This document shows, piece by piece, positions 1 to 64,000 of a stretch of DNA of 64,000 nucleotides. The first letter of the stretch is position 1; every line of letters begins with the position of its first letter. The DNA is from Grifola frondosa (taxonomy: Eukaryota > Basidiomycota > Agaricomycetes > Polyporales > Grifolaceae): the NCBI GenBank assembly GCA_001683735.1, contig LUGG01000015.1:434001-498000 (forward strand), in the 5' to 3' direction. The translations under genes and the position numbers were made by a program. The notes beneath the pieces were generated by a model. It worked only from the letters and a program-made list of their open reading frames with translations, did not search any database and was not told the DNA's origin.

Positions 1-2355
1 AGCGCTAGCGACTTGGCGATGTCGGCACTTGCAGTCGGCAATAGCAACCTGCTTTGGAAAATCAAAGGCTGACAGCACTACACATTGAGCTGGTTGAATG
101 ACAGACTACAAAGGTGCGTGGCATGCATCAGTCCATGTTCGAACAAACTGACATGAGAGTGTGACTTACCAGAGCAGTTGTCTGACTGCACCAAAAGCTT
201 TGAGCACAAGCATAGATAATGAGTGCGTGAACTGTTAATGCCTTCAGAATGACTACCGGCATTCTGAGGACATTTTGGAAGACCTGAACAATTAATTCAG
301 TAAGTGAATCAATGCCTATGGATGAAAACTGATTCACCAGCATGCGGCACAGTATAGTGTTTGCCTGGCCTCGGAGTCCGGGCAAGTGATCGATGTGAGA
401 ATTCACGTGAGCACAGGGACCGGCCCTAACAGATCAATCATCAACATTCAGTCAGCGAGAGCTTCCGATATCTAAGTGACTGTAAGCTTACCTCAATCAA
501 AGAAGCATGTGTTGTCAGCGCAGTCACTCTCAATGCCAGAGCATGTCTCGAGTGTTACGAACATATTAAGAGTGCAATTGCATAAATATTCAAATCCGTG
601 ATGAAGGCTCATTAGTGAGAACACAACACAGATCTATACTTACCTCATGAATCGGAGACTATACTCTGAGCAGCACAATCTCGATTCTCGACATTATGAG
701 CTTCCGCATTTGTATTACTCACTATGCAAAAATGTGCTCTCGCGCTCCGTTGATGATTTGAGAATGGCAAATTTATTTCAATAAAATTTAATACAATTCT
801 GTCTGTGACAACAGCACCGTCAGTATCCTAGGTCATACTATATATCGGAAATCAACTGACCATCACATGTATCAAGCAACCCATAGCTCTCAAACCACAG
901 AGTCCTTTTTCTATGCTCTAGCCCATTCCTTACCAGCCTTGCCTACTTTCCAAGTCAATACCGCCATCTTCTCTCATGTAACACAATCTGCACATGGTTC
1001 GAAGCAATTTCTATTAAAAATGATGAATGAAACATACCTTCCAAATTGAAATAATAGATTACTGGGTTTATCGAGAAGATGCGGAGTAAGTTATGGTGGA
1101 TCACAACTTGTTGAAAACTGCAGACAACGAGAAGATCAAATCAACATCTGCGGACTAAACATAGTTTGAGTCTTACCTTTTTGAGGTGACTCAGTCGCAT
1201 CTTGACTGTCTCCGGTAACAATGTCTGCAAGGTAGACATGATGAGCCAAAAATGATGATAACTAAAAAATTGACATACCATTGTAAGAACTACATGACAA
1301 AGTGACAGAGTAACGAGAAAAGAAGTGAGGAGGTCATATGAGTGGTAGCATGATAGTGCAATGAAGGAGCATAGTGGGGGGATAGACCGTAGCATGAATT
1401 TTACGATAACTTACTACTTTTTATAACTTCAAGTTGTGGCCTGTCTTCCGAACTGATCCATGATTGCGTTAACACCGAGTATCGGAAGGCGGCTGATTCT
1501 TTGTGTTTCAGGGTGTTTACATACAGACTATGTTTAGACCAGTTGCAACTTGCTTGACGCTCAAACGGGGACCTGACTTCGGCAAACTGAGCTGTTTGGT
1601 AATTTGGTAATGCTCCATGATTAGATTACTTCAGACTTTCTTCTTAACAAAGCACTTCACATTGAATATTTAGACACATGCTGACATTTCAAAAATTGGC
1701 AAGAATTTCTGCAAGCTTGTTCAAGGCAAAAAAGAAATTATTTTTCATTTCTGAGATTCAGACACAATATAGATTTTTGGTGTCGGAAACTCTGATATGA
1801 TGATGTTGGCTGGTGAACCGAGATCAACACGTAAGTGTTGCTATTGCCGGCAATTATCACAATATTATCAAATGTTGGTTTACAAAATTTAATCATGAAT
1901 ATTCTTAACCAGCACTGTGACCCCTAATTGATTTGTTGTTACTGCTTGATTTTTTGTTACTGATTAGATATCGTCTGGTTCAGCCACAGCAGCAGATAAG
2001 ATTGTTCATGGAATGATGTCAGTGTGGCAAAGTCGAACTTTGAGATTTGATTCCAGTATTATCACCGGCACCAACTCATGGTAAAATGTTCTGGGAATGC
2101 TCTAATAATTTAAATATACCATGGCAACTATGTGTGCTCAAGAAATCGACCACATCCACGCTGATCATTGAATATAAATCAATGTCAACGGAAATCAATC
2201 ATGCACCCGACAATGCAATGTTTTCGAAACCAAAGACTCCAAGTTCCTGCCGACAAACATACACCCTTCATAGACATGACCATCAACTAGATTTTCTGCG
2301 GGGTGAATTATTTCGAAGTACTGGTTGACTTGATCGGGAACCTCTGACGCCACCA
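1..2355. repeat. Long direct repeat block A, copy 1 (A1)
   Basis: This AT-rich block is repeated almost base for base at 10684-13637. Most of it differs by only scattered substitutions and small indels; one patch (about 1080-1410) is clearly more diverged. It contains no protein I recognise, and the short ORFs in it have no domain features. On the minus strand there is a series of splice-donor-like sites (complements of TTACC or CTCAC) near 164, 487, 640, 717, 1036, 1173, 1273 and 1406, which may mark an untranslated or decayed multi-exon transcript. The window begins inside the block, so its true left edge is unknown. A1 lacks the MITE found in A2 and so preserves the pre-insertion sequence. 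Homology to A2 stops abruptly at 2355, where A2 runs into the terminal inverted repeat of the big transposon. Confidence 0.93.
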
Positions 2356-4267
2356 ACTCGCTGCAGCTCGAACTCTAATTTCTCGATATTCTCGATCACT
2401 GGTTGCTCTTCAATTACTTCTTCCAACGTCACGCTCGACCACTCTAAAATTCATTTCCAGACCAGCTCAACTCGACTGTCCAAGTTTTGAATAGAATCAT
2501 GCCATGACCACAAAATCCGGTTATTGAGCCTCAATTCGGGTTGTTTGATATCTGAATGATCAAATTTCTGTGCTCCCAGGCCTGGGTCTGTTTGGGTTCT
2601 TCAGCAGTCAGTCAGTCCCAACCCAACATTGCTGCAGCTCCGAGTTTCAAGTATAGCTACATCTGCTCCATGCAAATTTGGCTAGCCCCTTGTCCCACTG
2701 ACATGCCGACCGGATTCTCGTTTCACGCACAGTTCTTAACAGCTACCGAAACCTTCAGGTCTGTGTCTACAGCAGCGAGCCTGAGTATTTTCGCCGCATG
2801 TGGTTTATCGCATGGAACCTGCTCACGTACCTTGCAGAATCGTCCGTCTATTCTCAAACATTCCGATCACATGCCCTTCAAATTCAACTTGTGAGTATTT
2901 GAATCGTCAAACCGACTTTCAGTCATCTTTACCGTGACGTCGTCAGATCATCAACGTGACGTTCCTGCCATCCATTGCCTATCATACTTATTTTCAGTCC
3001 GTGTTATCTTCTTGCAATTCCCAAACAACCCTCGATTCGGAGACCACTCAGTTTATTTTCTTGTGTATGTCATCCATCCTTGTCCGTGCACACTGAATGA
3101 TCTGATTGGTTGAGATGGATGTCATAGATCTCCATTCTGCCACTGCATGTAGTGCGACCACGCAACTCGGACAGCACTCGCTATTTCGACTGTGGCACTT
3201 AAATTATCTGCAGTGTGTGTTCCTATGAGTCAATCTAACCGACGTTTGCCGATCTAACCGAACCGTCGACGTGACACTGCCGCCGCCTCTTGTTCAAGGT
3301 CCCTTGTCACACTATTCTCGGCTCACATTGTTTTTATTTTATTTTTACAGTTGCGGACAACCTCATGTGAGATCTAGTAGATATTTTGGGGTTGAATGCC
3401 GTACCTATGTATGTCTTTCGTCTTCTTCGCACTTCTAAATTCCGACCTGACCGATCGTTGAGATCTTCGCAGGTTATTTCCTCGTCGCATGTGAAAGTGC
3501 ACCCACCGCGAGCAGTCATCTTCAACCGGCGCGCAATAGGTTCCATAGTATGTGTATCTCTGCATTTTGAGCCTCTGGCATGAGAGCCGTCGCGGTCTGA
3601 CCGAACACCGCTCACTTGAAGCATCAGCATTTTACTCCGTGTCAGCGGGGAGTCTTGCGCCGTCAGTGTCAGTGAATAGAATGGACAAGTTCTGGATGAA
3701 TACGGCATCATTCCCCTCAGATTCGATGCTGGAAGTACACCAGTCCCAAATTGGCTAATTTCCGAATTCTTGGCACGTTACGACGGACAGCTGCGCCAGA
3801 GGCTGGCAGGAGCCAGGAAATCTGATTCCGACCGTTTCAGGGTGTGTACGTACAGCTCGTTCGACGTGCTTCCCCGCTGATGATGCACCCCGTTTCAGTG
3901 TCAGTCCCATCCCGCCGTCTCTCTGGGCTCTCTCCCCTTTACCACGGATATACATATACTGTGCTCGCCCATTCTCGATACCATGGCATGTGCTATGAGC
4001 CTGAAGAGGCATGCCATGCAACACGAGCTCGAGGCCGACAGGGATCCCATCGACGGAGTAGTGCATATGCACACTCAGAACTTGATCGGAATTTGCTTTG
4101 ATTTGGTAACTCTCCGCATCGCACCCGGTCTCGTAACGGCGCCTGGAGATTGGAGCGTTCTGCACGCGGTCACGTCGCCAGGTACACGCGCAGAGGATGC
4201 CGTCGCTTCGTGATGCCCGCTGCTGACCCTTTTTGCTCTTACAGAAGAATTGTCGGCCAGGCTGTGC
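2356..4267. other. Segment present only in repeat copy 1
   Basis: These 1,912 bases lie between blocks A1 and B1. In the second copy they are missing and the 19.6-kb transposon sits in their place. Overlapping small ORFs occur on both strands from about 3330 onwards, but none has a recognisable domain, a convincing intron pattern or consistent length, and I do not call a gene. Composition shifts from AT-rich on the left to GC-rich on the right. I see no inverted ends or target duplication that would make this segment itself an insertion. Confidence 0.7.
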
Positions 4268-7200
4268 GGAGCGTTGGGGTGGTGGCCACGAACAGACGGC
4301 TGCCGACGGACGTTTGTCGACTCCATCCTACCATTCGCGCCAGGAGACCGATCTGCACGCGCGGTGGAATTGGATGCGAGGCCAGCAAGTCGAGAGCACG
4401 CAAATTCGGGCTCTGACGAAGACGGCACTGCACTGCGGTACGTACGGTTGTGCGTAATTTCGTACGTGCCGTGCCGTCACCAATCGTCCGATCATGTCCT
4501 CTTCTCCGTGCCTGCTGATGCACTTGTCAGGATCCCGGTGTACCGCCGCACGGCCGCCACATCGCTCGCTTCCATCATTCTGGAATACATCTGTGCACAG
4601 CCGCGGTAACGCGAACGTCCCCCCGTTTCACGACGGGCGATCCGCACCGGTGGTGCGACATGACGACCGCACGCACATGGGGTTCCCCGAGGCATGTATA
4701 AGAGGGGTGGATGCGAATGTGCAGATCCAGCATTCCTCTGCTTTCTCCCCCTCGACTGGTATCCCTCTCGCCCCCCGCTTTTACTTTCACGCTCACGCGG
4801 AATCGGTCGGTCCTGTGGCTCGTGGCTAGCTGTTCTACGGTGCGTCGGTGGAGGTTTGCCGTGCTCGTCGTCTCTCACGTCATGCTCACCGTCTATCTCT
4901 TCAGTCTGCATGGAGCGGCGCGTTCCCCGGCTTCGTCTCGGTAAGCACCAGTGATCGTCGTCGTTCGCAAGTCGTACTGACTTGATTACTGCACCGCAGC
5001 AGCTGCCTTCCCATTCTCCTGACCCCTGCCACGTCGTCCTCTGCGCTGCTGGAACACATTCCTTCCGCCGGACGATCTAACCGGTACGTATCTCCGCCTT
5101 GCGCGCTCTCGCTCAAAGCGACCCACCTCATTATGCCAGCGTGCGTGCGCGACGAACAGGTCTGACGGCCAAGTGCCGTGCGCACGATGGTCGACGCGGT
5201 GCGGAAGAGACTCGCACTCCCACCGTCCGCGCAGTACGTGCATGGGAAACGAATATTTATTCATCGTGATGGGTCGCACGGCTTGCTAATTACACGCTGC
5301 TAGATACGTCCGTCCACCCATCCGCCCGGGAGCACGCACGCGGGTGCCACGTCTCGCGCTCCCAGCCCGACTCTAAAGCCAGCCAGCACGCGTGCAGCCA
5401 CTTTGCATCCTGCACACGCCGGAACTTGTGGCGTGTTTCCGTGGCGGGATCGTGCGCGTGTGAGATGAAGGGAGTCGGCGTAGACGCGATGTTCGTTATC
5501 GTTATTCTTATTTGTATTTGTATTGTATCGACGGCACACCTGGACCCGCCCGCCGAATGCATGTTCGCAGCGCGCGGCGTCTCCCACACGGCTCCGCGTA
5601 CTCTTTCTCGGCTGGGCGGCGTCGGGGCACACGAGGCAGGTGGACGTGATGAGGAACATCAGGATGGAGGACTCGACACGCTCCGGTCCGGCGTGAGTGT
5701 GAGCGCGGGCTCGCCGATCGCGTCATTGCATGGTGAGTATCATCTTGTTGCCGGTCCGCTCGCGATGTAGAGCGATACATTGGGTCACCGCACGCGTGCC
5801 ACCGCGCGGCAGACACTGGACGATGGACGTCAGGGTCAGGGTGCGTGCACGATGGGTGTGCGATCGTGATCGCGAGCGTGAAGCCAGTAGGTAGTGTGTA
5901 CGAGTGAATGCGATATTGTTTGTCGCGTGCGATGCATCTTGAATGAGCCATGCACGGCTATCCAGGTTGAGAAACAGATGGAAGGGTGAGCGCGCGCTCT
6001 CGATCTGGGGACGGGCGTGTGTAGTGCGTGCTTATGGGTTTCGCGGTGCGCGGCTGAAGCGTGGGGATTTGGGTGCAGTAGTGATACGAAGAGGCGGTGT
6101 ATCTGTGTGAGCGCGAATAATGGTTTGTGAGCCATGCGATGAGATGTCCGCGCTGCGTTTGGCGAGTTCAACGCGACGTCGGACTGGCACTGGATTCATC
6201 GGGACGAGGACCATGCTCGAACGCGGACACCAACGTGATGTGGACTAGGACATACGCACCCCGTGTGCACGGGCACAGCGTGGATGCGTGGTGCCAGGTC
6301 TCAGGTCGGCGGACAGGTGATGGTAGGGAACGAGGAGAACGACGGAGATGTCGTACATGAGCGGGGGGTTTTGATCGTTCGGTCAGACGCATCCAGGATG
6401 GGGCATGCGCAGGACGGGCATCGATTGACGGAGGCGTTGAAAACGTGTGGACGCGGCTCGCACGGAATGCCTGCACGAATGGCGGCTTTCAAGCTGTAAC
6501 AGTGGGGGAAAGGCAGGAGCGGAGCCGGCTGATGAGGTGTCCGGGTTGCGTTCGGCGAGTTCAGCGCGACATCGAACGGTGACCGTACACGTCGGGACTA
6601 GGATTGCACTCGAATGTGGAGGGGACGGGGACTGGACTAGAACGGGCGCACAGAATGTGCACGGCTGCAGCGTGGGTGGACGGTGCGAGGTCTCAGGAAG
6701 GCAGACACGGGCGATGAACGGGAGCGAGGAGAACGACAGAGACGGCGCGCACGGCACTGCCCATCTACAGCGCAGGACGCGGAGGTGTCGATGGTGAGGT
6801 AAGATGCGTCTAGCCTGGATATGCGCAGGACGCGATACACTCACCAAATGGCATGCGTACCGCACAGTCTACACACTCGCTGAAGCGCACTCGACCACTG
6901 GATACTGGGCTCTGTCAGCCATGGGGTGGACAGGACTGTAGGACGGGAGGAGTGACGGCGGAGAGGGAGGGGAGATGTGAGCAGAGTGCGGAGGGTAGCG
7001 CATGAGAGCGTCGACTCGAAGACGATGCGGAGACAAGATGATGTCAGTCCGAGGTGACTCTGACGCAACTGTGAGCAGATTTTGAGCGAGAGATCGAGGA
7101 CGGCGCTCAGAGATGAACAGAGCGTCGACGCAGCAGCCAATCAGCGCTCTTGAGAGGCGCGATCGAGACGTCGAGGAGGGGGGAACTGGGGAGGAAGGGT

Positions 7201-9253
7201 GGTGGGAATGGGACAGAACCCCGCCACATCCTGCTATTTCTCTCTCTGGCACATCCCGCCGGTGTACCTGACTTTCCTTTTCCGGAAATTTATACAACTT
7301 CAAATGCTTCCGTTCCCAGTTTGTCTCCGCGGAATACGCAGCGACGGTCTTATGTCCTTTACAACAATATATGTTTTGTTTGTCTTCCGTCTTCATACTT
7401 TCACGCTTTCTCTGCAATCTACATCTTCAAGTTCGACCAGCTGGTGTTGTGCCTGAACAAGCCTCGACACATGCCCAGGGCGGTCAACGATTGTACCTGG
7501 GTCCTGGGCGTCTTCCGTAAGTTTGCTGTTTTCGTCACGGTCTCTCAGCTTCATGGCAGTATTGATTGGAGATTTAACTTGTTGGTTGCGAAGCAATATT
7601 CTGTAGTTGCTTACCACGCCGAACTTTTCCCAGAGAATAGGTGGGATGCGCAGGCTCACATATGTATGAATTCCGAATTGCTGATCTTAGCCAAGAGCAG
7701 CTTCATGCTTTAAAGAATGAAGTGCGCAGCCACTTCATTCTCGAGATACTCACTCGAACTCGACGCACTCGTCGCAGGACACTTGCTTGGTGTGTATACA
7801 TTCGTCATCCTTGGGAACTGACGGATGTATAAATAGGATGCAGTGACAGCAGCAAGATGACGCTGTACGTATATGCCAACTTATGCACACGTCCTCCCAG
7901 ATACACCCATTCTGTCGGTATATCGAGCTGCGGAGATAGTCTGTCACTGCCACCACGCAGGCCAACATTCGACTACCCGAGCTTGCTAGAATTCAACGGA
8001 AACATTCTTCTCGCGCGCACGTCCTTTCCTAAATTAACACATGGCCAAGAATATCGCCCACGGAGGTTCACTGGCTCAGCGTGACATTACCCCGAACAAG
8101 AGGGATCCGCCACTGCGCTGAAAAGTATGTACATCTCCTTTCATATCTGTGTTTTACGTCACAAGGACATCTGCTACCTGTGCCATGATCTAAAGACCTT
8201 GTCGCGATCATCTACGATATCTCGCATTATTAAAGATATCGCTCCTTGTGGTATGGTCCTGTTTGGCATGAGCCTAAGCAGCAATGTCATGGGAACAGAC
8301 CGCCCCGTGCTTGGACCGTCGGATTGCTTTGACCTGAAATTGACCTTGCACGAACAGATATCTCCAACCCCAGACATCGTCACACTCGGTACCAAAACAT
8401 GTCAGTACCTATTGTCGACGGAGTCCGTGCCGATCGTCTTCATCTTCATGCATTCAATCCTTTCCGTCTTGACGTCAAACACGGGACTCCGCATGTCAAA
8501 CGCAGCCCTGCAACGCCTGGCTTCTTGGTTCCACACTGCAAATAGACAGGAAGGCGTCGCCGGTACGGTGGCTGTACCCGTCGTTCTGGTATCCTTCCTC
8601 TGGCACGGGATTGGCATCGCTGACCTCTCCGTTCCCCGTTGCCTTTTGTCTCGAAGCATGCACTGTCAACTTTGAATCCCAACAATGTTTGGTGAGGATG
8701 CGGCCGACGCACTACGAGCATGAGGCGGAGCACCACATAGCATGTGTGTGCTGGGTAACTCGACCATAGATCGACGCACCTCCGACGATACGAAAACGGA
8801 CTAGCCCATTTCACTAGTCGTCGAAGCCAGAGATTCTGTATCCCGCCTGTGTTTTAAACACACGGAAGCCTCGGGGTTTCTCGCACAGACGTCATGGAAC
8901 GTCGAGTCGAGGACATTGCGCCGACTCGAAATCAGCTGGAAGAAGCGAGGGGCATGGTGATAAGAGAGTGCGAAGGGACGGGTGGGTCGCCAAACGCCGC
9001 ATTCCTGCATGGCGGAGGGATGTATGGTCCGCACTTTTTCCATAGTACTTATTGTTGACATAGACATCTGATTAAATTTATGGTCTGCGCCGCGGACATG
9101 TCGCAGCAGATTGGGGTCAGAGAGTCACGAGATGGATTTCGAAGGGGAGCGCGAGCGCCACTCGAAGCAAACACAGGTAGAGGGGAAGAATATCGGCAGA
9201 TGCATCATTTGTATCGCGCGCCGTCGATTCGCAGCGCTCATCGGAATGAAAAT
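4268..9253. repeat. Long dispersed repeat block B, copy 1 (B1), GC-rich
   Basis: This block of about 5 kb is repeated in the same orientation at 33238-38279. The copies are visibly more diverged than the A copies: many transitions, often at CpG, plus small indels. The first half is GC-rich with frequent GTGCG and CGCGC runs and produces many overlapping spurious ORFs on both strands. The second half is less extreme. No ORF shows a known domain, and frames are not conserved between copies, so I regard the block as non-coding or fully decayed. Its last roughly 30 bases resemble the 3' flank of the CSC1-like gene at 44220-44255 (inverted). Confidence 0.9.
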
Positions 9254-10683
9254 TGATTGTCATTTTTGGGTGTTTGGATTGATTGTCGAGCGTCTGCTTA
9301 CGTTTCCTGACTGTGATTGGATGGAGAGTCATAAAAACACGCTATCTTTCGATGGTTTTCTCCCCTCAGACTAACATGGTTTCCCCTCCCCGCAGGGAGC
9401 TCACTGGGTGTTTCGACGCCGGCCATGTGCGTCTCTCTCTCCTGCACATGGCCAGCAGAACAGTGCTGTCTCTCGGATCCTCCGTCCATCGTCGTACGTA
9501 CCGGCATGTGCGGACATGAACTCCTCTTCCTCTTCCTCCTCCTCGCCCTCGTCCTTCATCCTTCCGACACACTCTTGCGTGGTGGCGTGGATGGTCTCCG
9601 AGTCGCTCAAATCATAACCCTAACCCTGTGAACATTCGGTCAGCGACAAGCTTGCTCTCTGTGATTGACGACGATGTGAACACTCACTGTATTTATGTTT
9701 GCAACCCTAGTATGTGCTTCCGGTTGGATGCAGAGATGTTCACCGTGAAAAATGGTATATATTGCCATCAGTATATGCCACGGACACGGCGCACAACACA
9801 TTGACTCACCATCCCACTGTCGGGTGACCGATAGCCACGACGGAGCCGCAACGGAGCCAGTGAGGGAGCCGAGTGCAATGTTTGGTCGCGAAGATGCCCA
9901 AGCATGACTTGGTCAGTTTCTGCCTGATCGACAAAAAGTTGTATTAAAAAACTCACCAGAACATGTCACGAGCAACTCCCAGTCTGCAGACACAAACATG
10001 GGTGACGAAGGAGCCGTGATTTTGACGACACCTCGTGGAATGACCAGCCTTCCGAGAACAGTTTGGATCCCTAGATACTGGTGCGTGAGCCGATCACAGT
10101 TAATGCGAGACTAGACTCACCGGCATAAGCGCGCTGACCAAGGTCATTGTGACCGCGGAGCACATTTCCCGGGTGACAGCGCAGCTTCGAAACATGGATT
10201 GAGGGAGCCACTAGATGCAATAAAGATGCTATGAGTGACAACATCAGTTCGTGTTCGGACAGATAAAACAGTCGGGATTAAACTGACCAAACCATTCTGT
10301 GTATGTCTAGATCTCGAACACCACTGTAGAAGCTGCGTGCTGCACCGCAGACGGTGCACGGGATGATGACACATTCTGTTGATGGCCCTCACGGGTCCAT
10401 CAGACTTTCGGAGACATGTCTGTAACATTCTTGAGCAAATAATAATGCTATACATAAAATAAACTCACTGGCAGCACTGCAATATTTGGCCGAGGTCCGA
10501 TGTGGTTCAGCGGCAGTACAACAAAACAGTGCATTTGTGAGATATCTGTGTTGTGATTCAAATTCCAGTAGGATCATGATAGCGGAGCTGATATCTTAGC
10601 ACTATAAACTTGAAGAGGTGAGTGAATGGTCGACACAGTGATCGGAGGGAGTAACTCACTGATATGCAGTGATGACTCGGTGC
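9254..10683. other. Spacer between B1 and A2
   Basis: This sequence occurs once in the window. It shows minus-strand splice-donor-like motifs (complement of CTCAC) at fairly regular spacing near 9684, 9803, 9951, 10117, 10466 and 10656, and the series continues into A2. No protein is recognisable. Two telomere-like hexamers (AACCCT twice) occur at 9616-9627, too few to mean a telomere. From 1 to 10683 the arrangement could be one period of a tandem array, but only block A is seen to recur at this spacing. Confidence 0.6.
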
Positions 10684-13637
10684 AGCGCTAGCGACTTGGC
10701 GATGTCGGCACTTGCAGTCGGCAATAGCAACCTGCTTTGGAAAATCAAAGGCTGACAGCACTACACATTGAGCTGGTTGAATGACAGACTACAAAGGTGC
10801 GTGGCATGCATCAGTCCATGTTCGAACAAACTGACATGAGAGTGTGACTTACCAGAGCAGTTGTCTGACTGCACCAAAAGCTTTGAGCACAAGCATAGAT
10901 AATGAGTGCGTGAACTGTTAATGCCTTCAGAATGACTACCGGCATTCTGAGGACATTTTGGAAGACCTGAACAATTAATTCAGTAAGTGAATCAATGCCT
11001 ATGGATGAAAACTGATTCACCAGCATGCGGCACAGTATAGTGTTTGCCTGGCCTCGGAGTCCGGGCAAGTGATCGATGTGAGAATTCACGTGAGCACAGG
11101 GACCGGCCCTAACAGATCAATCATCAACATTCAGTCAGCGAGAGCTTCCGATATCTAAGTGACTGTAAGCTTACCTCAATCAAAGAAGCATGTGTTGTCA
11201 GCGCAGTCACTCTCAATGCCAGAGCATGTCTCGAGTGTTACGAACAATTAAGAGTGCAATTGCATAAATATTCAAATCCGTGATGAAGGCTCATTAGTGA
11301 GAACACAACACAGATCTATACTTACCTCATGAATCGGAGACTATACTCTGAGCAGCACAATCTCGATTCTCGACATTATGAGCTTCCGCATTTTGTATTA
11401 CTCACTATGCAAAAATGTGCTCTCGCGCTCCGTTGATGATTTGAGAATGGCAAATTTATTTCAATAAAATTTAATACAATTCTGTCTGTGACAACAGCAC
11501 CGTCAGTATCCTAGGTCATACTATATATCGGAATAACTGACCATCACATGTATCAAGAACCCATAGCTCTCAAACCACAGAGTCCTTTTTCTATGCTCTA
11601 GCCCATTCCTTACCAGCCTCGCCTACTTTCCAAGTCAATACCGCCATCTTCTCTCATGTAACACAATCTGCACATGTTCGAAGCAATTCCTATTAAAAAT
11701 GATGAATGAAACATACCTTCCAAATTGAAATAATAGATTACTGGGTTTATCGAGAAGATATGGACTAAGTTACCATGGCCAGAACTTGTCGAAAGCTACA
11801 GACAACAAGAAGATCAAATCAATATCTGTGAGCCAAACATAGATTGACACTTGCCTTTTCGAGGCAACCCTGTCGCATCTTCACTGTTTCCAGTAACAAT
11901 GTCTGCAAGGTAGACATATGGCTGGCAGTAATGGTGACTAAAGAAGTTGGCGTGCCATTGTGAGAACTGCATGGCGGGGTGACAGGGTAGCGAGAAGAGG
12001 AGTGAGGAGGTCATATGAGTGGTAGCATGACAGTGTGATGAAGGAGCATAGTGGTGGGATAGACCGTAGCATGGATTTTACGACAACTCACTACTTTTTA
12101 TAACTTCAAGTTGTGGCCTGTCTTCCAAACTGATCCATGATTGCGTTAACACCGAGTATCGGAAGGCGGCTGATTCTTTTGTGTTTCAGGGTGTTTACAT
12201 ACAGACTATGTTTAGACCAGTTGCAACTTGCTTGCGCTCAAACGGGGACCTGACTTCGGCAAACTGAGCTGTTTGGTAATTTGGTAATGCTCCATGATTA
12301 GATTACTTCAGACTTTCTTCTTAACAAAGCACTTCACATTAAATATTTAGACACATGCTGACATTTAGTGTTGTGCGGGCCCGGCTTGGCTTGAAAGCCA
12401 CGGCTTTGGCCCGGCTCAGACGGCTCCGGCTTCGTTTGAATGTCAGGCCGGGCCATGAGCCGTCGAAGCCTAAGCCGGGGCTTGGCTTTGGCTCAGGCCC
12501 CGGCTTTTTTGTACAACTTCTTTTCTTCAGTATCCAATCCAAAAATGTCCTGCAGTGGTATTACAATATTGGATGTAATAACCTGTAGATATAGCTAGTG
12601 AAATGTAGTGAAAAAATGGCGAAAATGTTTCGAAAATCGCAATATCACCTTGCTGCAGACCCTAATTAGGAAGGTATGCAGCCAATTGGGAATTGTGACC
12701 GAGAATCAACAAGTTTTCAGGGTTTGATTGCGAAAACCTGCAGCGAAACTTCATTTTGAGTTTTAAAATTAATGTAAATGTTTTTCAGTGAGGTAAATTA
12801 CTACATACTAAAAGCCCGGCCTGACGGCTTGGCTTTGGCCGGCTTGACCCTTAGGCCAGGCCACAAGCCCTCACAAGCCGTCCTTCATGGCTCGGCTCGG
12901 CCCGGCCTACTTAGGGCTTGGCTTGGCCGGCTTGACGGCTGAAGCCGGGCCCGCACAACACTACTGACATTTCAAAAATTGGCAAGAATTTCTGCAAGCT
13001 GTTCAAGGCAAAAAAGAAATTATTTTTCATTTCTGAGATTCAGACACAATATAGATTTTTGGTGTCGGAAACTCTGATATGATGATGTTGGCTGGTGAAC
13101 CGAGATCAACACGTAAGTGTTGCTATTGCCGGCAATTATCACAATATTATCAAATGTTGGTTTACAAAATTTAATCATGAATATTCTTAACCAGCACTGT
13201 GACCCCTAATTGATTTGTTGTTACTGCTTGATTTTTTGTTACTGATTAGATATCGTCTGGTTCAGCCACAGCAGCAGATAAGATTGTTCATGGAATGATG
13301 TCAGTGTGGCAAAGTCAAACTTTGAGATTTGATTCCAGTATTATCACCGGCACCAACTCATGGTAAAATGTTCTGGGAATGCTCTAATAATTTAAATATA
13401 CCATGGCAACTATGTGTGCTCAAGAAATCGACCACATCCACGCTGATCATTGAATATAAATCAATGTCAACGGAAATCAATCATGCACCCGACAATGCAA
13501 TGTTTTCGAAACCAAAGACTCCAAGTTCCTGCCGACAAACATACACCCTTCATAGACATGACCATCAACTAGATTTTCTGCAGGGTGAATTATTTCGAGA
13601 TGCTGGTTGACTTGATCGGGAACCTCTGACGCCACCA
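10684..13637. repeat. Long direct repeat block A, copy 2 (A2)
   Basis: This is the second copy of block A, starting with the same bases as position 1 of the window. It is longer than A1 because a 598-bp MITE plus its 8-bp target duplication lies at 12358-12971. Outside the MITE and a variable patch at about 11756-12080, the two copies are nearly identical. The block ends at 13637, directly against the terminal inverted repeat of the Plavaka-type element. The same small ORF near the left end (minus strand 10811-11089, like 128-406 in A1) is conserved in both copies, but this follows from the overall identity and is not evidence of a gene. Confidence 0.93.
12366..12963. mobile_element. Non-autonomous hAT-type MITE with empty-site control
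   Basis: The element has perfect 22-bp terminal inverted repeats (12366-12387 and 12942-12963, starting TAGTGTTGTGCGGGCCC). It is flanked by an exact 8-bp target duplication CTGACATT (12358-12365 and 12964-12971). The matching place in A1 (about 1680-1687) has a single CTGACATT and no insert. An 8-bp duplication and TAGTG-type ends are hallmarks of the hAT superfamily. Both ends carry many GC-rich subterminal copies of motifs like GGCTTGGC and AAGCCGGGC in both orientations, the usual arrangement of hAT transposase binding sites. The centre (about 12510-12810) is AT-rich and has no coding capacity, so the element must rely on a transposase from elsewhere. Confidence 0.95.
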
Positions 13638-13651
13638 CATCAGCAAAATCC
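13638..13651 (+). repeat. Left terminal inverted repeat of the big transposon
   Basis: CATCAGCAAAATCC begins immediately after the last base shared by A1 and A2. The following 180 bases are rich in GTCTAA, CAGAC and TGAGAC motifs. GCACTTATAGCAACC (13800-13814) closely matches a motif at 56599-56613, inside another copy of the same terminus. Confidence 0.9.
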
Positions 13652-14374
13652 AGATATGTCTAATTTCGTCTTAAATCATCTAAATACATCTGAGACATCT
13701 TAAATTAAGATCAGTGAGACATACAGAGCTGTCAGACAATTGAGACAGTCCAGACGAAAAATTATCAGACAATCTCAGAGTATTAAGAGACCTCAAAGAG
13801 CACTTATAGCAACCAGAGAATTTCCGGTACTTGTCGGTTTAAATATTCTTGACCATCTTGTTGATCTTAGCAACTTCGTTGGCGGTCGTTTTCGTCTGTA
13901 TCCTCTCAATTGTCTTGACTTCGACCGTGCAGACCCAGAAGACCTCACAGACCATTAAGAAAAGGTACTTGCCCGTTTGCCCGTTTGCGCTCCCGCTCCT
14001 GGACATCTTCGAGGGTTCCGCTCGAGCCGCTCCCCAACTGCTTGCGTGTGAATCAAGCATCCGCGATCCGATCCCCGCAGCTCCGTCTGATGCCACAGAC
14101 ACACGGCGCCCAAACAACACCTTGTCAAAGTAATCGTCTCCGCTCCGCCCGCCCACAGTCTCATCCTCGTCCGCATCCACCACATGTAGCCGTGCGCTCA
14201 GCCCGCTCAGCCCACCGAGCTGCATGCCTGCGGGACTTCGCGAGCTCATCTCGCCCTCATGCTCCGAGCTCCGGGTTGCATTCCGTGCTTAGATCACATC
14301 CCCTTTTGTTCAGGATGATCATCTCTATCCTCGCCGTCGCACTTTGCGCATCCGATGCGCTCGTCGATTCGCCG
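13652..14374. other. Left subterminal region and unassigned captured sequence
   Basis: The first roughly 180 bases are AT-rich subterminal repeat sequence. From about 13850 to 14300 there is a GC-richer stretch with an open minus-strand frame of 136 codons (13839-14249). It contains an acidic run (residues DADEDETVG) and a Ser/Ala/Gly-rich part. It has no recognised domain and no clear splice sites, and could be another captured fragment. I see no evidence of an independent gene. Confidence 0.45.
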
Positions 14375-15860
14375 TCGATCTCTCTTCATCTTGTCACGAA
14401 TTGGGAGAAGGACATCGGATGCTTTGGTCTTACGTCGTTTCTGCCGAAGCAACTTAGTTTATGGCGTAGAATAATTGAAAGGAACTCACTGTATCGCAAT
14501 CCTCATCATCGATGACAGAGGGCATCATTGATGTCGATTTTCCACCGCCACGTCTCCGCTTGCCGCTGACTCGTAACATATGTAGGTTGGCCATCTTCCC
14601 TTTGCCGTTTTCTCCTTTATGTCCATGGGCGTGTCTTCTTCTGGTGTAGGGGATGTGTTCGACTCGGTTTCCCTGATCAGCTTGTTGGTTATCCTCCTTT
14701 CATTCTTTTCGCGAGCATGCTCAGATAGCTCTTGCAAATCTTCACCATCCTCCAAAGCCTTGTTGCAGGCAAACATCAGTATATCATCGACTTCTGTTGC
14801 TGACGAAAGCTTACCATCGCCCACTGGTCATTGCTGAGTCCGTCGTTGTAGATGACCACCGTTCTCCGGCGGTGTCCCCGACCCTCCATCTCCTCGAGCT
14901 CATTGTTGTCTTCGAAAGGTTCGTCTCTACGATAACATTCCGGTACCTCTTCAAAGTGCATGAGCGGCGGAGGCGGTTTGCCCCTGTTGTTTGCTTTCCG
15001 CCACGCTTCTAAAGTATCGCGCTCATGTTGTATGTCGACCTCGCGGAAGAGAGCACTTTCTTCATCACTGCAGGTGATAATCTCATTGATTTCATCACCA
15101 TTCGTGTCGCTTGCTTCTTCGTTCTCTTCCTCCTGATCCGCCTCCAAAATGGACCGCTAATACCGGGTCATCATTATTGTCATTCAAGCCGAGATACGAA
15201 AGCACGTACCAAAAACTCTTCCTGCTCTTCTTGGGTAGACTTGTTATCGAAGCGACCGGCCTGAATGACCTTAACGTCGACGTCCAATTTATAATGAGTA
15301 CGAGCAAATATGGCCTTTTTCTACGGGCTTCCCGGTGATGAATGGCAGGATTCGCACAACCTTTATCTTGCCAATACGATGAGCACGGTCCTGTGCTTGC
15401 AAATGCGCGTGAGGATTCCTGTTTGATACAGTATTCAGTGCAAAATTAATCGTAAAAACTTGATCGGCGCTCACCAATCACTATCAAAACTGAGAATGCC
15501 CAGGCAATACATCAGTCAAGATTCGCGAGAATGAGGCAGGCAATACATACATGCGAGCGAATCGAGGTACGCGTCTGCCTGCTTCAGCAGGTGCGTGATA
15601 CGTGTATCCTTCGCTGTGTCGATCAGCTTCATGTACGCCTCCTCATCGTCCGCCTTGAGAGCCCCCAATGCACGCCTGAGCCGCGTGATGCGATCCTGCG
15701 CTGCCCGCCCCATCGCCCGCAAGTCATTCCCATGATCGCAGACCACTCTCAGTTGCTCGACGTGCTTCTGCTTCGCCCGACGCTCCCGTTCCAGTTGCTG
15801 CTGATGCTCCAGGTTCTCCGTCGTTCTCACGTCCTGCAGCGCAGGGTTGTGCACCCGTCA
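14375..15860 (-). pseudogene. STH1/SNF2 chromatin remodeller fragment with ATPase core deleted
   Basis: Read on the minus strand, 15854-15550 encodes part of the HSA/post-HSA region of a fungal SNF2/STH1 ATPase (residues such as ADDEEAYMKLIDTAKDTRI and AYLDSLA). This is followed at once by the end of helicase lobe 2 (FDSDWNPHA, QAQDRAHRIG) and the post-helicase segment (VIQAGRFDNK, EADQEEENEEA, GKPPPPLM, LEEMEGRG). In an intact protein several hundred residues of DEXD and HELICc domain lie between these parts; here they are gone. An intron splitting the Trp codon of DSDWNPHA (GT at about 15475, AG at about 15419) and an intron at about 14505-14434 are retained, so this is not a processed copy. 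One extra A at about 15318 shifts the frame. The C-terminal bromodomain is absent. Normal STH1 remodels nucleosomes as the RSC/SWI-SNF ATPase; this fragment could not. Confidence 0.85.
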
Positions 15861-15929
15861 GAAGTCTACCTGGTTCAAGGGCAGCAGTGTCCCTTGCGTT
15901 AGGCCTCCGCCACCAGCGCATGAAGAACC

Positions 15930-18900
15930 CGATCGTCATGACCATGAGGTTGAATGCGCCTTCGGCGCATCGAATCGCGATGTAGTCGAGGATCTCTGCA
16001 ACCTGCAGGAAGCCTTGCCAGAAGGATCCCGATGAACAGAAATCCCGCGAAGCAGCTCGTTCGAACAAGTTCGCGACGAGCTAAGCATCCGCCTTCTTGG
16101 ACTCAATCGCAGATATAATGAGTTTCTCCACGAGAAGCCACCGGAGGATATCAGGGAGCTTCGTAAAGTAGACCTCGGCTTCGTTAATATCTTGGACGCT
16201 GAAGAACTCCTCGGAGTCTTCACCGACCTGCGCTTCTGCCTCGGCTTGGGTCATCGAGGGCGAAGCTACCTCTCATTCCTCATCATCCGAGTTCACTGTT
16301 GAGACAACAGGCATCGCATCAGCCTGCGCCATGTCAGACTTGAATACTGTTCGAAGGAGAAGATTGAGAGTCCGCCGTTGGGCAGAGGCCTCCGAAACAT
16401 CACTTTGGCCAAGAGGAATACTCGCTTTTTGCCTAAGAGCTCGGCTTGACTTCGATGATGCTGCAGATTCGACGGCAAGCTCGGCGTTCTGGGCGAGCAT
16501 CGAGAACATGTTCATGGAACCACGAGATTCCCATTTGGTCTCCTTTCTGGCGAAGATACTGTTCGGACCAAATGTCATCGACGCCATCTTGCTGATCTTG
16601 CCAAAATTCGAACGATCGCCTGCTTTGGGAGGCGGCCGTGGTGCAGAGTTCCCAATGGTAGCCCAACCGTCTGGGCCAGTCTGAGCGTGCTCTCCTCGCT
16701 CGCCGCCTCGTCTCGAGCTGCCCTCCCGCATGCTCACATTATGTTGATAAGTGTTCTTCTCGTTGGCAGCTTTCTCCTTTGCAGCCTGCAGTGATGACCA
16801 GTCAGCTAATCGGACAAACACAGATCATCTGAAGAGCCTTACGGTACGGCTGCAATAGTTGTCGGGCAGCAACTTGATTGCGAGTCATTTATTTGCGTTC
16901 TCGAAGTTCGATGATATCCTAAAGATTCAATCAGCTTCAAAAACCATGAGATAGACTAAATTCCCATACCTGCAGCATCGACTGCATTCCTGGATTAATA
17001 TTCGGGCTGTTGCATAGCTCCTTTGTCCGGAAAAAGTACACATCTATATGTGCACGAGCCTTGGGAGTATCGAGGATTTGACCGACGGTCATCAAAAGCT
17101 TGCACAAGCTCTCAATCTCCGCTTCCTCCGGACCCTCAACGTTGCCAAGCAGCTTCCTGACGCATTCATGCAAGGTACGCTCCGTAAGCATTTGAATCTT
17201 GAACAACTCGCCGATGTACTTGATGAGGCCAAGGCCCTAGCGCTTGGCCTTCTGCGCAGCGTAGTACTCCTCTGAGGAAAGAGCACTTTCTCCGTCTTTG
17301 CTTTCCTCAGCAGCAGCCTTCGCCGCCTGGTCCTGAGTAGCCTTTGTCGCAGCCGCCGCGGCGGTCGCCTCCATGGCTACCCACCCACGCTCGAAATCCT
17401 CCTGGCAACGATTGAGTAGATACTTGCGGAACAATTGACCACCGGCGATAGGCTTGCTCTCCGAATTCTTGATCCCATCGTCCTGGACATTCGCGCTAAT
17501 CTGCTCCATCATCTTGCGACAGAGACACGCACACATTTCCGACCAAGTCGCCTCATCGGTCGCCTTCTCGAACACGAGGCGGATGACCTGGATAAGTGTC
17601 CGACCATCCTTCTTCTCGGACCATTGTCCACGTGATGATTTGGTCCGAAATCGAGTTGAAGCGCTCCGCCAGTTTGTTGAGCAGACCCCGGACCTTATGA
17701 TCTACCGCCCTGGAGAATCCGCATCGGGAGCCTGACTCTTCCTGCCAAGACTACCTGTTGCCACCAGTTCGCAGAAGCTCCCAGAGGCGCCACGGCTTCC
17801 TGGGACAGTCCACCAGATAGTGATGATCCCGAGGCAAAGGAACTTTGCCCAGACAATCCAGCACCAACTTTGTTCTCTTTGTCGCGCCGGCCGCCTCGCT
17901 GGCTCCGTGTCCGGCCACTGCCCATAGGGTGGTCGCCCGGACCGCCTTGGCTAGAAGAACACACCATAGCTGAAGGCTGACTGAACGGCATACCAACGGG
18001 GCCACCCGACATCAAAGTGAAACGATTAGACATCGGAAGTGTTCTCTGCTCGACATCTTGCCACTCGGCGGAGGAACTGGCCTATCAGTTGAAGGGATTT
18101 GCAGGCTTGGGGAAGCCTAAGAGACTACGGCCTATGGAGGCCTGACGGGCAGTGGTAGAGGTGGGAGGTGGCATGGATGTGGAGGATGTGCAGCGACCTG
18201 GACCACCATGGCTCACAGTGCAATTCTGGTCAGCAGGTTCGAGGCCAATTGCATCTAGTGGGGAAGAGAACCGAGTTTCTCCTTGCAGATGGCCATGAAT
18301 TGTAGGAGGAATTCGTGGTCGTATCTAAACGAGACCATGATTTGAGCATATAGATCACAAGGAAGATTTCCGAAAACTTACCTGAATTTTGCCAGCTTTG
18401 CATTCACGTTGAGTTCGACCTTAGGACTTTTGATGCCTTCAGGCGTGCGATAGAGCCAAGATCTTCGATGACCTGAGCAGTGGCTAAGGCAGAAGGGAGT
18501 GGGGCGGGAATGGGAACCTTTGTCCCTGATAGATCCAAAGGACCACGCTGACGCTTCGTTGTCTCCGGATGCACCACTGTGTCGATGTGTAGCGGACCCT
18601 TGTCAGAATCCTTATCCTTGGCCTCTTCCTTTGCAGCGTCGTCCTCTGCCTCCTCAGCCTCGGGAGCCTCCTCGACTTTGCCCTCTCCTGCAGCCTCGGC
18701 CTTCAATTCCTCGGCTTTCTGGGCCGCCTCCTTCGCCAGACGCTCCTCCTCTGCCTTGTGCGCCCGCTCCTCTGCCAGCTGCAATCGCTCCTTCTCTTAT
18801 CCTTCCGGAGTCATTCTTTGTCTTCTTCCCCTTACGCAGCTTCTCCTCTCCTCTTCCTCTCTTTGTAACTGTTCCTTCTCCTCCGCCTCCGTGCGCGTCC

Positions 18901-19035
18901 GCTCCTCTTCCTCTTCCTTCGCTCTTCCTCACGCTTCTTGTTTTCTTCCTCTTCAGCTGCATGGCGAGCGATCTCTTCTGCCGCCTTCTTCCACCACTTC
19001 TTCTCATTCTCCTCCGCAAGCTCATCGCCTTGGCC
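15930..19035 (-). pseudogene. eIF4G fragment: eIF4E-binding/middle region to MA3 domain
   Basis: On the minus strand this reads as the body of fungal translation initiation factor eIF4G. In order it shows: a charged Glu/Ala/Lys-rich helix region (about 19000-18600); a segment with IEDLGSI followed by FRYDHEFLLQFMA (about 18480-18290, the conserved stretch before MIF4G); a Ser/Gly-rich linker with basic RRGGRRDKEN; the MIF4G domain (17575-16970, with FEKATDEATWSEM, GGQLFRKYLLNRCQ, FKIQMLTERTLHECV); a linker (GPDGWATIGNSAPRPPPKAG); and a degenerate MA3 domain (about 16220-15930, EDSEEFFSV, YFTKLPD, QGFLQVAEILD). Frame changes occur between nearly every block and several introns remain. The start is missing; a separate N-terminal piece lies at 22690-24050. 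It directly follows actin and directly precedes STH1 sequence, so it is a captured or rearranged fragment and not a working gene. Confidence 0.85.
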
Positions 19036-20379
<1,344 letters not shown>

Positions 20380-20390
<11 letters not shown>

Positions 20391-22725
20391 ACATTCGCGG
20401 GGTCCTCTGCGAGAAGAACGATCCGATACCTGCGCCCCATGAGCTCAGCGCAGCTTTGACGGGTTCTACCGGAGGTGGAGGCTGTTGGTTCATTACGATG
20501 CTCAGCGGGCGTATGCCCTTAGGTCGCTGTAGTGGGGTGGGCTCGGGCTGCACGCTCCGCGTGAGCTCCACTGAGCCCTTCCGCGACGTCTCAGCCACTG
20601 ACCGCGCATCTGACTTGCTGACCTCCATGGGACTGGTCGACGTGCTCCCCTCACCGCTCAGGTCGGAAGTAGAGCTTGAGTTGCGCTGCAGCCACCGCCC
20701 GCGCATGCCCTCGACGGCTTTGAAGAAGTTTGTGGATCCTGTGGTGATTGTGCGTGAGATCGCCTCGCGTGTGGGCGCCAGCTGCTGCTCTAGCTTCAGC
20801 TCTTGGATACCCTCGGATAGCCATAGGCTGATGTCAGTGATGACGAAGGGTTTCTCACTGCAAGGATGCCTAGAGGAACGACGCAATTCCCATGAGCCAG
20901 AGGCGGTCGATATGCAAGGATATTCTCTTACCGCGCTTCGATGAGGTCAAACAAGAGAGGGTCAGTTACCCGATCCCAGACTTCTTAGTCTTCTTGAATT
21001 CCTGAATCCATAATGGATTGAAGTCTTGTATCGAGTTCTTGCTATACCTGAACCATCAGTGATCATTATGCCGCGGTCTTGTCCCTTGCTCAAGAATGCG
21101 GCATATTTGACAGATGCTAGAGCCCCAGTGATGTATTCCTCGAACTAACAGTGATATGATCAGTGAGGGAACAGAAACATCCAAGAAGAATATTCCAACC
21201 TTTTGCCTCAGATAGTCATCGCTTCCCTTGAAGCTATATGCACAAATCAACATCATCAGTTTCAAGGAAGTCCACGGTGACGTACAGCATACCCAATGGC
21301 CGGTTAGGGTCCTCATCATAGCCCTCATTTACGTCTCGCACAATATCATCCATCCACTTCCTGTCGGCGGCGGTCAACCCGGCCGAATGCTCGAGTCGGG
21401 GATCCTTGAACTCCAGCGTGCCTGTCTCGATCTAAAGAAATCAAAGATGTTGAGCGCAGCATATACGTAGCATATCATGAAAAACAAACATTAACGAGTA
21501 GGTCGACCTCCTTCTGCTGCGTTACTATCGAGTTCGTACTCCCACACAGCAAGCAGCTCATGTCTTTCAACATGTTGAGCTGCTGTAAAGGAAGGTACGG
21601 CTGGAAGAATGCATCCTGGTGCACAACGCATATCAGCGTTATGGCTTTAAGCCAAGGAGCGAGTAACTCACTTTGCCAAAGAGATCAAGAGGTAGCCCGA
21701 CATATGCCATCATGCTCTTGGGATCAGATGTGCGGAGCGAGGTTGGCCTGGAAAGCGTCTGTGCACATGCAGCTAGTGGAGGAGAGCCGCAGTCATCCAG
21801 ATTCTGAAGCAGACTTAGAGACAGCACGTATCAGGAAATAGGTAAAGCAAAGCAGCGGAGGTCATGTTTACCGGGGACACGGATGATGAGTGAGTACTGA
21901 TATGTGCACAACCATTCGACTGGATGGCCAAAGAACATTATCTATGCGGATGGTCAGTCAACATACTACTTACGATAGGTCATTAACGCTTTACCCTTTT
22001 CTGCAGCATTAACGCCTTCAGCAGTACGAGTGTCTGCTGTCTGAACGTATGCACTAGCTCTCGCCTAAATTACGTCAGTATCAGCCACATGTGCTTCAAA
22101 ATAACACTTACAAGCTCGTGCCTACGTGCACTTGCCATCAGACATGCGCACTCACATACAAAAGAAAATGTGAACTTACCTATATACAGTCCACTCTCAG
22201 TAAGCTGGCCTCATAACGAATGCTCCAACGATGAGTAGAAGTCCTCCAGGATACTCGTCTCGCTGAAGTCGCGCTGAGCAAATAGCGCATGAGTAATCAC
22301 TCCAAGCCTGTCGCTAGCATTACAGATGTCTCAGATGATTCAAAGGTTTGAAGGGCGTGAGAGACACACCGAATGGGTCCGAAAATGGTTCTTGAAGCAA
22401 GAATTACGACAGCCTTCTGAACAGTCGAACGTGTCACGTCCGGATCCTTGACTAGCAACTCTGACATGCTTATTTGTCAATTGCATCTGCAAATGCAATG
22501 AGAACAGTAGAGCATTCGATCAGAGTGATACTTACGAGATGCCAAACACGGTTATTGGATTGGGTGATGTCGGCACCAGGTGAAAACAGGAGTAATCCTC
22601 GGTGGTCTGCGAATCTTTGTGAACCAAACACTTTGTTTGGCAAATAGAGCGCGCTCACGAAATATGCACCATCAGGCAGGGCAAGAAATGGGAGAATCTT
22701 TACGATCTCCTCGTCTTCGAGGGGT
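20380..22725 (-). pseudogene. AVL9 (DENN-type late secretory protein) pseudogene
   Basis: The minus strand matches the Avl9 family, which acts in exocytic transport from the Golgi. Recognisable pieces in order: LPFLALPDGAYF and TEDYSCFHLVPTSPNP (about 22715-22560); LLVKDPDVTRSTVQKAVVIL (about 22465-22400); LLQNLDDCGSPPLA (about 21830-21770); TSNSIVTQQKEVDLLVN-like and FKDPRLEHSAG (about 21520-21400); RKWMDDIVRDVNEGYDEDPN (about 21375-21310); FKGSDDYLRQK (about 21235-21200); and a C-terminal Ser-rich tail with FVITDISLWLSEGIQELKLE (about 20850-20790). Many introns are kept. The exon after the first intron pair carries TGA at 22479-22477, where the family has Arg (Cys-Asn-Arg-Gln). The 5' end is fused to eIF4G N-terminal sequence and the 3' end to actin. 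The order of all conserved blocks is native, so one contiguous gene segment was copied. Confidence 0.82.
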
Positions 22726-24050
22726 CATGATCATTGGAGGCGACACAACAGGATCCGCCTTCTTGAATCGTTCTAAGTCAGCTTTAAGCCCGGACCCATC
22801 CTTAATAGTGGCTTTCCGTGGAACGAACGTGCTCGCACTCGAGTTGAGCCGCTCAAGCCCGCCCCCTGGTGCAGTCGTCAACAATGGTGTGGAGTGGCGA
22901 TGACACACTGCTCAGGCTCGTTGTGTGCGTGTGCGGTGATGGCGTCATATGTGGTGGATGGCCTGTGCTGGGAATGGCGAGGGTAAGCACAGGCGTGCTG
23001 GGCGGGTGAAGTTGGGGAGGTTGCGCAAGGGGTGACATGGGCATGCCACTCATCGGAGGACCGGGTGGACCCTGTTGCAGGTGATATTGTGGAGAAACTG
23101 GCGGCGGTATCCACTGCGGAGGATATTGGACATATTGTTGATCCATGGCCATGCCGGGATACGGATACTATAGTAGTTACATCATTGTCAGTCATTGACT
23201 CGATATTCAACCCAATATACTTACATAGTATCCAGGCCACCCTGGCACCGGAACAGGCTGAGGCAGCTGAGGCGGCCCCATCCGAGGACTCGGCATGCCC
23301 GCTGACATCAGCGTCGGTACGGCACCCCACCTGGCCCTCCAGGAACACCGGCCAGTCGCCCGTTCACTGTGCCGTTGGGTATCTGACGAGGGTATGACGG
23401 CGAACGAGGGACGCCGCCGGCGCTCGCCCGCATTCCATTTAGCTGTGGACTTAACGCGCCGGGAACGAAAGGAGTGTATGAATGGGCATCTGATTGAGAA
23501 GGCTGTGGTTGCTGATGCATACCCTGACCCTGAGTCAGCATTGCCGAGGGAGGGAGGGACGCCGGGCGAGTTGAGGGAGAGGTGACATTAGATGGCGTTG
23601 AGGAGCTCGTCGCAGTCGACGATCCCCTGCTCGGCGACTGGAAGCATCTACTTTCTGGTGAGGCTTATGGGCTGGAGCGGAAGACGACGCTGCAGACGCC
23701 GATGCCGACGCTGGCGGCACAGATAGGGAGCTAGTCGATGGCGATGAAGTCGAGGTCGAGGTGGAAGCTACTCTACCATAAGGTACCGAAGAGGGTGACG
23801 CTTGCACAGAGCCAAACTGCTTGATACTCTCTGACTTGACTGGCGGAACAATTGTAGGAGAGGATGATATTGGCGCGGCTATGTCGTCTATTGGGCCAAG
23901 AGTCACGGATGAACCTATATGGGTGGGAAAGCAAGGTGAGATGGCGAGAATTTACGCACTCCAGCATCGAAACATACCTGATTTTATGTGTTGTGACGAA
24001 CTACGGGCACCTGCAATGCCATCCCTAAACAATATGTCTTGATCAAGATG
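22690..24050 (-). pseudogene. eIF4G N-terminal fragment
   Basis: The minus strand shows the low-complexity N-terminal part of fungal eIF4G. An exon ends with SSQHIKSG (about 24040-23980). After an intron it continues VTLGPIDDIAAPISSSPTI, then Ser/Thr/Ala-rich sequence (23906-23600), a Gln/Pro-rich region (about 23540-23310), MAMDQQYVQYPPQWIPPP and further proline-rich sequence (23152-22900), and finally LNSSASTFVPRKATIK, the conserved motif that precedes the charged central region. Shortly afterwards (about 22725) the sequence becomes AVL9. The missing continuation of eIF4G appears 3.7 kb away at 19035. So either one eIF4G copy was split by an AVL9-actin block, or two eIF4G pieces were acquired separately. 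Frames change at several places. Confidence 0.75.
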
Positions 24051-25119
24051 CTAGGCCATCTAGCGTGCATTGAAGCTATCTGCACAGTGAGCTGTGAGTA
24101 GGAAGAAACATAGGAAGGAGCTTACTGTTTGCATCTTGAGAACGAGCTCACGTGTCGTGCATACCTCATCTCGTCATTGCTTATAGGCATGGTGCGGGTG
24201 ACTGACGGCTATAATGCTCAGTATCGTCAGTGTCAGTTAGACGCGAGCTCGACTCACCATCGCAACATAGCAATTCCACTCGCACCCCGCATGAATTAAG
24301 AGCACCGCGGATTAAGCACTATCTCGTAGTCATGAGATAAGTGTGGTGTTCGTGCGCTTTTACAGGGCCCACGCGAACCCGCGGTCATTGAAGCACTAGT
24401 AGAGCGTTGAAGCCCGGGTCAAGGCGACCACAATCGGAAGATACACCTAGTGCGTCGCCCTACAGCATACCTGCCTAACGTCCTGAAGAGCGCCTCCGCC
24501 TCGTTTTCAATCAGCCATTCCCCTGTTGCGCTTAGCACTGCCGTTTGCGAGGGGCACGACGTTAGTCTCGAGAAGCACTGTTCGGTTCAAGTGGAAGTGG
24601 AGAGCGGCCGTCTGCGCGGAGAGGGTGCAGGATTAGCAAGTAGCTTTGGATGTAGGAATGCTGAGATTTTGAGTTGGGCGTGGAAGTCGTTGTCGCCATC
24701 GTTTGTGGTGGATTCTGTGTTGAGGTGGTGGGAGTAGTTAGAAGAGAGTGAGGCGCCCACGTGTCCTCTCACTTTGCCATCTCCGACATCTGAACTTGCA
24801 GAATCTATGTTGGCGATATGTATCCTTGTGAGTCACTATATTTTGATACTGCGCAAGTTCTCATTCTCATGTTTCTGCAGCCCAGCAGCATGCGATCAAG
24901 ACATGCCATAAACTCACAGAGCTCCTCCCGCCGAACAGAATAAAGTCAGTTGTCAGTCATATTTACTCGTTGGGTGCTAGCCATATAGAACTGCTATTGT
25001 AGCCCCAGATTGCACTCTTCGCAGGGCCATTCAGGAATGACATGACCGCGCGCTGAGCTTCCAGAAGGTGAGCGCTGATGCCCTTGTCCTCACTCCTTCC
25101 CCAACTTCCACTAATTCTC
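24051..25119. other. Unassigned interior of the big transposon
   Basis: There is no recognisable gene here. Short ORFs on both strands lack domains. The stretch 24430-24740 has an open plus-strand frame of 95 codons that is Ser/Leu-rich and unremarkable. By position it may contain further captured or intronic sequence. Confidence 0.5.
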
Positions 25120-25330
25120 TGAATGCACCGTGCTGTCGTTCTGTCGCACGTCAGGACCGTGGACATGGACGTTGACCCTCGCAGCTGACCACGGCGATAA
25201 GCAGCACCTCACCCTCACCCTCATCAACACGCCGTCCCTGGAATACGAGGACGACACCTCATCCCAGCGGACCGTATCCGAAATCCTCAGGCATGTTGAT
25301 AGCGGATTCGCCGAGAACGTCGAGGATGTG
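25120..25330 (+). pseudogene. Septin GTPase exon fragment
   Basis: The plus strand encodes HLTLTLINTPSLEYEDD, SQRTVSEILRHVDSGFAE and NVED, then a GT splice donor (GTGAGT at 25328). This matches the septin region that contains the G3-like INTP/DTPG motif and the following helix, preceded by a degenerate VDVDPR-type strand. The P-loop and the rest of the GTPase are absent, and one frame shift separates the first few residues. Septins assemble cytoskeletal filaments at septa and bud necks. This is one exon without its partners and cannot be functional. It lies opposite in strand to the neighbouring eIF4G, AVL9 and actin pieces. Confidence 0.7.
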
Positions 25331-25800
25331 AGTCCTGCTCTGTTACTGCGCACACCTAACAATGAACGACATGCTCCTTCCAGCCCAATAAAGCCCTTTC
25401 CGGTGATCATCCGAGAGCAACCTATCGGCGCAGCTGTTGATCCCAGAGCTTGCCAACCTCGTATGGTTAGTGCCCCCGCTGTGGTTGGACCAAGCAGCTG
25501 CACTGCACCGTGCGCAGCTGACGAAGGACGCAGTGGAGATCATAGACATCGGGGAGGCAACTGCGATCAACTGTCGCGCGCGCGAGGTCATGATATGCAT
25601 GCTCGGCCAGGGCGTGCGCGGGGCGATTGTGCACGGGAAAGGTGCAGGCATAGAGACTATCGGGACAAGGTCGCACGAGGGCGGTAGCAGTACTGAGGTG
25701 CTCGCTGCGGTGAAGCTGGAAATGGAGGAAATGGAATATATAGAGTCGGGCGACGGCGTCGACGGTGGGCGAGCAGGATTACATGGAGTAATAATGTTGT
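25331..25800 (+). other. Unassigned exon-like sequence next to the septin fragment
   Basis: An open plus-strand frame (25437-25802) reads LVWLVPPLWLDQAAALHRAQ and TKDAVEIIDIGEATAINC. It may be spliced after the CAG at about 25383. I cannot assign a family. Its position after the septin exon, with a plausible acceptor, suggests either a diverged continuation of the same captured gene or another fragment. Confidence 0.35.
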
Positions 25801-25873
25801 AGACAACAATAAAGTCGGTCGTGATGCCCGGCCGGACGTGCGACGCGGCGATGTCCAGCACCTCACGCACTAG
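25801..25873 (-). pseudogene. Methionine aminopeptidase exon fragment
   Basis: The minus strand encodes VREVLDIAASHVRPGITTDF. This matches the conserved entry segment of type 1 methionine aminopeptidases, the enzymes that remove initiator Met from nascent proteins. It is preceded by a TAG splice acceptor (about 25875). Only about 24 codons are present. None of the metal-binding Asp, His and Glu residues, which lie further downstream in the family, are included. It is clearly a fragment within the big transposon. Confidence 0.7.
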
Positions 25874-26219
25874 CTACAATACAGGGTGTGATTCATAGAC
25901 AGAAAAATGTACATCTCTAGCACAACCAGAGGGATGGAATGCCATTCGCATCTATCTCGTCTTCATGCCGGCCATTTTCCAACTGAGTGTCCAGTAGTGT
26001 TTTGACTACAGATATGCAATGCTGAGCAGGCTCTCGAGCTACCTGTAGCATTGAGGGAATCGACGTAAGAGTTAACGGATGGGAGGGGATGGGAATGTGG
26101 AGAGCAGAGAGCGGAGATTTATGCATGTGTTATACGAAGAGTTGTAGTGCCTAGAATGCATATGAGCGAGGAGTACCGAATTGACATCAAGCTACTCACG
26201 GTTACAGGCTGCTCAACAT
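25874..26219. other. 3' flank of the Plavaka transposase gene
   Basis: No gene is seen. A minus-strand frame of 69 codons (25917-26126) lacks recognisable features. The segment lies between the transposase stop codon and the captured fragments. Confidence 0.5.
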
Positions 26220-29200
26220 TCAAAAAATGGTCTCGAATGCATGGTGATCCACATATCTATTCACATAGAAGTGCTTGTACGCATCGAGGGCATTGTGTGC
26301 CGTGACATCGCGGGGGACAGCTTGTTTTCCATAGACACCAATAAGGTGAGCAGCTCGGACAATGCTATCGAGATGAAGCACAGAGAGAACGGGAGTGCCA
26401 CGCTTTGACTCTGGGCGAACGATGTACATCCCTGTGTCTTCATCGGGCTCCTCGGAGATGCGTTCGAACCACTGGACTAGTGCACAAGGATACACAATAC
26501 CACCAAATTTGAAGGAGAAAAAAAGGCGTATACGCACTACCGCAAGAGCCTGGATTCCATCGAGGTCCGGCTGATAGTTAACAAATGCGCAGTCGAAGCG
26601 CGGTGCAATTCCGAACCACATTGGTGTAGCACGAATGTGTTCGCGGTGCATTCCTCCAACGCCGGAGGGATCACTCGGAGCGTAGTATGTTGATGCAGCG
26701 GAGAAGAAAACTGATATCTTCTCGTCGAATTGGGGGCAATCCTGCAGTGAGACCTCAAGTCCCGGAAGCGCACTGTTCGGATTCAGCTGGTCATACAGGA
26801 ATCGGCGTATTAGCTCTTTCAACCGAGGCTGTTTGATATAGTTGCCGAGAGCCACTGCTGTACGTGGAAGCTTGGTCTCTGTAGGGCAAACGAATGAGCA
26901 TTTGCTGTTCACGAAGATTCAGAACTTACGCGGCGTAGCGGCCATAACAACGTATGCGAGAACAGTGGGTCCCGGCACGGAGCCATCATCATCTTGTGCT
27001 TGATCGCGCTTTCGGTGTGAATCTGTGGTGACTGGCATTTCTTCTTCCATGTCCTCGTCGGGATCTGAGGCGAAATTTAGTTCCATATGCGATTCAAATA
27101 AAAACCACTTACGAAGCCTAAGATACTCTTCCAGCAAACAAGGTTGCTCGAGCATCCCTCGGTCCGCAAAGTCAACGCGAGATGCGGCAAGTTTATCCAC
27201 ACGCTGGTTTGTCACCAACATTTGCCCTAGTTCATTAAATTTGTTAGAACGCCTGTATGGATCCTTGACCGCCTCGATGTGCTTTGATTCTGTTATCGAT
27301 GAGCATATACCGTTGGGAGCGGCGAACGCCCATATAAGACGGCGATAGTGGCGAAGCGAGTGTTGACGAGGAAGATTGAAGTTTTCTCGTACGCCAGTGG
27401 CCCGAAAGATTCCCCGATTGGCATAGAAGCGCTCCAAGGCATCGTCAAGCTGGCGCAGAGTCCTCGGAGTGTGAACATTGCGGCGAACAAGGTAACAGAA
27501 CTCGATGAATGCCCGAATCGCCCGTACCATTTCTCGGGGTACGTAGCCAACAATTGCGGCAAGGTAGACCTGATAGCATGATTATACAGTAAGCTATGGC
27601 TATGTAATCAATGGATGGCTGCTCACCTTCATTAAACCCTTTGAGTCATCACCAGTCCACTGCTTGAAGCCTCGGCCTTCGTGGAAGTTCCGCAAGCCAG
27701 AGAAAGGTGGCACAACAGCAATACTGTACATTCTAAATAAGTGACTTCGTTGCAAATGAAATGGACTCACCGGCGATCGATATCTGCGAGAATCACCTGG
27801 GCCTGTGCATTTCCGTGCTCCTGAACAAGATATTGCTCAACCCAATCCACTAAGTGATCCTTGAAAGTTCCCTTGATTAATTGATGAAGGATATCCGGCG
27901 CTATCAACTCATGAATATCAGCGCGGGGGAAGTCGTTCGTGAACGGCTGTGAAATGATTGCAGTCAGCAATCAAGAATACCAGAATAAAGGTCCCCAATG
28001 CCGCAAAGTCATTGCTCCCACCGACGATGCAGTGGAACGTTTTCAATCCCGGCCTCTGCCAAGAACCGGATGCATGAGACTTTGACGAGCACGTCAAAGC
28101 GCCACAGCGCCATGATCACGACGTGCATGAAGAGCTGGCAGCGGCTTGCAGAGACCCACACATGGTAGCTGATGTGGGCAGGCACCCCGCATCACCTCTC
28201 AAGGAGATGATGTGATGAAGATAATAGATTGAAACGTACCACGATATCCCCAACAAGGCCGTACTCATTCCAGAGCACGCCAAGCTCAAAATGTGCAACT
28301 AACACCTCCGTGTGTTCACGCGTTCGACGCCCGCCGCCAGCGCCATCAAGGTCGTTATTGAGGGCTGTACACCTGAAATATAACATTAGACATGTCTGAA
28401 AGAATCAAAATATGTAAGAACATACCTGGGACACCATCCTTGAACGATACAAGCCAGGAGGGCTTGCTCTGGGTAGTCCGCGATGTAAGGGCCCAAACCA
28501 TAAATCACACGCCTAAAATGTCCGTCGGCACAACGTGTGACCTCCGGAGTTGTCATTCCGGGTTTTAATGGTTGAAGAATGCGAGAAAGGGACGTATGAA
28601 ATAGTTGTCGTCGGAACTTGCGAAAGTTTGCATCATTGGCGTAGTCGCGATGTGCTTTGCAAACCTCCTGTGAGCTACGTAGACTAACGACTCAAAAGAC
28701 TTACTTTTTGGTGTAGCTAGAAAGCCGATTAAGGCGACTGCGTTGCGATGCGCACGGCGTACACTATTGTTCACATTCCCGATTGATGCATACAAAGGAT
28801 AATATTCGTTTTGCCCGGTCGCGACAGACACAGTGGTCTTGTCGCTTCCCAGGATAATTGGGACGAACGCTGCTCCTGCATTTGTGGCATCTTCCGCAAT
28901 GATGTCCTAGTCAAATTTCGGTCATTGTATTCTTTGCAGGTAAGAAAATACATACTGCCTGTTTCCACGCCCAGTCTCCGGACATGAAATCCTTGAGCCT
29001 ACGTTCCCCATCGACAAATTCACGAAACGGTCCATAATTGATCTCACCGTCGAAGTCGGGGTTAGCGAGCATGTTCTGAACAACCGTACGCGGATTTCGG
29101 AACCAAACATCGTAGCTGCCCGTCATCCATTGTGGCACATTTTCATTGGGAACCTCGCCAGAATACCTCAGTTCGAACGACTCCCACTTGACGTCCGTCG

Positions 29201-30076
29201 AATCAATGGTATGGTAAAGGTCCTTGGAATTTGCGAAAGGTCCATGATCATCATACTTGAGGAGTGTAGTTGTCCAAAGGTCCATTAGTTCATTGATACG
29301 TTTTGCTGGCATCTGGTCCCGCGTATAGAGCAGCGCGGCAGCTTCAAACTCGACGCGATTCCTATAAGGTGACCAGTCATCCGATAGTGGCGCAGGCGGG
29401 AAAGTGGGAGGAGTATCTGGTGGCAAGTAGTTTCCGTCCTCGTCGCAAGGCGTACCTGAGGCACAGAAAGAAATGATCAATGCAAAGTTAAATAACGCAC
29501 ACATTCTGAAAACGTACCGTCGATATGCTCGTGATATTCGCGGCTTAACCCTTCAGGTACCGCATCATCCAGAGGATGATCTTCCACTACATGTGCCGGA
29601 GCGTCGTCATCACCCTCTGAACCCCATAGACTCGGCTCCTTCGAAAACTCTGAACGTGGGCTCAAACGATCCAAATCCTCTCCTTGAAGATCGAAATCCA
29701 AGGCAGCCACAGACGGAGTGATGCTGCGTTCATCGTCCTCGCGATTTTCGTTCTCGTCTTCATTGATATCGTCCATTACGATGTCTTCGGGTGGGATTGC
29801 TTGGTCGGAATACTCGGTGGCGGAATGGTATTCGCCAATTGCAGCTCGCTGTGCCGACATCATAGCGCCGTGGTTATCTTCAAATCCGCTGTAGTCAGAC
29901 GACATGTCGGATTGAGTGTTAGCTGCAGCAGTGAAAGATGGGTGGTGTACGCGGAAGTGTAGAGTACGTCCGGCCTTGCTTTTGAAATAACGGTGACATT
30001 TGCGGCAGAGGTACTCTACTGGATTGCGGACGAGTCGGCGTAGAAGACGCGGGGAAGGTTCCGGTGAGCTGGACAT
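26220..30076 (-). CDS. Plavaka-type (CACTA-like) transposase
   Basis: The gene encodes the transposase of the element. I chose the ATG at 30076-30074 because it opens the exon with an N-terminal C2H2 finger (LCRKCHRYFKSKAGRTLHF, with Cys-x2-Cys and His-x-His-type spacing, residues about 23-45). An acidic linker follows. About eleven exons join with good GT-AG sites, for example 30076-29518, 29455-28956 and 28906-28705, and in later exons the frame continues without breaks. Conserved family segments include WKQA/DIIAEDATNAGAAFVPII, LGSDKTTVSVATGQNEYYPL, GPYIADYPEQ, CTALNNDLD, PDILHQLIKGTFKDHLVDW, and the C-terminal HLDSIVRAAHLIGVYG and YFYVNRYVDHHAFETIF-like tail. Plavaka proteins are found in Agaricomycete genomes and are related to En/Spm transposases with an RNase H-like DDE core; I did not map the acidic triad. 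The gene is the best-preserved ORF set of the element, so it may be active or recently active. Confidence 0.85.
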
Positions 30077-30271
30077 AATTGTAGGACCTTTGGGAGATAT
30101 AGATTGAGCTTCAGAACACGAAAAACAAAGTAAATTCACGACGTACGCTCGCGCGCTCGCTCCATGGTCGAGACACACACCAGTCATCGGGAGGTTCTAG
30201 ACGCCAGGTTGCATAGGCACTTGATGGACATACCGTAAAGTTCAACTTTCAACTACTACCTTCACCCCTCC
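30077..30271. promoter_or_regulatory. Divergent promoter region of the transposon gene pair
   Basis: This 195-bp gap separates the start codons of the minus-strand transposase and the plus-strand companion gene. Shared regulation of the two genes is inferred from the head-to-head layout. I see no strong TATA box. Confidence 0.45.
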
Positions 30272-32454
30272 ATGCCTCAGACTCGACCTACTAACAAGGA
30301 TCGACGCCCTGGTGAGGTGGACATGAAGCGCAAGCGTCGCACCCACGCTGAAATCGAGGCGGGACTTGAAGATGAAGGCGGAGAACGACAAGAAAAAGAA
30401 GGCAGGCCGGAAAGAAAAGGAAGCCCATGTTGCAGATATTGAGGACCAGATATCGACGAGCGACGCCCAAGCATCTGCAGCGCGTGTCACACATGCTACG
30501 AAAGGGCTTGTTCGCAGTGGCGCCATTGCTGATATATCCAGGCCCCCGAAGAAGGATAGGCGTCCTCGTAAGGGGAAACAGAACGAGTCTGCTGAGACGA
30601 GTGCCGACAGCCGAGAAGATGGCCCGTATCCAGATGTGCCGACTGACATCGACTACACCTCGGAGTCAGATGCGACACCGCTCGCGAAGAAGGTGAAGAA
30701 GGACAGTGGGACTAGGAAGTCCATCACCGCAGCTCGTAAGACTCCTTCCGATCCCTCCGTCAACGAAGCGCAGAGCGCTGTAGCAGACAAGTCGAGGATG
30801 TCGCCTGATATGCCTGACAAAAAGAAGTGAGTTGAAGAGAACGGTTAGCACTCACCAATTATCACGTCTTGACCTTGTCGTAGAGCTCAGCAAGTGCGCG
30901 CAACATCCGTGGACGGGATTTCGGGCACTGCCAAGAATTGGACATCAGCAGTCGATTGGAACAATGGAGTGCCACCTACTAATTGTGACACTACAGCCTC
31001 CAACCCAGACCCATCGATTCCACCCGCCAGCAAGAAGGCCCCGAAGCTGAAGGCTGCTTTACCTACCATCCCGTCTACTCCTCCACCAGCGAAGAAAGGC
31101 ACCAAGCCGCCCAAAGGCGCGGTGAAGGAGACCGTGCCAAAGACGCCGTTAAATGTTCAGGAAAGGGGAATCATTAGTGATGATGAAAGCGCAGAACAGG
31201 ATGCAGCTATGTCGAGTCCGGAGAAGAATGGCAAGCGTTTGACGAGTAATGTGAGTGCGAACGGACTTACTGTATTGATGTCTAAGTGGGTTGTCACATC
31301 CAGGGTATAGTGACTGTCACGTCCAAGTCGCAAAGCGGTTCCAGCGTCAAAGTCGATTCCGACGTTCAAGTCAAGGTTGAGGAGTCCGATGAAATCAAGC
31401 ACAGCGACACCTCGAAGGACAGCAAAGATTCCGAAGGGACCTACAAGATGCCTGCGGAGCTGAGTCACCGCTTCAAGAGGAGATTCATGCCGACGGTCAT
31501 CAAGCTTGTTGGAAGACTGAACAATCCGTGGTCGTTCGTCGAGTTAGGTGCAAAGCAGCTCGATGCCTCTATCCAATTCCTCGAGATACTCTGGTTCGAG
31601 ATTTATGGGCCTACCGTTCCTGTTCCTCAGCCGATAAAGCCGTTCTGCAAATTGGTAAGTCCATGTCCTTGAGCAACTGTGAATCACTGACCACTCTCTT
31701 ACTCCGCGGTAGGTGACCCAGGAACTGGCCCAATGGCGTTCCGCTATGGCCAGCGCTGCGCTTCGTCTCTTACATGACTATTTTCTCACTGACCCTACAA
31801 CCGCCTTTAATAATGAAGAGCGTGCTGAGGAAGCGCAAGACATGCTGAAAGACCTATGGTTCCTCTTCGAGAAGGCTCATGCCAAGGTACGTCACATCTT
31901 ACCATCTCGAAAAGCAACTGTGATGCATTTATATATTTAAATAGCCTTATACGGGCCTCTTCCGATCGGCGTTCGTCTTGCGAACTATGACTCATTTCGT
32001 TTCCTCAACCCATGGTGCAATCGAGTTCTCCGATCACAACATCACCTCCGTCAATGTATTACCCGTTGGTGCAATCGCCTTGACCGCAGCTGCAGTAAGT
32101 TCACATGCTCTCGGTTCATGTTGATTTCATCGACTTTGTTTTTAGGTTGAGCGCGCTGTGTGGTTGTGGGCCGAGGAACGCGTCACCATAAGCAGTAGCG
32201 GTCAAATTGATTATCCAAAGAGGCCCTTCAACCCGAAAGCCCCCAAAGAAAGCAAGTACCACCACCACTTCAGCGACCTTCGATGGGGCAGTGTGACCCG
32301 TGCGTACGTTGTCTCGGCAAAGAACCTTGCGGCCTCGAAGGTCTCGAAGATTATGGATCTGGCGCGACCGACTTCCACCACAATGTCGGATGATGACGAT
32401 GACAAGGGCCGTGCAGCGCTCGTGGATGTTAGCTCGGATTCCGAGCAAGAGTAG
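30272..32454 (+). CDS. Transposon companion protein of unknown function (ORF2)
   Basis: The ORF starts MPQTRPTNKDRRPGE at 30272 with a Lys/Arg-rich region (KRKRRTHAEIEA) and a basic, coiled-coil-prone, low-complexity N-terminal half of about 200 residues (KKAGRKEKEAHVADIEDQIS). A conserved globular C-terminal half follows, spread over several exons: ELSHRFKRRFMPTVIKLVGR, QELAQWRSAMASAALRLL, TGLFRSAFVLRTMTHFVSS, VGAIALTAAAVERAVWLW, SDLRWGSVTRAYVVSA. It ends with an acidic tail (DDDDDKGRAA, SSDSEQE). Splice junctions near 31656/31714, 31887/31945 and 32095/32146 fit. One extra G in the GGG at about 30360-30362 breaks the frame early and may be a sequence error. From memory of Agaricomycete genomes, proteins of this layout recur beside Plavaka transposases; a DNA-binding or transposition-accessory role is inference. 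Confidence 0.6.
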
Positions 32455-33223
32455 TGGTGTGCAACTTTGTTTCTCATCAAACTGTTCTGACTGCTTCTTA
32501 CCAGGATATCTCAAGCTGCTGAATACCCGGCGGGCACCGCGTCATCACCGTCTTTTCCATCTCTCCCACGGACATATTTCTCTCTACGCTTCTCTCTGTC
32601 GTACGCATCCACTCCCACTCACGAGAAAACCCTGATATCTTGTCCTGGCTTTTGTTCGCTATCTTCTCTTGAACTCCGGCTTCTGTATGTATATGCTTTC
32701 TGAGTGTTCTGAACAGCCTGATTTCATTATGCCCACATTCTCGATCGTCTTAGCAGTCTCAATTTGGTCTCGCGCTTCTCCGATGTATCTACGCTCACTC
32801 GCTTTCTGAGTGTTCTGGACCATATTTTCATTGTGCCCGCATTGTACGCGTCTCGATCTTCTTTTCGTCTTAGCAGCCTCACGTCGGTCTGCCGCTTCTG
32901 TCCGGTCTCAGGCATATTTTGTAATACCTATGTTCTTTCAACGAATTTTTATATGGGCACTCTTCTCACTCTGAATGGTCTGTGGGTGCTTTAAAATCTG
33001 AAGGAACTAAGATCTCTTTGCTGTCTGAGCTGTCTGAATAACATTTAAATGATTGTATTAAGTTGTTGGTCTGAAGCCTCTAAATTTGACATATGCAAAG
33101 ACTCAAGACCAATTAGACAGTGTCAGAAAGTACAGAGGACGAGGGCTTATGAACGCTCTGAAGCGTCTTGCGGTTCAGATGCTCAGACGAAATAGACAAG
33201 TTCAGACCAGGTAAGACGGTTTC
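32455..33223. other. 3' flank and right subterminal region of the big transposon
   Basis: The first part is 3' flank of the companion gene. It includes an imperfect tandem duplication of about 106 bp (about 32695-32900, each copy starting CTTTCTGAGTGTTCTG). The last roughly 220 bases before the right terminus are full of TCAGAC, TGTCTGA, AGACAG and AGACC motifs in both orientations, mirroring the left end. No gene is seen. Confidence 0.65.
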
Positions 33224-33237
33224 GGATTTTGCTGATG
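33224..33237 (-). repeat. Right terminal inverted repeat of the big transposon
   Basis: GGATTTTGCTGATG is the exact reverse complement of the left 14-bp terminus. The next base, 33238, is the first base homologous to B1 (4268). Confidence 0.9.
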
Positions 33238-36200
33238 GGAGCGTTGGGGTGGTGGCCACGAACAGACGGCTGCCGACGGACGTTTGTCGACTCCATCCTA
33301 CCATTCATGCCAGGGGACTGATCTGCACATGCGGTGGAATTGGATGCGAGGCCAGCAAGTCGTGACGAACGAGAGCACGCAAATTCGGGCTCTGACGAAG
33401 ACGGCGCTGCGGTTCGTACGGTCGTGCGTAATTTCGTACGTGCCGTGCCGTCACCAATCGTCCGATCATGTCCCCTTCTCCGTGCCTGCTGATGCACTTG
33501 TCAGGATCTCGGTGTACCGCCGCACGGCTGCCACATCGCTCGGTTCCAGCATTCTGGAAATATCCGTGCACAGCCGCGGTAACGCGACCGTCCCCCCGTT
33601 TCACGACGGGCGATCCGCATCGGTGGTACGACATGACGACCGCACGCACATGGGGTTCCCCGAGACATGTATAAGAGGGTTGGATGCGAGCGTGCAAACC
33701 CCGCATTCCTCTGCTTTCTCCCCCTCGACTGGTATCCCTCTCGCCTCCTCGCTTTCACTTCCACGCTCACGCGGAATCGATCGGTCTTGTCGCTCGGGGT
33801 TAGCAGTTCTACGGTGCGTCGGTGGAGGTTTACCGTGCTCGCCGTCTCACGTCATGCTCACCATCTATCTCCTCAGTCTGCGCGGAGCGGCGCGTTCCCC
33901 GGCTTCACTTCGGTAAGCACGAGCGATCGTCATCGCTCGCAAGTCGTACTGACTTGATTACTGCACCGCAGAAACTGCCGCGCCACTCTCCCGACCCTCA
34001 CCACATCGTCCTTTGCGCTGCATGCATGGCCAGAACACACTCCTCCCGCCGGACGACCTAACCGGTACGTCTCTCCGCCTTGCGCGCTCTCGCTCAAAGT
34101 GATCCACCTTATTATGTCAGCGTGCGTGCACAACGAACGGTCTGACGGCCAGGTGCCGTGCGCACGATGGTCGACAGAATGTGCGCGCGCGTGCGGAAGA
34201 GACTCGCATTCGCACCGTCCATACATGGGAAACGAATATTTATTCATCGTGATCGGTGGCACGGCTTGCTAATTACATGCTGCTAGATACGTCCGTCCAC
34301 CCGTCCGCCCCGGGAGCACGCACGCAGGTGCCACGTCCCGCGCTCCCAGCCCGACTCTAAAGCCAGCCAGCACGCGTGCAGCCACTTTGCATCCTGCACA
34401 CGCCGTGCATCCGCGGGAATCTGTGGCGTATTTTCGTGGCGGGATCGCACGCGTGTGAGATGAAGGGAGTCGGCGTAGACGCGATGTTCGTTATCGTTAT
34501 TCTTATTTGTATTTGTATTGTATCGACGGCACACCTGGACCGCCCGCCGAATGCATGTTCGCAGCGCGCGGCGTCTCCCACACGGCTCCGCGTACTCTTT
34601 CTCGGCTGGGCGGCGTCGGGGCACACGAGGCAGGTGGACGTGATGAGGAACATCAGGATGGAGGACTCGACACGCTCCGGTCCGGCGTGAGTGTGAGCGC
34701 GGGCTCGCCGATCGCGTCATCGCACGGTGAGTACCATCTTGTTGCTGATGCGCTCGTGATGTAGAGCGATACATTGGGTTGCCGCACGCGTGCCACTGCA
34801 CGGCAGACACTGGACGATGGGTGTCGGGTCAGGGTGCATGCACGATGGGTGTGCGATCGCGATCGCGAGCGTGAAGCCAGTAGGTAGTGTGTACGAGTGA
34901 ATGCAGGATTGTTTGTCGCGTGCAACGCATCTCGAGTGAGCCATGCACGGCTGTCCGGGTCGAGAAATGGATGGAAGGGATGGGCGCGCGCTCGCCACCT
35001 TGGGACGTGGATGTGCATGTGTGCAGCGCGTGCGTATAGGTTTCGCGGTGCGTGGCTGCGGAGCGTGGGGATGTGGGAGCAGTAGTGATACGAAGAGGCG
35101 GTGTATCTACGCGAGCGCGAATAATTGCTTGCGAGCCATGCGATGAGACGTCCGCGCTGCGTTTGGCGAGTTCAACGCGACTGGCACTGGGTTCATCGGG
35201 ACGAGGACCACGCTCGAACGCGGACACCAACGTGGTGTGGACTAGGACATACGCACCCCGTGTGCACGGGCGCGGCGTGGATGCGTGGTGCCAGGTCTCA
35301 GGTCGGCCGACAGATGATCATAGGGAACGAGGAGGACGACGGAGATGTCGTACATGCGCGGGGGTTTTTGATCGTCCGGTCAGACACATCCAGGATGGGG
35401 CATGCGCAGGACGCGCATCGATCGACGGAGGTGTTGAAAACGTGTGGACGTGGCTCGCACGGAATGCTTGCCCGAAGGGCGGCTTTCAAGCTGCAACAGT
35501 GGGGAAGGAAGGAGCGGAGCCGGCTGAGAGGCGTCCGGGTTGCGTTCGGCGAGTTCAGCGCGACATCGAACGGTGACTGTACGCGTCGGCACTAGGACTG
35601 CACTCGAATGTAGAGGAGGACGGGGACTGGACTAGAACGCGCGCACAGGATGTGCACGGCTGCAGCGTGTATGCACGGTGCTAGGTCTCAGGAGGGCAGA
35701 CACGGGCGATGAACGGGAGCGAGGAGAACGACAGAGATGGCGTGCACGGCGCTGCCCGTCTACAGCGCAGGACGCGGGGGTGTTGATGGTGAGGTAAGAT
35801 GCGTCTAGCCAGGATATGCGCAGGGTGCGATACACTCACCAGATGACATGCGTACCGCACAGTCTACACACCCGCTGAAGCGCACTCGACCGCTCGATAC
35901 TGGGCTCTGTCAGCCAGGGGTGGACAGGACTGTAGGACGGAAGGAGTGACGGCGGAGAGGGAGGGGAGATGTGAGCAGAGTGCGGAGGGCAGCACATGAG
36001 AGCGTCGACTCGAAGACGATGCGGAGACAAGATGATGTCAGTCCGAGGTGACTGACGCAACTGTGAGCAGATTCTGAGCAGAGAGAACGAGGAAAGCGCG
36101 TCATAGATGAACAGAGCGTCGACGCAGCAGCCAATCAGCGCTCTTGAGAGGCGCGATCGAGACGTCGAGGAGGGGGAACTGGGGAGGAAGAGAGGTGGGA

Positions 36201-38279
36201 ATGGGACAGAACCCCGCCATATCCTGCTATTTCCCTCTGGCACATCCCGCCGGTGTACCTGACTTTCCTTTTCCGGAAATTTATACAACTTCAAATGCTT
36301 CCGTTCCCAGTTTGTCTCCGCGGAATACGCTGCGACGGTCTTATGTCCTTTGCAACAATATATGTTTCGTTTGTCTTCAGTCTTCATGCTTTCACGCTTT
36401 CTCTGCAATCTACATCTTCAAGTTCGACCAGCTGGTATTGTGCCTGAACAAGCCTCGACACATGCCCAGGGCGGTCAACGATTGTACCTGGGTCCTGGCG
36501 TCTGAGTGCGTAAGTTTGCTGTTTTCGTCTCCGGTCAGCTTCAAGGCAGTATTGATTGGAGATTTAACTTGTTGGTTGCGAAGCAATATTCTATACTAGC
36601 TTACCACGCCGAACTTTTCCCAGAGAATAGGTAGGCCGCGGAGGCTCATATAGTGAATTCCAAGTCGCTGATCTTGGCCAAGAGTGGCTTCATGCTTTAA
36701 AGAATGAAGTGCGCAGCCACTTCATTCGAGTATACTCACTCGAACTCGACGCACTCGTCGCAGGACACTTGCTTGGTGTGTGTACATTCGTCATCCTTGG
36801 GAACTGACGGACATATAAATAGGATGCAGTGACAGCAGCAAGATGACGCTGTACGTATATGCCAAGTTACGCACACGTCCTCCCAGATACACCCATTCTG
36901 TCGGTATATCGAGCTGCGGAGATAGTCTGTCACTGCCACCACGCAGGCCAACGTTCGACTACCCGAGCTTCCTAGAATTCAACGGAAACATTCTTCTCGC
37001 GCGCACGTCCTTTCCTAAATTAACACATGGCCAAGAATATCGCCCACGGAGGTTCACTGGCTCAGCGTGACATTACCCCGAACAAGAGGATCCGCCACTG
37101 CGCTGAAAAGTATGTACTTCTCCCTTTCATATCTGTGTTTTACGTCACAAGGACATCCTGCTACTTATGCCATGATCTAAAGACCTTGTTGCGATCATCT
37201 ACGATATCTCGTATTATTAAAGATATCGGTCCTTGTGGTATGGTCCTGTTTGGCATGAGCCTAAGCAGCAATATTGTCATGGGAAAGAGACCGCCCCGTG
37301 CTTGGACCGTCGGATTGCTTTGAGTTGAAATTGACCTTGCACGAACAGATATCTCCAACCCCAGGCATCGTCGCACTCGGTACCAAAACATTTCAGTACC
37401 TATTCTCGACGGAGCCCGTGCCGATGGTCTTCGTCTTCATGCACTCAATCCTTCCCGTCTTGACGTCAAACACGGGGCTCCGCGTGTCAAACGCAGCCCT
37501 GCAACGCCTGGCTTCTTGGTACCACACTGCAAATAGACAGGAAGGCGTCGCCGGTACGGTGGCTGTACCCGTCGTTCTGGTATCCTTCCTTCGGCACGGG
37601 ATTGACCTCTGCGTCGCCCGTCGCCTTTTATCTCGAAGCGTGCGCTGTCACTCGATGTGGCAGAGGAGAGTGTCCCGACATCGTACACTTTGAATCCCAA
37701 TAACATTTGGCGAGGACACGGCCGACGCACTACGAGCGTAGGGCGGAGCACCACATAGCGTGTGTGTCCTGGGTAATTCGACCATATATCGACGCACCTC
37801 CGACCATACGAAAACGGACTAGCCCATTTCACTAGTCGTCGAAGCCAGAAATTCTGTATCCCGCCTGTGTTTTAAACACACGGAAGCCTCGGGGTTTCTC
37901 GCACAGACGTCATGGAACGTCGAGTGGAGGGCGTTGCGCCGACTCGAAATCAGCTGCAAGAAGCGAGGCGCACGGTGATAAGAGAGTGCGAAGGGACGGG
38001 TGGGTCGCCAAACGCCGCATTCCTGCGTGGCGGAGGCATGTATTGTCCGCACTTTTTCCATAGTACTTATTGTTGACATAGACATCTGATTAAATTTATG
38101 GTCTACGCCGCGGACATGTCGCAGCAGATTGGGGTCAGAGAGTCACGAGATGGATTTCGAAGGGGAGCGCGAGTGCCACTGGAAGCAAACACAGGTAGAG
38201 GGGAAGAAGGGAAGAATATCGGCAGATGCATCATTTGTATCGCCCGCCGTCGTTTCGCAGCGCTCGTCGGCATGAAAAT
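33238..38279. repeat. Long dispersed repeat block B, copy 2 (B2)
   Basis: This is the second copy of block B, in the same orientation as 4268-9253 and about 5 kb long. It differs by numerous transitions (CG in one copy against CA or TG in the other is common), some indels of 1-30 bases and no large insertions. Like B1 it has no recognisable coding content; the ORFs on both strands are frame-inconsistent between copies. The right end runs into an inverted piece of the CSC1-like gene. Confidence 0.9.
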
Positions 38280-38750
38280 CGTTGGATGGAATTGTAAATA
38301 CACGCATGCAATCACCGTACACCATAGCGCCTAAAGTAGTGTCCGATACACAAGTCCATCCGCTTCAGCCAAAAAAAAAACAGCACCAGAACAACAACAT
38401 GCGGGCCTCTTCTATAGTACGCAGCACAAGTCACTGTACTGCACATATGCACAAAAGGTGCACGAAAGAACATGAATCGCGAGCCTCAAGACTCAAGTTC
38501 GATACGCTCCCCGCCCCGTATTGGGCTCGCTGCCTAGCCTTGGTGGAGGTGGTGGTGGCGAGATGCCTGCCGACTCGGAAGATTTGGTCTACGTACCAGT
38601 ATGTACATATGCATTGGGAGCTGCCGGGACGAGCTGTAAAGCAGATTCGCCCTTTGGTGGGGGATAGACATACCCGGCGACAAGCTCAGAGCGCTCCTGC
38701 TCACCATCGCGCTCGCATCTAAATACCCAGGCATTCTCTGTAAGAGATAG
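38248..38750 (-). pseudogene. Inverted fragment of the 3' end of the CSC1-like gene
   Basis: Read on the minus strand, this segment aligns with the last exon and 3' flank of the CSC1-like gene (about 43640-44255 on the plus strand), with many substitutions and several indels. Shared landmarks in the order of this copy are the GAAAATCGTTGGATGGAATT stretch, the CAACAACAT run next to the stop-codon region, the codons for the proline-rich tail, and the exon start near 38745. It lacks the membrane domain and cannot make a functional protein. The copy lies about 4.9 kb from its parent in inverted orientation, flanking the YIH1-like gene and most of the CSC1-like gene. Confidence 0.85.
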
Positions 38751-38967
38751 TCACGTCAGTATTTGATGAATGTAAGAGCTCATGGGCGGAGGCATTACAC
38801 AATCTATATCATCCGTAATTCAAATAAAGATTGACACACCTTCCATATCATGAGAAAATAACTAGTTTGTTTCGCTAATGGTTGAAGGCAGAGCCGTTTT
38901 CCGCTTATTTCAAAACCAAACTCCAGCAGGGCCTTCCAGACGTCGTCGCAGGTCCAGCACGTCGAAT
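38751..38967. other. Intergenic, 3' of the YIH1-like gene
   Basis: This is AT-rich sequence between the inverted CSC1 fragment and the YIH1-like stop codon. Nothing specific is seen. Confidence 0.5.
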
Positions 38968-39882
38968 TCAAAGTCCAGTGACACGATCGGAGTGTGATCG
39001 GGACGTGCGAATGCTAGCAACCCTCGCCACCAACAGCGGTATGTTCAGAAGAAATTGTTTGGCGAGCCTGCCCGTTCCATCAGTGGGATGACACTTTGCA
39101 GATTCTCGCAGTCTCGCACACACCTTCAAACTCGACTTGACACTCTTGATGGCCTTTTCGCGAGCAGCCACGAGCCGCTTCGCCCTGGCAATGTCCAGCG
39201 ATTCCTCAAGAGATGCATAGTCAGGAGCTTTTCTAGATGTCGACGTAGCCGAATCACGAGGAAGAGCCGTGGCAGACTCAGACGACCCAGCGGAGGAGAG
39301 CTGAACCAATTCGGCGCGGAGGGAGGCGAGAATATCGTCCAAGGAGGAGAGCGTGGCTATGAGTCCCGCCATGTCGTCCTTCAGCCGAAAAGTATGGCAC
39401 ACGTCGCGCGCGCAGAGTTGGATATGTTCGAAGCGGGCGGGCCCAGCAGCTCACCTCCGAACCTGAAACGCTCTCCGTGATGATTGGCGCACGCTGGCAG
39501 CGATGCGCACTCACCAGCGACTGATGATTACGACAGCATCTATGACGCCCTCCTCCTGCATGACCTTCAACACTCGTCCGCCAGCATATTTCTCGCCATC
39601 ATCGTCGGAACCGGATACGAGCTCGAAGTCGTCCGTCCCGCCTAGTCCAGTCTTTCCGGTCTTGAGCACCATACACCGCCATGCCGCAATCTCGTGCGAT
39701 GCACGCCTCGAGCCGTGCAAGACATGCTTGAGGTGGTTGATCGCCCTACGCGCTTCCTCGAGGGTGGTGGCAGGATAAACGTTGGCCACGAAGAGCGAGC
39801 CTCTGTCTCTAATTTCTTGGGAAATGGCCAAAGCGTTGGGTGCAGGGCGAGATGACTTCACGAATGAATCGAGGTTGGACAT
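38968..39882 (-). CDS. YIH1/IMPACT-family protein
   Basis: The first exon (39882-39515) starts MSNLDSFVKSSRPAPNALA and contains the IMPACT/UPF0029 core: SQEIRDRGSLFVANVYPA, EARRAINHLKHVLHGSRRA, SHEIAAWRCMVLKTGKTG, DDDGEKYAGG, GVIDAVVIISRW. An intron splits the Trp codon; exon 2 (from 39462) continues FGGELLGP and then the C-terminal helix DVCHTFRLKDDMAGLIATL and a coiled-coil tail. YIH1/IMPACT proteins bind GCN1 and restrain the amino-acid-starvation kinase GCN2. No RWD domain is visible before the core, so this is a short form. Two small indels between FGGELLGP and CHTFRL (about 39430-39400) break the frame and may be sequence errors. The last roughly 50 codons after SVKSSLK may be intronic or artefactual; the true end is uncertain. 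It is divergently transcribed from the CSC1-like gene. Confidence 0.78.
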
Positions 39883-40218
39883 GTCTGTTGCATAGCTGTG
39901 AGTGATAAGCCTCGTTCGAAATGGCTCCTTTGTATTATCAGTAACAAAATTACTTACCGGTAACAAAGTAATTTTGTTAACGAAGTGTAATCGGAACTGC
40001 TCACGCCCCGTAAAGTATTACGGCAGAACTAAATAACCTTATTAATTCGGGGGTACTACAATGCAGCAGCCATCTTTAGCTTTTGTTCTCTTCTCGAAAC
40101 GCTGAGAAGGGCTTTGTTGGCCTTTCTTCTCCACCACCACCTCTACACGGACGACAAGACTGCCAATTTTCGCCCCGAATACACTTCCATTCTTTATTAA
40201 CCTCGCGTTCTCTACAAC
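39883..40218. promoter_or_regulatory. Divergent promoter with a perfect inverted repeat
   Basis: This 336-bp region separates the start codons of the YIH1-like and CSC1-like genes. It holds a perfect 14-bp inverted repeat, TAACAAAATTACTT at 39942-39955 and its complement at 39966-39979, with a 10-base spacer. Pyrimidine-rich tracts lie upstream of the CSC1-like ATG. Confidence 0.55.
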
Positions 40219-43200
40219 ATGTCTGGCAATCTCGACGACCTGATTGACCAGACGTCCCAGCTGCGGACGCTGGCGCCCGCAGCTGTTGCTTCCCAGGTGG
40301 GCCTAATGAGTTTGGTTTCAGTAAGTGGGCAGTGCGCGATGCCGTGATGCAGTCGGGTGATGCGTGTGCGTGCGTCTTAGGTCGCGACCGTGGTCGTCTT
40401 CAACATCTTGCGACCTCGTAACAAGGTCAGTGCAAGTGAATTTGACTTTAACGAGGGTTTACCTTGTTTTTAGATTGTATACGAGCCAAAGGTCAAATAT
40501 CACGTCGGCGACAAGACACCCCGCGCGCGTCCGACTCCCTCCTGGGATGGTCTCCCGCTACTACACACCAAAGAACCGGAGCTGGTCGACAAGATCGGGC
40601 TCGATGCCGCATTGTTCCTTCGCTTTCTCCGCATGGCTCGCTGGCTGTTCACATGCATCGCCCTCCTCACCTGCGCGGTCCTCATCCCGATCAACGTCGT
40701 CTACAACCTCCGGCACGTCGACCCCAAGGGCCGCGACGTGCTGTCGATGATGACGATCCGGGACGTGGCCGGCAACTTTCTGTTCGCGCACCGTCCAGTA
40801 TCCTGGTGAGCTTCCTGTGATGGGATTCGTGTATGTGCACTGGAAGGAGGTGGTGCGGCTGCGGCGGGACTGGTTCCGGTCGCCCGAGTACGTGCAGTCG
40901 TTCTACGCACGCACGCTCATCGTCACGGAGGTGCCAAAGAAGCTGCAGTCCGACGAGGGCTTGCGGGCGATCTTCGAGTCGGTGCAGGTGCCATACCCGA
41001 CGACGTCGGTTCACATTGGCAGGAAGGTGGGAAGGCTGCCGGAACTGATCGAGTACTACAACGACACGGTCAAGCAGCTGGAGCAGGTGCTCGTGACATA
41101 TCTGAAGGGCGGCAGGATTAGCAAAAAGAGGCCGACTGTGACGATCGGCGGGTTCATGGGATGTGGCGGGGTGAAGAAGGATGCGATCGATTTCTACACG
41201 TACGTCGATTCACGGCCATGTACACTAGCATTGTCTGAAATAATCATGCAGCGCCAAGTTGGCGCGACTGGAAAAGACCGTGGAAGAATACCGCGCGCAG
41301 ATCGACCAACGTCAGCCGGAAGGCTATGGGTTTGCATCGATGGCGGCGATTCCTTATGCACATATCGTGGCGAACCTTTTGCGGAACAAGCATCCGAAGA
41401 AGTCGACCATCACTTTGGCTCCAAATCCGAAGGATATCGTGAGTGATGATGTTGTTAGTCTGGAAATCCTTGTAACGCTGCTCTTCATTCAGGTCTGGAA
41501 GAACTTGAGCTGCACGAAGTCGGAGATATCACGAAAACAAGCACTCGGGTGGATCTGGCTGATCGCGGTGTGCTTCTTCAATACGGTCCCTCTCTTCATC
41601 ATCTCCATTCTTGCAAATCTGGCCTCCGTGCGTTGCGACTATCCTTGATTCTATCTATTGAAGCGTATTTATTCCATGATTTCTTTTACAGCTGACGGCG
41701 TTTGTTCCGTTCCTGCGCGACTGGTCGAATGCCTCCCCAGGCTCGTTCACCATCATCTCCGGCGTCCTGCCTCCCGCAGTGTCCGCACTGTTCGGATATG
41801 CACTACCCATCATCATGCGTAAACTCACAAAGTACATGGGTGCTTTTACACATTCACGGCTTGATCGTGCTGTCATCGCGCGCTATTTCGCGTTCTTGGT
41901 CATCTCTCAGCTAATTATCTTCACCTTGATCGGTGTTATCTTCAGTGAGCGATACCGTTGTATTTGTGATGACGATTTTGAACACCTGTAATAGACTCCG
42001 TCAAGGAAATCATCACACAAGTCGGCGAGCACCAGAGCTTCCAGACTATCCTCAATAATCTCGACAGTCAGTCCCTTGAAACATTGCCATATCTACGAAT
42101 CCTCATCAATTACTTGTCTCACAGGACTACCTGCGACGGTCGCCAGGACATACATCGACCAAGCCTCGTACTGGCTGACATATTTCCCGTACGTCAATGT
42201 AGTATGACTCCGTGACTTGCATTTATCAATCGTTCCAAGGCTTCGTGGTTTCCTAGTCTTGTTTGACCTTGCTCAAATCATCAACCTTGTTGTCGTGTTC
42301 GGCAAGACACAGTGCGTAACCAGTACTTGGGGTGGCTGAGCTATACTAGATTGACGTGAATCGGTCCTGCGGTACAGCCTTTTAGGTCGGACGCCTCGTG
42401 AGATCCGCGAATGGACACAACCGCCCGAGTTCCCATACGCTATCTATTAGTGAGTCTCTTGTTCCACCATTATCTTCGACTTGACCTTACCTGCATCGTC
42501 ATTAGCTCCAATCTGGTATGGGCTTTGGTGATAGTTGTGGGATTCTCACTGATTGTTGTCTACAGTTGTTTATGGGAGTTGTTGGCATGTTCTTCGCACC
42601 GCTCGCGCCATTGGTCTGCGTAGCTGCTGCTGTCGTATTCTGGGTCAGCTCCTGGGTGTACAAGTATCAGCTCATGTTTGTTTTCGTCTCCAAAGTCGAG
42701 TCAGGCGGAGTAAGTCGTCAATTGTAAGACTTTCCTCATTGTTATTGACTAGATTGCAGCGGTTGTGGAACGTGGTTATCAATCGCTTGCTTGTGGGGAT
42801 GCTGCTCATGCAAGCAATCATGATTCTCAGTATGCCGATTCACCCGTGTTCCCGAGGCAGTGAACTAACATGCGTGTTTAGCCATCGGTCTCCAATACAC
42901 CTTCAAGTCCCTCTACTGGCTCTCGACTATCCCACCTTTATTCTTCGTTCTCGCGTTCAAGATATATCTCTCTCGCACGTTTCAACCTTCCTTCCGCTAC
43001 TACATCCCAACGGAAGACGAGCTCCGTGCCGCCCACGTACACTCCAAACGCGCCGATAACGTAGGAAACAGATTGGAGAAGCGCTTTGGCCATCCTGCGT
43101 TACACTCGGAGCTGTTCATGCCCATGGTCCATGCCAACATGACCCATCTGCTCACAGAAGTGTACACCGGTAAGATCAAAAACGTGCAAGCGAAGCTGGA

Positions 43201-44072
43201 CGACCTCGGAGGCCACGAGATCGACGCTCATGTGGTTGCAGGAGGCATCAAGATTGCTGGTATCGAAGAGGTCCGTATATCATTTTGCTGCACGCGCGCG
43301 CGAGAATGTTGTGTGGCTGACGCCCTCCATAGCGCGATCTCGAGTACGACCCTGCGCTGTACCAGCGGGATCGTGGCGAGCTCGACTGGGACGCTCGCTC
43401 CGCCTCATCCGTGAACTTGCTCTCTCCCGACATGTCCAAGTCACCGCTCTATGCCGACAGCGGCCGCGCATCCCCCGCGCCGTCCAAGTTCGCAGGCTAT
43501 GACCGATATCTTGCGCAGGGACCTCAACCTGAGATTGAGCTCGCTCGGCTCGATGCTGACCAACAACCACTACTAGCTGCTCCGGTGAGAATACACTCTT
43601 GCGTCTGTCGGTTCGCTGTGAGTACTGATTCAACTGCCTCCCGTAGGGAACACCGGGGTATTTCGACGCGAGCGCGCTGGCGAGTAGAAGTGCTATGAGC
43701 TTGTCATCGGGGTATACCTATCCCCCTCCAATGGGCGAAGCTGCGCCACTACCACCCGTTCCTGCGGCTTCCAATGCGTATGGATATGCCGGTGAGGGCT
43801 ATAGAGAAGCCCCGGTACATAGACCAAATCCTCCGAGTCGGCAGGCGTCTGGATACGCTTCCTCAGCTCCATATGGAGGCTATGCCTCGCCATCATCACC
43901 ACCACCGCCACCACCCGGGCTGGGCGGCGCGCCCAATATGGCGGGGCGGGGACATATCGAGGTTGAGTCTCGAGTCTCGCGCTTGTTGTTCTGGGATTGC
44001 TGTGTTTTTGGGCTCCTGTTCTCAATCTTTTGCGTATATGTGCATTATAGTGACTCTTGCTGCGTATTATAG
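40219..44072 (+). CDS. CSC1/OSCA-family (RSN1-like, DUF221) membrane channel protein
   Basis: The start at 40219 opens a 34-codon exon beginning MSGNLDDLIDQTS. Later exons follow with clean GT-AG sites (40381-40425, 40474 onward to about 41199, 41252-41438, 41493-41627, 41693-41944, 41995 onward and more). The N-terminal helix reads VATVVVFNILRP. The cytosolic domain has HWKEVVRLRRDWFRSPEY, FYARTLIVTEVPKK, YYNDTVKQLE and IVANLL. The seven-helix RSN1_7TM core includes WKNLS, FNTVPLFIISILANLAS, SGVLPPAVSALFGYALPI, FLVLFDLAQIINLVV and MFFAPLAPLV. The C-terminal tail is Pro/Tyr/Gly-rich (YPPPMGE, SPPPPPPGLGG). The family forms osmosensitive, calcium-permeable channels or lipid scramblases in the plasma membrane. 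Around 40787-40830 two extra C bases and one missing G disturb the frame between FLFAH and MGFVYVHW; elsewhere exons are intact, so I treat this as probable sequence error. Confidence 0.88.
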
Positions 44073-44900
44073 AATGAAGTTTCATATGTTGTTGTTCTGG
44101 TGCTGTTTCTTTTTCTTTTTTGGCTGACGCGGATGGACTTGTGAATCGGACACTACTCTAGGCTTTATGGTGTACGATGATTGCATGCGTACATTGACAA
44201 TTCCATCCAACGATTTTCATGTCGATGATCGCTGCGAAACAACGACCATGACTACGAGAAACATTCAGAGGTTTCCATCTACCTCAGGTTAGTCCTCAAG
44301 GTGTATTGTACTTATTATGTGTGTTCTTTGGGTGTTCTTCACTTCAAAAACAAGATTCCTTCCCTCATTATGGGATCATTTGTTCACATGCTTAAAATAA
44401 TAAAGACTCCACAAGCAAATATATAAGGCCGGGATGGTCACGGCTATATTGTATTGACAGCTAGTAACACAACAGTGCTGGAAAGCGACGGACTCTATGG
44501 ACTAACAATACATGAAATGCTCCGCAGAATAATAGTTTGCCACGGAGGCATTAGTCGACTACTGGGCGATAGCAAAAACAACACGACACAGATAGTATAG
44601 TTCATCTGCACAGCCCGCGAAGGAGTGAATACCAGCGTCTCATAGCCATGGCACCTGGCACGGCTCTTTTTGCATTGGTGACTGGGGTCGGGAGCTCAGA
44701 AAGATTGAGCGGGGAGTGCGGAGGGGATAAAGGAAAGATAAAATAATAGAGTCGAAGGAAGGGTGTGTCGCAAGGAGAAGAACATGATCAGAGGCAACGA
44801 GCGCCGCTACCGTGCGTAACACGCCGCCGTATGTGGCTCTCAAAAGACTTCTGAGAGCTCGATCTTGAAAACAGAAAAAGGTGTCAGAAACTTGTCAACT
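44073..44900. other. 3' flank of the CSC1-like gene and intergenic DNA
   Basis: The first 180 bases are the source of the inverted fragment at 38248-38750. The rest is AT-rich with no recognisable gene. Confidence 0.55.
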
Positions 44901-44924
44901 GGAATTAAATAGTGAATCATCGTA

Positions 44925-45390
44925 CCGGTATGGGCTCCACAACGGGCTCGGAGGCCAATCCATTGGATGGTGTCGCAGGAATGACAGCATCGACTGATGG
45001 AGTCTTTGTAAGAGCTGCGATTATGTCAAGGAGTTCAGCCACCACAGATCCGAGTGCGGCCGTGCTGTCCGGTGTCGGCGTCGGCGTCGTGGTATCCTCG
45101 GTAGTCTATGTCAGAAAAGCGTCAATCAGCAACGAGTATTTGGCAGCATTGATGGAGCACGCACATTGTCGGCATCGTCTGCGTTATCGGGTACCTCGAA
45201 TAAGCAGCCAGCCTGACGGCAATTTCTGCGCTCGACAGGCCATTCTGAGGTATATACCTGCGGAGCAGCGAATATCTTGACATCGTCTGCTACCGGTGAG
45301 GTGAGCGCTGCAGCGGCAGACAAGGTTGTGGCAGGCTACACGAAATATATTAAACGAGCGAACGGTAAGTAGGACGATATCCGACATACC
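44925..45390 (-). CDS. Possible small gene, unrecognised
   Basis: On the minus strand, acceptor-like CATAG (about 45104) leads into TTEDTTTPTPTPDSTAALGS and VVAELLDIIAALTKTPS, a Thr/Pro-rich linker plus amphipathic helix. An upstream exon could begin at 45387 (MSDIVLLTVRSFNIF) or 45323 (MSAAAALTSPVADDVK). Composition suggests a secreted or surface protein, but no family is recognised and the exon structure is uncertain. Confidence 0.3.
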
Positions 45391-46449
45391 AATTCAGCAG
45401 GTGCCTGTTCTGCGAAGCGACAGCTCTCCGAAGCACAACTTCTTACAGACAGATGGGCGGGTGCCCTCTCTGGTATCGGTGCAGCGTGGGTAAGAGGGAA
45501 CGCTGAGCACTGGTCAGAATAATATATAGCCGGGAAAAAATGCGAAGACTGACCTCCAACGAAAAGAGCAGAAATAGCGACGGCGCGGGTGAGGATAAAG
45601 ATAGCAACCATGTCTGCTACTGGCAATGGAAGTGTTCCAAAGGAGGATGCGAATGTTGGGGTATCGCAAAGGGAGAACACCGCGGATAAAATATGCCAGT
45701 GAGACGAGGGTCTCCATGGTGGGCACACAGGTTTTATAACCCGTTGCATTGCAGAAGCATTCGGATAGAGAGCTGAAAGGACTTCACGAATAAGGCAATA
45801 AGCCCCATTACAGTGGGTAACAGCATCTAGAAGCATATTGCCATTTTGAGTAGTGTCTTTGTTACCGGTCTTGAAGTTCGCCTGCAAAAGTTTATCAAGA
45901 ACCTTGGTTTCGAAAAAATACCTGTTTTGATCAAGCGTTAGCGAATTTTTCGCCTTCCGTCTTTGGACATCCTTGTTTTCACAATCACGTTGGCGAGTCG
46001 GCGACAAAGTTGATTTCTGATAGCTTGCGGTTCTCAAAACCAAGCCATGTGGTATCCCGCTAGTCCGACATTGCTCATACCTATGATCTGTTTTCAACCA
46101 CACAAAGCGTTCTAGAGTTCAAGTTGGAAGGCAACATACCGGTATCTGTAGTGCGGCAGACGCCGTTCCTTTGCCGTTGGGATACCAGACAAAGTATCTC
46201 CGGTATCAAAGCTGTCACGTTTTCCTCGGAAATCATGTGGCTTATGCTCAAGTCAGGGAAGAGATAAGTGAGTATACGAACCTCCTCATACGCTCCGTTT
46301 GGTTCCGCGTGAGCTGGACACTCCTGGCAACTCACAGTCCAAATATGGAAAGTAGAATGGATGTGCTCGAAGGAGGTTATTTTTTGAAACCATTCGGGCC
46401 CATCCTCATGATCAAGTGTATCATTCTTCCACCAATTTTCACCATGCAA
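45391..46449 (-). CDS. Possible multi-exon gene, unrecognised
   Basis: Two overlapping minus-strand frames are open here: 46449-46081 (MHGENWWKNDTLDHEDGPEW, HSTFHIWTVSCQECPAH) and 46103-45336 (LDKLLQANFKTGNKDTTQNG, then hydrophobic PLPVADMVAIFILTRAVAIS). Several GT-AG pairs are possible, for example around 46078-46010. I cannot assign a family, and the frame may be chance. Confidence 0.3.
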
Positions 46450-47977
46450 TTCGCCACCACCAATGGAATTTACGTTGTCAGAAGAGAACTGGCTCTTCCG
46501 CTAATGACTTGTTGAGCATATTAACTACCGAAAGGCACCACGGCCACCGTGGTCAGCGGAAGTTGCGTTGAGTCTGTTCCGGGTGAAATTTTCAGCTCTC
46601 TTCTAGGTCCCTTATTGAGCTCCTCACGATAGATTGATGCCACCCGGGTCCAGCCCATACGTCTACGCTATTCCTTCACGCCTACCTCATCTTTCTTTCT
46701 AGGTTTGTGCTATGATGCTCGAGTACCTTAAGTTTGCTCTAGTAGCTTAGTACGAGTTCATCAGCATCTGAAGTCCTCGGTCTAATGCCACATTTTTTCT
46801 CGCTAGTGCTCCAGTAGTTTCTTTCTAAATTCGGAGGTTCCTGCCACAGCCTACGGGTGTGCTGTTGCGGCCCGCTTACGTCTCCGCCACATCCTCTCTT
46901 TCTCACCTAGAGACCAGCGTGTATCAACACTGTGAGTTCTGATTTCTGAACTGCATTCTTCCCTCGTGCGGCGAAATTCTTGAATTGGAGTCCTGTAGAT
47001 TGTCTCAACTTCTCCGTCAACAGGCGCACTGCTCCAGACAACGGGAAGCCTTGGCATTCCCTTCAGAAGCTGGCTCCATACGAAGCACTCTCCAAGATGC
47101 TCTCGTACTGGTATCCCTTGTTGCTGCAAAGGCCTTCTAGTGACTTCCTCTCTTCCGTATCTAGTCCCCTAGGTAGATTCCTGAACACTCTGTCTCCAGG
47201 GCGTCATATCAGCAAAACGCTTTTCGCTACGTTCAGCAGGAAGTACCGACATTGTTTCCTCCATTCTCGTGCCTCACATTTCCCGCATTTCAGAAAACAC
47301 ACGCTCAGCGCTCCGGTCGTCAAGTACGAAGTTGGCGCGCATCCCACATTGTTTCCTCATCCAGGGCGATCAATGCTACGTTGAATTAGACGTGCGTGCG
47401 TCCGCACTTTCGACTGTTGTCATGTTGATTCATTAGGTTGCCCCAGTGGCTGTATCTTCTCAGGTGTTCGCCAGGTGTCTCACTCGTCTATGCCGGCATT
47501 GCGAAGTCGTTGCTCTTCATGCACGAAAACCACTCTCCACACGCCGAGGTTGCACAAACGTTTGTCCAGCGCATGTTCAACGCTCCGTCTTCACGCGTAT
47601 CTTATTTCCGCTGATCATAGCATTAACGCCATACGGCATGTGATAACTGCATTCGATCCAACAGATAGAAAAGACGAGAACCCGGCCAAAAATATATACA
47701 CACAGGAACGAAGTATAGTAAAAGCACAGAGGCGTGTACAGTCCATCTATCATCCACAAACACAGAGCAACAAGCGTCGGGAATCACAACCAAGAAAACC
47801 AAGGGCACTTAGAATCACAACCAACTACCCGGCAGAAGATCACAAACACACAAACATACAAACACGTAGATAAGTACTGACAGAGAGCGGATGGTATATG
47901 TTCGACAGACAGGTCACGATATGGGTATACAGAAACCGTTCAGACACTCAGTCAGCGAGAAGCAGTCCCAAACATGT
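46450..47977. other. Intergenic or undetermined
   Basis: There are short ORFs on both strands (the longest are 134 codons at 46980-47384 and 132 codons at 47475-47873, both plus). Composition is Ser/Arg/His-rich with no domain features and no convincing introns. I do not call a gene here. Confidence 0.5.
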
Positions 47978-48812
47978 CTACAGCGCAAGCGCGATAAGGA
48001 TGAGCGGTACGACCGCAAGACCGCCGATCCGGACCGCACGCTCAGCACCAGCCGAGCTCGATTTCGACGTCGTGCTGGGATTCGCACTCCCACTTACACT
48101 CCCATTCGAGCTCGACGACTGGGAGCCCGGGGACGTCGAAGAGGGAGACGCGCTCGAGCTAGTTTGCGACGCGGTGCCATTCAGGCGAATCGCATTGCGC
48201 TGCGCAGCCATGTCAGCTCTCCCCAGTGAACGACTCGAACGCAATGGACGCACCTGGAAGCCCGCTAGAGTCGCCGTCGAGCTATCGTTCGCGTTGATGA
48301 CGCCGACGCCGCCATCGCCGCACGTGTTGAAGTCGAAGAACCACAGTGTCGAGTTGTCGATGATGGACACGGGGAGCGTCGTGATCGCGGTACCGTTCAC
48401 GGTGTCGCGGAACATCGAATCGAACCCGTTGATGGTGCTGTTCGTGTCATGAATGGGAACGCAGGGAGCGCCGAAAGTGGATTGCGTCGCCGTGTGGTTG
48501 CCCAACGTGACTGGGGAGGAATGGTCAGTCAAAACAAAGTTGACGAGATATTCAACACGAGTCATGTGACTCACAGTTGAATGTCACCGTGTCCCCGATG
48601 TCAGCATGAACCTCGGCTGGTTCAAAGACGGTGGTCGCGTTGTCGGTAGTGTTGTGACCCACAGTGATGACGATGTCCTTCGACGTAACTGCGGCCACAG
48701 CAGCGAACTAAACGACGCGTATTGACGCGACACAATTGGTGTTCATCAGCAAACGTTCCGCCACATGTAAAACGCGACTTACAGCAGACACGATGAAGGA
48801 CAAAGTATGCAT
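47978..48812 (-). CDS. Cupredoxin-like extracellular GPI-anchored protein
   Basis: There are four exons on the minus strand. 48812-48783 encodes a signal peptide start, MHTLSFIVSA, and continues after a GTAAGT intron. 48707-48575 encodes FAAVAAVTSKDIVITVGHN, VFEPAEVHADIGDTVTFN. 48510-48254 encodes TLGNHTATQSTFGAPCVP, INGFDSMF, LWFFDFNTCGDGGVG, TLAGFQ. 48199-47978 encodes a Ser-rich stalk and the hydrophobic C-terminus GGLAVVPLILIALAL typical of a GPI-attachment signal. The beta-sandwich pattern, with HTATQSTF and the later Cys plus GVGV stretch, fits fungal serine-rich cupredoxin-like proteins of the cell surface. Several Asn-x-Ser/Thr sites suggest glycosylation. The last intron is 54 bases and in frame, so it could be retained. 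Start and stop are both clear and no frameshift is needed. Confidence 0.85.
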
Positions 48813-49891
48813 TTCGAATAGAATAAGCGGGACGGGGTGGGGAAGGCGACAAGGGCGGAGACAGGGAGGGAGGAGGAAGAGAGGAAGAAAGCAGGGAAGA
48901 CGCAGCTCAACGCGAGGTTTTCTGCGAGGCCTCTGTCATTTATGAATTCCCATAGAGAAGGTTCGAACAATCTACATCAGGTTCGAGGCAATCTGATAGG
49001 GTAACTGGACCCGAGATAACATACAAGTATCATTTATGACGTTCCTTTTGCCATTTGAGACAGAAGTACTTCCTGATGCAACTAAAACCGGAAGTTCAAG
49101 CGATTTACTTCCCTTGACGCACGGACCATGCAGCGCGCTCCGTCTTGTACAGTATTGCCTAGGCATTCGCGACCGAGTATGCTCAGTGCATAAGACAGTG
49201 CCAAGTGACACGGCCAAGATGTGCCTCACCCCAAACACGCGACTCTAATCGGTGAGGAACGTGCTGGGCGCGACGCACACGGTGTTCTGGGATTGGCACG
49301 GACATGCTGCACCGTCGAAGCCGGATAAGCAGATATACTTGGGTATCCGTTCATGATTTGCGGCATAATTAAAACAGAATGGTCATGCCAAGACTGGCCA
49401 ATATTCTGATACAAGAAAGGGAATCCTGCATTGTAAAAGGAATGAATACGAGGTTGCAATGCGTGCACACTATACCAAGGAATGTGACATAGAAGACGTG
49501 TTTATGATATGACTGCAGCTTGCATGCAAGGTTGCTCAGACCACCAATCGCATGTGATAGCGTCCAATTCTCCACGGGCAGCTTGACGCATAACAGAGAG
49601 GATACAAACGACCGACAGGATTGCGGCCAGCGGTGGTTCCCATTTCCTCTGAAAAAATAGATCAATGAGTACGATGTAAAAGCAGAGACAAGGATATGAC
49701 TCGCCTCTGAACGATCAATACACGAGGTCAAGGAGCCGCACGAAGCCGGAAGTATAATCAGTCGAGCAACTGGTAGTGTTAGTTTTCCGAGCATATCGCT
49801 TTACGAGAAGTCAAGTCTGCGCAAAAGTTCAAAAAATATTATATACGCCATTGTCCAAGGCTGGATGGTCTCTAGCTGCAAAGATGATAGA
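48813..49891. other. Intergenic between the cupredoxin-like and seven-helix genes
   Basis: A purine-rich GGGAGGAGG-type run (48835-48900) lies upstream of the cupredoxin-like start codon. A minus-strand frame of 141 codons (49369-49794) has no family signature and is probably chance. No other gene is seen. Confidence 0.5.
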
Positions 49892-51303
49892 CTACTTCGT
49901 CATAAGGAGGGACCGGGACAAAACAACTGGATTATTCTTATCCCGATACGCCACGTCTCCAAACATGCCCGTCGCAAAGATCCTTTTAACGTTGACGCTC
50001 AGCAAAATCGCGGCGGTAAGAAATTCGGGCAGCACATGGAACAAATAGAAAGTCCTTTTGGAGCCGGGAGAGTTGAGGGAGCCCGGCGCAGTGGACAGCA
50101 AGGAGGTCGTAGAGAAACGCATCACGATCATGCGGTAGGCTCCAACGATGCACTATAAGTCAGCGATGCGACCAGGATGAGTTATTGTGTTGTGGAGGGA
50201 AGGATCGGAACTCACGAGCAATAATGAAACAGCGAACACGAGCAGTGCAGAGTTTCGTGGAATGCGCGGCATCGCGAAATATGCCCATAGCGCGACTGCA
50301 TTGACTCCGATGATGAGGAATAGTGCGACGGCCGTACTCGCATATCTACCGAGGCTGTTAGCCACATATCCGCGACGACAAAATGCGACGGGGCACTGAC
50401 CTCAGCTGTTGTGTCAGCGCTGCATGAAATCCAGAGTTGATGGCCTGCTTGTAGTCGATGCCTGCAATGGAGGATAGGATGATGCACACCCATAAATTCA
50501 TGGCTACCACGCCACACACGCAACGGATCCAAAAGCGCCGTCGTGGCTGGTCCTCGAGAAACTCATTCGAATCGAAGGAGAGACTGAATGCGAGGGGGCG
50601 GCGTGTCCTGGGAGCGAAGTGAGAGGTTCGAGTGACTCGTCGTCGCGGAAGTTTTTGGAGACGGGCGTTCCCTGTGTAGAGGTGACCAGCATCGACCGGA
50701 GGATGGTAACGACGTCATGCCCGATGGAAATGAACCCAGCCCCGAAGGTCGTCTGCATGTACGTAACAAGGCCTTCGGATACGCGTTCCTTTGCGCTGTG
50801 TGCTTCAGCTATGCGCAAAGAGTATACGATAATCCTGATCGGAGAGACAGACATAGGTGAGCTGGTGAGGGAAGGGTAGCAAAGAAGTCCCTCACCGTTC
50901 AACGCTGAACAAGATAGTGCCTAGCAATGCCAGGGTCCGCGATCTAGGAGTAATCATGCGCCATGCCACGACCGGGAGAATGAGAGCGTATAGGATTACG
51001 AAAACGACTGATGGGAAGAAAATCGCTGGAGAAAGGGGTGCCGCCCACAGGTGAGGGAAAGAAAAATACAGGAGAAGAACCTGAAGACATCTGAGAATTT
51101 TGCTGGCATTCTGCTGATGCGCCTCTTCACCTTTATACGCATCGAATGCATTAACGATGTCAATCTTTAGTTGGGAGGATGCAGTGAATTAGCTCCAGGG
51201 TCGGCGGTGATGAGCGCTGCGCAGGGCATCATGATGAGAGAAGTTGCCAATGTACAGCTTGCAGTACTTACGCAAACAAAACAGCCTGGAGGATAAGCAA
51301 TTC
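49892..51303 (-). CDS. Multi-pass membrane protein, seven-helix type, function unknown
   Basis: Exons on the minus strand join with good sites. A probable first segment encodes LLILQAVLF (about 51303-51272). 51164-50896 encodes DIVNAFDAYKGEEAHQQ and two hydrophobic helices (LQVLLLYFSFPHLW, IFFPSVVFVILYALI). An exon from 50834 encodes YSLRIAEAHSAKERVSEGL, TYMQTTFGAGFISIGHD and a loop. Further exons give AMNLWVCIILSSIAGID, STAVALFLIIGVNAVALW, LLVFAVSLLLV and finally MRFSTTSLLSTAPGSLNSPG with TFYLFHVLPEFLTAAILL. The pattern is typical of an uncharacterised family of Agaricomycete seven-helix proteins. A single indel near 50585 shifts the frame between HAAP and DSNEFLEDQPRRRF. The N-terminal start codon is not resolved and may lie as far up as about 51510. 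Confidence 0.6.
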
Positions 51304-51910
51304 TGCGGAGTGGTCAGCCACTAGCCAATGATGTTCTCCACGGATCTCTCCGCATGTGACCAATGCCACATGGACGGGTGCAGTAGGGTGCAATCTCCGA
51401 GACAGTGGCACATCCGTCAGACATCGCTTGTCGACGGGCACTGTCTACTTACCTACATGGGTACCATGACGATAGTTCATTGGACGCATGGATCGCTTGA
51501 AGTCGACATTCTATACGCGAATCATTTAGGGCAGACGCAACCAACAAGTTTCGCCCTGCGCGTCCGATGAGAGCCTATTATTGATCGTTAAAGAATCTTC
51601 AACAGTTGATCAATAGCATCGTTCAAAGTTAAAATCGCCTGCATCGGCTACATTCGGCTAGTCGCTTAAAGCCAGATTATTATTGAGTGAAAATCAGACG
51701 ATGAGGAGATGGCGATACACTGCAGATTGATACGGTCGTCTGATCTCTCCGATCCGAAGTTTAGGGCTATTTGGATGAGTGACTCACGAGGTCACATCAC
51801 GATATGCCTACTGTTTGCCTGGCGACTTCGTACCTTCTGCCCCTTACCCACGTTTCACCTCCACATCTCTCTACCTCGTTGACTCCTCTTCTTGTAATTA
51901 CCTTCACCAA

Positions 51911-54111
51911 ATGGACGACGAAGACGGCCATGACGAAGACTTCGACGACAACGAACTGCACGACTTCGGTGTTGGTTGGGACGATCGGCAAGATGTGGAT
52001 GATAGAGACGATATAGATGATGGGGACGATGGAGACGATGGTGATGAAGTCCGAAGAAGGCGGCGGGGGAAGGGAAAGGACAAGGGGAAGAGGAAGGAGC
52101 GGGGCAAGAACATCACCTGGAAAGGTACTGCCCGTATTGATCGCTTACTTGATTGGCTTGCAGCGCACCCCACCGAGATGCGACAACTCGCTGGGGACTC
52201 GGTGAAAGATGCAAAGGCTGAGAATTGCCAGAAGGTGACGAATTCTGCGCCCCGAAGTCGTATTTTCAAGCGAATCGCCGAATTTCTGTTCTCCTCTGAC
52301 CCCGATCCTCATGTTGTCACTGATTACAACGACCATCCCACCCGGTATGTCACTTCCGTCGAGAATCAGTACACCTCGTAAGTTTACATGCACGTGCAGG
52401 GTTCATCAATCCTCATGGTATATTAGACTTCGCCAGAGATATCGGAAGGCGTGTGGTGAGTTTCGTTCTACTGGCAATGGCATCCTGGCTAGTGATCGTC
52501 TGCGTGGAGACCAGTCTTTGTATGGTAAGTTACAATTTCCTTATTTTTTATTTATTGTATTGACATTCACGCAGATAAAATCGTTCGAGAGTTCCCACAT
52601 TTTCCGAAAATGGATGGACTTTTCAACAAGATTCCCAATTTCAACCCGATCGTCGGGACATCAGAGCCGGCTCAGTCGCTCTCAAGCCAATTTGCTACAA
52701 CATTTATGGGGAAGTCTTCTGGCGGTAAGCTAGTCCAATTCGCGTCGAAACAATTGCTTATTTGGGAGGCCGCGCAGGTGGTGACACTCTGGGTGGTGAT
52801 CACGCTGGCAGCGTGCCATTCCAGACTGCGGGGATGATGTTCTCAAGTGACATCCCGTTTAGCTCCGATGCTGCACTTTTCTTCAATGACCTTGGTGCTT
52901 CGTCCTTTGGTCCTCCATCTGCTCAGCAGAGCGGGCACAACAACTTTGGTGACCTCTCAATGATCGACATCGATGACGCTGACATGCAGCGCATCTTCGA
53001 CACCGCCATGCAGTCTACTATCGGCGATACTGATTTCCAGCCTCCTCTTGATTCCACGATGCAATTTGATCTCCAGCGCACCGGTCCCACATCCTTCGTC
53101 AGCGGCGCTGACTCTATGTTTAATATGTCACCTCCTACATCTTTCGTCAGTCGCCCAGATATGTCTCTCCCCTCTCCTGCCAGCGCTAACCCACAGCGCA
53201 CTGGTCCCACATCCTTCGTCGGCGGCGCCGACTCTATGTTTAATATGTCACCTCTTGCATCTTTCGTCAGTCGCCCGGATATGTCTCTCCCCTCTCCTGC
53301 CAGCACTAACCCACAGCGCACTGGTCCCATGCCTTCTGGCGCCCACAGCCAATGTCTGACATCTAATCGCTCGCATTCTACGCCTTCCCTCATCTCATCG
53401 ACCTCTTTGGGCTCGTCTTCAGCCTCATCCATGCCTTCTGTCACTCGCCAGCGTGACCTTTCACCTGCTCGTGGTCGCTCCAAGCGACAGCAGAGCGCGT
53501 CTTCGCAACGTCTTGCAAACAAACCATACCTGCTTTCCAGCTCGTCGTCAAGTAAATCTATTCCAGAGAGTATCTCAGCCTTGGTGTCGGGGGCGAAGGA
53601 TGCGTTGAAGAGTTACAGTGACTCGAACGTCAACAGGGTCGCGGTGGAGTCGCGCGCAGTGGAGCTCGCAGCGCGGGATCGGGTCCATCAGCGTGAGGCA
53701 GAGAAGGAGCAGCGTGAGGCAGAGAGGAAGCAGCGTGAGGCAGAGTGTGCAGAGCGTCAGCAGGAATGCGAGCATGAGATTGAGTTGGAGAAACTGGAGA
53801 TGCGAAAGGAGGAACTCGGTCTCGAGCGCGAACAAATTTCACTGCGGCATGAGGAGATAGCCTTCGGGCACAGCCAGGCACTGCTCAAGATGGTTGAGTC
53901 TGGCGTGGATCTCAACGTCCTGTTGCGGGCGGTGAGGCCTTTGGGTGGTGTGGATCAGTTGCTGCCCCTCAATCCACCATCACAATCGCTTCCCACTGGC
54001 TCATCGTCACTCGCCTCTGGCTTGTCGTCACTTGCTGCTGGCTCATCGTCGTTCACGTCTCATAATACTGGTTGCGCGTCGGACTTTTTTGTGCAAGATC
54101 ACTTGCGGTAG
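51911..54111 (+). CDS. Harbinger companion protein (Myb/SANT-like, coiled coil)
   Basis: I chose the ATG at 51911 because the upstream in-frame stretch looks like untranslated leader. Exons are 51911-52377, 52427-52524, 52575-52724 and 52769-54111, all with GT-AG borders and matching phase. The protein starts with a very acidic region (DDEDGHDEDFDDNE) and a basic patch (RRRRGKGKDKGKRKERG). It then has a Myb/SANT-like DNA-binding domain (TARIDRLLDWLAAHP, RIAEFLFSSDPDP, LRQRYRKACGEFRSTG, VREFPHFPKMDGLFNKIPNF). A Ser/Pro-rich middle follows, with a 40-residue tandem repeat, then a long coiled coil rich in Arg-Glu-Ala (about 53690-53880) and a Ser-rich tail. In PIF/Harbinger elements this partner binds the ends and helps nuclear import of the transposase. 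The reading frame is intact. Confidence 0.85.
53074..53328 (+). repeat. 120-bp in-frame tandem repeat in the Harbinger companion gene
   Basis: Two nearly identical 120-base units (53074-53193 and 53194-53313) plus a partial third encode QRTGPTSFV, GADSMFNMSP, SFVSRPDMSLPSPAS. The unit is 40 codons, so copy number can vary without changing frame. Confidence 0.9.
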
Positions 54112-54203
54112 TTTGTATTCAGCACCGGAAGATGTATGATTTGTGCGAATATGATTTATTGTGTATCAATATTCAATTGTAAGGTGAAAATATAGCTGAA
54201 AAA

Positions 54204-56096
54204 TCAAGGAGACTCCGAAGATTGTGAGGCTAAAAGTGCATGCATAAGTTCCTCCCGGAATTGTTTCCCATCAGAATAATCAGTATTGCCTGCATCTGGA
54301 TATTCTTCGAAAAACTCGTGTTCACGAACACGATAGGCTGGCGGGTTCCCCTCTCGCAACATCTCTTTCCTCCAGTCCTCGTCGTTATTTACACCTTCAA
54401 AATCAATGATAAGATTATGTAAGATGAGACAGCATCGGATCCATGCGATCTCCCATTCGTGCCATTTCTTCGAACTGATTTGAATGCGCAGCTCACGCAT
54501 CGATTGAAACCGTCCTTTAAGCAAGCCAATCGCGTGCTCCGTGCGAACACGAATTGATGACAGGTTGCGGTTGAACGTCTTCTGATCAGCAGTGAGAGCT
54601 CCGTTTGTTGGCTTCTTGAATGGAGTCACACACCTTTTACAATAGGTTAGCCAATAAATAATAATAATTTACTGACTTACCATGTTTCCGACGGATATGC
54701 CGAATCGGCCCAAATCCATTCACCAGGACCGAGAAGACGATCGTGTTCACGATACATCCATGTCATACAGAATGCTTCGCTATCATGCACACTTCCTACG
54801 TTTCCAGCCGCATAATCGAGGAAATAGTGTTGCTGCAGCTAAGTCAGGCCTAAATGATATATGACTCATAACTTGTGCAGGTTTTCAGATATCACAGTGA
54901 TCTTACACTCATTTTGTAGCTTATATATAGCCGCATAATCTTGCCACATATCAAAATGGTATACCTTGTATTGATGGAGATATGGCCAAAAAGCTGATTG
55001 CAAAGTCCGACTTTTTAGTCAGCTTTTTTACCAATGTAATTGAAATTGAAACATATTCAAGATAATTATGCAAATGGTGGTGTCATGTTCAAATACATAT
55101 ACATCTTAGCTATTAATTTCAATTAATATTATATCTTTATCTGCAAAACTCATGTCAGAATATCTAAAAAGCTGAAACAGGTGTGACTAAGCCGTGGCAA
55201 CACTACGAGGAAACGCCCTGTAGGAAGAAATGTGACAAGCTGAATATAAAATATAAAATTAATTGTTAGTATATAATCTTACAATTATATTACATACCTG
55301 TGTATTTGTAGACGGTGCTCCATTTTTCCCGAAGAACGCATCTCCGAACCATGCTGGCTTTTCGAATAGATCCGATAGCATGCCGTCTGTGCCTAGATAT
55401 CCATTTCGCCACCTCTCACAACCGACTCTGCTTACAACCCATCGCTTTGCCGCTTCTATCTCATCCGCAGAAGGCCAGCGAAATGCTCGGTTATGCTGGT
55501 CGATAAGCGCCACCATTACCCGTTTTGTGTAGTTGTCCACTGTACCTGAATTTCATCAGCATATATCTACTTTTAACTAAAAATATCTTGCCTGTGGATA
55601 CACCAGCCCATTCAGCAATATCACCCAATGTGACGTTGCCATACCTGCCAAGCCGATAAAGCGTGACGGCAAGCTGATCTCGGACCGGGGCCTGAGAATT
55701 GTTCGAGTTATTTTTGAAAACTTGATGGTTTTCAATTAGCGAAAGAATATGTTCGAATGTAGCTGGAGCCATTCGCACAAGACGCCGGAAATCTCTCGGG
55801 CTATAATCAGCATGCCAAAATAGTAACGGAAGGTGCGACATTTTAGGAATCGGTTTTCCGGGATTCAAGACACGTCGATGAAGAATGTCGTCACGGAGCA
55901 CGGCATATGATTGCATAAGCTGCTCGAGGGATTCGATGGCATCGGTTATCAAGTGCTCATGAAATACCGTGGGAGGGTGAAAGTCAGCGGGAATTGCAGC
56001 ATGTGGGGGAATAAACTCATCCGGCTCGAACTGATCGAGCATTTGTTCAAGCGTGAGAAAGGGCGGTGGTGGGGTGAGTTCCTGCAGCATTTCCAT
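54204..56096 (-). CDS. PIF/Harbinger (DDE_4) transposase, possibly defective
   Basis: Exon 1 (56096-55592) starts MEMLQELTPPPPFLTLEQM and includes the helix-turn-helix-like segment RDQLAVTLYRLGRYGNVTLG and DIAEWAGVST. Exon 2 (55545-55298) carries DNYTKRVMVALIDQHN, PSADEIEAAKRWV and KPAWFGDAFFGKNGAPSTNT. Exon 3 (about 54845-54681) encodes YAAGNVGSVHDSEAF and GEWIWADSAYPSE. Exon 4 (54633-54204) encodes PFKKPTNGALTADQKTFN, IRVRTEHAIGLLKGRF and a C-terminal acidic tail. The second and third acidic residues of the DDE triad are visible (Asp in ADSAYP, Glu in RTEHAIG). I could not place an exon with the first Asp in the AT-rich 55297-54850. Intron 1 uses a GC donor (GCAAGA). The enzyme may be inactive unless a hidden exon exists. 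Confidence 0.75.
54846..55297. other. AT-rich interruption in the Harbinger transposase gene
   Basis: These 450 bases are much more AT-rich than the flanking exons and have no open frame that continues the transposase. It is either an unusually long intron, or the site where the exon with the first catalytic Asp has decayed. Confidence 0.5.
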
Positions 56097-56540
56097 ACTG
56101 AGAAAGCATATAAACGGGATGATGGCGGCGCCAATGGAGTTGTCGACGGTGTACAGCCAAAGCTCACGGTCATGGGGGATCGTCTAGGAGCCATGATGGC
56201 GAAGTTGGGGCGGATTGAGGTATATATACAGCTTGTAATCATTTTCGCAACTTAGTCGGTGCGACACCTAAGACAAAATAACTTCGACTACATTCAAAGG
56301 ACTGATCTCCCCGAGATTCCTAGGCAAGTTTGCCGAAATTAATGCGCGGGCGCTTCGAACTTTGAACGATGCTAATGAGTGAACTTACGTGCATCCATCT
56401 ATACATAATACATAGCTACATGCGCTAAAATGGGGCTGCGGAGTGGTAGTATGTATGCTATACACTGGCGCACAGCCTTTGAAGTTCGAGGTTGACAGTG
56501 CAAGCGCCGTATGCCAAATTTATCAATGCCAGATTAGGAA

Positions 56541-56553
56541 CATCAGCAAAATC
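56541..56553 (+). repeat. Second copy of the Plavaka-type transposon terminus
   Basis: CATCAGCAAAATC matches the first 13 of 14 bases of the ends of the 19.6-kb element, in the orientation of its left end. The following sequence has the same kind of AT-rich, TCTTAA-rich content, and GCACTTATAACAACC (56599-56613) resembles 13800-13814. No inverted partner is seen to the right within the window. Confidence 0.75.
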
Positions 56554-57036
56554 TCAATTTAACTTATCATACTTTTTGTCTCTTAATTGCTCTTAAATGC
56601 ACTTATAACAACCCTTATGAGATCTCTTTTATCTCTTAATCGAGTTTAGAACACTTTTAAGCAAGTCTAATCGAGGAGGCCGTGTCTCGAGCGCGAGGTG
56701 GAGCCGCTTGCTTCCCGTGATCCCTGCCGCGGACAGGATGAGTCTCGCAGACACGCTGGACTGGCGGGAGTCTAGGTATGTCGCTGCCGTTGTCAGCCGA
56801 TGACATTTCCTAAGTTGGCTCCTCCCGCATAGGTATACAGGGGCGTATGAGGAGGAGTCGCATCTCTTTCCGCAACCCTCGCGTTCGCATACCTCGCAGG
56901 TCCGTTTCGTCGCTCACGCTGTTGCCGCGCTGCAGCTCTCACTGACCCGCTGTGCCTCGCAGGCTCGTCTTTGTTCAAATAAAACTCTTAGTGTATCCGA
57001 GTATCAATAAACTACTCCCATCTACATAATCATCCT
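56554..57036. other. Region between the transposon terminus and the gag-like ORF
   Basis: About 130 AT-rich bases of subterminal character are followed by a GC-richer stretch (56680-56970). This resembles a 5' leader with CT-rich runs ending at the ATG of the gag-like ORF. I cannot define an LTR for that element. Confidence 0.45.
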
Positions 57037-58265
57037 ATGACGACCCCTATCGCCGCAAAACCTCCCTTCTCAGAATCTTTGAACATTACTACTGAGAAGA
57101 CAAGAACAAGCACCTCTCATCAATCCGACGCAGACTCAAACACCATCAGTTCTCCCAGTGTCGATTCAGGACCAAGCAGTACCACCAACATCGAATTGGG
57201 AACGGATTTCAATGCGACTGTCGTCAGAGAATGTGAACGAATCATCGAGAAGTACAGGAAGGATCAAATCCGTAAATCTGAAGCGAGTTACCTCCTCCTC
57301 AAAGCCATCGAGATTGACGAGTCGACGGAGATTGGAGAACTCCGAAGTCGCGAAGCCGCGTACGAAACGTTCTTCAACCAACTCGATGAGTGCGACCAAT
57401 CAAGACAACGAGCGAAAGAGCGAGGAGCAAAGAATATCGCTAGCGAATTCGCAATCGAAATTGACCCTGCTGGAACGACTAGGGATGTCAACTCCGAGTC
57501 AAATCCACAACGTGAACCTACCGCACGATCATCCAAGCACAGACGGGATAGTAGCGAGAGTGATGATGAACCCGAACCGAAAAGCAAAAAATCGGTCGAC
57601 GAATCCTTGTTCCCCTTCGCCTCGAGAGTTCAACTCGAACTCTCTCCGGAACTCCAGCGCACGCTCGCTCTCAAAGAGAACTACACCAGAGATCTCGCTT
57701 TCACAAAGCAAAAATTCCTCTGCCAGCCCGACTGTCCAGAGATCCCCGACGCCATCTGGGATGACATCCTCCGTAGTCGATATGCCGATCTCGACAAGAT
57801 CTTCACGGCAGTCTACACTGTCGACGGAGACCACAAGATGACCCTCAAGCTTGGAGATCTCGAAGTTGTCGCCGGACCCAGCAAACCAACTAAACACATC
57901 CAACGACATGGACAGTGGACCGTGGCCTGGTCAAAATACCAGCAAGGAGTTATTTATGCCTTCCCGCACCGAGCACTCGAACTCCAACAGTATCAGGACC
58001 AGATCACCAATTTCTTCGCAGCTGTCCCGGAATCGAGAGCTCTCAGCGTCATCAATTATGACAGAGCTGTCCGCTCCGAAGTTGGGAGAAGCAACCAAAT
58101 CCTACTCACTGACTTCTCCCGTTTCAATCATCTCTACACCATGCACGTCGTTGCAGCGGGAACGGGATCTTCAAGCTTTTCTGCGCAAATGGAAGGAGGT
58201 GGACGAGCAGGAGGATCTGTATCAAGAAAGAGGTCATCCGAAGCGTGCATCCGCTTCAACGAAGG
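57037..58265 (+). pseudogene. Gag-like ORF truncated by an LTR insertion
   Basis: The frame is open from MTTPIAAKPPFSESLNITTE for 410 codons. It has a Ser/Thr-rich start, a helical segment (VVRECERIIEKYRKDQIRKS), a charged linker (RRDSSESDDEPEPKSKKS), and a conserved globular part (FPFASRVQLELSPELQRT, HIQRHGQWTVAWSKYQQGV, YAFPHRALELQQYQDQI, VINYDRAVRSEV). It ends RKRSSEACIRFNEG, where a Cys-containing zinc-finger tail normally begins. At 58266 the Ty3/gypsy LTR starts, and the last eight codons before the stop are LTR sequence. Proteins with the WTVAWSKYQ and CxRFNEG pattern occur in Agaricomycete retroelement-like loci, possibly of the tyrosine-recombinase type; that assignment is from memory and tentative. 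Everything downstream of the insertion is outside the window. Confidence 0.6.
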
Positions 58266-58665
58266 TGTAACAAATTTCCCGATTTGGACATAAACGCCCA
58301 GTAGACGCTGGGACGCGTCGCGTTGATCACCTGCAAGATCAGGTGATGGTTGAAGGAGCGAGTGTCATTTTGATGACACTGATTGGTGAGCGGATGAGTA
58401 AGGCGCTATTGTGGGAGAGTGACCATACGTGCGTAAACGGACTTTGCTATTTAAGTTTGATTTTGCTACCTGGAACGTCAGCTCGTTCAACTTCGTTGAA
58501 CATTCGCTTTCGTTGCCAGGTAAGCAGTTTGTATACTAGTTGTATTTTAATATAACTTCGTTGAACATTCGCTTTCGTTGCCAGCTGTTGCCCAAACGAA
58601 ACGACCGTACGAATCTCAACACCGGGAGTAAGCGTACTCTGCCGTGGTTTTGGTGATTCGTTACA
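58266..58665 (+). repeat. 5' LTR of a Ty3/gypsy retrotransposon
   Basis: The 400-bp segment begins TGTAAC and ends GTTACA, the canonical TG...CA with a 6-bp inverted end. It interrupts a coding frame on its left and is followed by retrotransposon internal sequence on its right. A 31-bp direct repeat lies inside (58489-58519 and 58554-58584). I could not identify a primer binding site with confidence just after 58665. The partner LTR is beyond the window, so target duplication cannot be checked. Confidence 0.75.
58489..58584 (+). repeat. 31-bp direct repeat forming an intron-like GT...AG unit in the LTR
   Basis: The same 31 bases, ending CGTTGCCAG, occur at 58489-58519 and 58554-58584. The first copy is followed by GTAAGC and the second ends in CAG, so 58520-58584 has consensus splice borders. 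Confidence 0.85.
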
Positions 58666-59460
58666 GTTTGAACGAGCTTTGCTTACCGTCCCCCGTCGTC
58701 GATTTCAGTGACTCCATCACACGCTACCAGAGGGCAGTTGGGTGACTGTCGTTGCGCACAACGACATCGTCTCTGGAGAGGAGGTATCACTGAGGACGGC
58801 GCGCTGACGTTGTCGCCAGGAGCGCGGCCTTCATAGGAGAAGTCCCTCCGTCTACAACCCCGTTCCCCAGCAGAGGAGGAACGAGTTCCCCACCGAGATC
58901 GCTCGGAACCCCATCGACGCCGCGTACGAACGCCGAAGCGTCGAGCACTTCGAAGAGACCCGCGCTCTCTACATCGAGACCGAGGACGACTGGAAGCCCC
59001 AGGAGTTCGTCGTCACCCCCATCGCCGACGACACCCAGCTGTCTTAGGCTATCCCTCGCAGTCCTCACCGCCGTAGGACTTTCCCAATTCAGTTTCAAAC
59101 GCGACCGTACTCGCGTCGACGACCTTCGGTGGCACGACCACGCCCGCAACGTCCCGTACGACGTTCGCCTTCCCTCATCTCCTTTCGGTCTATTTGACCA
59201 ATATTCTTCTTTACCTTGACGACAATCGCCCCCTTCCCTGTGGGAGTTTTCGACTTAGTCAACTTCCATTTCGCCTTCCGTCAGATTACGAAGCACGTGG
59301 AAACGTGCACAAGTCGTGCGAGGAAGTCGCGGAACTCGCGAAGCGTCTTTTGAGACCAACGTGCAGTATTGTGAGAAGTACTGGCTGTAGGTCGAGGGAA
59401 CGGCAGGGCCTAGTATCGTGTACAATTGTATTCACTCCGCGTGCTTGAGAAAAAGAACCT
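58666..59460 (+). other. Leader and 5' coding remnants of the Ty3/gypsy element
   Basis: This sequence lies between the LTR and the first recognisable gag sequence. Short overlapping ORFs on both strands show no clear domain. It may include a degraded N-terminal gag. Confidence 0.5.
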
Positions 59461-60960
59461 TTGTTTGTGACACATGTCCAACCCGTGATCGTCTTATCGT
59501 TACCCAAACTGTCGTCACCACTATCTCTATCCTCTCCATCGTCGGTCTCTTCTACTACCTCCTCCGAACCTACACAGAGGTTCATATACGAGTCGCAAGA
59601 ACTCCCAGGACAGACGGAGCGAATCTTCAGCCCGAGACCGCGACTCCCACCCATCCGGACGAGTCTCATGGACACAGCCGGACCATCCGAGAATCCGTGG
59701 ACACCCGCGAAGCCACGGCAATTCCTCCTCCTCCTCCACAAACTCAGGCCCAACAGAACTCGAAGCGTTCGTAACCAGGGTGGTGACGAACCTTCTCGCG
59801 GAAGGCCTGACCGATCATACCCGCCGCATCACGACACTCGAGGAAGACTTGACCTCACGAACCGGTGGTGAACACCGGAGTAGGTCGGGTGAACGCTCTC
59901 GAGGAGGAGAACAAGGGCCGGATCGCGGACTAGTCGCTCTAGCAGACAGAGCATCGAAAGCCGAGGCGAAGGCCCATCAAGCCGACCAGGTCGTCCAGGA
60001 ACTCCGGGACGACATCGCTTCGTTGAGGCTGTCGATCAAGAACCTCAAGGCCGATGTCTCACTCTCGAGAATCTCCGTCCCGAGGAAGGTCACGCTCTCG
60101 TACGTCCAGACATTCGACCGGAACGTTTCCTACCACCCGCCTTCCCCATTCCAGACCCACGACCCACTTCACCCTCTCCCCCGCGACGACTGATGTCTCC
60201 GCTCCCGACTACGAGAGGCCCGCCGCGCCGCGCGAGGGCACTATTCGTAAGCCCAAGTTCCCTGCTCCCGCACCCTTCACCAAGCCTACGAAGGAAATGA
60301 CCGCGGAACAGTGGATGAAGGCATGGGAGACGTACTTCGTCTATTACGAAGTCAATCGTCAACGGATCGTATTGCTCTGATCCTCGGATCGCTCAAGGAG
60401 GAGCCCTAGACTGGGCGTCCTCTTACAGCGATAATTTCAACAACAACGTGCCGGTCGGTTCATGGGAGGATTTCAAAAAAAGTTCTCGGACAGTACGGAC
60501 GCCTCGATTCGCAGTTCGACGCTCAGCAGGCGCTGATGCGTCTTCGCAACGACGGCCAGTACATCATATGCCGAACACTTCCGTCGCTGGGCCCCCGCAT
60601 CCGGACACAACCAGCAAACCCTTCTCTCGCTGCTTCGGACCCAGGTCAAGCAGTCAATTCGAGATGCGATCGCCGGTCATGAGACGCAACCGGACACCTG
60701 GGAGAAGTACCTCGAACGGGCCCAACGAGTAGATCAAGCCCGCGGCACTTACGCCCATCCCGGATCGTCTCCACAGCAGTCAAAGACGACTGCTTATCGT
60801 CATCCCCATTCGCAGAGTCAATCTCACTCTGCCCCGACTCATACCCGCGACCCTAACGCAATGGACGTTGACCGCGCGCGCAGCACGCGCAAAGGGCGCG
60901 TGCTTCGTATGCGGCAAGGTGGGCCATCTGGCAAATGCGTGTCCAGATAAGAAGCCCAGC
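59461..60960 (+). pseudogene. Ty3/gypsy gag, frameshifted
   Basis: Coding is spread over three frames. 59461-59780 is a Pro/Thr-rich N-terminal part. 59780-60193 carries a coiled coil (LLAEGLTDHTRRITTLEEDL, ALADRASKAEAKAHQADQ). 60194-60420 has PAPFTKPTKEMTAEQWMKAW and the capsid start. 60440-60730 encodes capsid helices (FKKFSDSTDASIR-like, LMRLRNDGQYI, HFRRWAPASGHNQQTLLSLL, WEKYLERAQRVDQARG). 60901-60942 encodes the zinc knuckle CFVCGKVGHLANAC (Cys-x2-Cys-x4-His-x4-Cys). Gag forms the virus-like particle that packages the element RNA. At least four frame changes are needed to read through, so the copy as written is non-functional unless these are sequence errors. Confidence 0.75.
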
Positions 60961-61264
60961 GGGAAGTCGATTCGCGAGATGAGTATCGACGAGTTAATTC
61001 GCCTTGTAGGACAGGAGCTCGTCGAGGAGAAGAAGAAGAAGCGGTCGACAAGGGCAAGCAGAAGGAGACTGCTAAGGAACCCGAGTCGTCAGCCAAGTCG
61101 AGGAGATAGGGCATTGGCACGTCGTCGTCGCGTGGAACACGGATTTTTAGAGCGGCCTCATGTCGTCCCTGCTGACGTGAAGGCCTCTCTCTCTCGCAAC
61201 CGCTACAATTGTATTAGTGTAACCGAAATATCAAAAAGCGTCAAAATTTTGATCTTCCAGTTAC

Positions 61265-64000
61265 AGTAAGCGGCAGCAAGGGATCCGTACAAACGCAGGC
61301 GCTCCTAGACTCCGGAGCTTCTCAGTATTCGTTCACGAAGACTTCGTGCGGAAGCACAACGTTGGAGTGAAACCCCTCAAAAAACCCCTGGTCGTCTACA
61401 ATGCGGATCGATCGAAAATGAAGGAGGACCGATCCAAGTCTACACGGTGCTGAAGCTGAAGATAGGGATCATGAAACCGAGGTCCCTATGTTAGTGACCA
61501 ATGTAGGGATCGAGACCTGATTATAGGCCTCGATTACATTCGACAACACAACCGGAGATGACTGGGACGCTGGAACCTTGGAATTTACTAGATGCCCACA
61601 GGAGTGCGGACCAAGGTTCGCAAAGAAGGACAAGAAGAAGCCGCAGACGATGGAGGAAGCTGATCGAATCTTGGCGTCGACGAAAGGACTTCGCACGACC
61701 GAGACAATGAGCGAAAGCCCCACCGCGGCCTGCTTGGGAGGAACGAATGGAACTAGAAGAAGAGTTCATTCGCGCGGACGATGAATTCCCCTCGGATACC
61801 GCTACTCGAAACGGTATTGGGAATTCTACAAGGACACGTAGCCTGGTATGAGGTCGATTCCCATGATCCCGAATCTAACGCAGTTCTCGACCAATGGGTA
61901 GAGATTTGTGCGAAGTACACCAAGTCACAGGAAATCGAAGAAGCGGCCCAAGAGGAAAGCAGAAGAAGGAATGGAGGGAAATCGTTCCGGACCACCTCCA
62001 TGATTTCGAAGATGTCTTTTCTAAGACGGCTAGCGAACGCTTCCCTACGAGCAAATCGTACGACCATGCGATTGACTTGATGCCGACAAAACCTGCCGCC
62101 CATCTCGAAGGTTTACCCCTTGTCACCGGAAGAAACCCGTCAACTAGATGAATTCTTGGACGAGAATCTCCGAAAGGGCTATATATCCGTCCATCCAAGA
62201 GCCCTGTCGGTGCAGCAGTCTTCTTCGTGAAAAAGAAGGATGGATCTCTTCGACTCTTCAGGACTATCGAAAGCTGAACGCGGTCACGATCAAGAACCGC
62301 TACCCACTTCCTCGTATCAGTCTTTGATCGACCAGCTAAAGGGCGCCAAATACTTTACGAAGTTGGACCTCCGTTGGGGTACAATAAGTACGAATCAAAG
62401 ACGGCGATCAGTGGAAGGCAGCTTTCAGGACGCACCGAGGTCTGTTTGAACCGACCGTCATGTTCTTCGGTCTTCATGGTTCTCCAGGCACGTTCCAAGC
62501 GATGATGAACGAGATTCTGAAAGATCTCATTCTCGAAGGGCATGTGGTGGTTTATCTTGACGACATTCTCATCTTCACCACCGACCTTCGCACTCATCGA
62601 CGCATTACGCGCGAGGTACTCAAACGCTTGCGAGATAGGGACTTATTCCTGAAACCGGAAAAATGCCTGTTCGAAGAGCTGTCGATAGACTACCTCGGTA
62701 TGATTATTTCACAGAACTCCGTCTCCATGGATCCAAAAAGGTCGAAGGAGTTCTCGACTGGCCAGCACCCAAAACCGTCAAGGAAGTACAAGCCTTCCTC
62801 GGTTTCGCAAATTTCTACCGACGCTTCATTCAAAGCTTCGCGGACGTCTCTAAGCCATTGAACGTTTTAACTCGAAAGGGGTTCAAGTGGCAATGGGGAC
62901 AGGAACAGCAACACGCTTTCGAAACTCTGAAACGCGCGTTCACTTCAGCGCCCATCCTTAAACTTCCTGATCTGGACCAGTCGTTCAGATTGGAGACGGA
63001 TGCTTCGGACTTTGCTACAGGTGCTGTTTTGGAACAGCGAGACGAAGAAGGAGCTTGGTACCCGGTCGCCTTTTATTCCAAAGGGCTCAACGAACATGAA
63101 CGCAACTACGAGATTTACGACAAGGAGTTGCTTGCGATCATTCGTGCCCTGGAAGAATATCGGCACTACCTCAAAGGAGGTCCTCACCCCATCGAGATCT
63201 GGTCGGACCACAAGAACTTGGAGTACTTTCGTAAAGCCCAAGACCTTACGCGCAGACAAGCTCGCTGGTCGCTTTACCTTACCCGGTTCAACTTCACGAT
63301 TCATCATCGTCCGGGAAAGACCATGCAACGAGCGGATCCGCTATCACGTAGAGCCGACCATGAAGAGGGGGTCGCCTCGGATAATCGAGACAAGGTCGTA
63401 TTAAAGGCAGAGTACTTCCAAGCCCGTGCGATCCAGCCCGGCCATGCGTCCATCGTCCCCGACCAATCCTTACTTGATCGCATTCGCGAAGCTCTTACAC
63501 GCGATGAAATCGCAACCGAGCCGATTCAAAAGGCGATGGCTCATGGGCCACGTGAACTCGCTGCCGGTCTACAAGACTGGAACGTGGACAACGGCCTATT
63601 GCTACATAGAGGAAAGGTTTACGTTCCGAAGGACGATGCCATTCGCAAGGAGATCGTTCAATTACACCACGATCATCCTACTGCTGGTCATCCAGGACGC
63701 TGGAAAACGTACGAACTCGTTAGCCGTAACTATTGGTGGCCGGGACTTTCAGTGTATGTTCGGAACTACGTCGACGGTTGTGACGCTTGTCAACGTAACA
63801 AAACATTCCCTCGACAACCATACGGTCCTCTTCAACCTAATGAAATTCCAGACCAACCCTGGGATATTACGACGGTTGACTTGATCACGGGCCTACCAGA
63901 AAGCAGTGAACACGATGCAATCATGGTGGTCGCCGACCGAATGACGAAACGAGCACGGTTTTTCCCCGTTCATGGTACGATCGATGCTCAAGAAGTTGCC
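61265..64000 (+). pseudogene. Ty3/gypsy pol: protease, RT, RNase H, integrase (partial)
   Basis: The protease active-site region reads LLDSGASQYSF (61300-61335, catalytic Asp codon at 61308-61310). Reverse transcriptase runs from about 62060: LSPEETRQLDEFLDENLRKG, PSKSPVGAAVFFVKKKDG, LNAVTIKNRYPLPRI, FFGLHGSPGTFQAMMNEI, the catalytic YLDD (62553-62564). RNase H follows with ETDASDFATGAVLEQ, YDKELLAIIRALEEY and WSDHKNLEYF (about 62985-63230). Integrase has the HHCC zinc domain (HHDHPTAGHPG ... CDACQRNK, 63660-63800) and the first catalytic Asp in TTVDLITGLPES. The frame breaks by single bases near 62100, 62170, 62265, 62325, 62380 and 62737, mostly in short runs of one base; from 62737 to the window end it stays open. 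The 3' part of integrase and the 3' LTR are outside. Confidence 0.88.

What the first reader, a model, noticed from the sequence alone, without database searches (positions are those of the whole stretch)
13638..33237. A 19.6-kb Plavaka-type transposon packed with intron-bearing fragments of essential host genes
Seen directly: perfect 14-bp inverted ends exactly at the borders of repeat homology, a transposase and companion gene inside, and recognisable pieces of STH1, eIF4G (two), actin, AVL9, septin and methionine aminopeptidase in the left half. Established: Pack-MULEs, Helitrons and some CACTA elements in plants capture host exons with introns. Inference: this is a fungal Pack-Plavaka element that acquired host gene pieces by a DNA-level mechanism. 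Most pieces lie in the same strand as the transposase, so chimeric or antisense-regulating transcripts of housekeeping genes are conceivable.
Basis: partly seen in the sequence, partly recalled or inferred. Interest (0 to 1): 0.92.

Follow-up and report, generated by a model that had tools for sequence, protein, structure and literature searches.

The report
Jumping gene packed with gene scraps
In a mushroom genome, a family of cut-and-paste jumping genes has repeatedly picked up pieces of the fungus's own working genes, stitched them end to end and carried them to new places, and in some copies one piece seems to have been rewritten from the living gene.

Summary
Window 13638-33237 is a 19,600-bp DNA transposon with perfect 14-bp ends, a Plavaka transposase under purifying selection, and about 58% host gene pieces with introns: STH1/SNF2, eIF4G, actin, AVL9, an Xaa-Pro-aminopeptidase/RRP42-like gene pair (not methionine aminopeptidase) and a septin. 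The 'two eIF4G pieces' are one captured gene split by a later actin+AVL9 capture; siblings keep the uninterrupted site. Of ten long elements with these ends, seven carry identified host gene pieces; three carry abutting pieces of other loci of unknown nature. Two of those three are near-identical copies at unrelated sites, so loaded elements moved. In a sister lineage eIF4G is closer to the living gene than the element's age allows: probably rewritten from it, possibly recaptured. Capture by inverted-repeat transposons is known from plants and animals, and of histone H3 in fungi; I found no Plavaka case and no multi-gene patchwork in a fungal inverted-repeat transposon in the listings and passages seen. 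Real; new variant of a known kind. Expression is untested.

The parts
13638..13651 (+). left terminal inverted repeat CATCAGCAAAATCC
   Evidence: exact inverse of 33224-33237; 62 exact copies genome-wide, control 0
13638..14308 (.). left terminal module (subterminal region), shared with other elements
   Evidence: 88-95% to C7:1771720, C19:892337 and C13:99195, whose matches end at element base 618-671
14383..15553 (-). STH1/SNF2 piece 1, with introns
   Evidence: 88% to C1:353201-354373; parent has HSA, SNF2 and bromodomain
15552..15931 (-). STH1/SNF2 piece 2, joined to piece 1 with about 1.66 kb of the gene missing
   Evidence: C1:356037-356152 and 356224-356486; junctions
15939..19037 (-). 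eIF4G, 3' part, with introns
   Evidence: 87% to C14:813474-816615; MIF4G 3.4e-49, MA3 7.6e-9 in the parent
19039..20374 (-). actin piece with introns, inserted into the captured eIF4G
   Evidence: 89% to C25:139405-140764; Actin 6.7e-69 in the parent
20373..22718 (-). AVL9 piece with introns, inserted with actin
   Evidence: 89% to C17:551708-554103; Avl9 7.3e-70 in the parent model
22723..24068 (-). eIF4G, 5' part (same captured gene as 15939-19037; 42 bp of eIF4G lost between)
   Evidence: 88% to C14:816658-818014; uninterrupted in C37, C7 and the right copy in C2
24062..25106 (.). Xaa-Pro aminopeptidase / RRP42-like piece, rearranged, part inverted
   Evidence: 69-81% to C7:933396-935121; AMP_N 1.3e-19 and a weak RNase_PH match in the parents
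25147..25411 (+). septin piece inserted into the peptidase piece
   Evidence: 89% to C10:371054-371321; Septin 3.1e-9 in the parent region; C37 and C7 read across the site without it
25412..25656 (+). Xaa-Pro aminopeptidase piece, second part
   Evidence: C7:934116-934219 and 934400-934558, 76-77%
25659..25771 (+). RRP42-like exosome gene piece
   Evidence: 74% to C7:933293-933396
26391..29881 (-). Plavaka transposase gene (predicted exons, some micro-exons doubtful)
   Evidence: PF18759 6.5e-29 at 28911-29552; exon prediction; differences to C37 34/30/138 at codon positions 1/2/3 over 834 codons of nine of eleven predicted exons
30342..32451 (+). companion gene (DUF6532), six predicted exons
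   Evidence: PF20149 4.2e-10; codon positions 42/33/86 over 597 codons against C37
32819..33237 (.). right terminal module
   Evidence: shared wholly or in part with C37, C39, C2, C7, C10, C14:561627, C12/C41
33224..33237 (-). right terminal inverted repeat
2356..4267 (.). 1,912 bp present in the unoccupied copy of the tandem duplication and absent at the insertion site
   Evidence: window self-comparison

Best explanation
It is a large element of the PlavakaB family (CACTA-related cut-and-paste DNA transposons of Agaricomycotina) that behaves as a Pack-type, gene-capturing transposon. Shown: both ends, transposase and companion gene are present; the space between the left terminal module and the 3' end of the transposase gene is a patchwork of DNA copied from six host loci with introns; the patchwork grew in steps (peptidase/RRP42 and eIF4G present before actin+AVL9 and septin, which sit inside them); other elements with the same ends hold other patchworks, and one loaded element exists as two near-identical copies at unrelated sites. 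Inferred: pieces are copied in when a break or excision gap inside the element is repaired by strand invasion and template switching into host genes, joined with little or no homology; selection keeps transposase and companion intact, so captures survive mainly downstream of the transposase; later breaks inside a captured piece can be repaired from the living parent gene, which rewrites the piece.
For: Ends, transposase and borders. CATCA..TGATG ends and 2-3 bp target duplications define PlavakaB in PMC12730594 (passages); 2-bp duplications are present in 6 of the 12 elements whose two flanks I compared, binomial p 4e-5. Parents and base-level junctions. Introns: 1,906 aligned non-coding bases in the pieces, 219 differing. 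Empty sites for actin+AVL9 and septin in siblings. Different cargo behind the same ends: Myosin_head, ABC_tran, ArsA_ATPase above Pfam's cut-offs, Exo_endo_phos and TPP enzyme below them; abutting pieces from C6, C3, C4, C1, C13, C18, from C7, C12, C3, from C13, C12, C1. Mobility: C24 pair, 3,973 of 3,989 columns identical, flanks unrelated. Neutral decay: window-only actin changes 15/18/18 by codon position against 2/2/14 in the parent. Rewriting: C37-parent eIF4G third positions 36/843 against 138/834 for window-C37 transposase, Fisher 4e-17; differences of C37+C7 from the parent 3/11/40, private ones flat.
Against: The window element itself has no 2-bp target duplication (ca/gg) and 1,912 bp is missing beside it. 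Overlaps of 2-7 bp occur at only 3 of 9 junctions shown, and no chance model was run, so microhomology-guided switching is weakly supported. Unlike animal Pack-TIRs there is no sign of bias to nearby donors: only eIF4G lies on the same contig, 346 kb away (contigs may share chromosomes). Window-only eIF4G changes are flat in the four-copy stretch (25/30/28) but show a third-position excess over 2595-5400 (65/79/110, p 0.002) and 2595-4353 (39/41/63, p 0.02); rewriting of C37 from the parent would produce this, but so would a diverged donor. Window-parent eIF4G divergence is uneven (mostly 13-20% over the first 1.2 kb, mostly 5-13% beyond), so the window copy may be a mosaic too. C12's ends enclose a reversed relative of C14:556182-561627, so C12 may be a fusion of two elements. 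No capture was caught in the act.
Confidence: 0.82

Rival explanations
1. The fragment block arose independently (Helitron, segmental duplication or old pseudogene cluster) and a Plavaka element later inserted around or beside it; association with the ends is chance.
For: Diverged eIF4G copies exist at C14:571-614 kb, where no exact TIR lies, so eIF4G duplicates also occur outside recognised elements. C10:266399-266701 carries the STH1-eIF4G junction outside any element recognised here.
Against: The same terminal modules bound different cargo in several elements; the C24 copies share their whole length, pieces included, at unrelated sites; empty sites show pieces added inside existing elements; no inverted pair brackets the block.
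Confidence: 0.06
2. Assembly artefact: chimeric contigs of gene pieces.
For: C12 and C41 hold the same 17.8-kb element with the same flanks (99.8%), so redundant contigs exist.
Against: Junctions recur on independent contigs (C37, C7, C16 and C38 share one; C2 shares others with the window) with 1-15% divergence, and pieces differ from parents by 8-27%.
Confidence: 0.02
3. The elements or their cargo came from another species or a divergent lineage, so the distance of the window pieces from this genome's genes is donor distance rather than age.
For: Window eIF4G is 7-15% from the parent and from C37 alike while the left terminal module is only 2-5% from C7:1771720; third positions of the pieces exceed first and second (14.3% against 7.7 and 7.6%), and window-only eIF4G changes keep a third-position excess outside the four-copy stretch.
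Against: Window-only changes are flat in actin (15/18/18) and in the four-copy eIF4G stretch (25/30/28), and the actin parent carries the silent excess (2/2/14), as expected for capture in this lineage.
Confidence: 0.12
4. The close eIF4G pieces in C37, C7 and C16 are a separate second capture rather than rewriting of the old piece.
For: They start at a different point (element base 2595 instead of 2302).
Against: The inner junction to the peptidase piece is shared with the window element, and divergence of C37 and C7 from the parent rises from mostly 0-6% to 9-12% towards it, which fits a rewritten tract inside an old capture.
Confidence: 0.3

Closest known systems
PlavakaB DNA transposons of Agaricomycotina (PMC12730594; passages read)
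   Same: CATCA..TGATG ends, Plavaka transposase, 2-bp target duplications in 6 of 12 elements checked
   Different: The passages seen describe acquisition of a TET/JBP gene, not patchworks of host gene pieces; no duplication at the window element
Pack-TIRs of animals (PMC8277862; passages read) and plant Pack-MULEs (recalled, and named in that paper)
   Same: host sequence between TIRs with identifiable parents, some multicopy families
   Different: different superfamily and kingdom; six donor loci in one element; transposase retained; donors mostly on other contigs, whereas 59.8% of the animal cases are intrachromosomal; nested captures with empty sites; a piece apparently rewritten by its parent
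hAT elements with a histone H3 gene in Pyrenophora and Pseudocercospora (PMC3538342 passages; PMC6710886 abstract and outline)
   Same: fungal TIR transposon that took up a housekeeping gene and copied it
   Different: one gene, hAT superfamily, ascomycetes; here fragments of many genes, CACTA-related, basidiomycete
Pleurotus ostreatus Helitrons (PMC4289320; passages read)
   Same: gene capture by DNA transposons examined in a mushroom
   [quoted passage not shown] Helitrons lack TIRs

Membership tests
PlavakaB | termini 5'-CATCA..TGATG-3' | tested here: met
   definition
PlavakaB | Plavaka transposase domain | tested here: met
   PF18759 6.5e-29
PlavakaB | 2-3 bp target site duplication | tested here: inconclusive
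   not met at the window element (ca/gg; 1,912 bp missing there); met in 6 of 12 elements with the same ends
[quoted passage not shown]
   no residue-level check was made
Pack-TIR (gene-capturing TIR transposon) | non-transposon sequence between the TIRs with an identifiable parent elsewhere | tested here: met
   six donor loci
Pack-TIR (gene-capturing TIR transposon) | mobility of the unit with its cargo | tested here: met
   C24 pair with unrelated flanks (the nature of its pieces is not established); C37 and C7 share eIF4G cargo on different contigs. Not shown for the window copy itself
Pack-TIR (gene-capturing TIR transposon) | microhomology at capture breakpoints | tested here: inconclusive
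   3 of 9 junctions overlap by 2-7 bp; no chance model was run
Helitron | no TIRs; 5' TC and 3' CTRR ends with hairpin | tested here: not met
   perfect TIRs; the actin+AVL9 insert ends ...CTTCgagg and cost 42 bp of target; no systematic Helitron scan was made

The most novel reading that the evidence does not exclude
Plavaka elements in this mushroom act as a standing gene-shuffling system: nearly every long element is a patchwork, and captured pieces stay in exchange with their living parent genes through repair, so cargo is periodically rewritten from, and could rewrite, essential genes such as eIF4G. Element-borne near-identical gene pieces may also give chimeric or antisense RNAs.
Probability: 0.35. 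Interest if true: 0.85.

Novelty: new variant of a known kind. Interest (0 to 1): 0.63.

Why it matters
It extends Pack-type gene capture, best known from plants, to a CACTA-related fungal superfamily and to an edible mushroom, with part of the order of captures readable from sibling elements. Empty sites, living parents, decaying pieces and a constrained transposase in one genome make the capture mechanism testable. It is also a practical warning: two proteins that public records name eIF4G of Grifola frondosa (P0001, P0107) map onto transposon cargo, so gene counts and gene trees that use such records are affected.

Tried and rejected
Retroposition: rejected, introns are retained. Methionine aminopeptidase: no Pfam match at E up to 1 for the piece, and solved structures gave only weak, unrelated matches (best E 0.01); the parent locus shows AMP_N. 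Functional host-like proteins from the window pieces: rejected; 12 new in-frame stops counted (STH1 0 and 1, eIF4G 6 and 1, actin 1, AVL9 3) and frameshifting indels in each of the six blocks (the stop counts for STH1 piece 1 and AVL9 used an incomplete exon model and are replaced). A single old capture of eIF4G shared unchanged by all siblings: rejected for C37, C7 and C16. Selection on the C37 copy as a coding gene: its differences from the parent are biased to third positions, but differences between C37 and C7 (4/9/7) and C16-only changes (13/14/11) are not, so the bias predates capture or rewriting, or lies partly on the parent's branch (parent-only 0/1/9). Gene identity of the C24 cargo: no Pfam family for its longest predicted product. 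Limits: gene models come from a home-made splice predictor; the first eIF4G exon was set by hand from an open reading frame; the 2-bp and other micro-exons are doubtful. Not read in full: C7:104095-130615 beyond 109548, and C39.
Full report
What was claimed and what is there. The finding describes a 19.6-kb Plavaka-type transposon at 13638-33237 with host gene pieces. The 14-bp inverted ends are exact, and the same 14-mer occurs 62 times in the 39.06-Mb genome against 0 for its reversal. A Plavaka transposase domain lies at 28911-29552 (E 6.5e-29) and a companion gene with DUF6532 at 30342-32451 (E 4.2e-10). The borders are fixed independently by a tandem duplication: 12964-13637 matches 1681-2355 at 99.1% and 33238-38279 matches 4268-9253 at 91%, so homology stops and restarts exactly at the element's ends; 1,912 bp of the unoccupied copy (2356-4267) is missing at the insertion.

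Family. PMC12730594 (passages read) defines PlavakaB by 5'-CATCA..TGATG-3' ends and 2-3 bp target duplications. Our ends fit. Among 12 elements whose two flanks I compared (nine long, three of about 214 bp; C41 left out as a repeat of C12), 6 show a 2-bp duplication (0.75 expected by chance, p 4e-5), but the window element does not. The length of 2 was chosen after reading the paper.

Host. Three named public eIF4G proteins of Grifola frondosa sit on contigs whose lengths equal those of C37, C14 and C7 of this assembly, so the window is Grifola frondosa (Polyporales).

Cargo of the window element. Searching the left 12,243 bases against the genome gave 77 matches, sibling elements included; a host stretch of the same length gave one of 96 bp. 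From left to right: STH1/SNF2 in two pieces with about 1.66 kb skipped; eIF4G; actin; AVL9; the rest of eIF4G; a rearranged piece of a divergent Xaa-Pro aminopeptidase/RRP42-like gene pair with a septin piece inside. Listed blocks cover 11,335 of 19,600 bases, small gaps inside them included. Parents carry the expected domains; the septin and RNase_PH assignments are the weakest. The parent eIF4G reads straight through where the window has actin and AVL9, so the two eIF4G pieces are one gene.

Introns and junctions. Pieces align to parents across predicted introns (1,906 non-coding bases aligned, 219 differing), so copying was at the DNA level. Of nine junctions with both parents shown, three overlap by 2-7 bp, one is blunt, four have 1-7 unmatched bases and one has 40, which the sibling comparison shows to be decayed peptidase sequence. 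The actin piece begins exactly at a predicted intron 5' splice site, which may be chance.

Order of captures. In C37 and C7 the eIF4G piece carries the 42 bp that the window lacks and no actin or AVL9 between; in C2 an eIF4G copy to the right of the insert carries them too. C37 and C7 also read across the septin site. So peptidase/RRP42 and eIF4G came first, actin+AVL9 and septin later. STH1 cannot be ordered, since C37, C7, C16 and C38 share a junction that skips it together with 293 bp of eIF4G. Peptidase pieces are the most diverged from their parents (69-81%).

Other elements. I compared ten long elements with both ends: the window; C37:7795-20107; C7:104095-130615 (interior read only to 109548, with about 14 kb of foreign insert by coordinates); C2:844430-859128; C12:1329625-1347433 (C41 repeats it with the same flanks); C10:1579524-1587163; C14:556182-561627; C24:41288-45271; C24:412331-416316; C2:2713774-2727211. 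Seven carry pieces identified as host genes, by parent or by Pfam: the window, C37, C7, C2:844430, C12, C10 and C14:556182. The three others carry abutting pieces that match other single loci (C24 pair: C7:389894, C12:1080165, C3:1060871 and others at 87-91%; C2:2713774: C13, C12 and C1 at 65-76%); what those loci are is not established, and the longest C24 product has no Pfam family. Pfam on predicted cargo gave Myosin_head, ABC_tran and ArsA_ATPase above the cut-offs, TPP_enzyme_M and Exo_endo_phos below; Adaptin_N and glycogen synthase come from partly delimited elements ending at C19:892337 and C37:32951. The C12 cargo splits into abutting pieces that match C6, C3, C4, C1, C13 and C18 and is shared with C17:9794-14553 and C1:3215107-3219850. 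C12's left third is a reversed relative of the C14:556182 element, ends included, so C12 may be two fused elements.

Mobility. The two C24 copies are identical in 3,973 of 3,989 alignment columns, their flanks of about 280 bp show no similarity, and one has an 8-bp direct repeat at its borders. No transposase was seen in their predictions, so one made elsewhere must have moved them (inference).

Selection. Against C37 the transposase differs at 34, 30 and 138 of 834 first, second and third positions and the companion at 42, 33 and 86 of 597 (nine of eleven predicted transposase exons, frame chosen per exon): both are under purifying selection. Window-only changes in actin are 15, 18 and 18, parent-only changes 2, 2 and 14: the piece decays freely while the parent is constrained. 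For eIF4G the window-only changes are 25/30/28 where four copies can be compared, but 65/79/110 over 2595-5400 and 39/41/63 over 2595-4353 in other comparisons (p 0.002 and 0.02). That third-position excess is expected if C37 took silent changes from the parent later, but a diverged donor would give it too. Twelve new stops and frameshifting indels in every block were counted in the window pieces.

Rewriting. C37 and C7 carry eIF4G 96-99% identical to the parent over most of its length (93-94% in the part nearest the peptidase junction), the window 84-93%. C37-parent third-position divergence is 36 of 843 (sites with three states left out), yet C37 and the window differ at 138 of 834 third positions in the transposase (Fisher p 4e-17). 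If the piece had been captured once before the two elements split, it should be at least as far from the parent. Divergence of C37 and C7 rises from mostly 0-6% to 9-12% towards the shared peptidase junction. Differences of C37 and C7 together from the parent show a coding pattern (3/11/40), part of it on the parent's own branch (0/1/9 parent-only in the five-way comparison); those private to each copy do not. The simplest reading is that a functional eIF4G allele overwrote most of the old piece, after which it decayed neutrally. A second capture is the main alternative.

How it probably works. Inference: breaks or excision gaps inside the element are repaired by copying from host genes with template switches and end joining, as proposed for animal Pack-TIRs (PMC8277862, passages). 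In the window, C37, C7 and C2:844430 the cargo lies beyond the 3' end of the transposase gene, away from the companion gene, as expected if captures that break these genes are lost. Exceptions: C12 has pieces on both sides, and an older relative at C19 has an eIF4G piece between parts of the transposase region.

What is known. Fungal cases seen in print are a histone H3 gene in hAT elements (PMC3538342 passages; PMC6710886 abstract); Pleurotus Helitrons are reported not to capture host genes (PMC4289320 passages). Searches for Plavaka (11 papers, 10 listed), Pack-TYPE with fungi and gene capture (1 paper), gene fragments with fungal, introns and terminal inverted repeat (10 papers), Pack-TIR (1 paper), transduplication in fungi (40 papers, 15 listed), CACTA with basidiomycete and gene fragments (5 papers) and Agaricomycetes with DNA transposon, captured and gene fragments (0 papers) showed no Plavaka gene-capture case in the titles and abstract openings listed; most of these papers I did not open, and most subscription papers are not in the library.

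Verdict. It is a new variant of a known kind. Expression, regulatory effect and the repair mechanism remain unshown.

Noticed in passing
window 1-9253 and 10684-13637 + 33238-38279: Tandem segmental duplication of about 10.7 kb with uneven identity (99.1%, 95.6%, 91%); the element sits in the second copy and 1,912 bp is missing beside it.
   Followed up: partly
C37:16277-19488 and C7:104714-106593: Public proteins P0001 and P0107, named eIF4G of Grifola frondosa, map to transposon cargo: misleading annotation.
   Followed up: partly
C14:571786-613719: Several diverged eIF4G copies (about 66-90% to the parent, patchwise) where no exact Plavaka end lies; public protein P0105 maps to one of them.
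   Followed up: partly
C1:538255-538469, C1:829174-829388, C1:865235-865448, C1:2445230-2445442, C2:293326-293539 and others; window 56541: Short elements of about 214 bp whose ends differ from the Plavaka TIR by at most one base, likely its MITEs; two of three examined have 2-bp duplications. Window 56541 has only one such end in the window within two mismatches.
   Followed up: partly
C10:1582989-1585240: A 2.25-kb multicopy repeat with inverted ends of about 640-780 bp is nested in the cargo of the C10 element.
   Followed up: no
C19:724548-724962, C2:3419034-3419432: Older Plavaka relatives carry an eIF4G piece between (C19) or beside (C2) parts of the transposase region; the C19 piece is 83% to the parent, perhaps a separate capture.
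   Followed up: partly
C10:266399-266701: A stray copy of the STH1|eIF4G junction, outside any element recognised here.
   Followed up: partly
C10:269243-269731, C1:719693-719971: These places match both sides of the C24 element's largest piece but not the piece itself, so they may be copies from before that capture.
   Followed up: no
window 20373-20374: The actin piece begins exactly at a predicted intron 5' splice site next to AVL9 sequence; a splice-competent fusion is conceivable.
   Followed up: no
window 59489-63884: Open frames that look like an LTR retroelement (zinc-knuckle and reverse-transcriptase-like motifs, recognised by eye).
   Followed up: no
C12:1329625-1347433 and C41:16408-34216: Same element with the same flanks on two contigs (99.8%), so C41 is probably a redundant contig; its left third is a reversed relative of C14:556182-561627.
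   Followed up: partly
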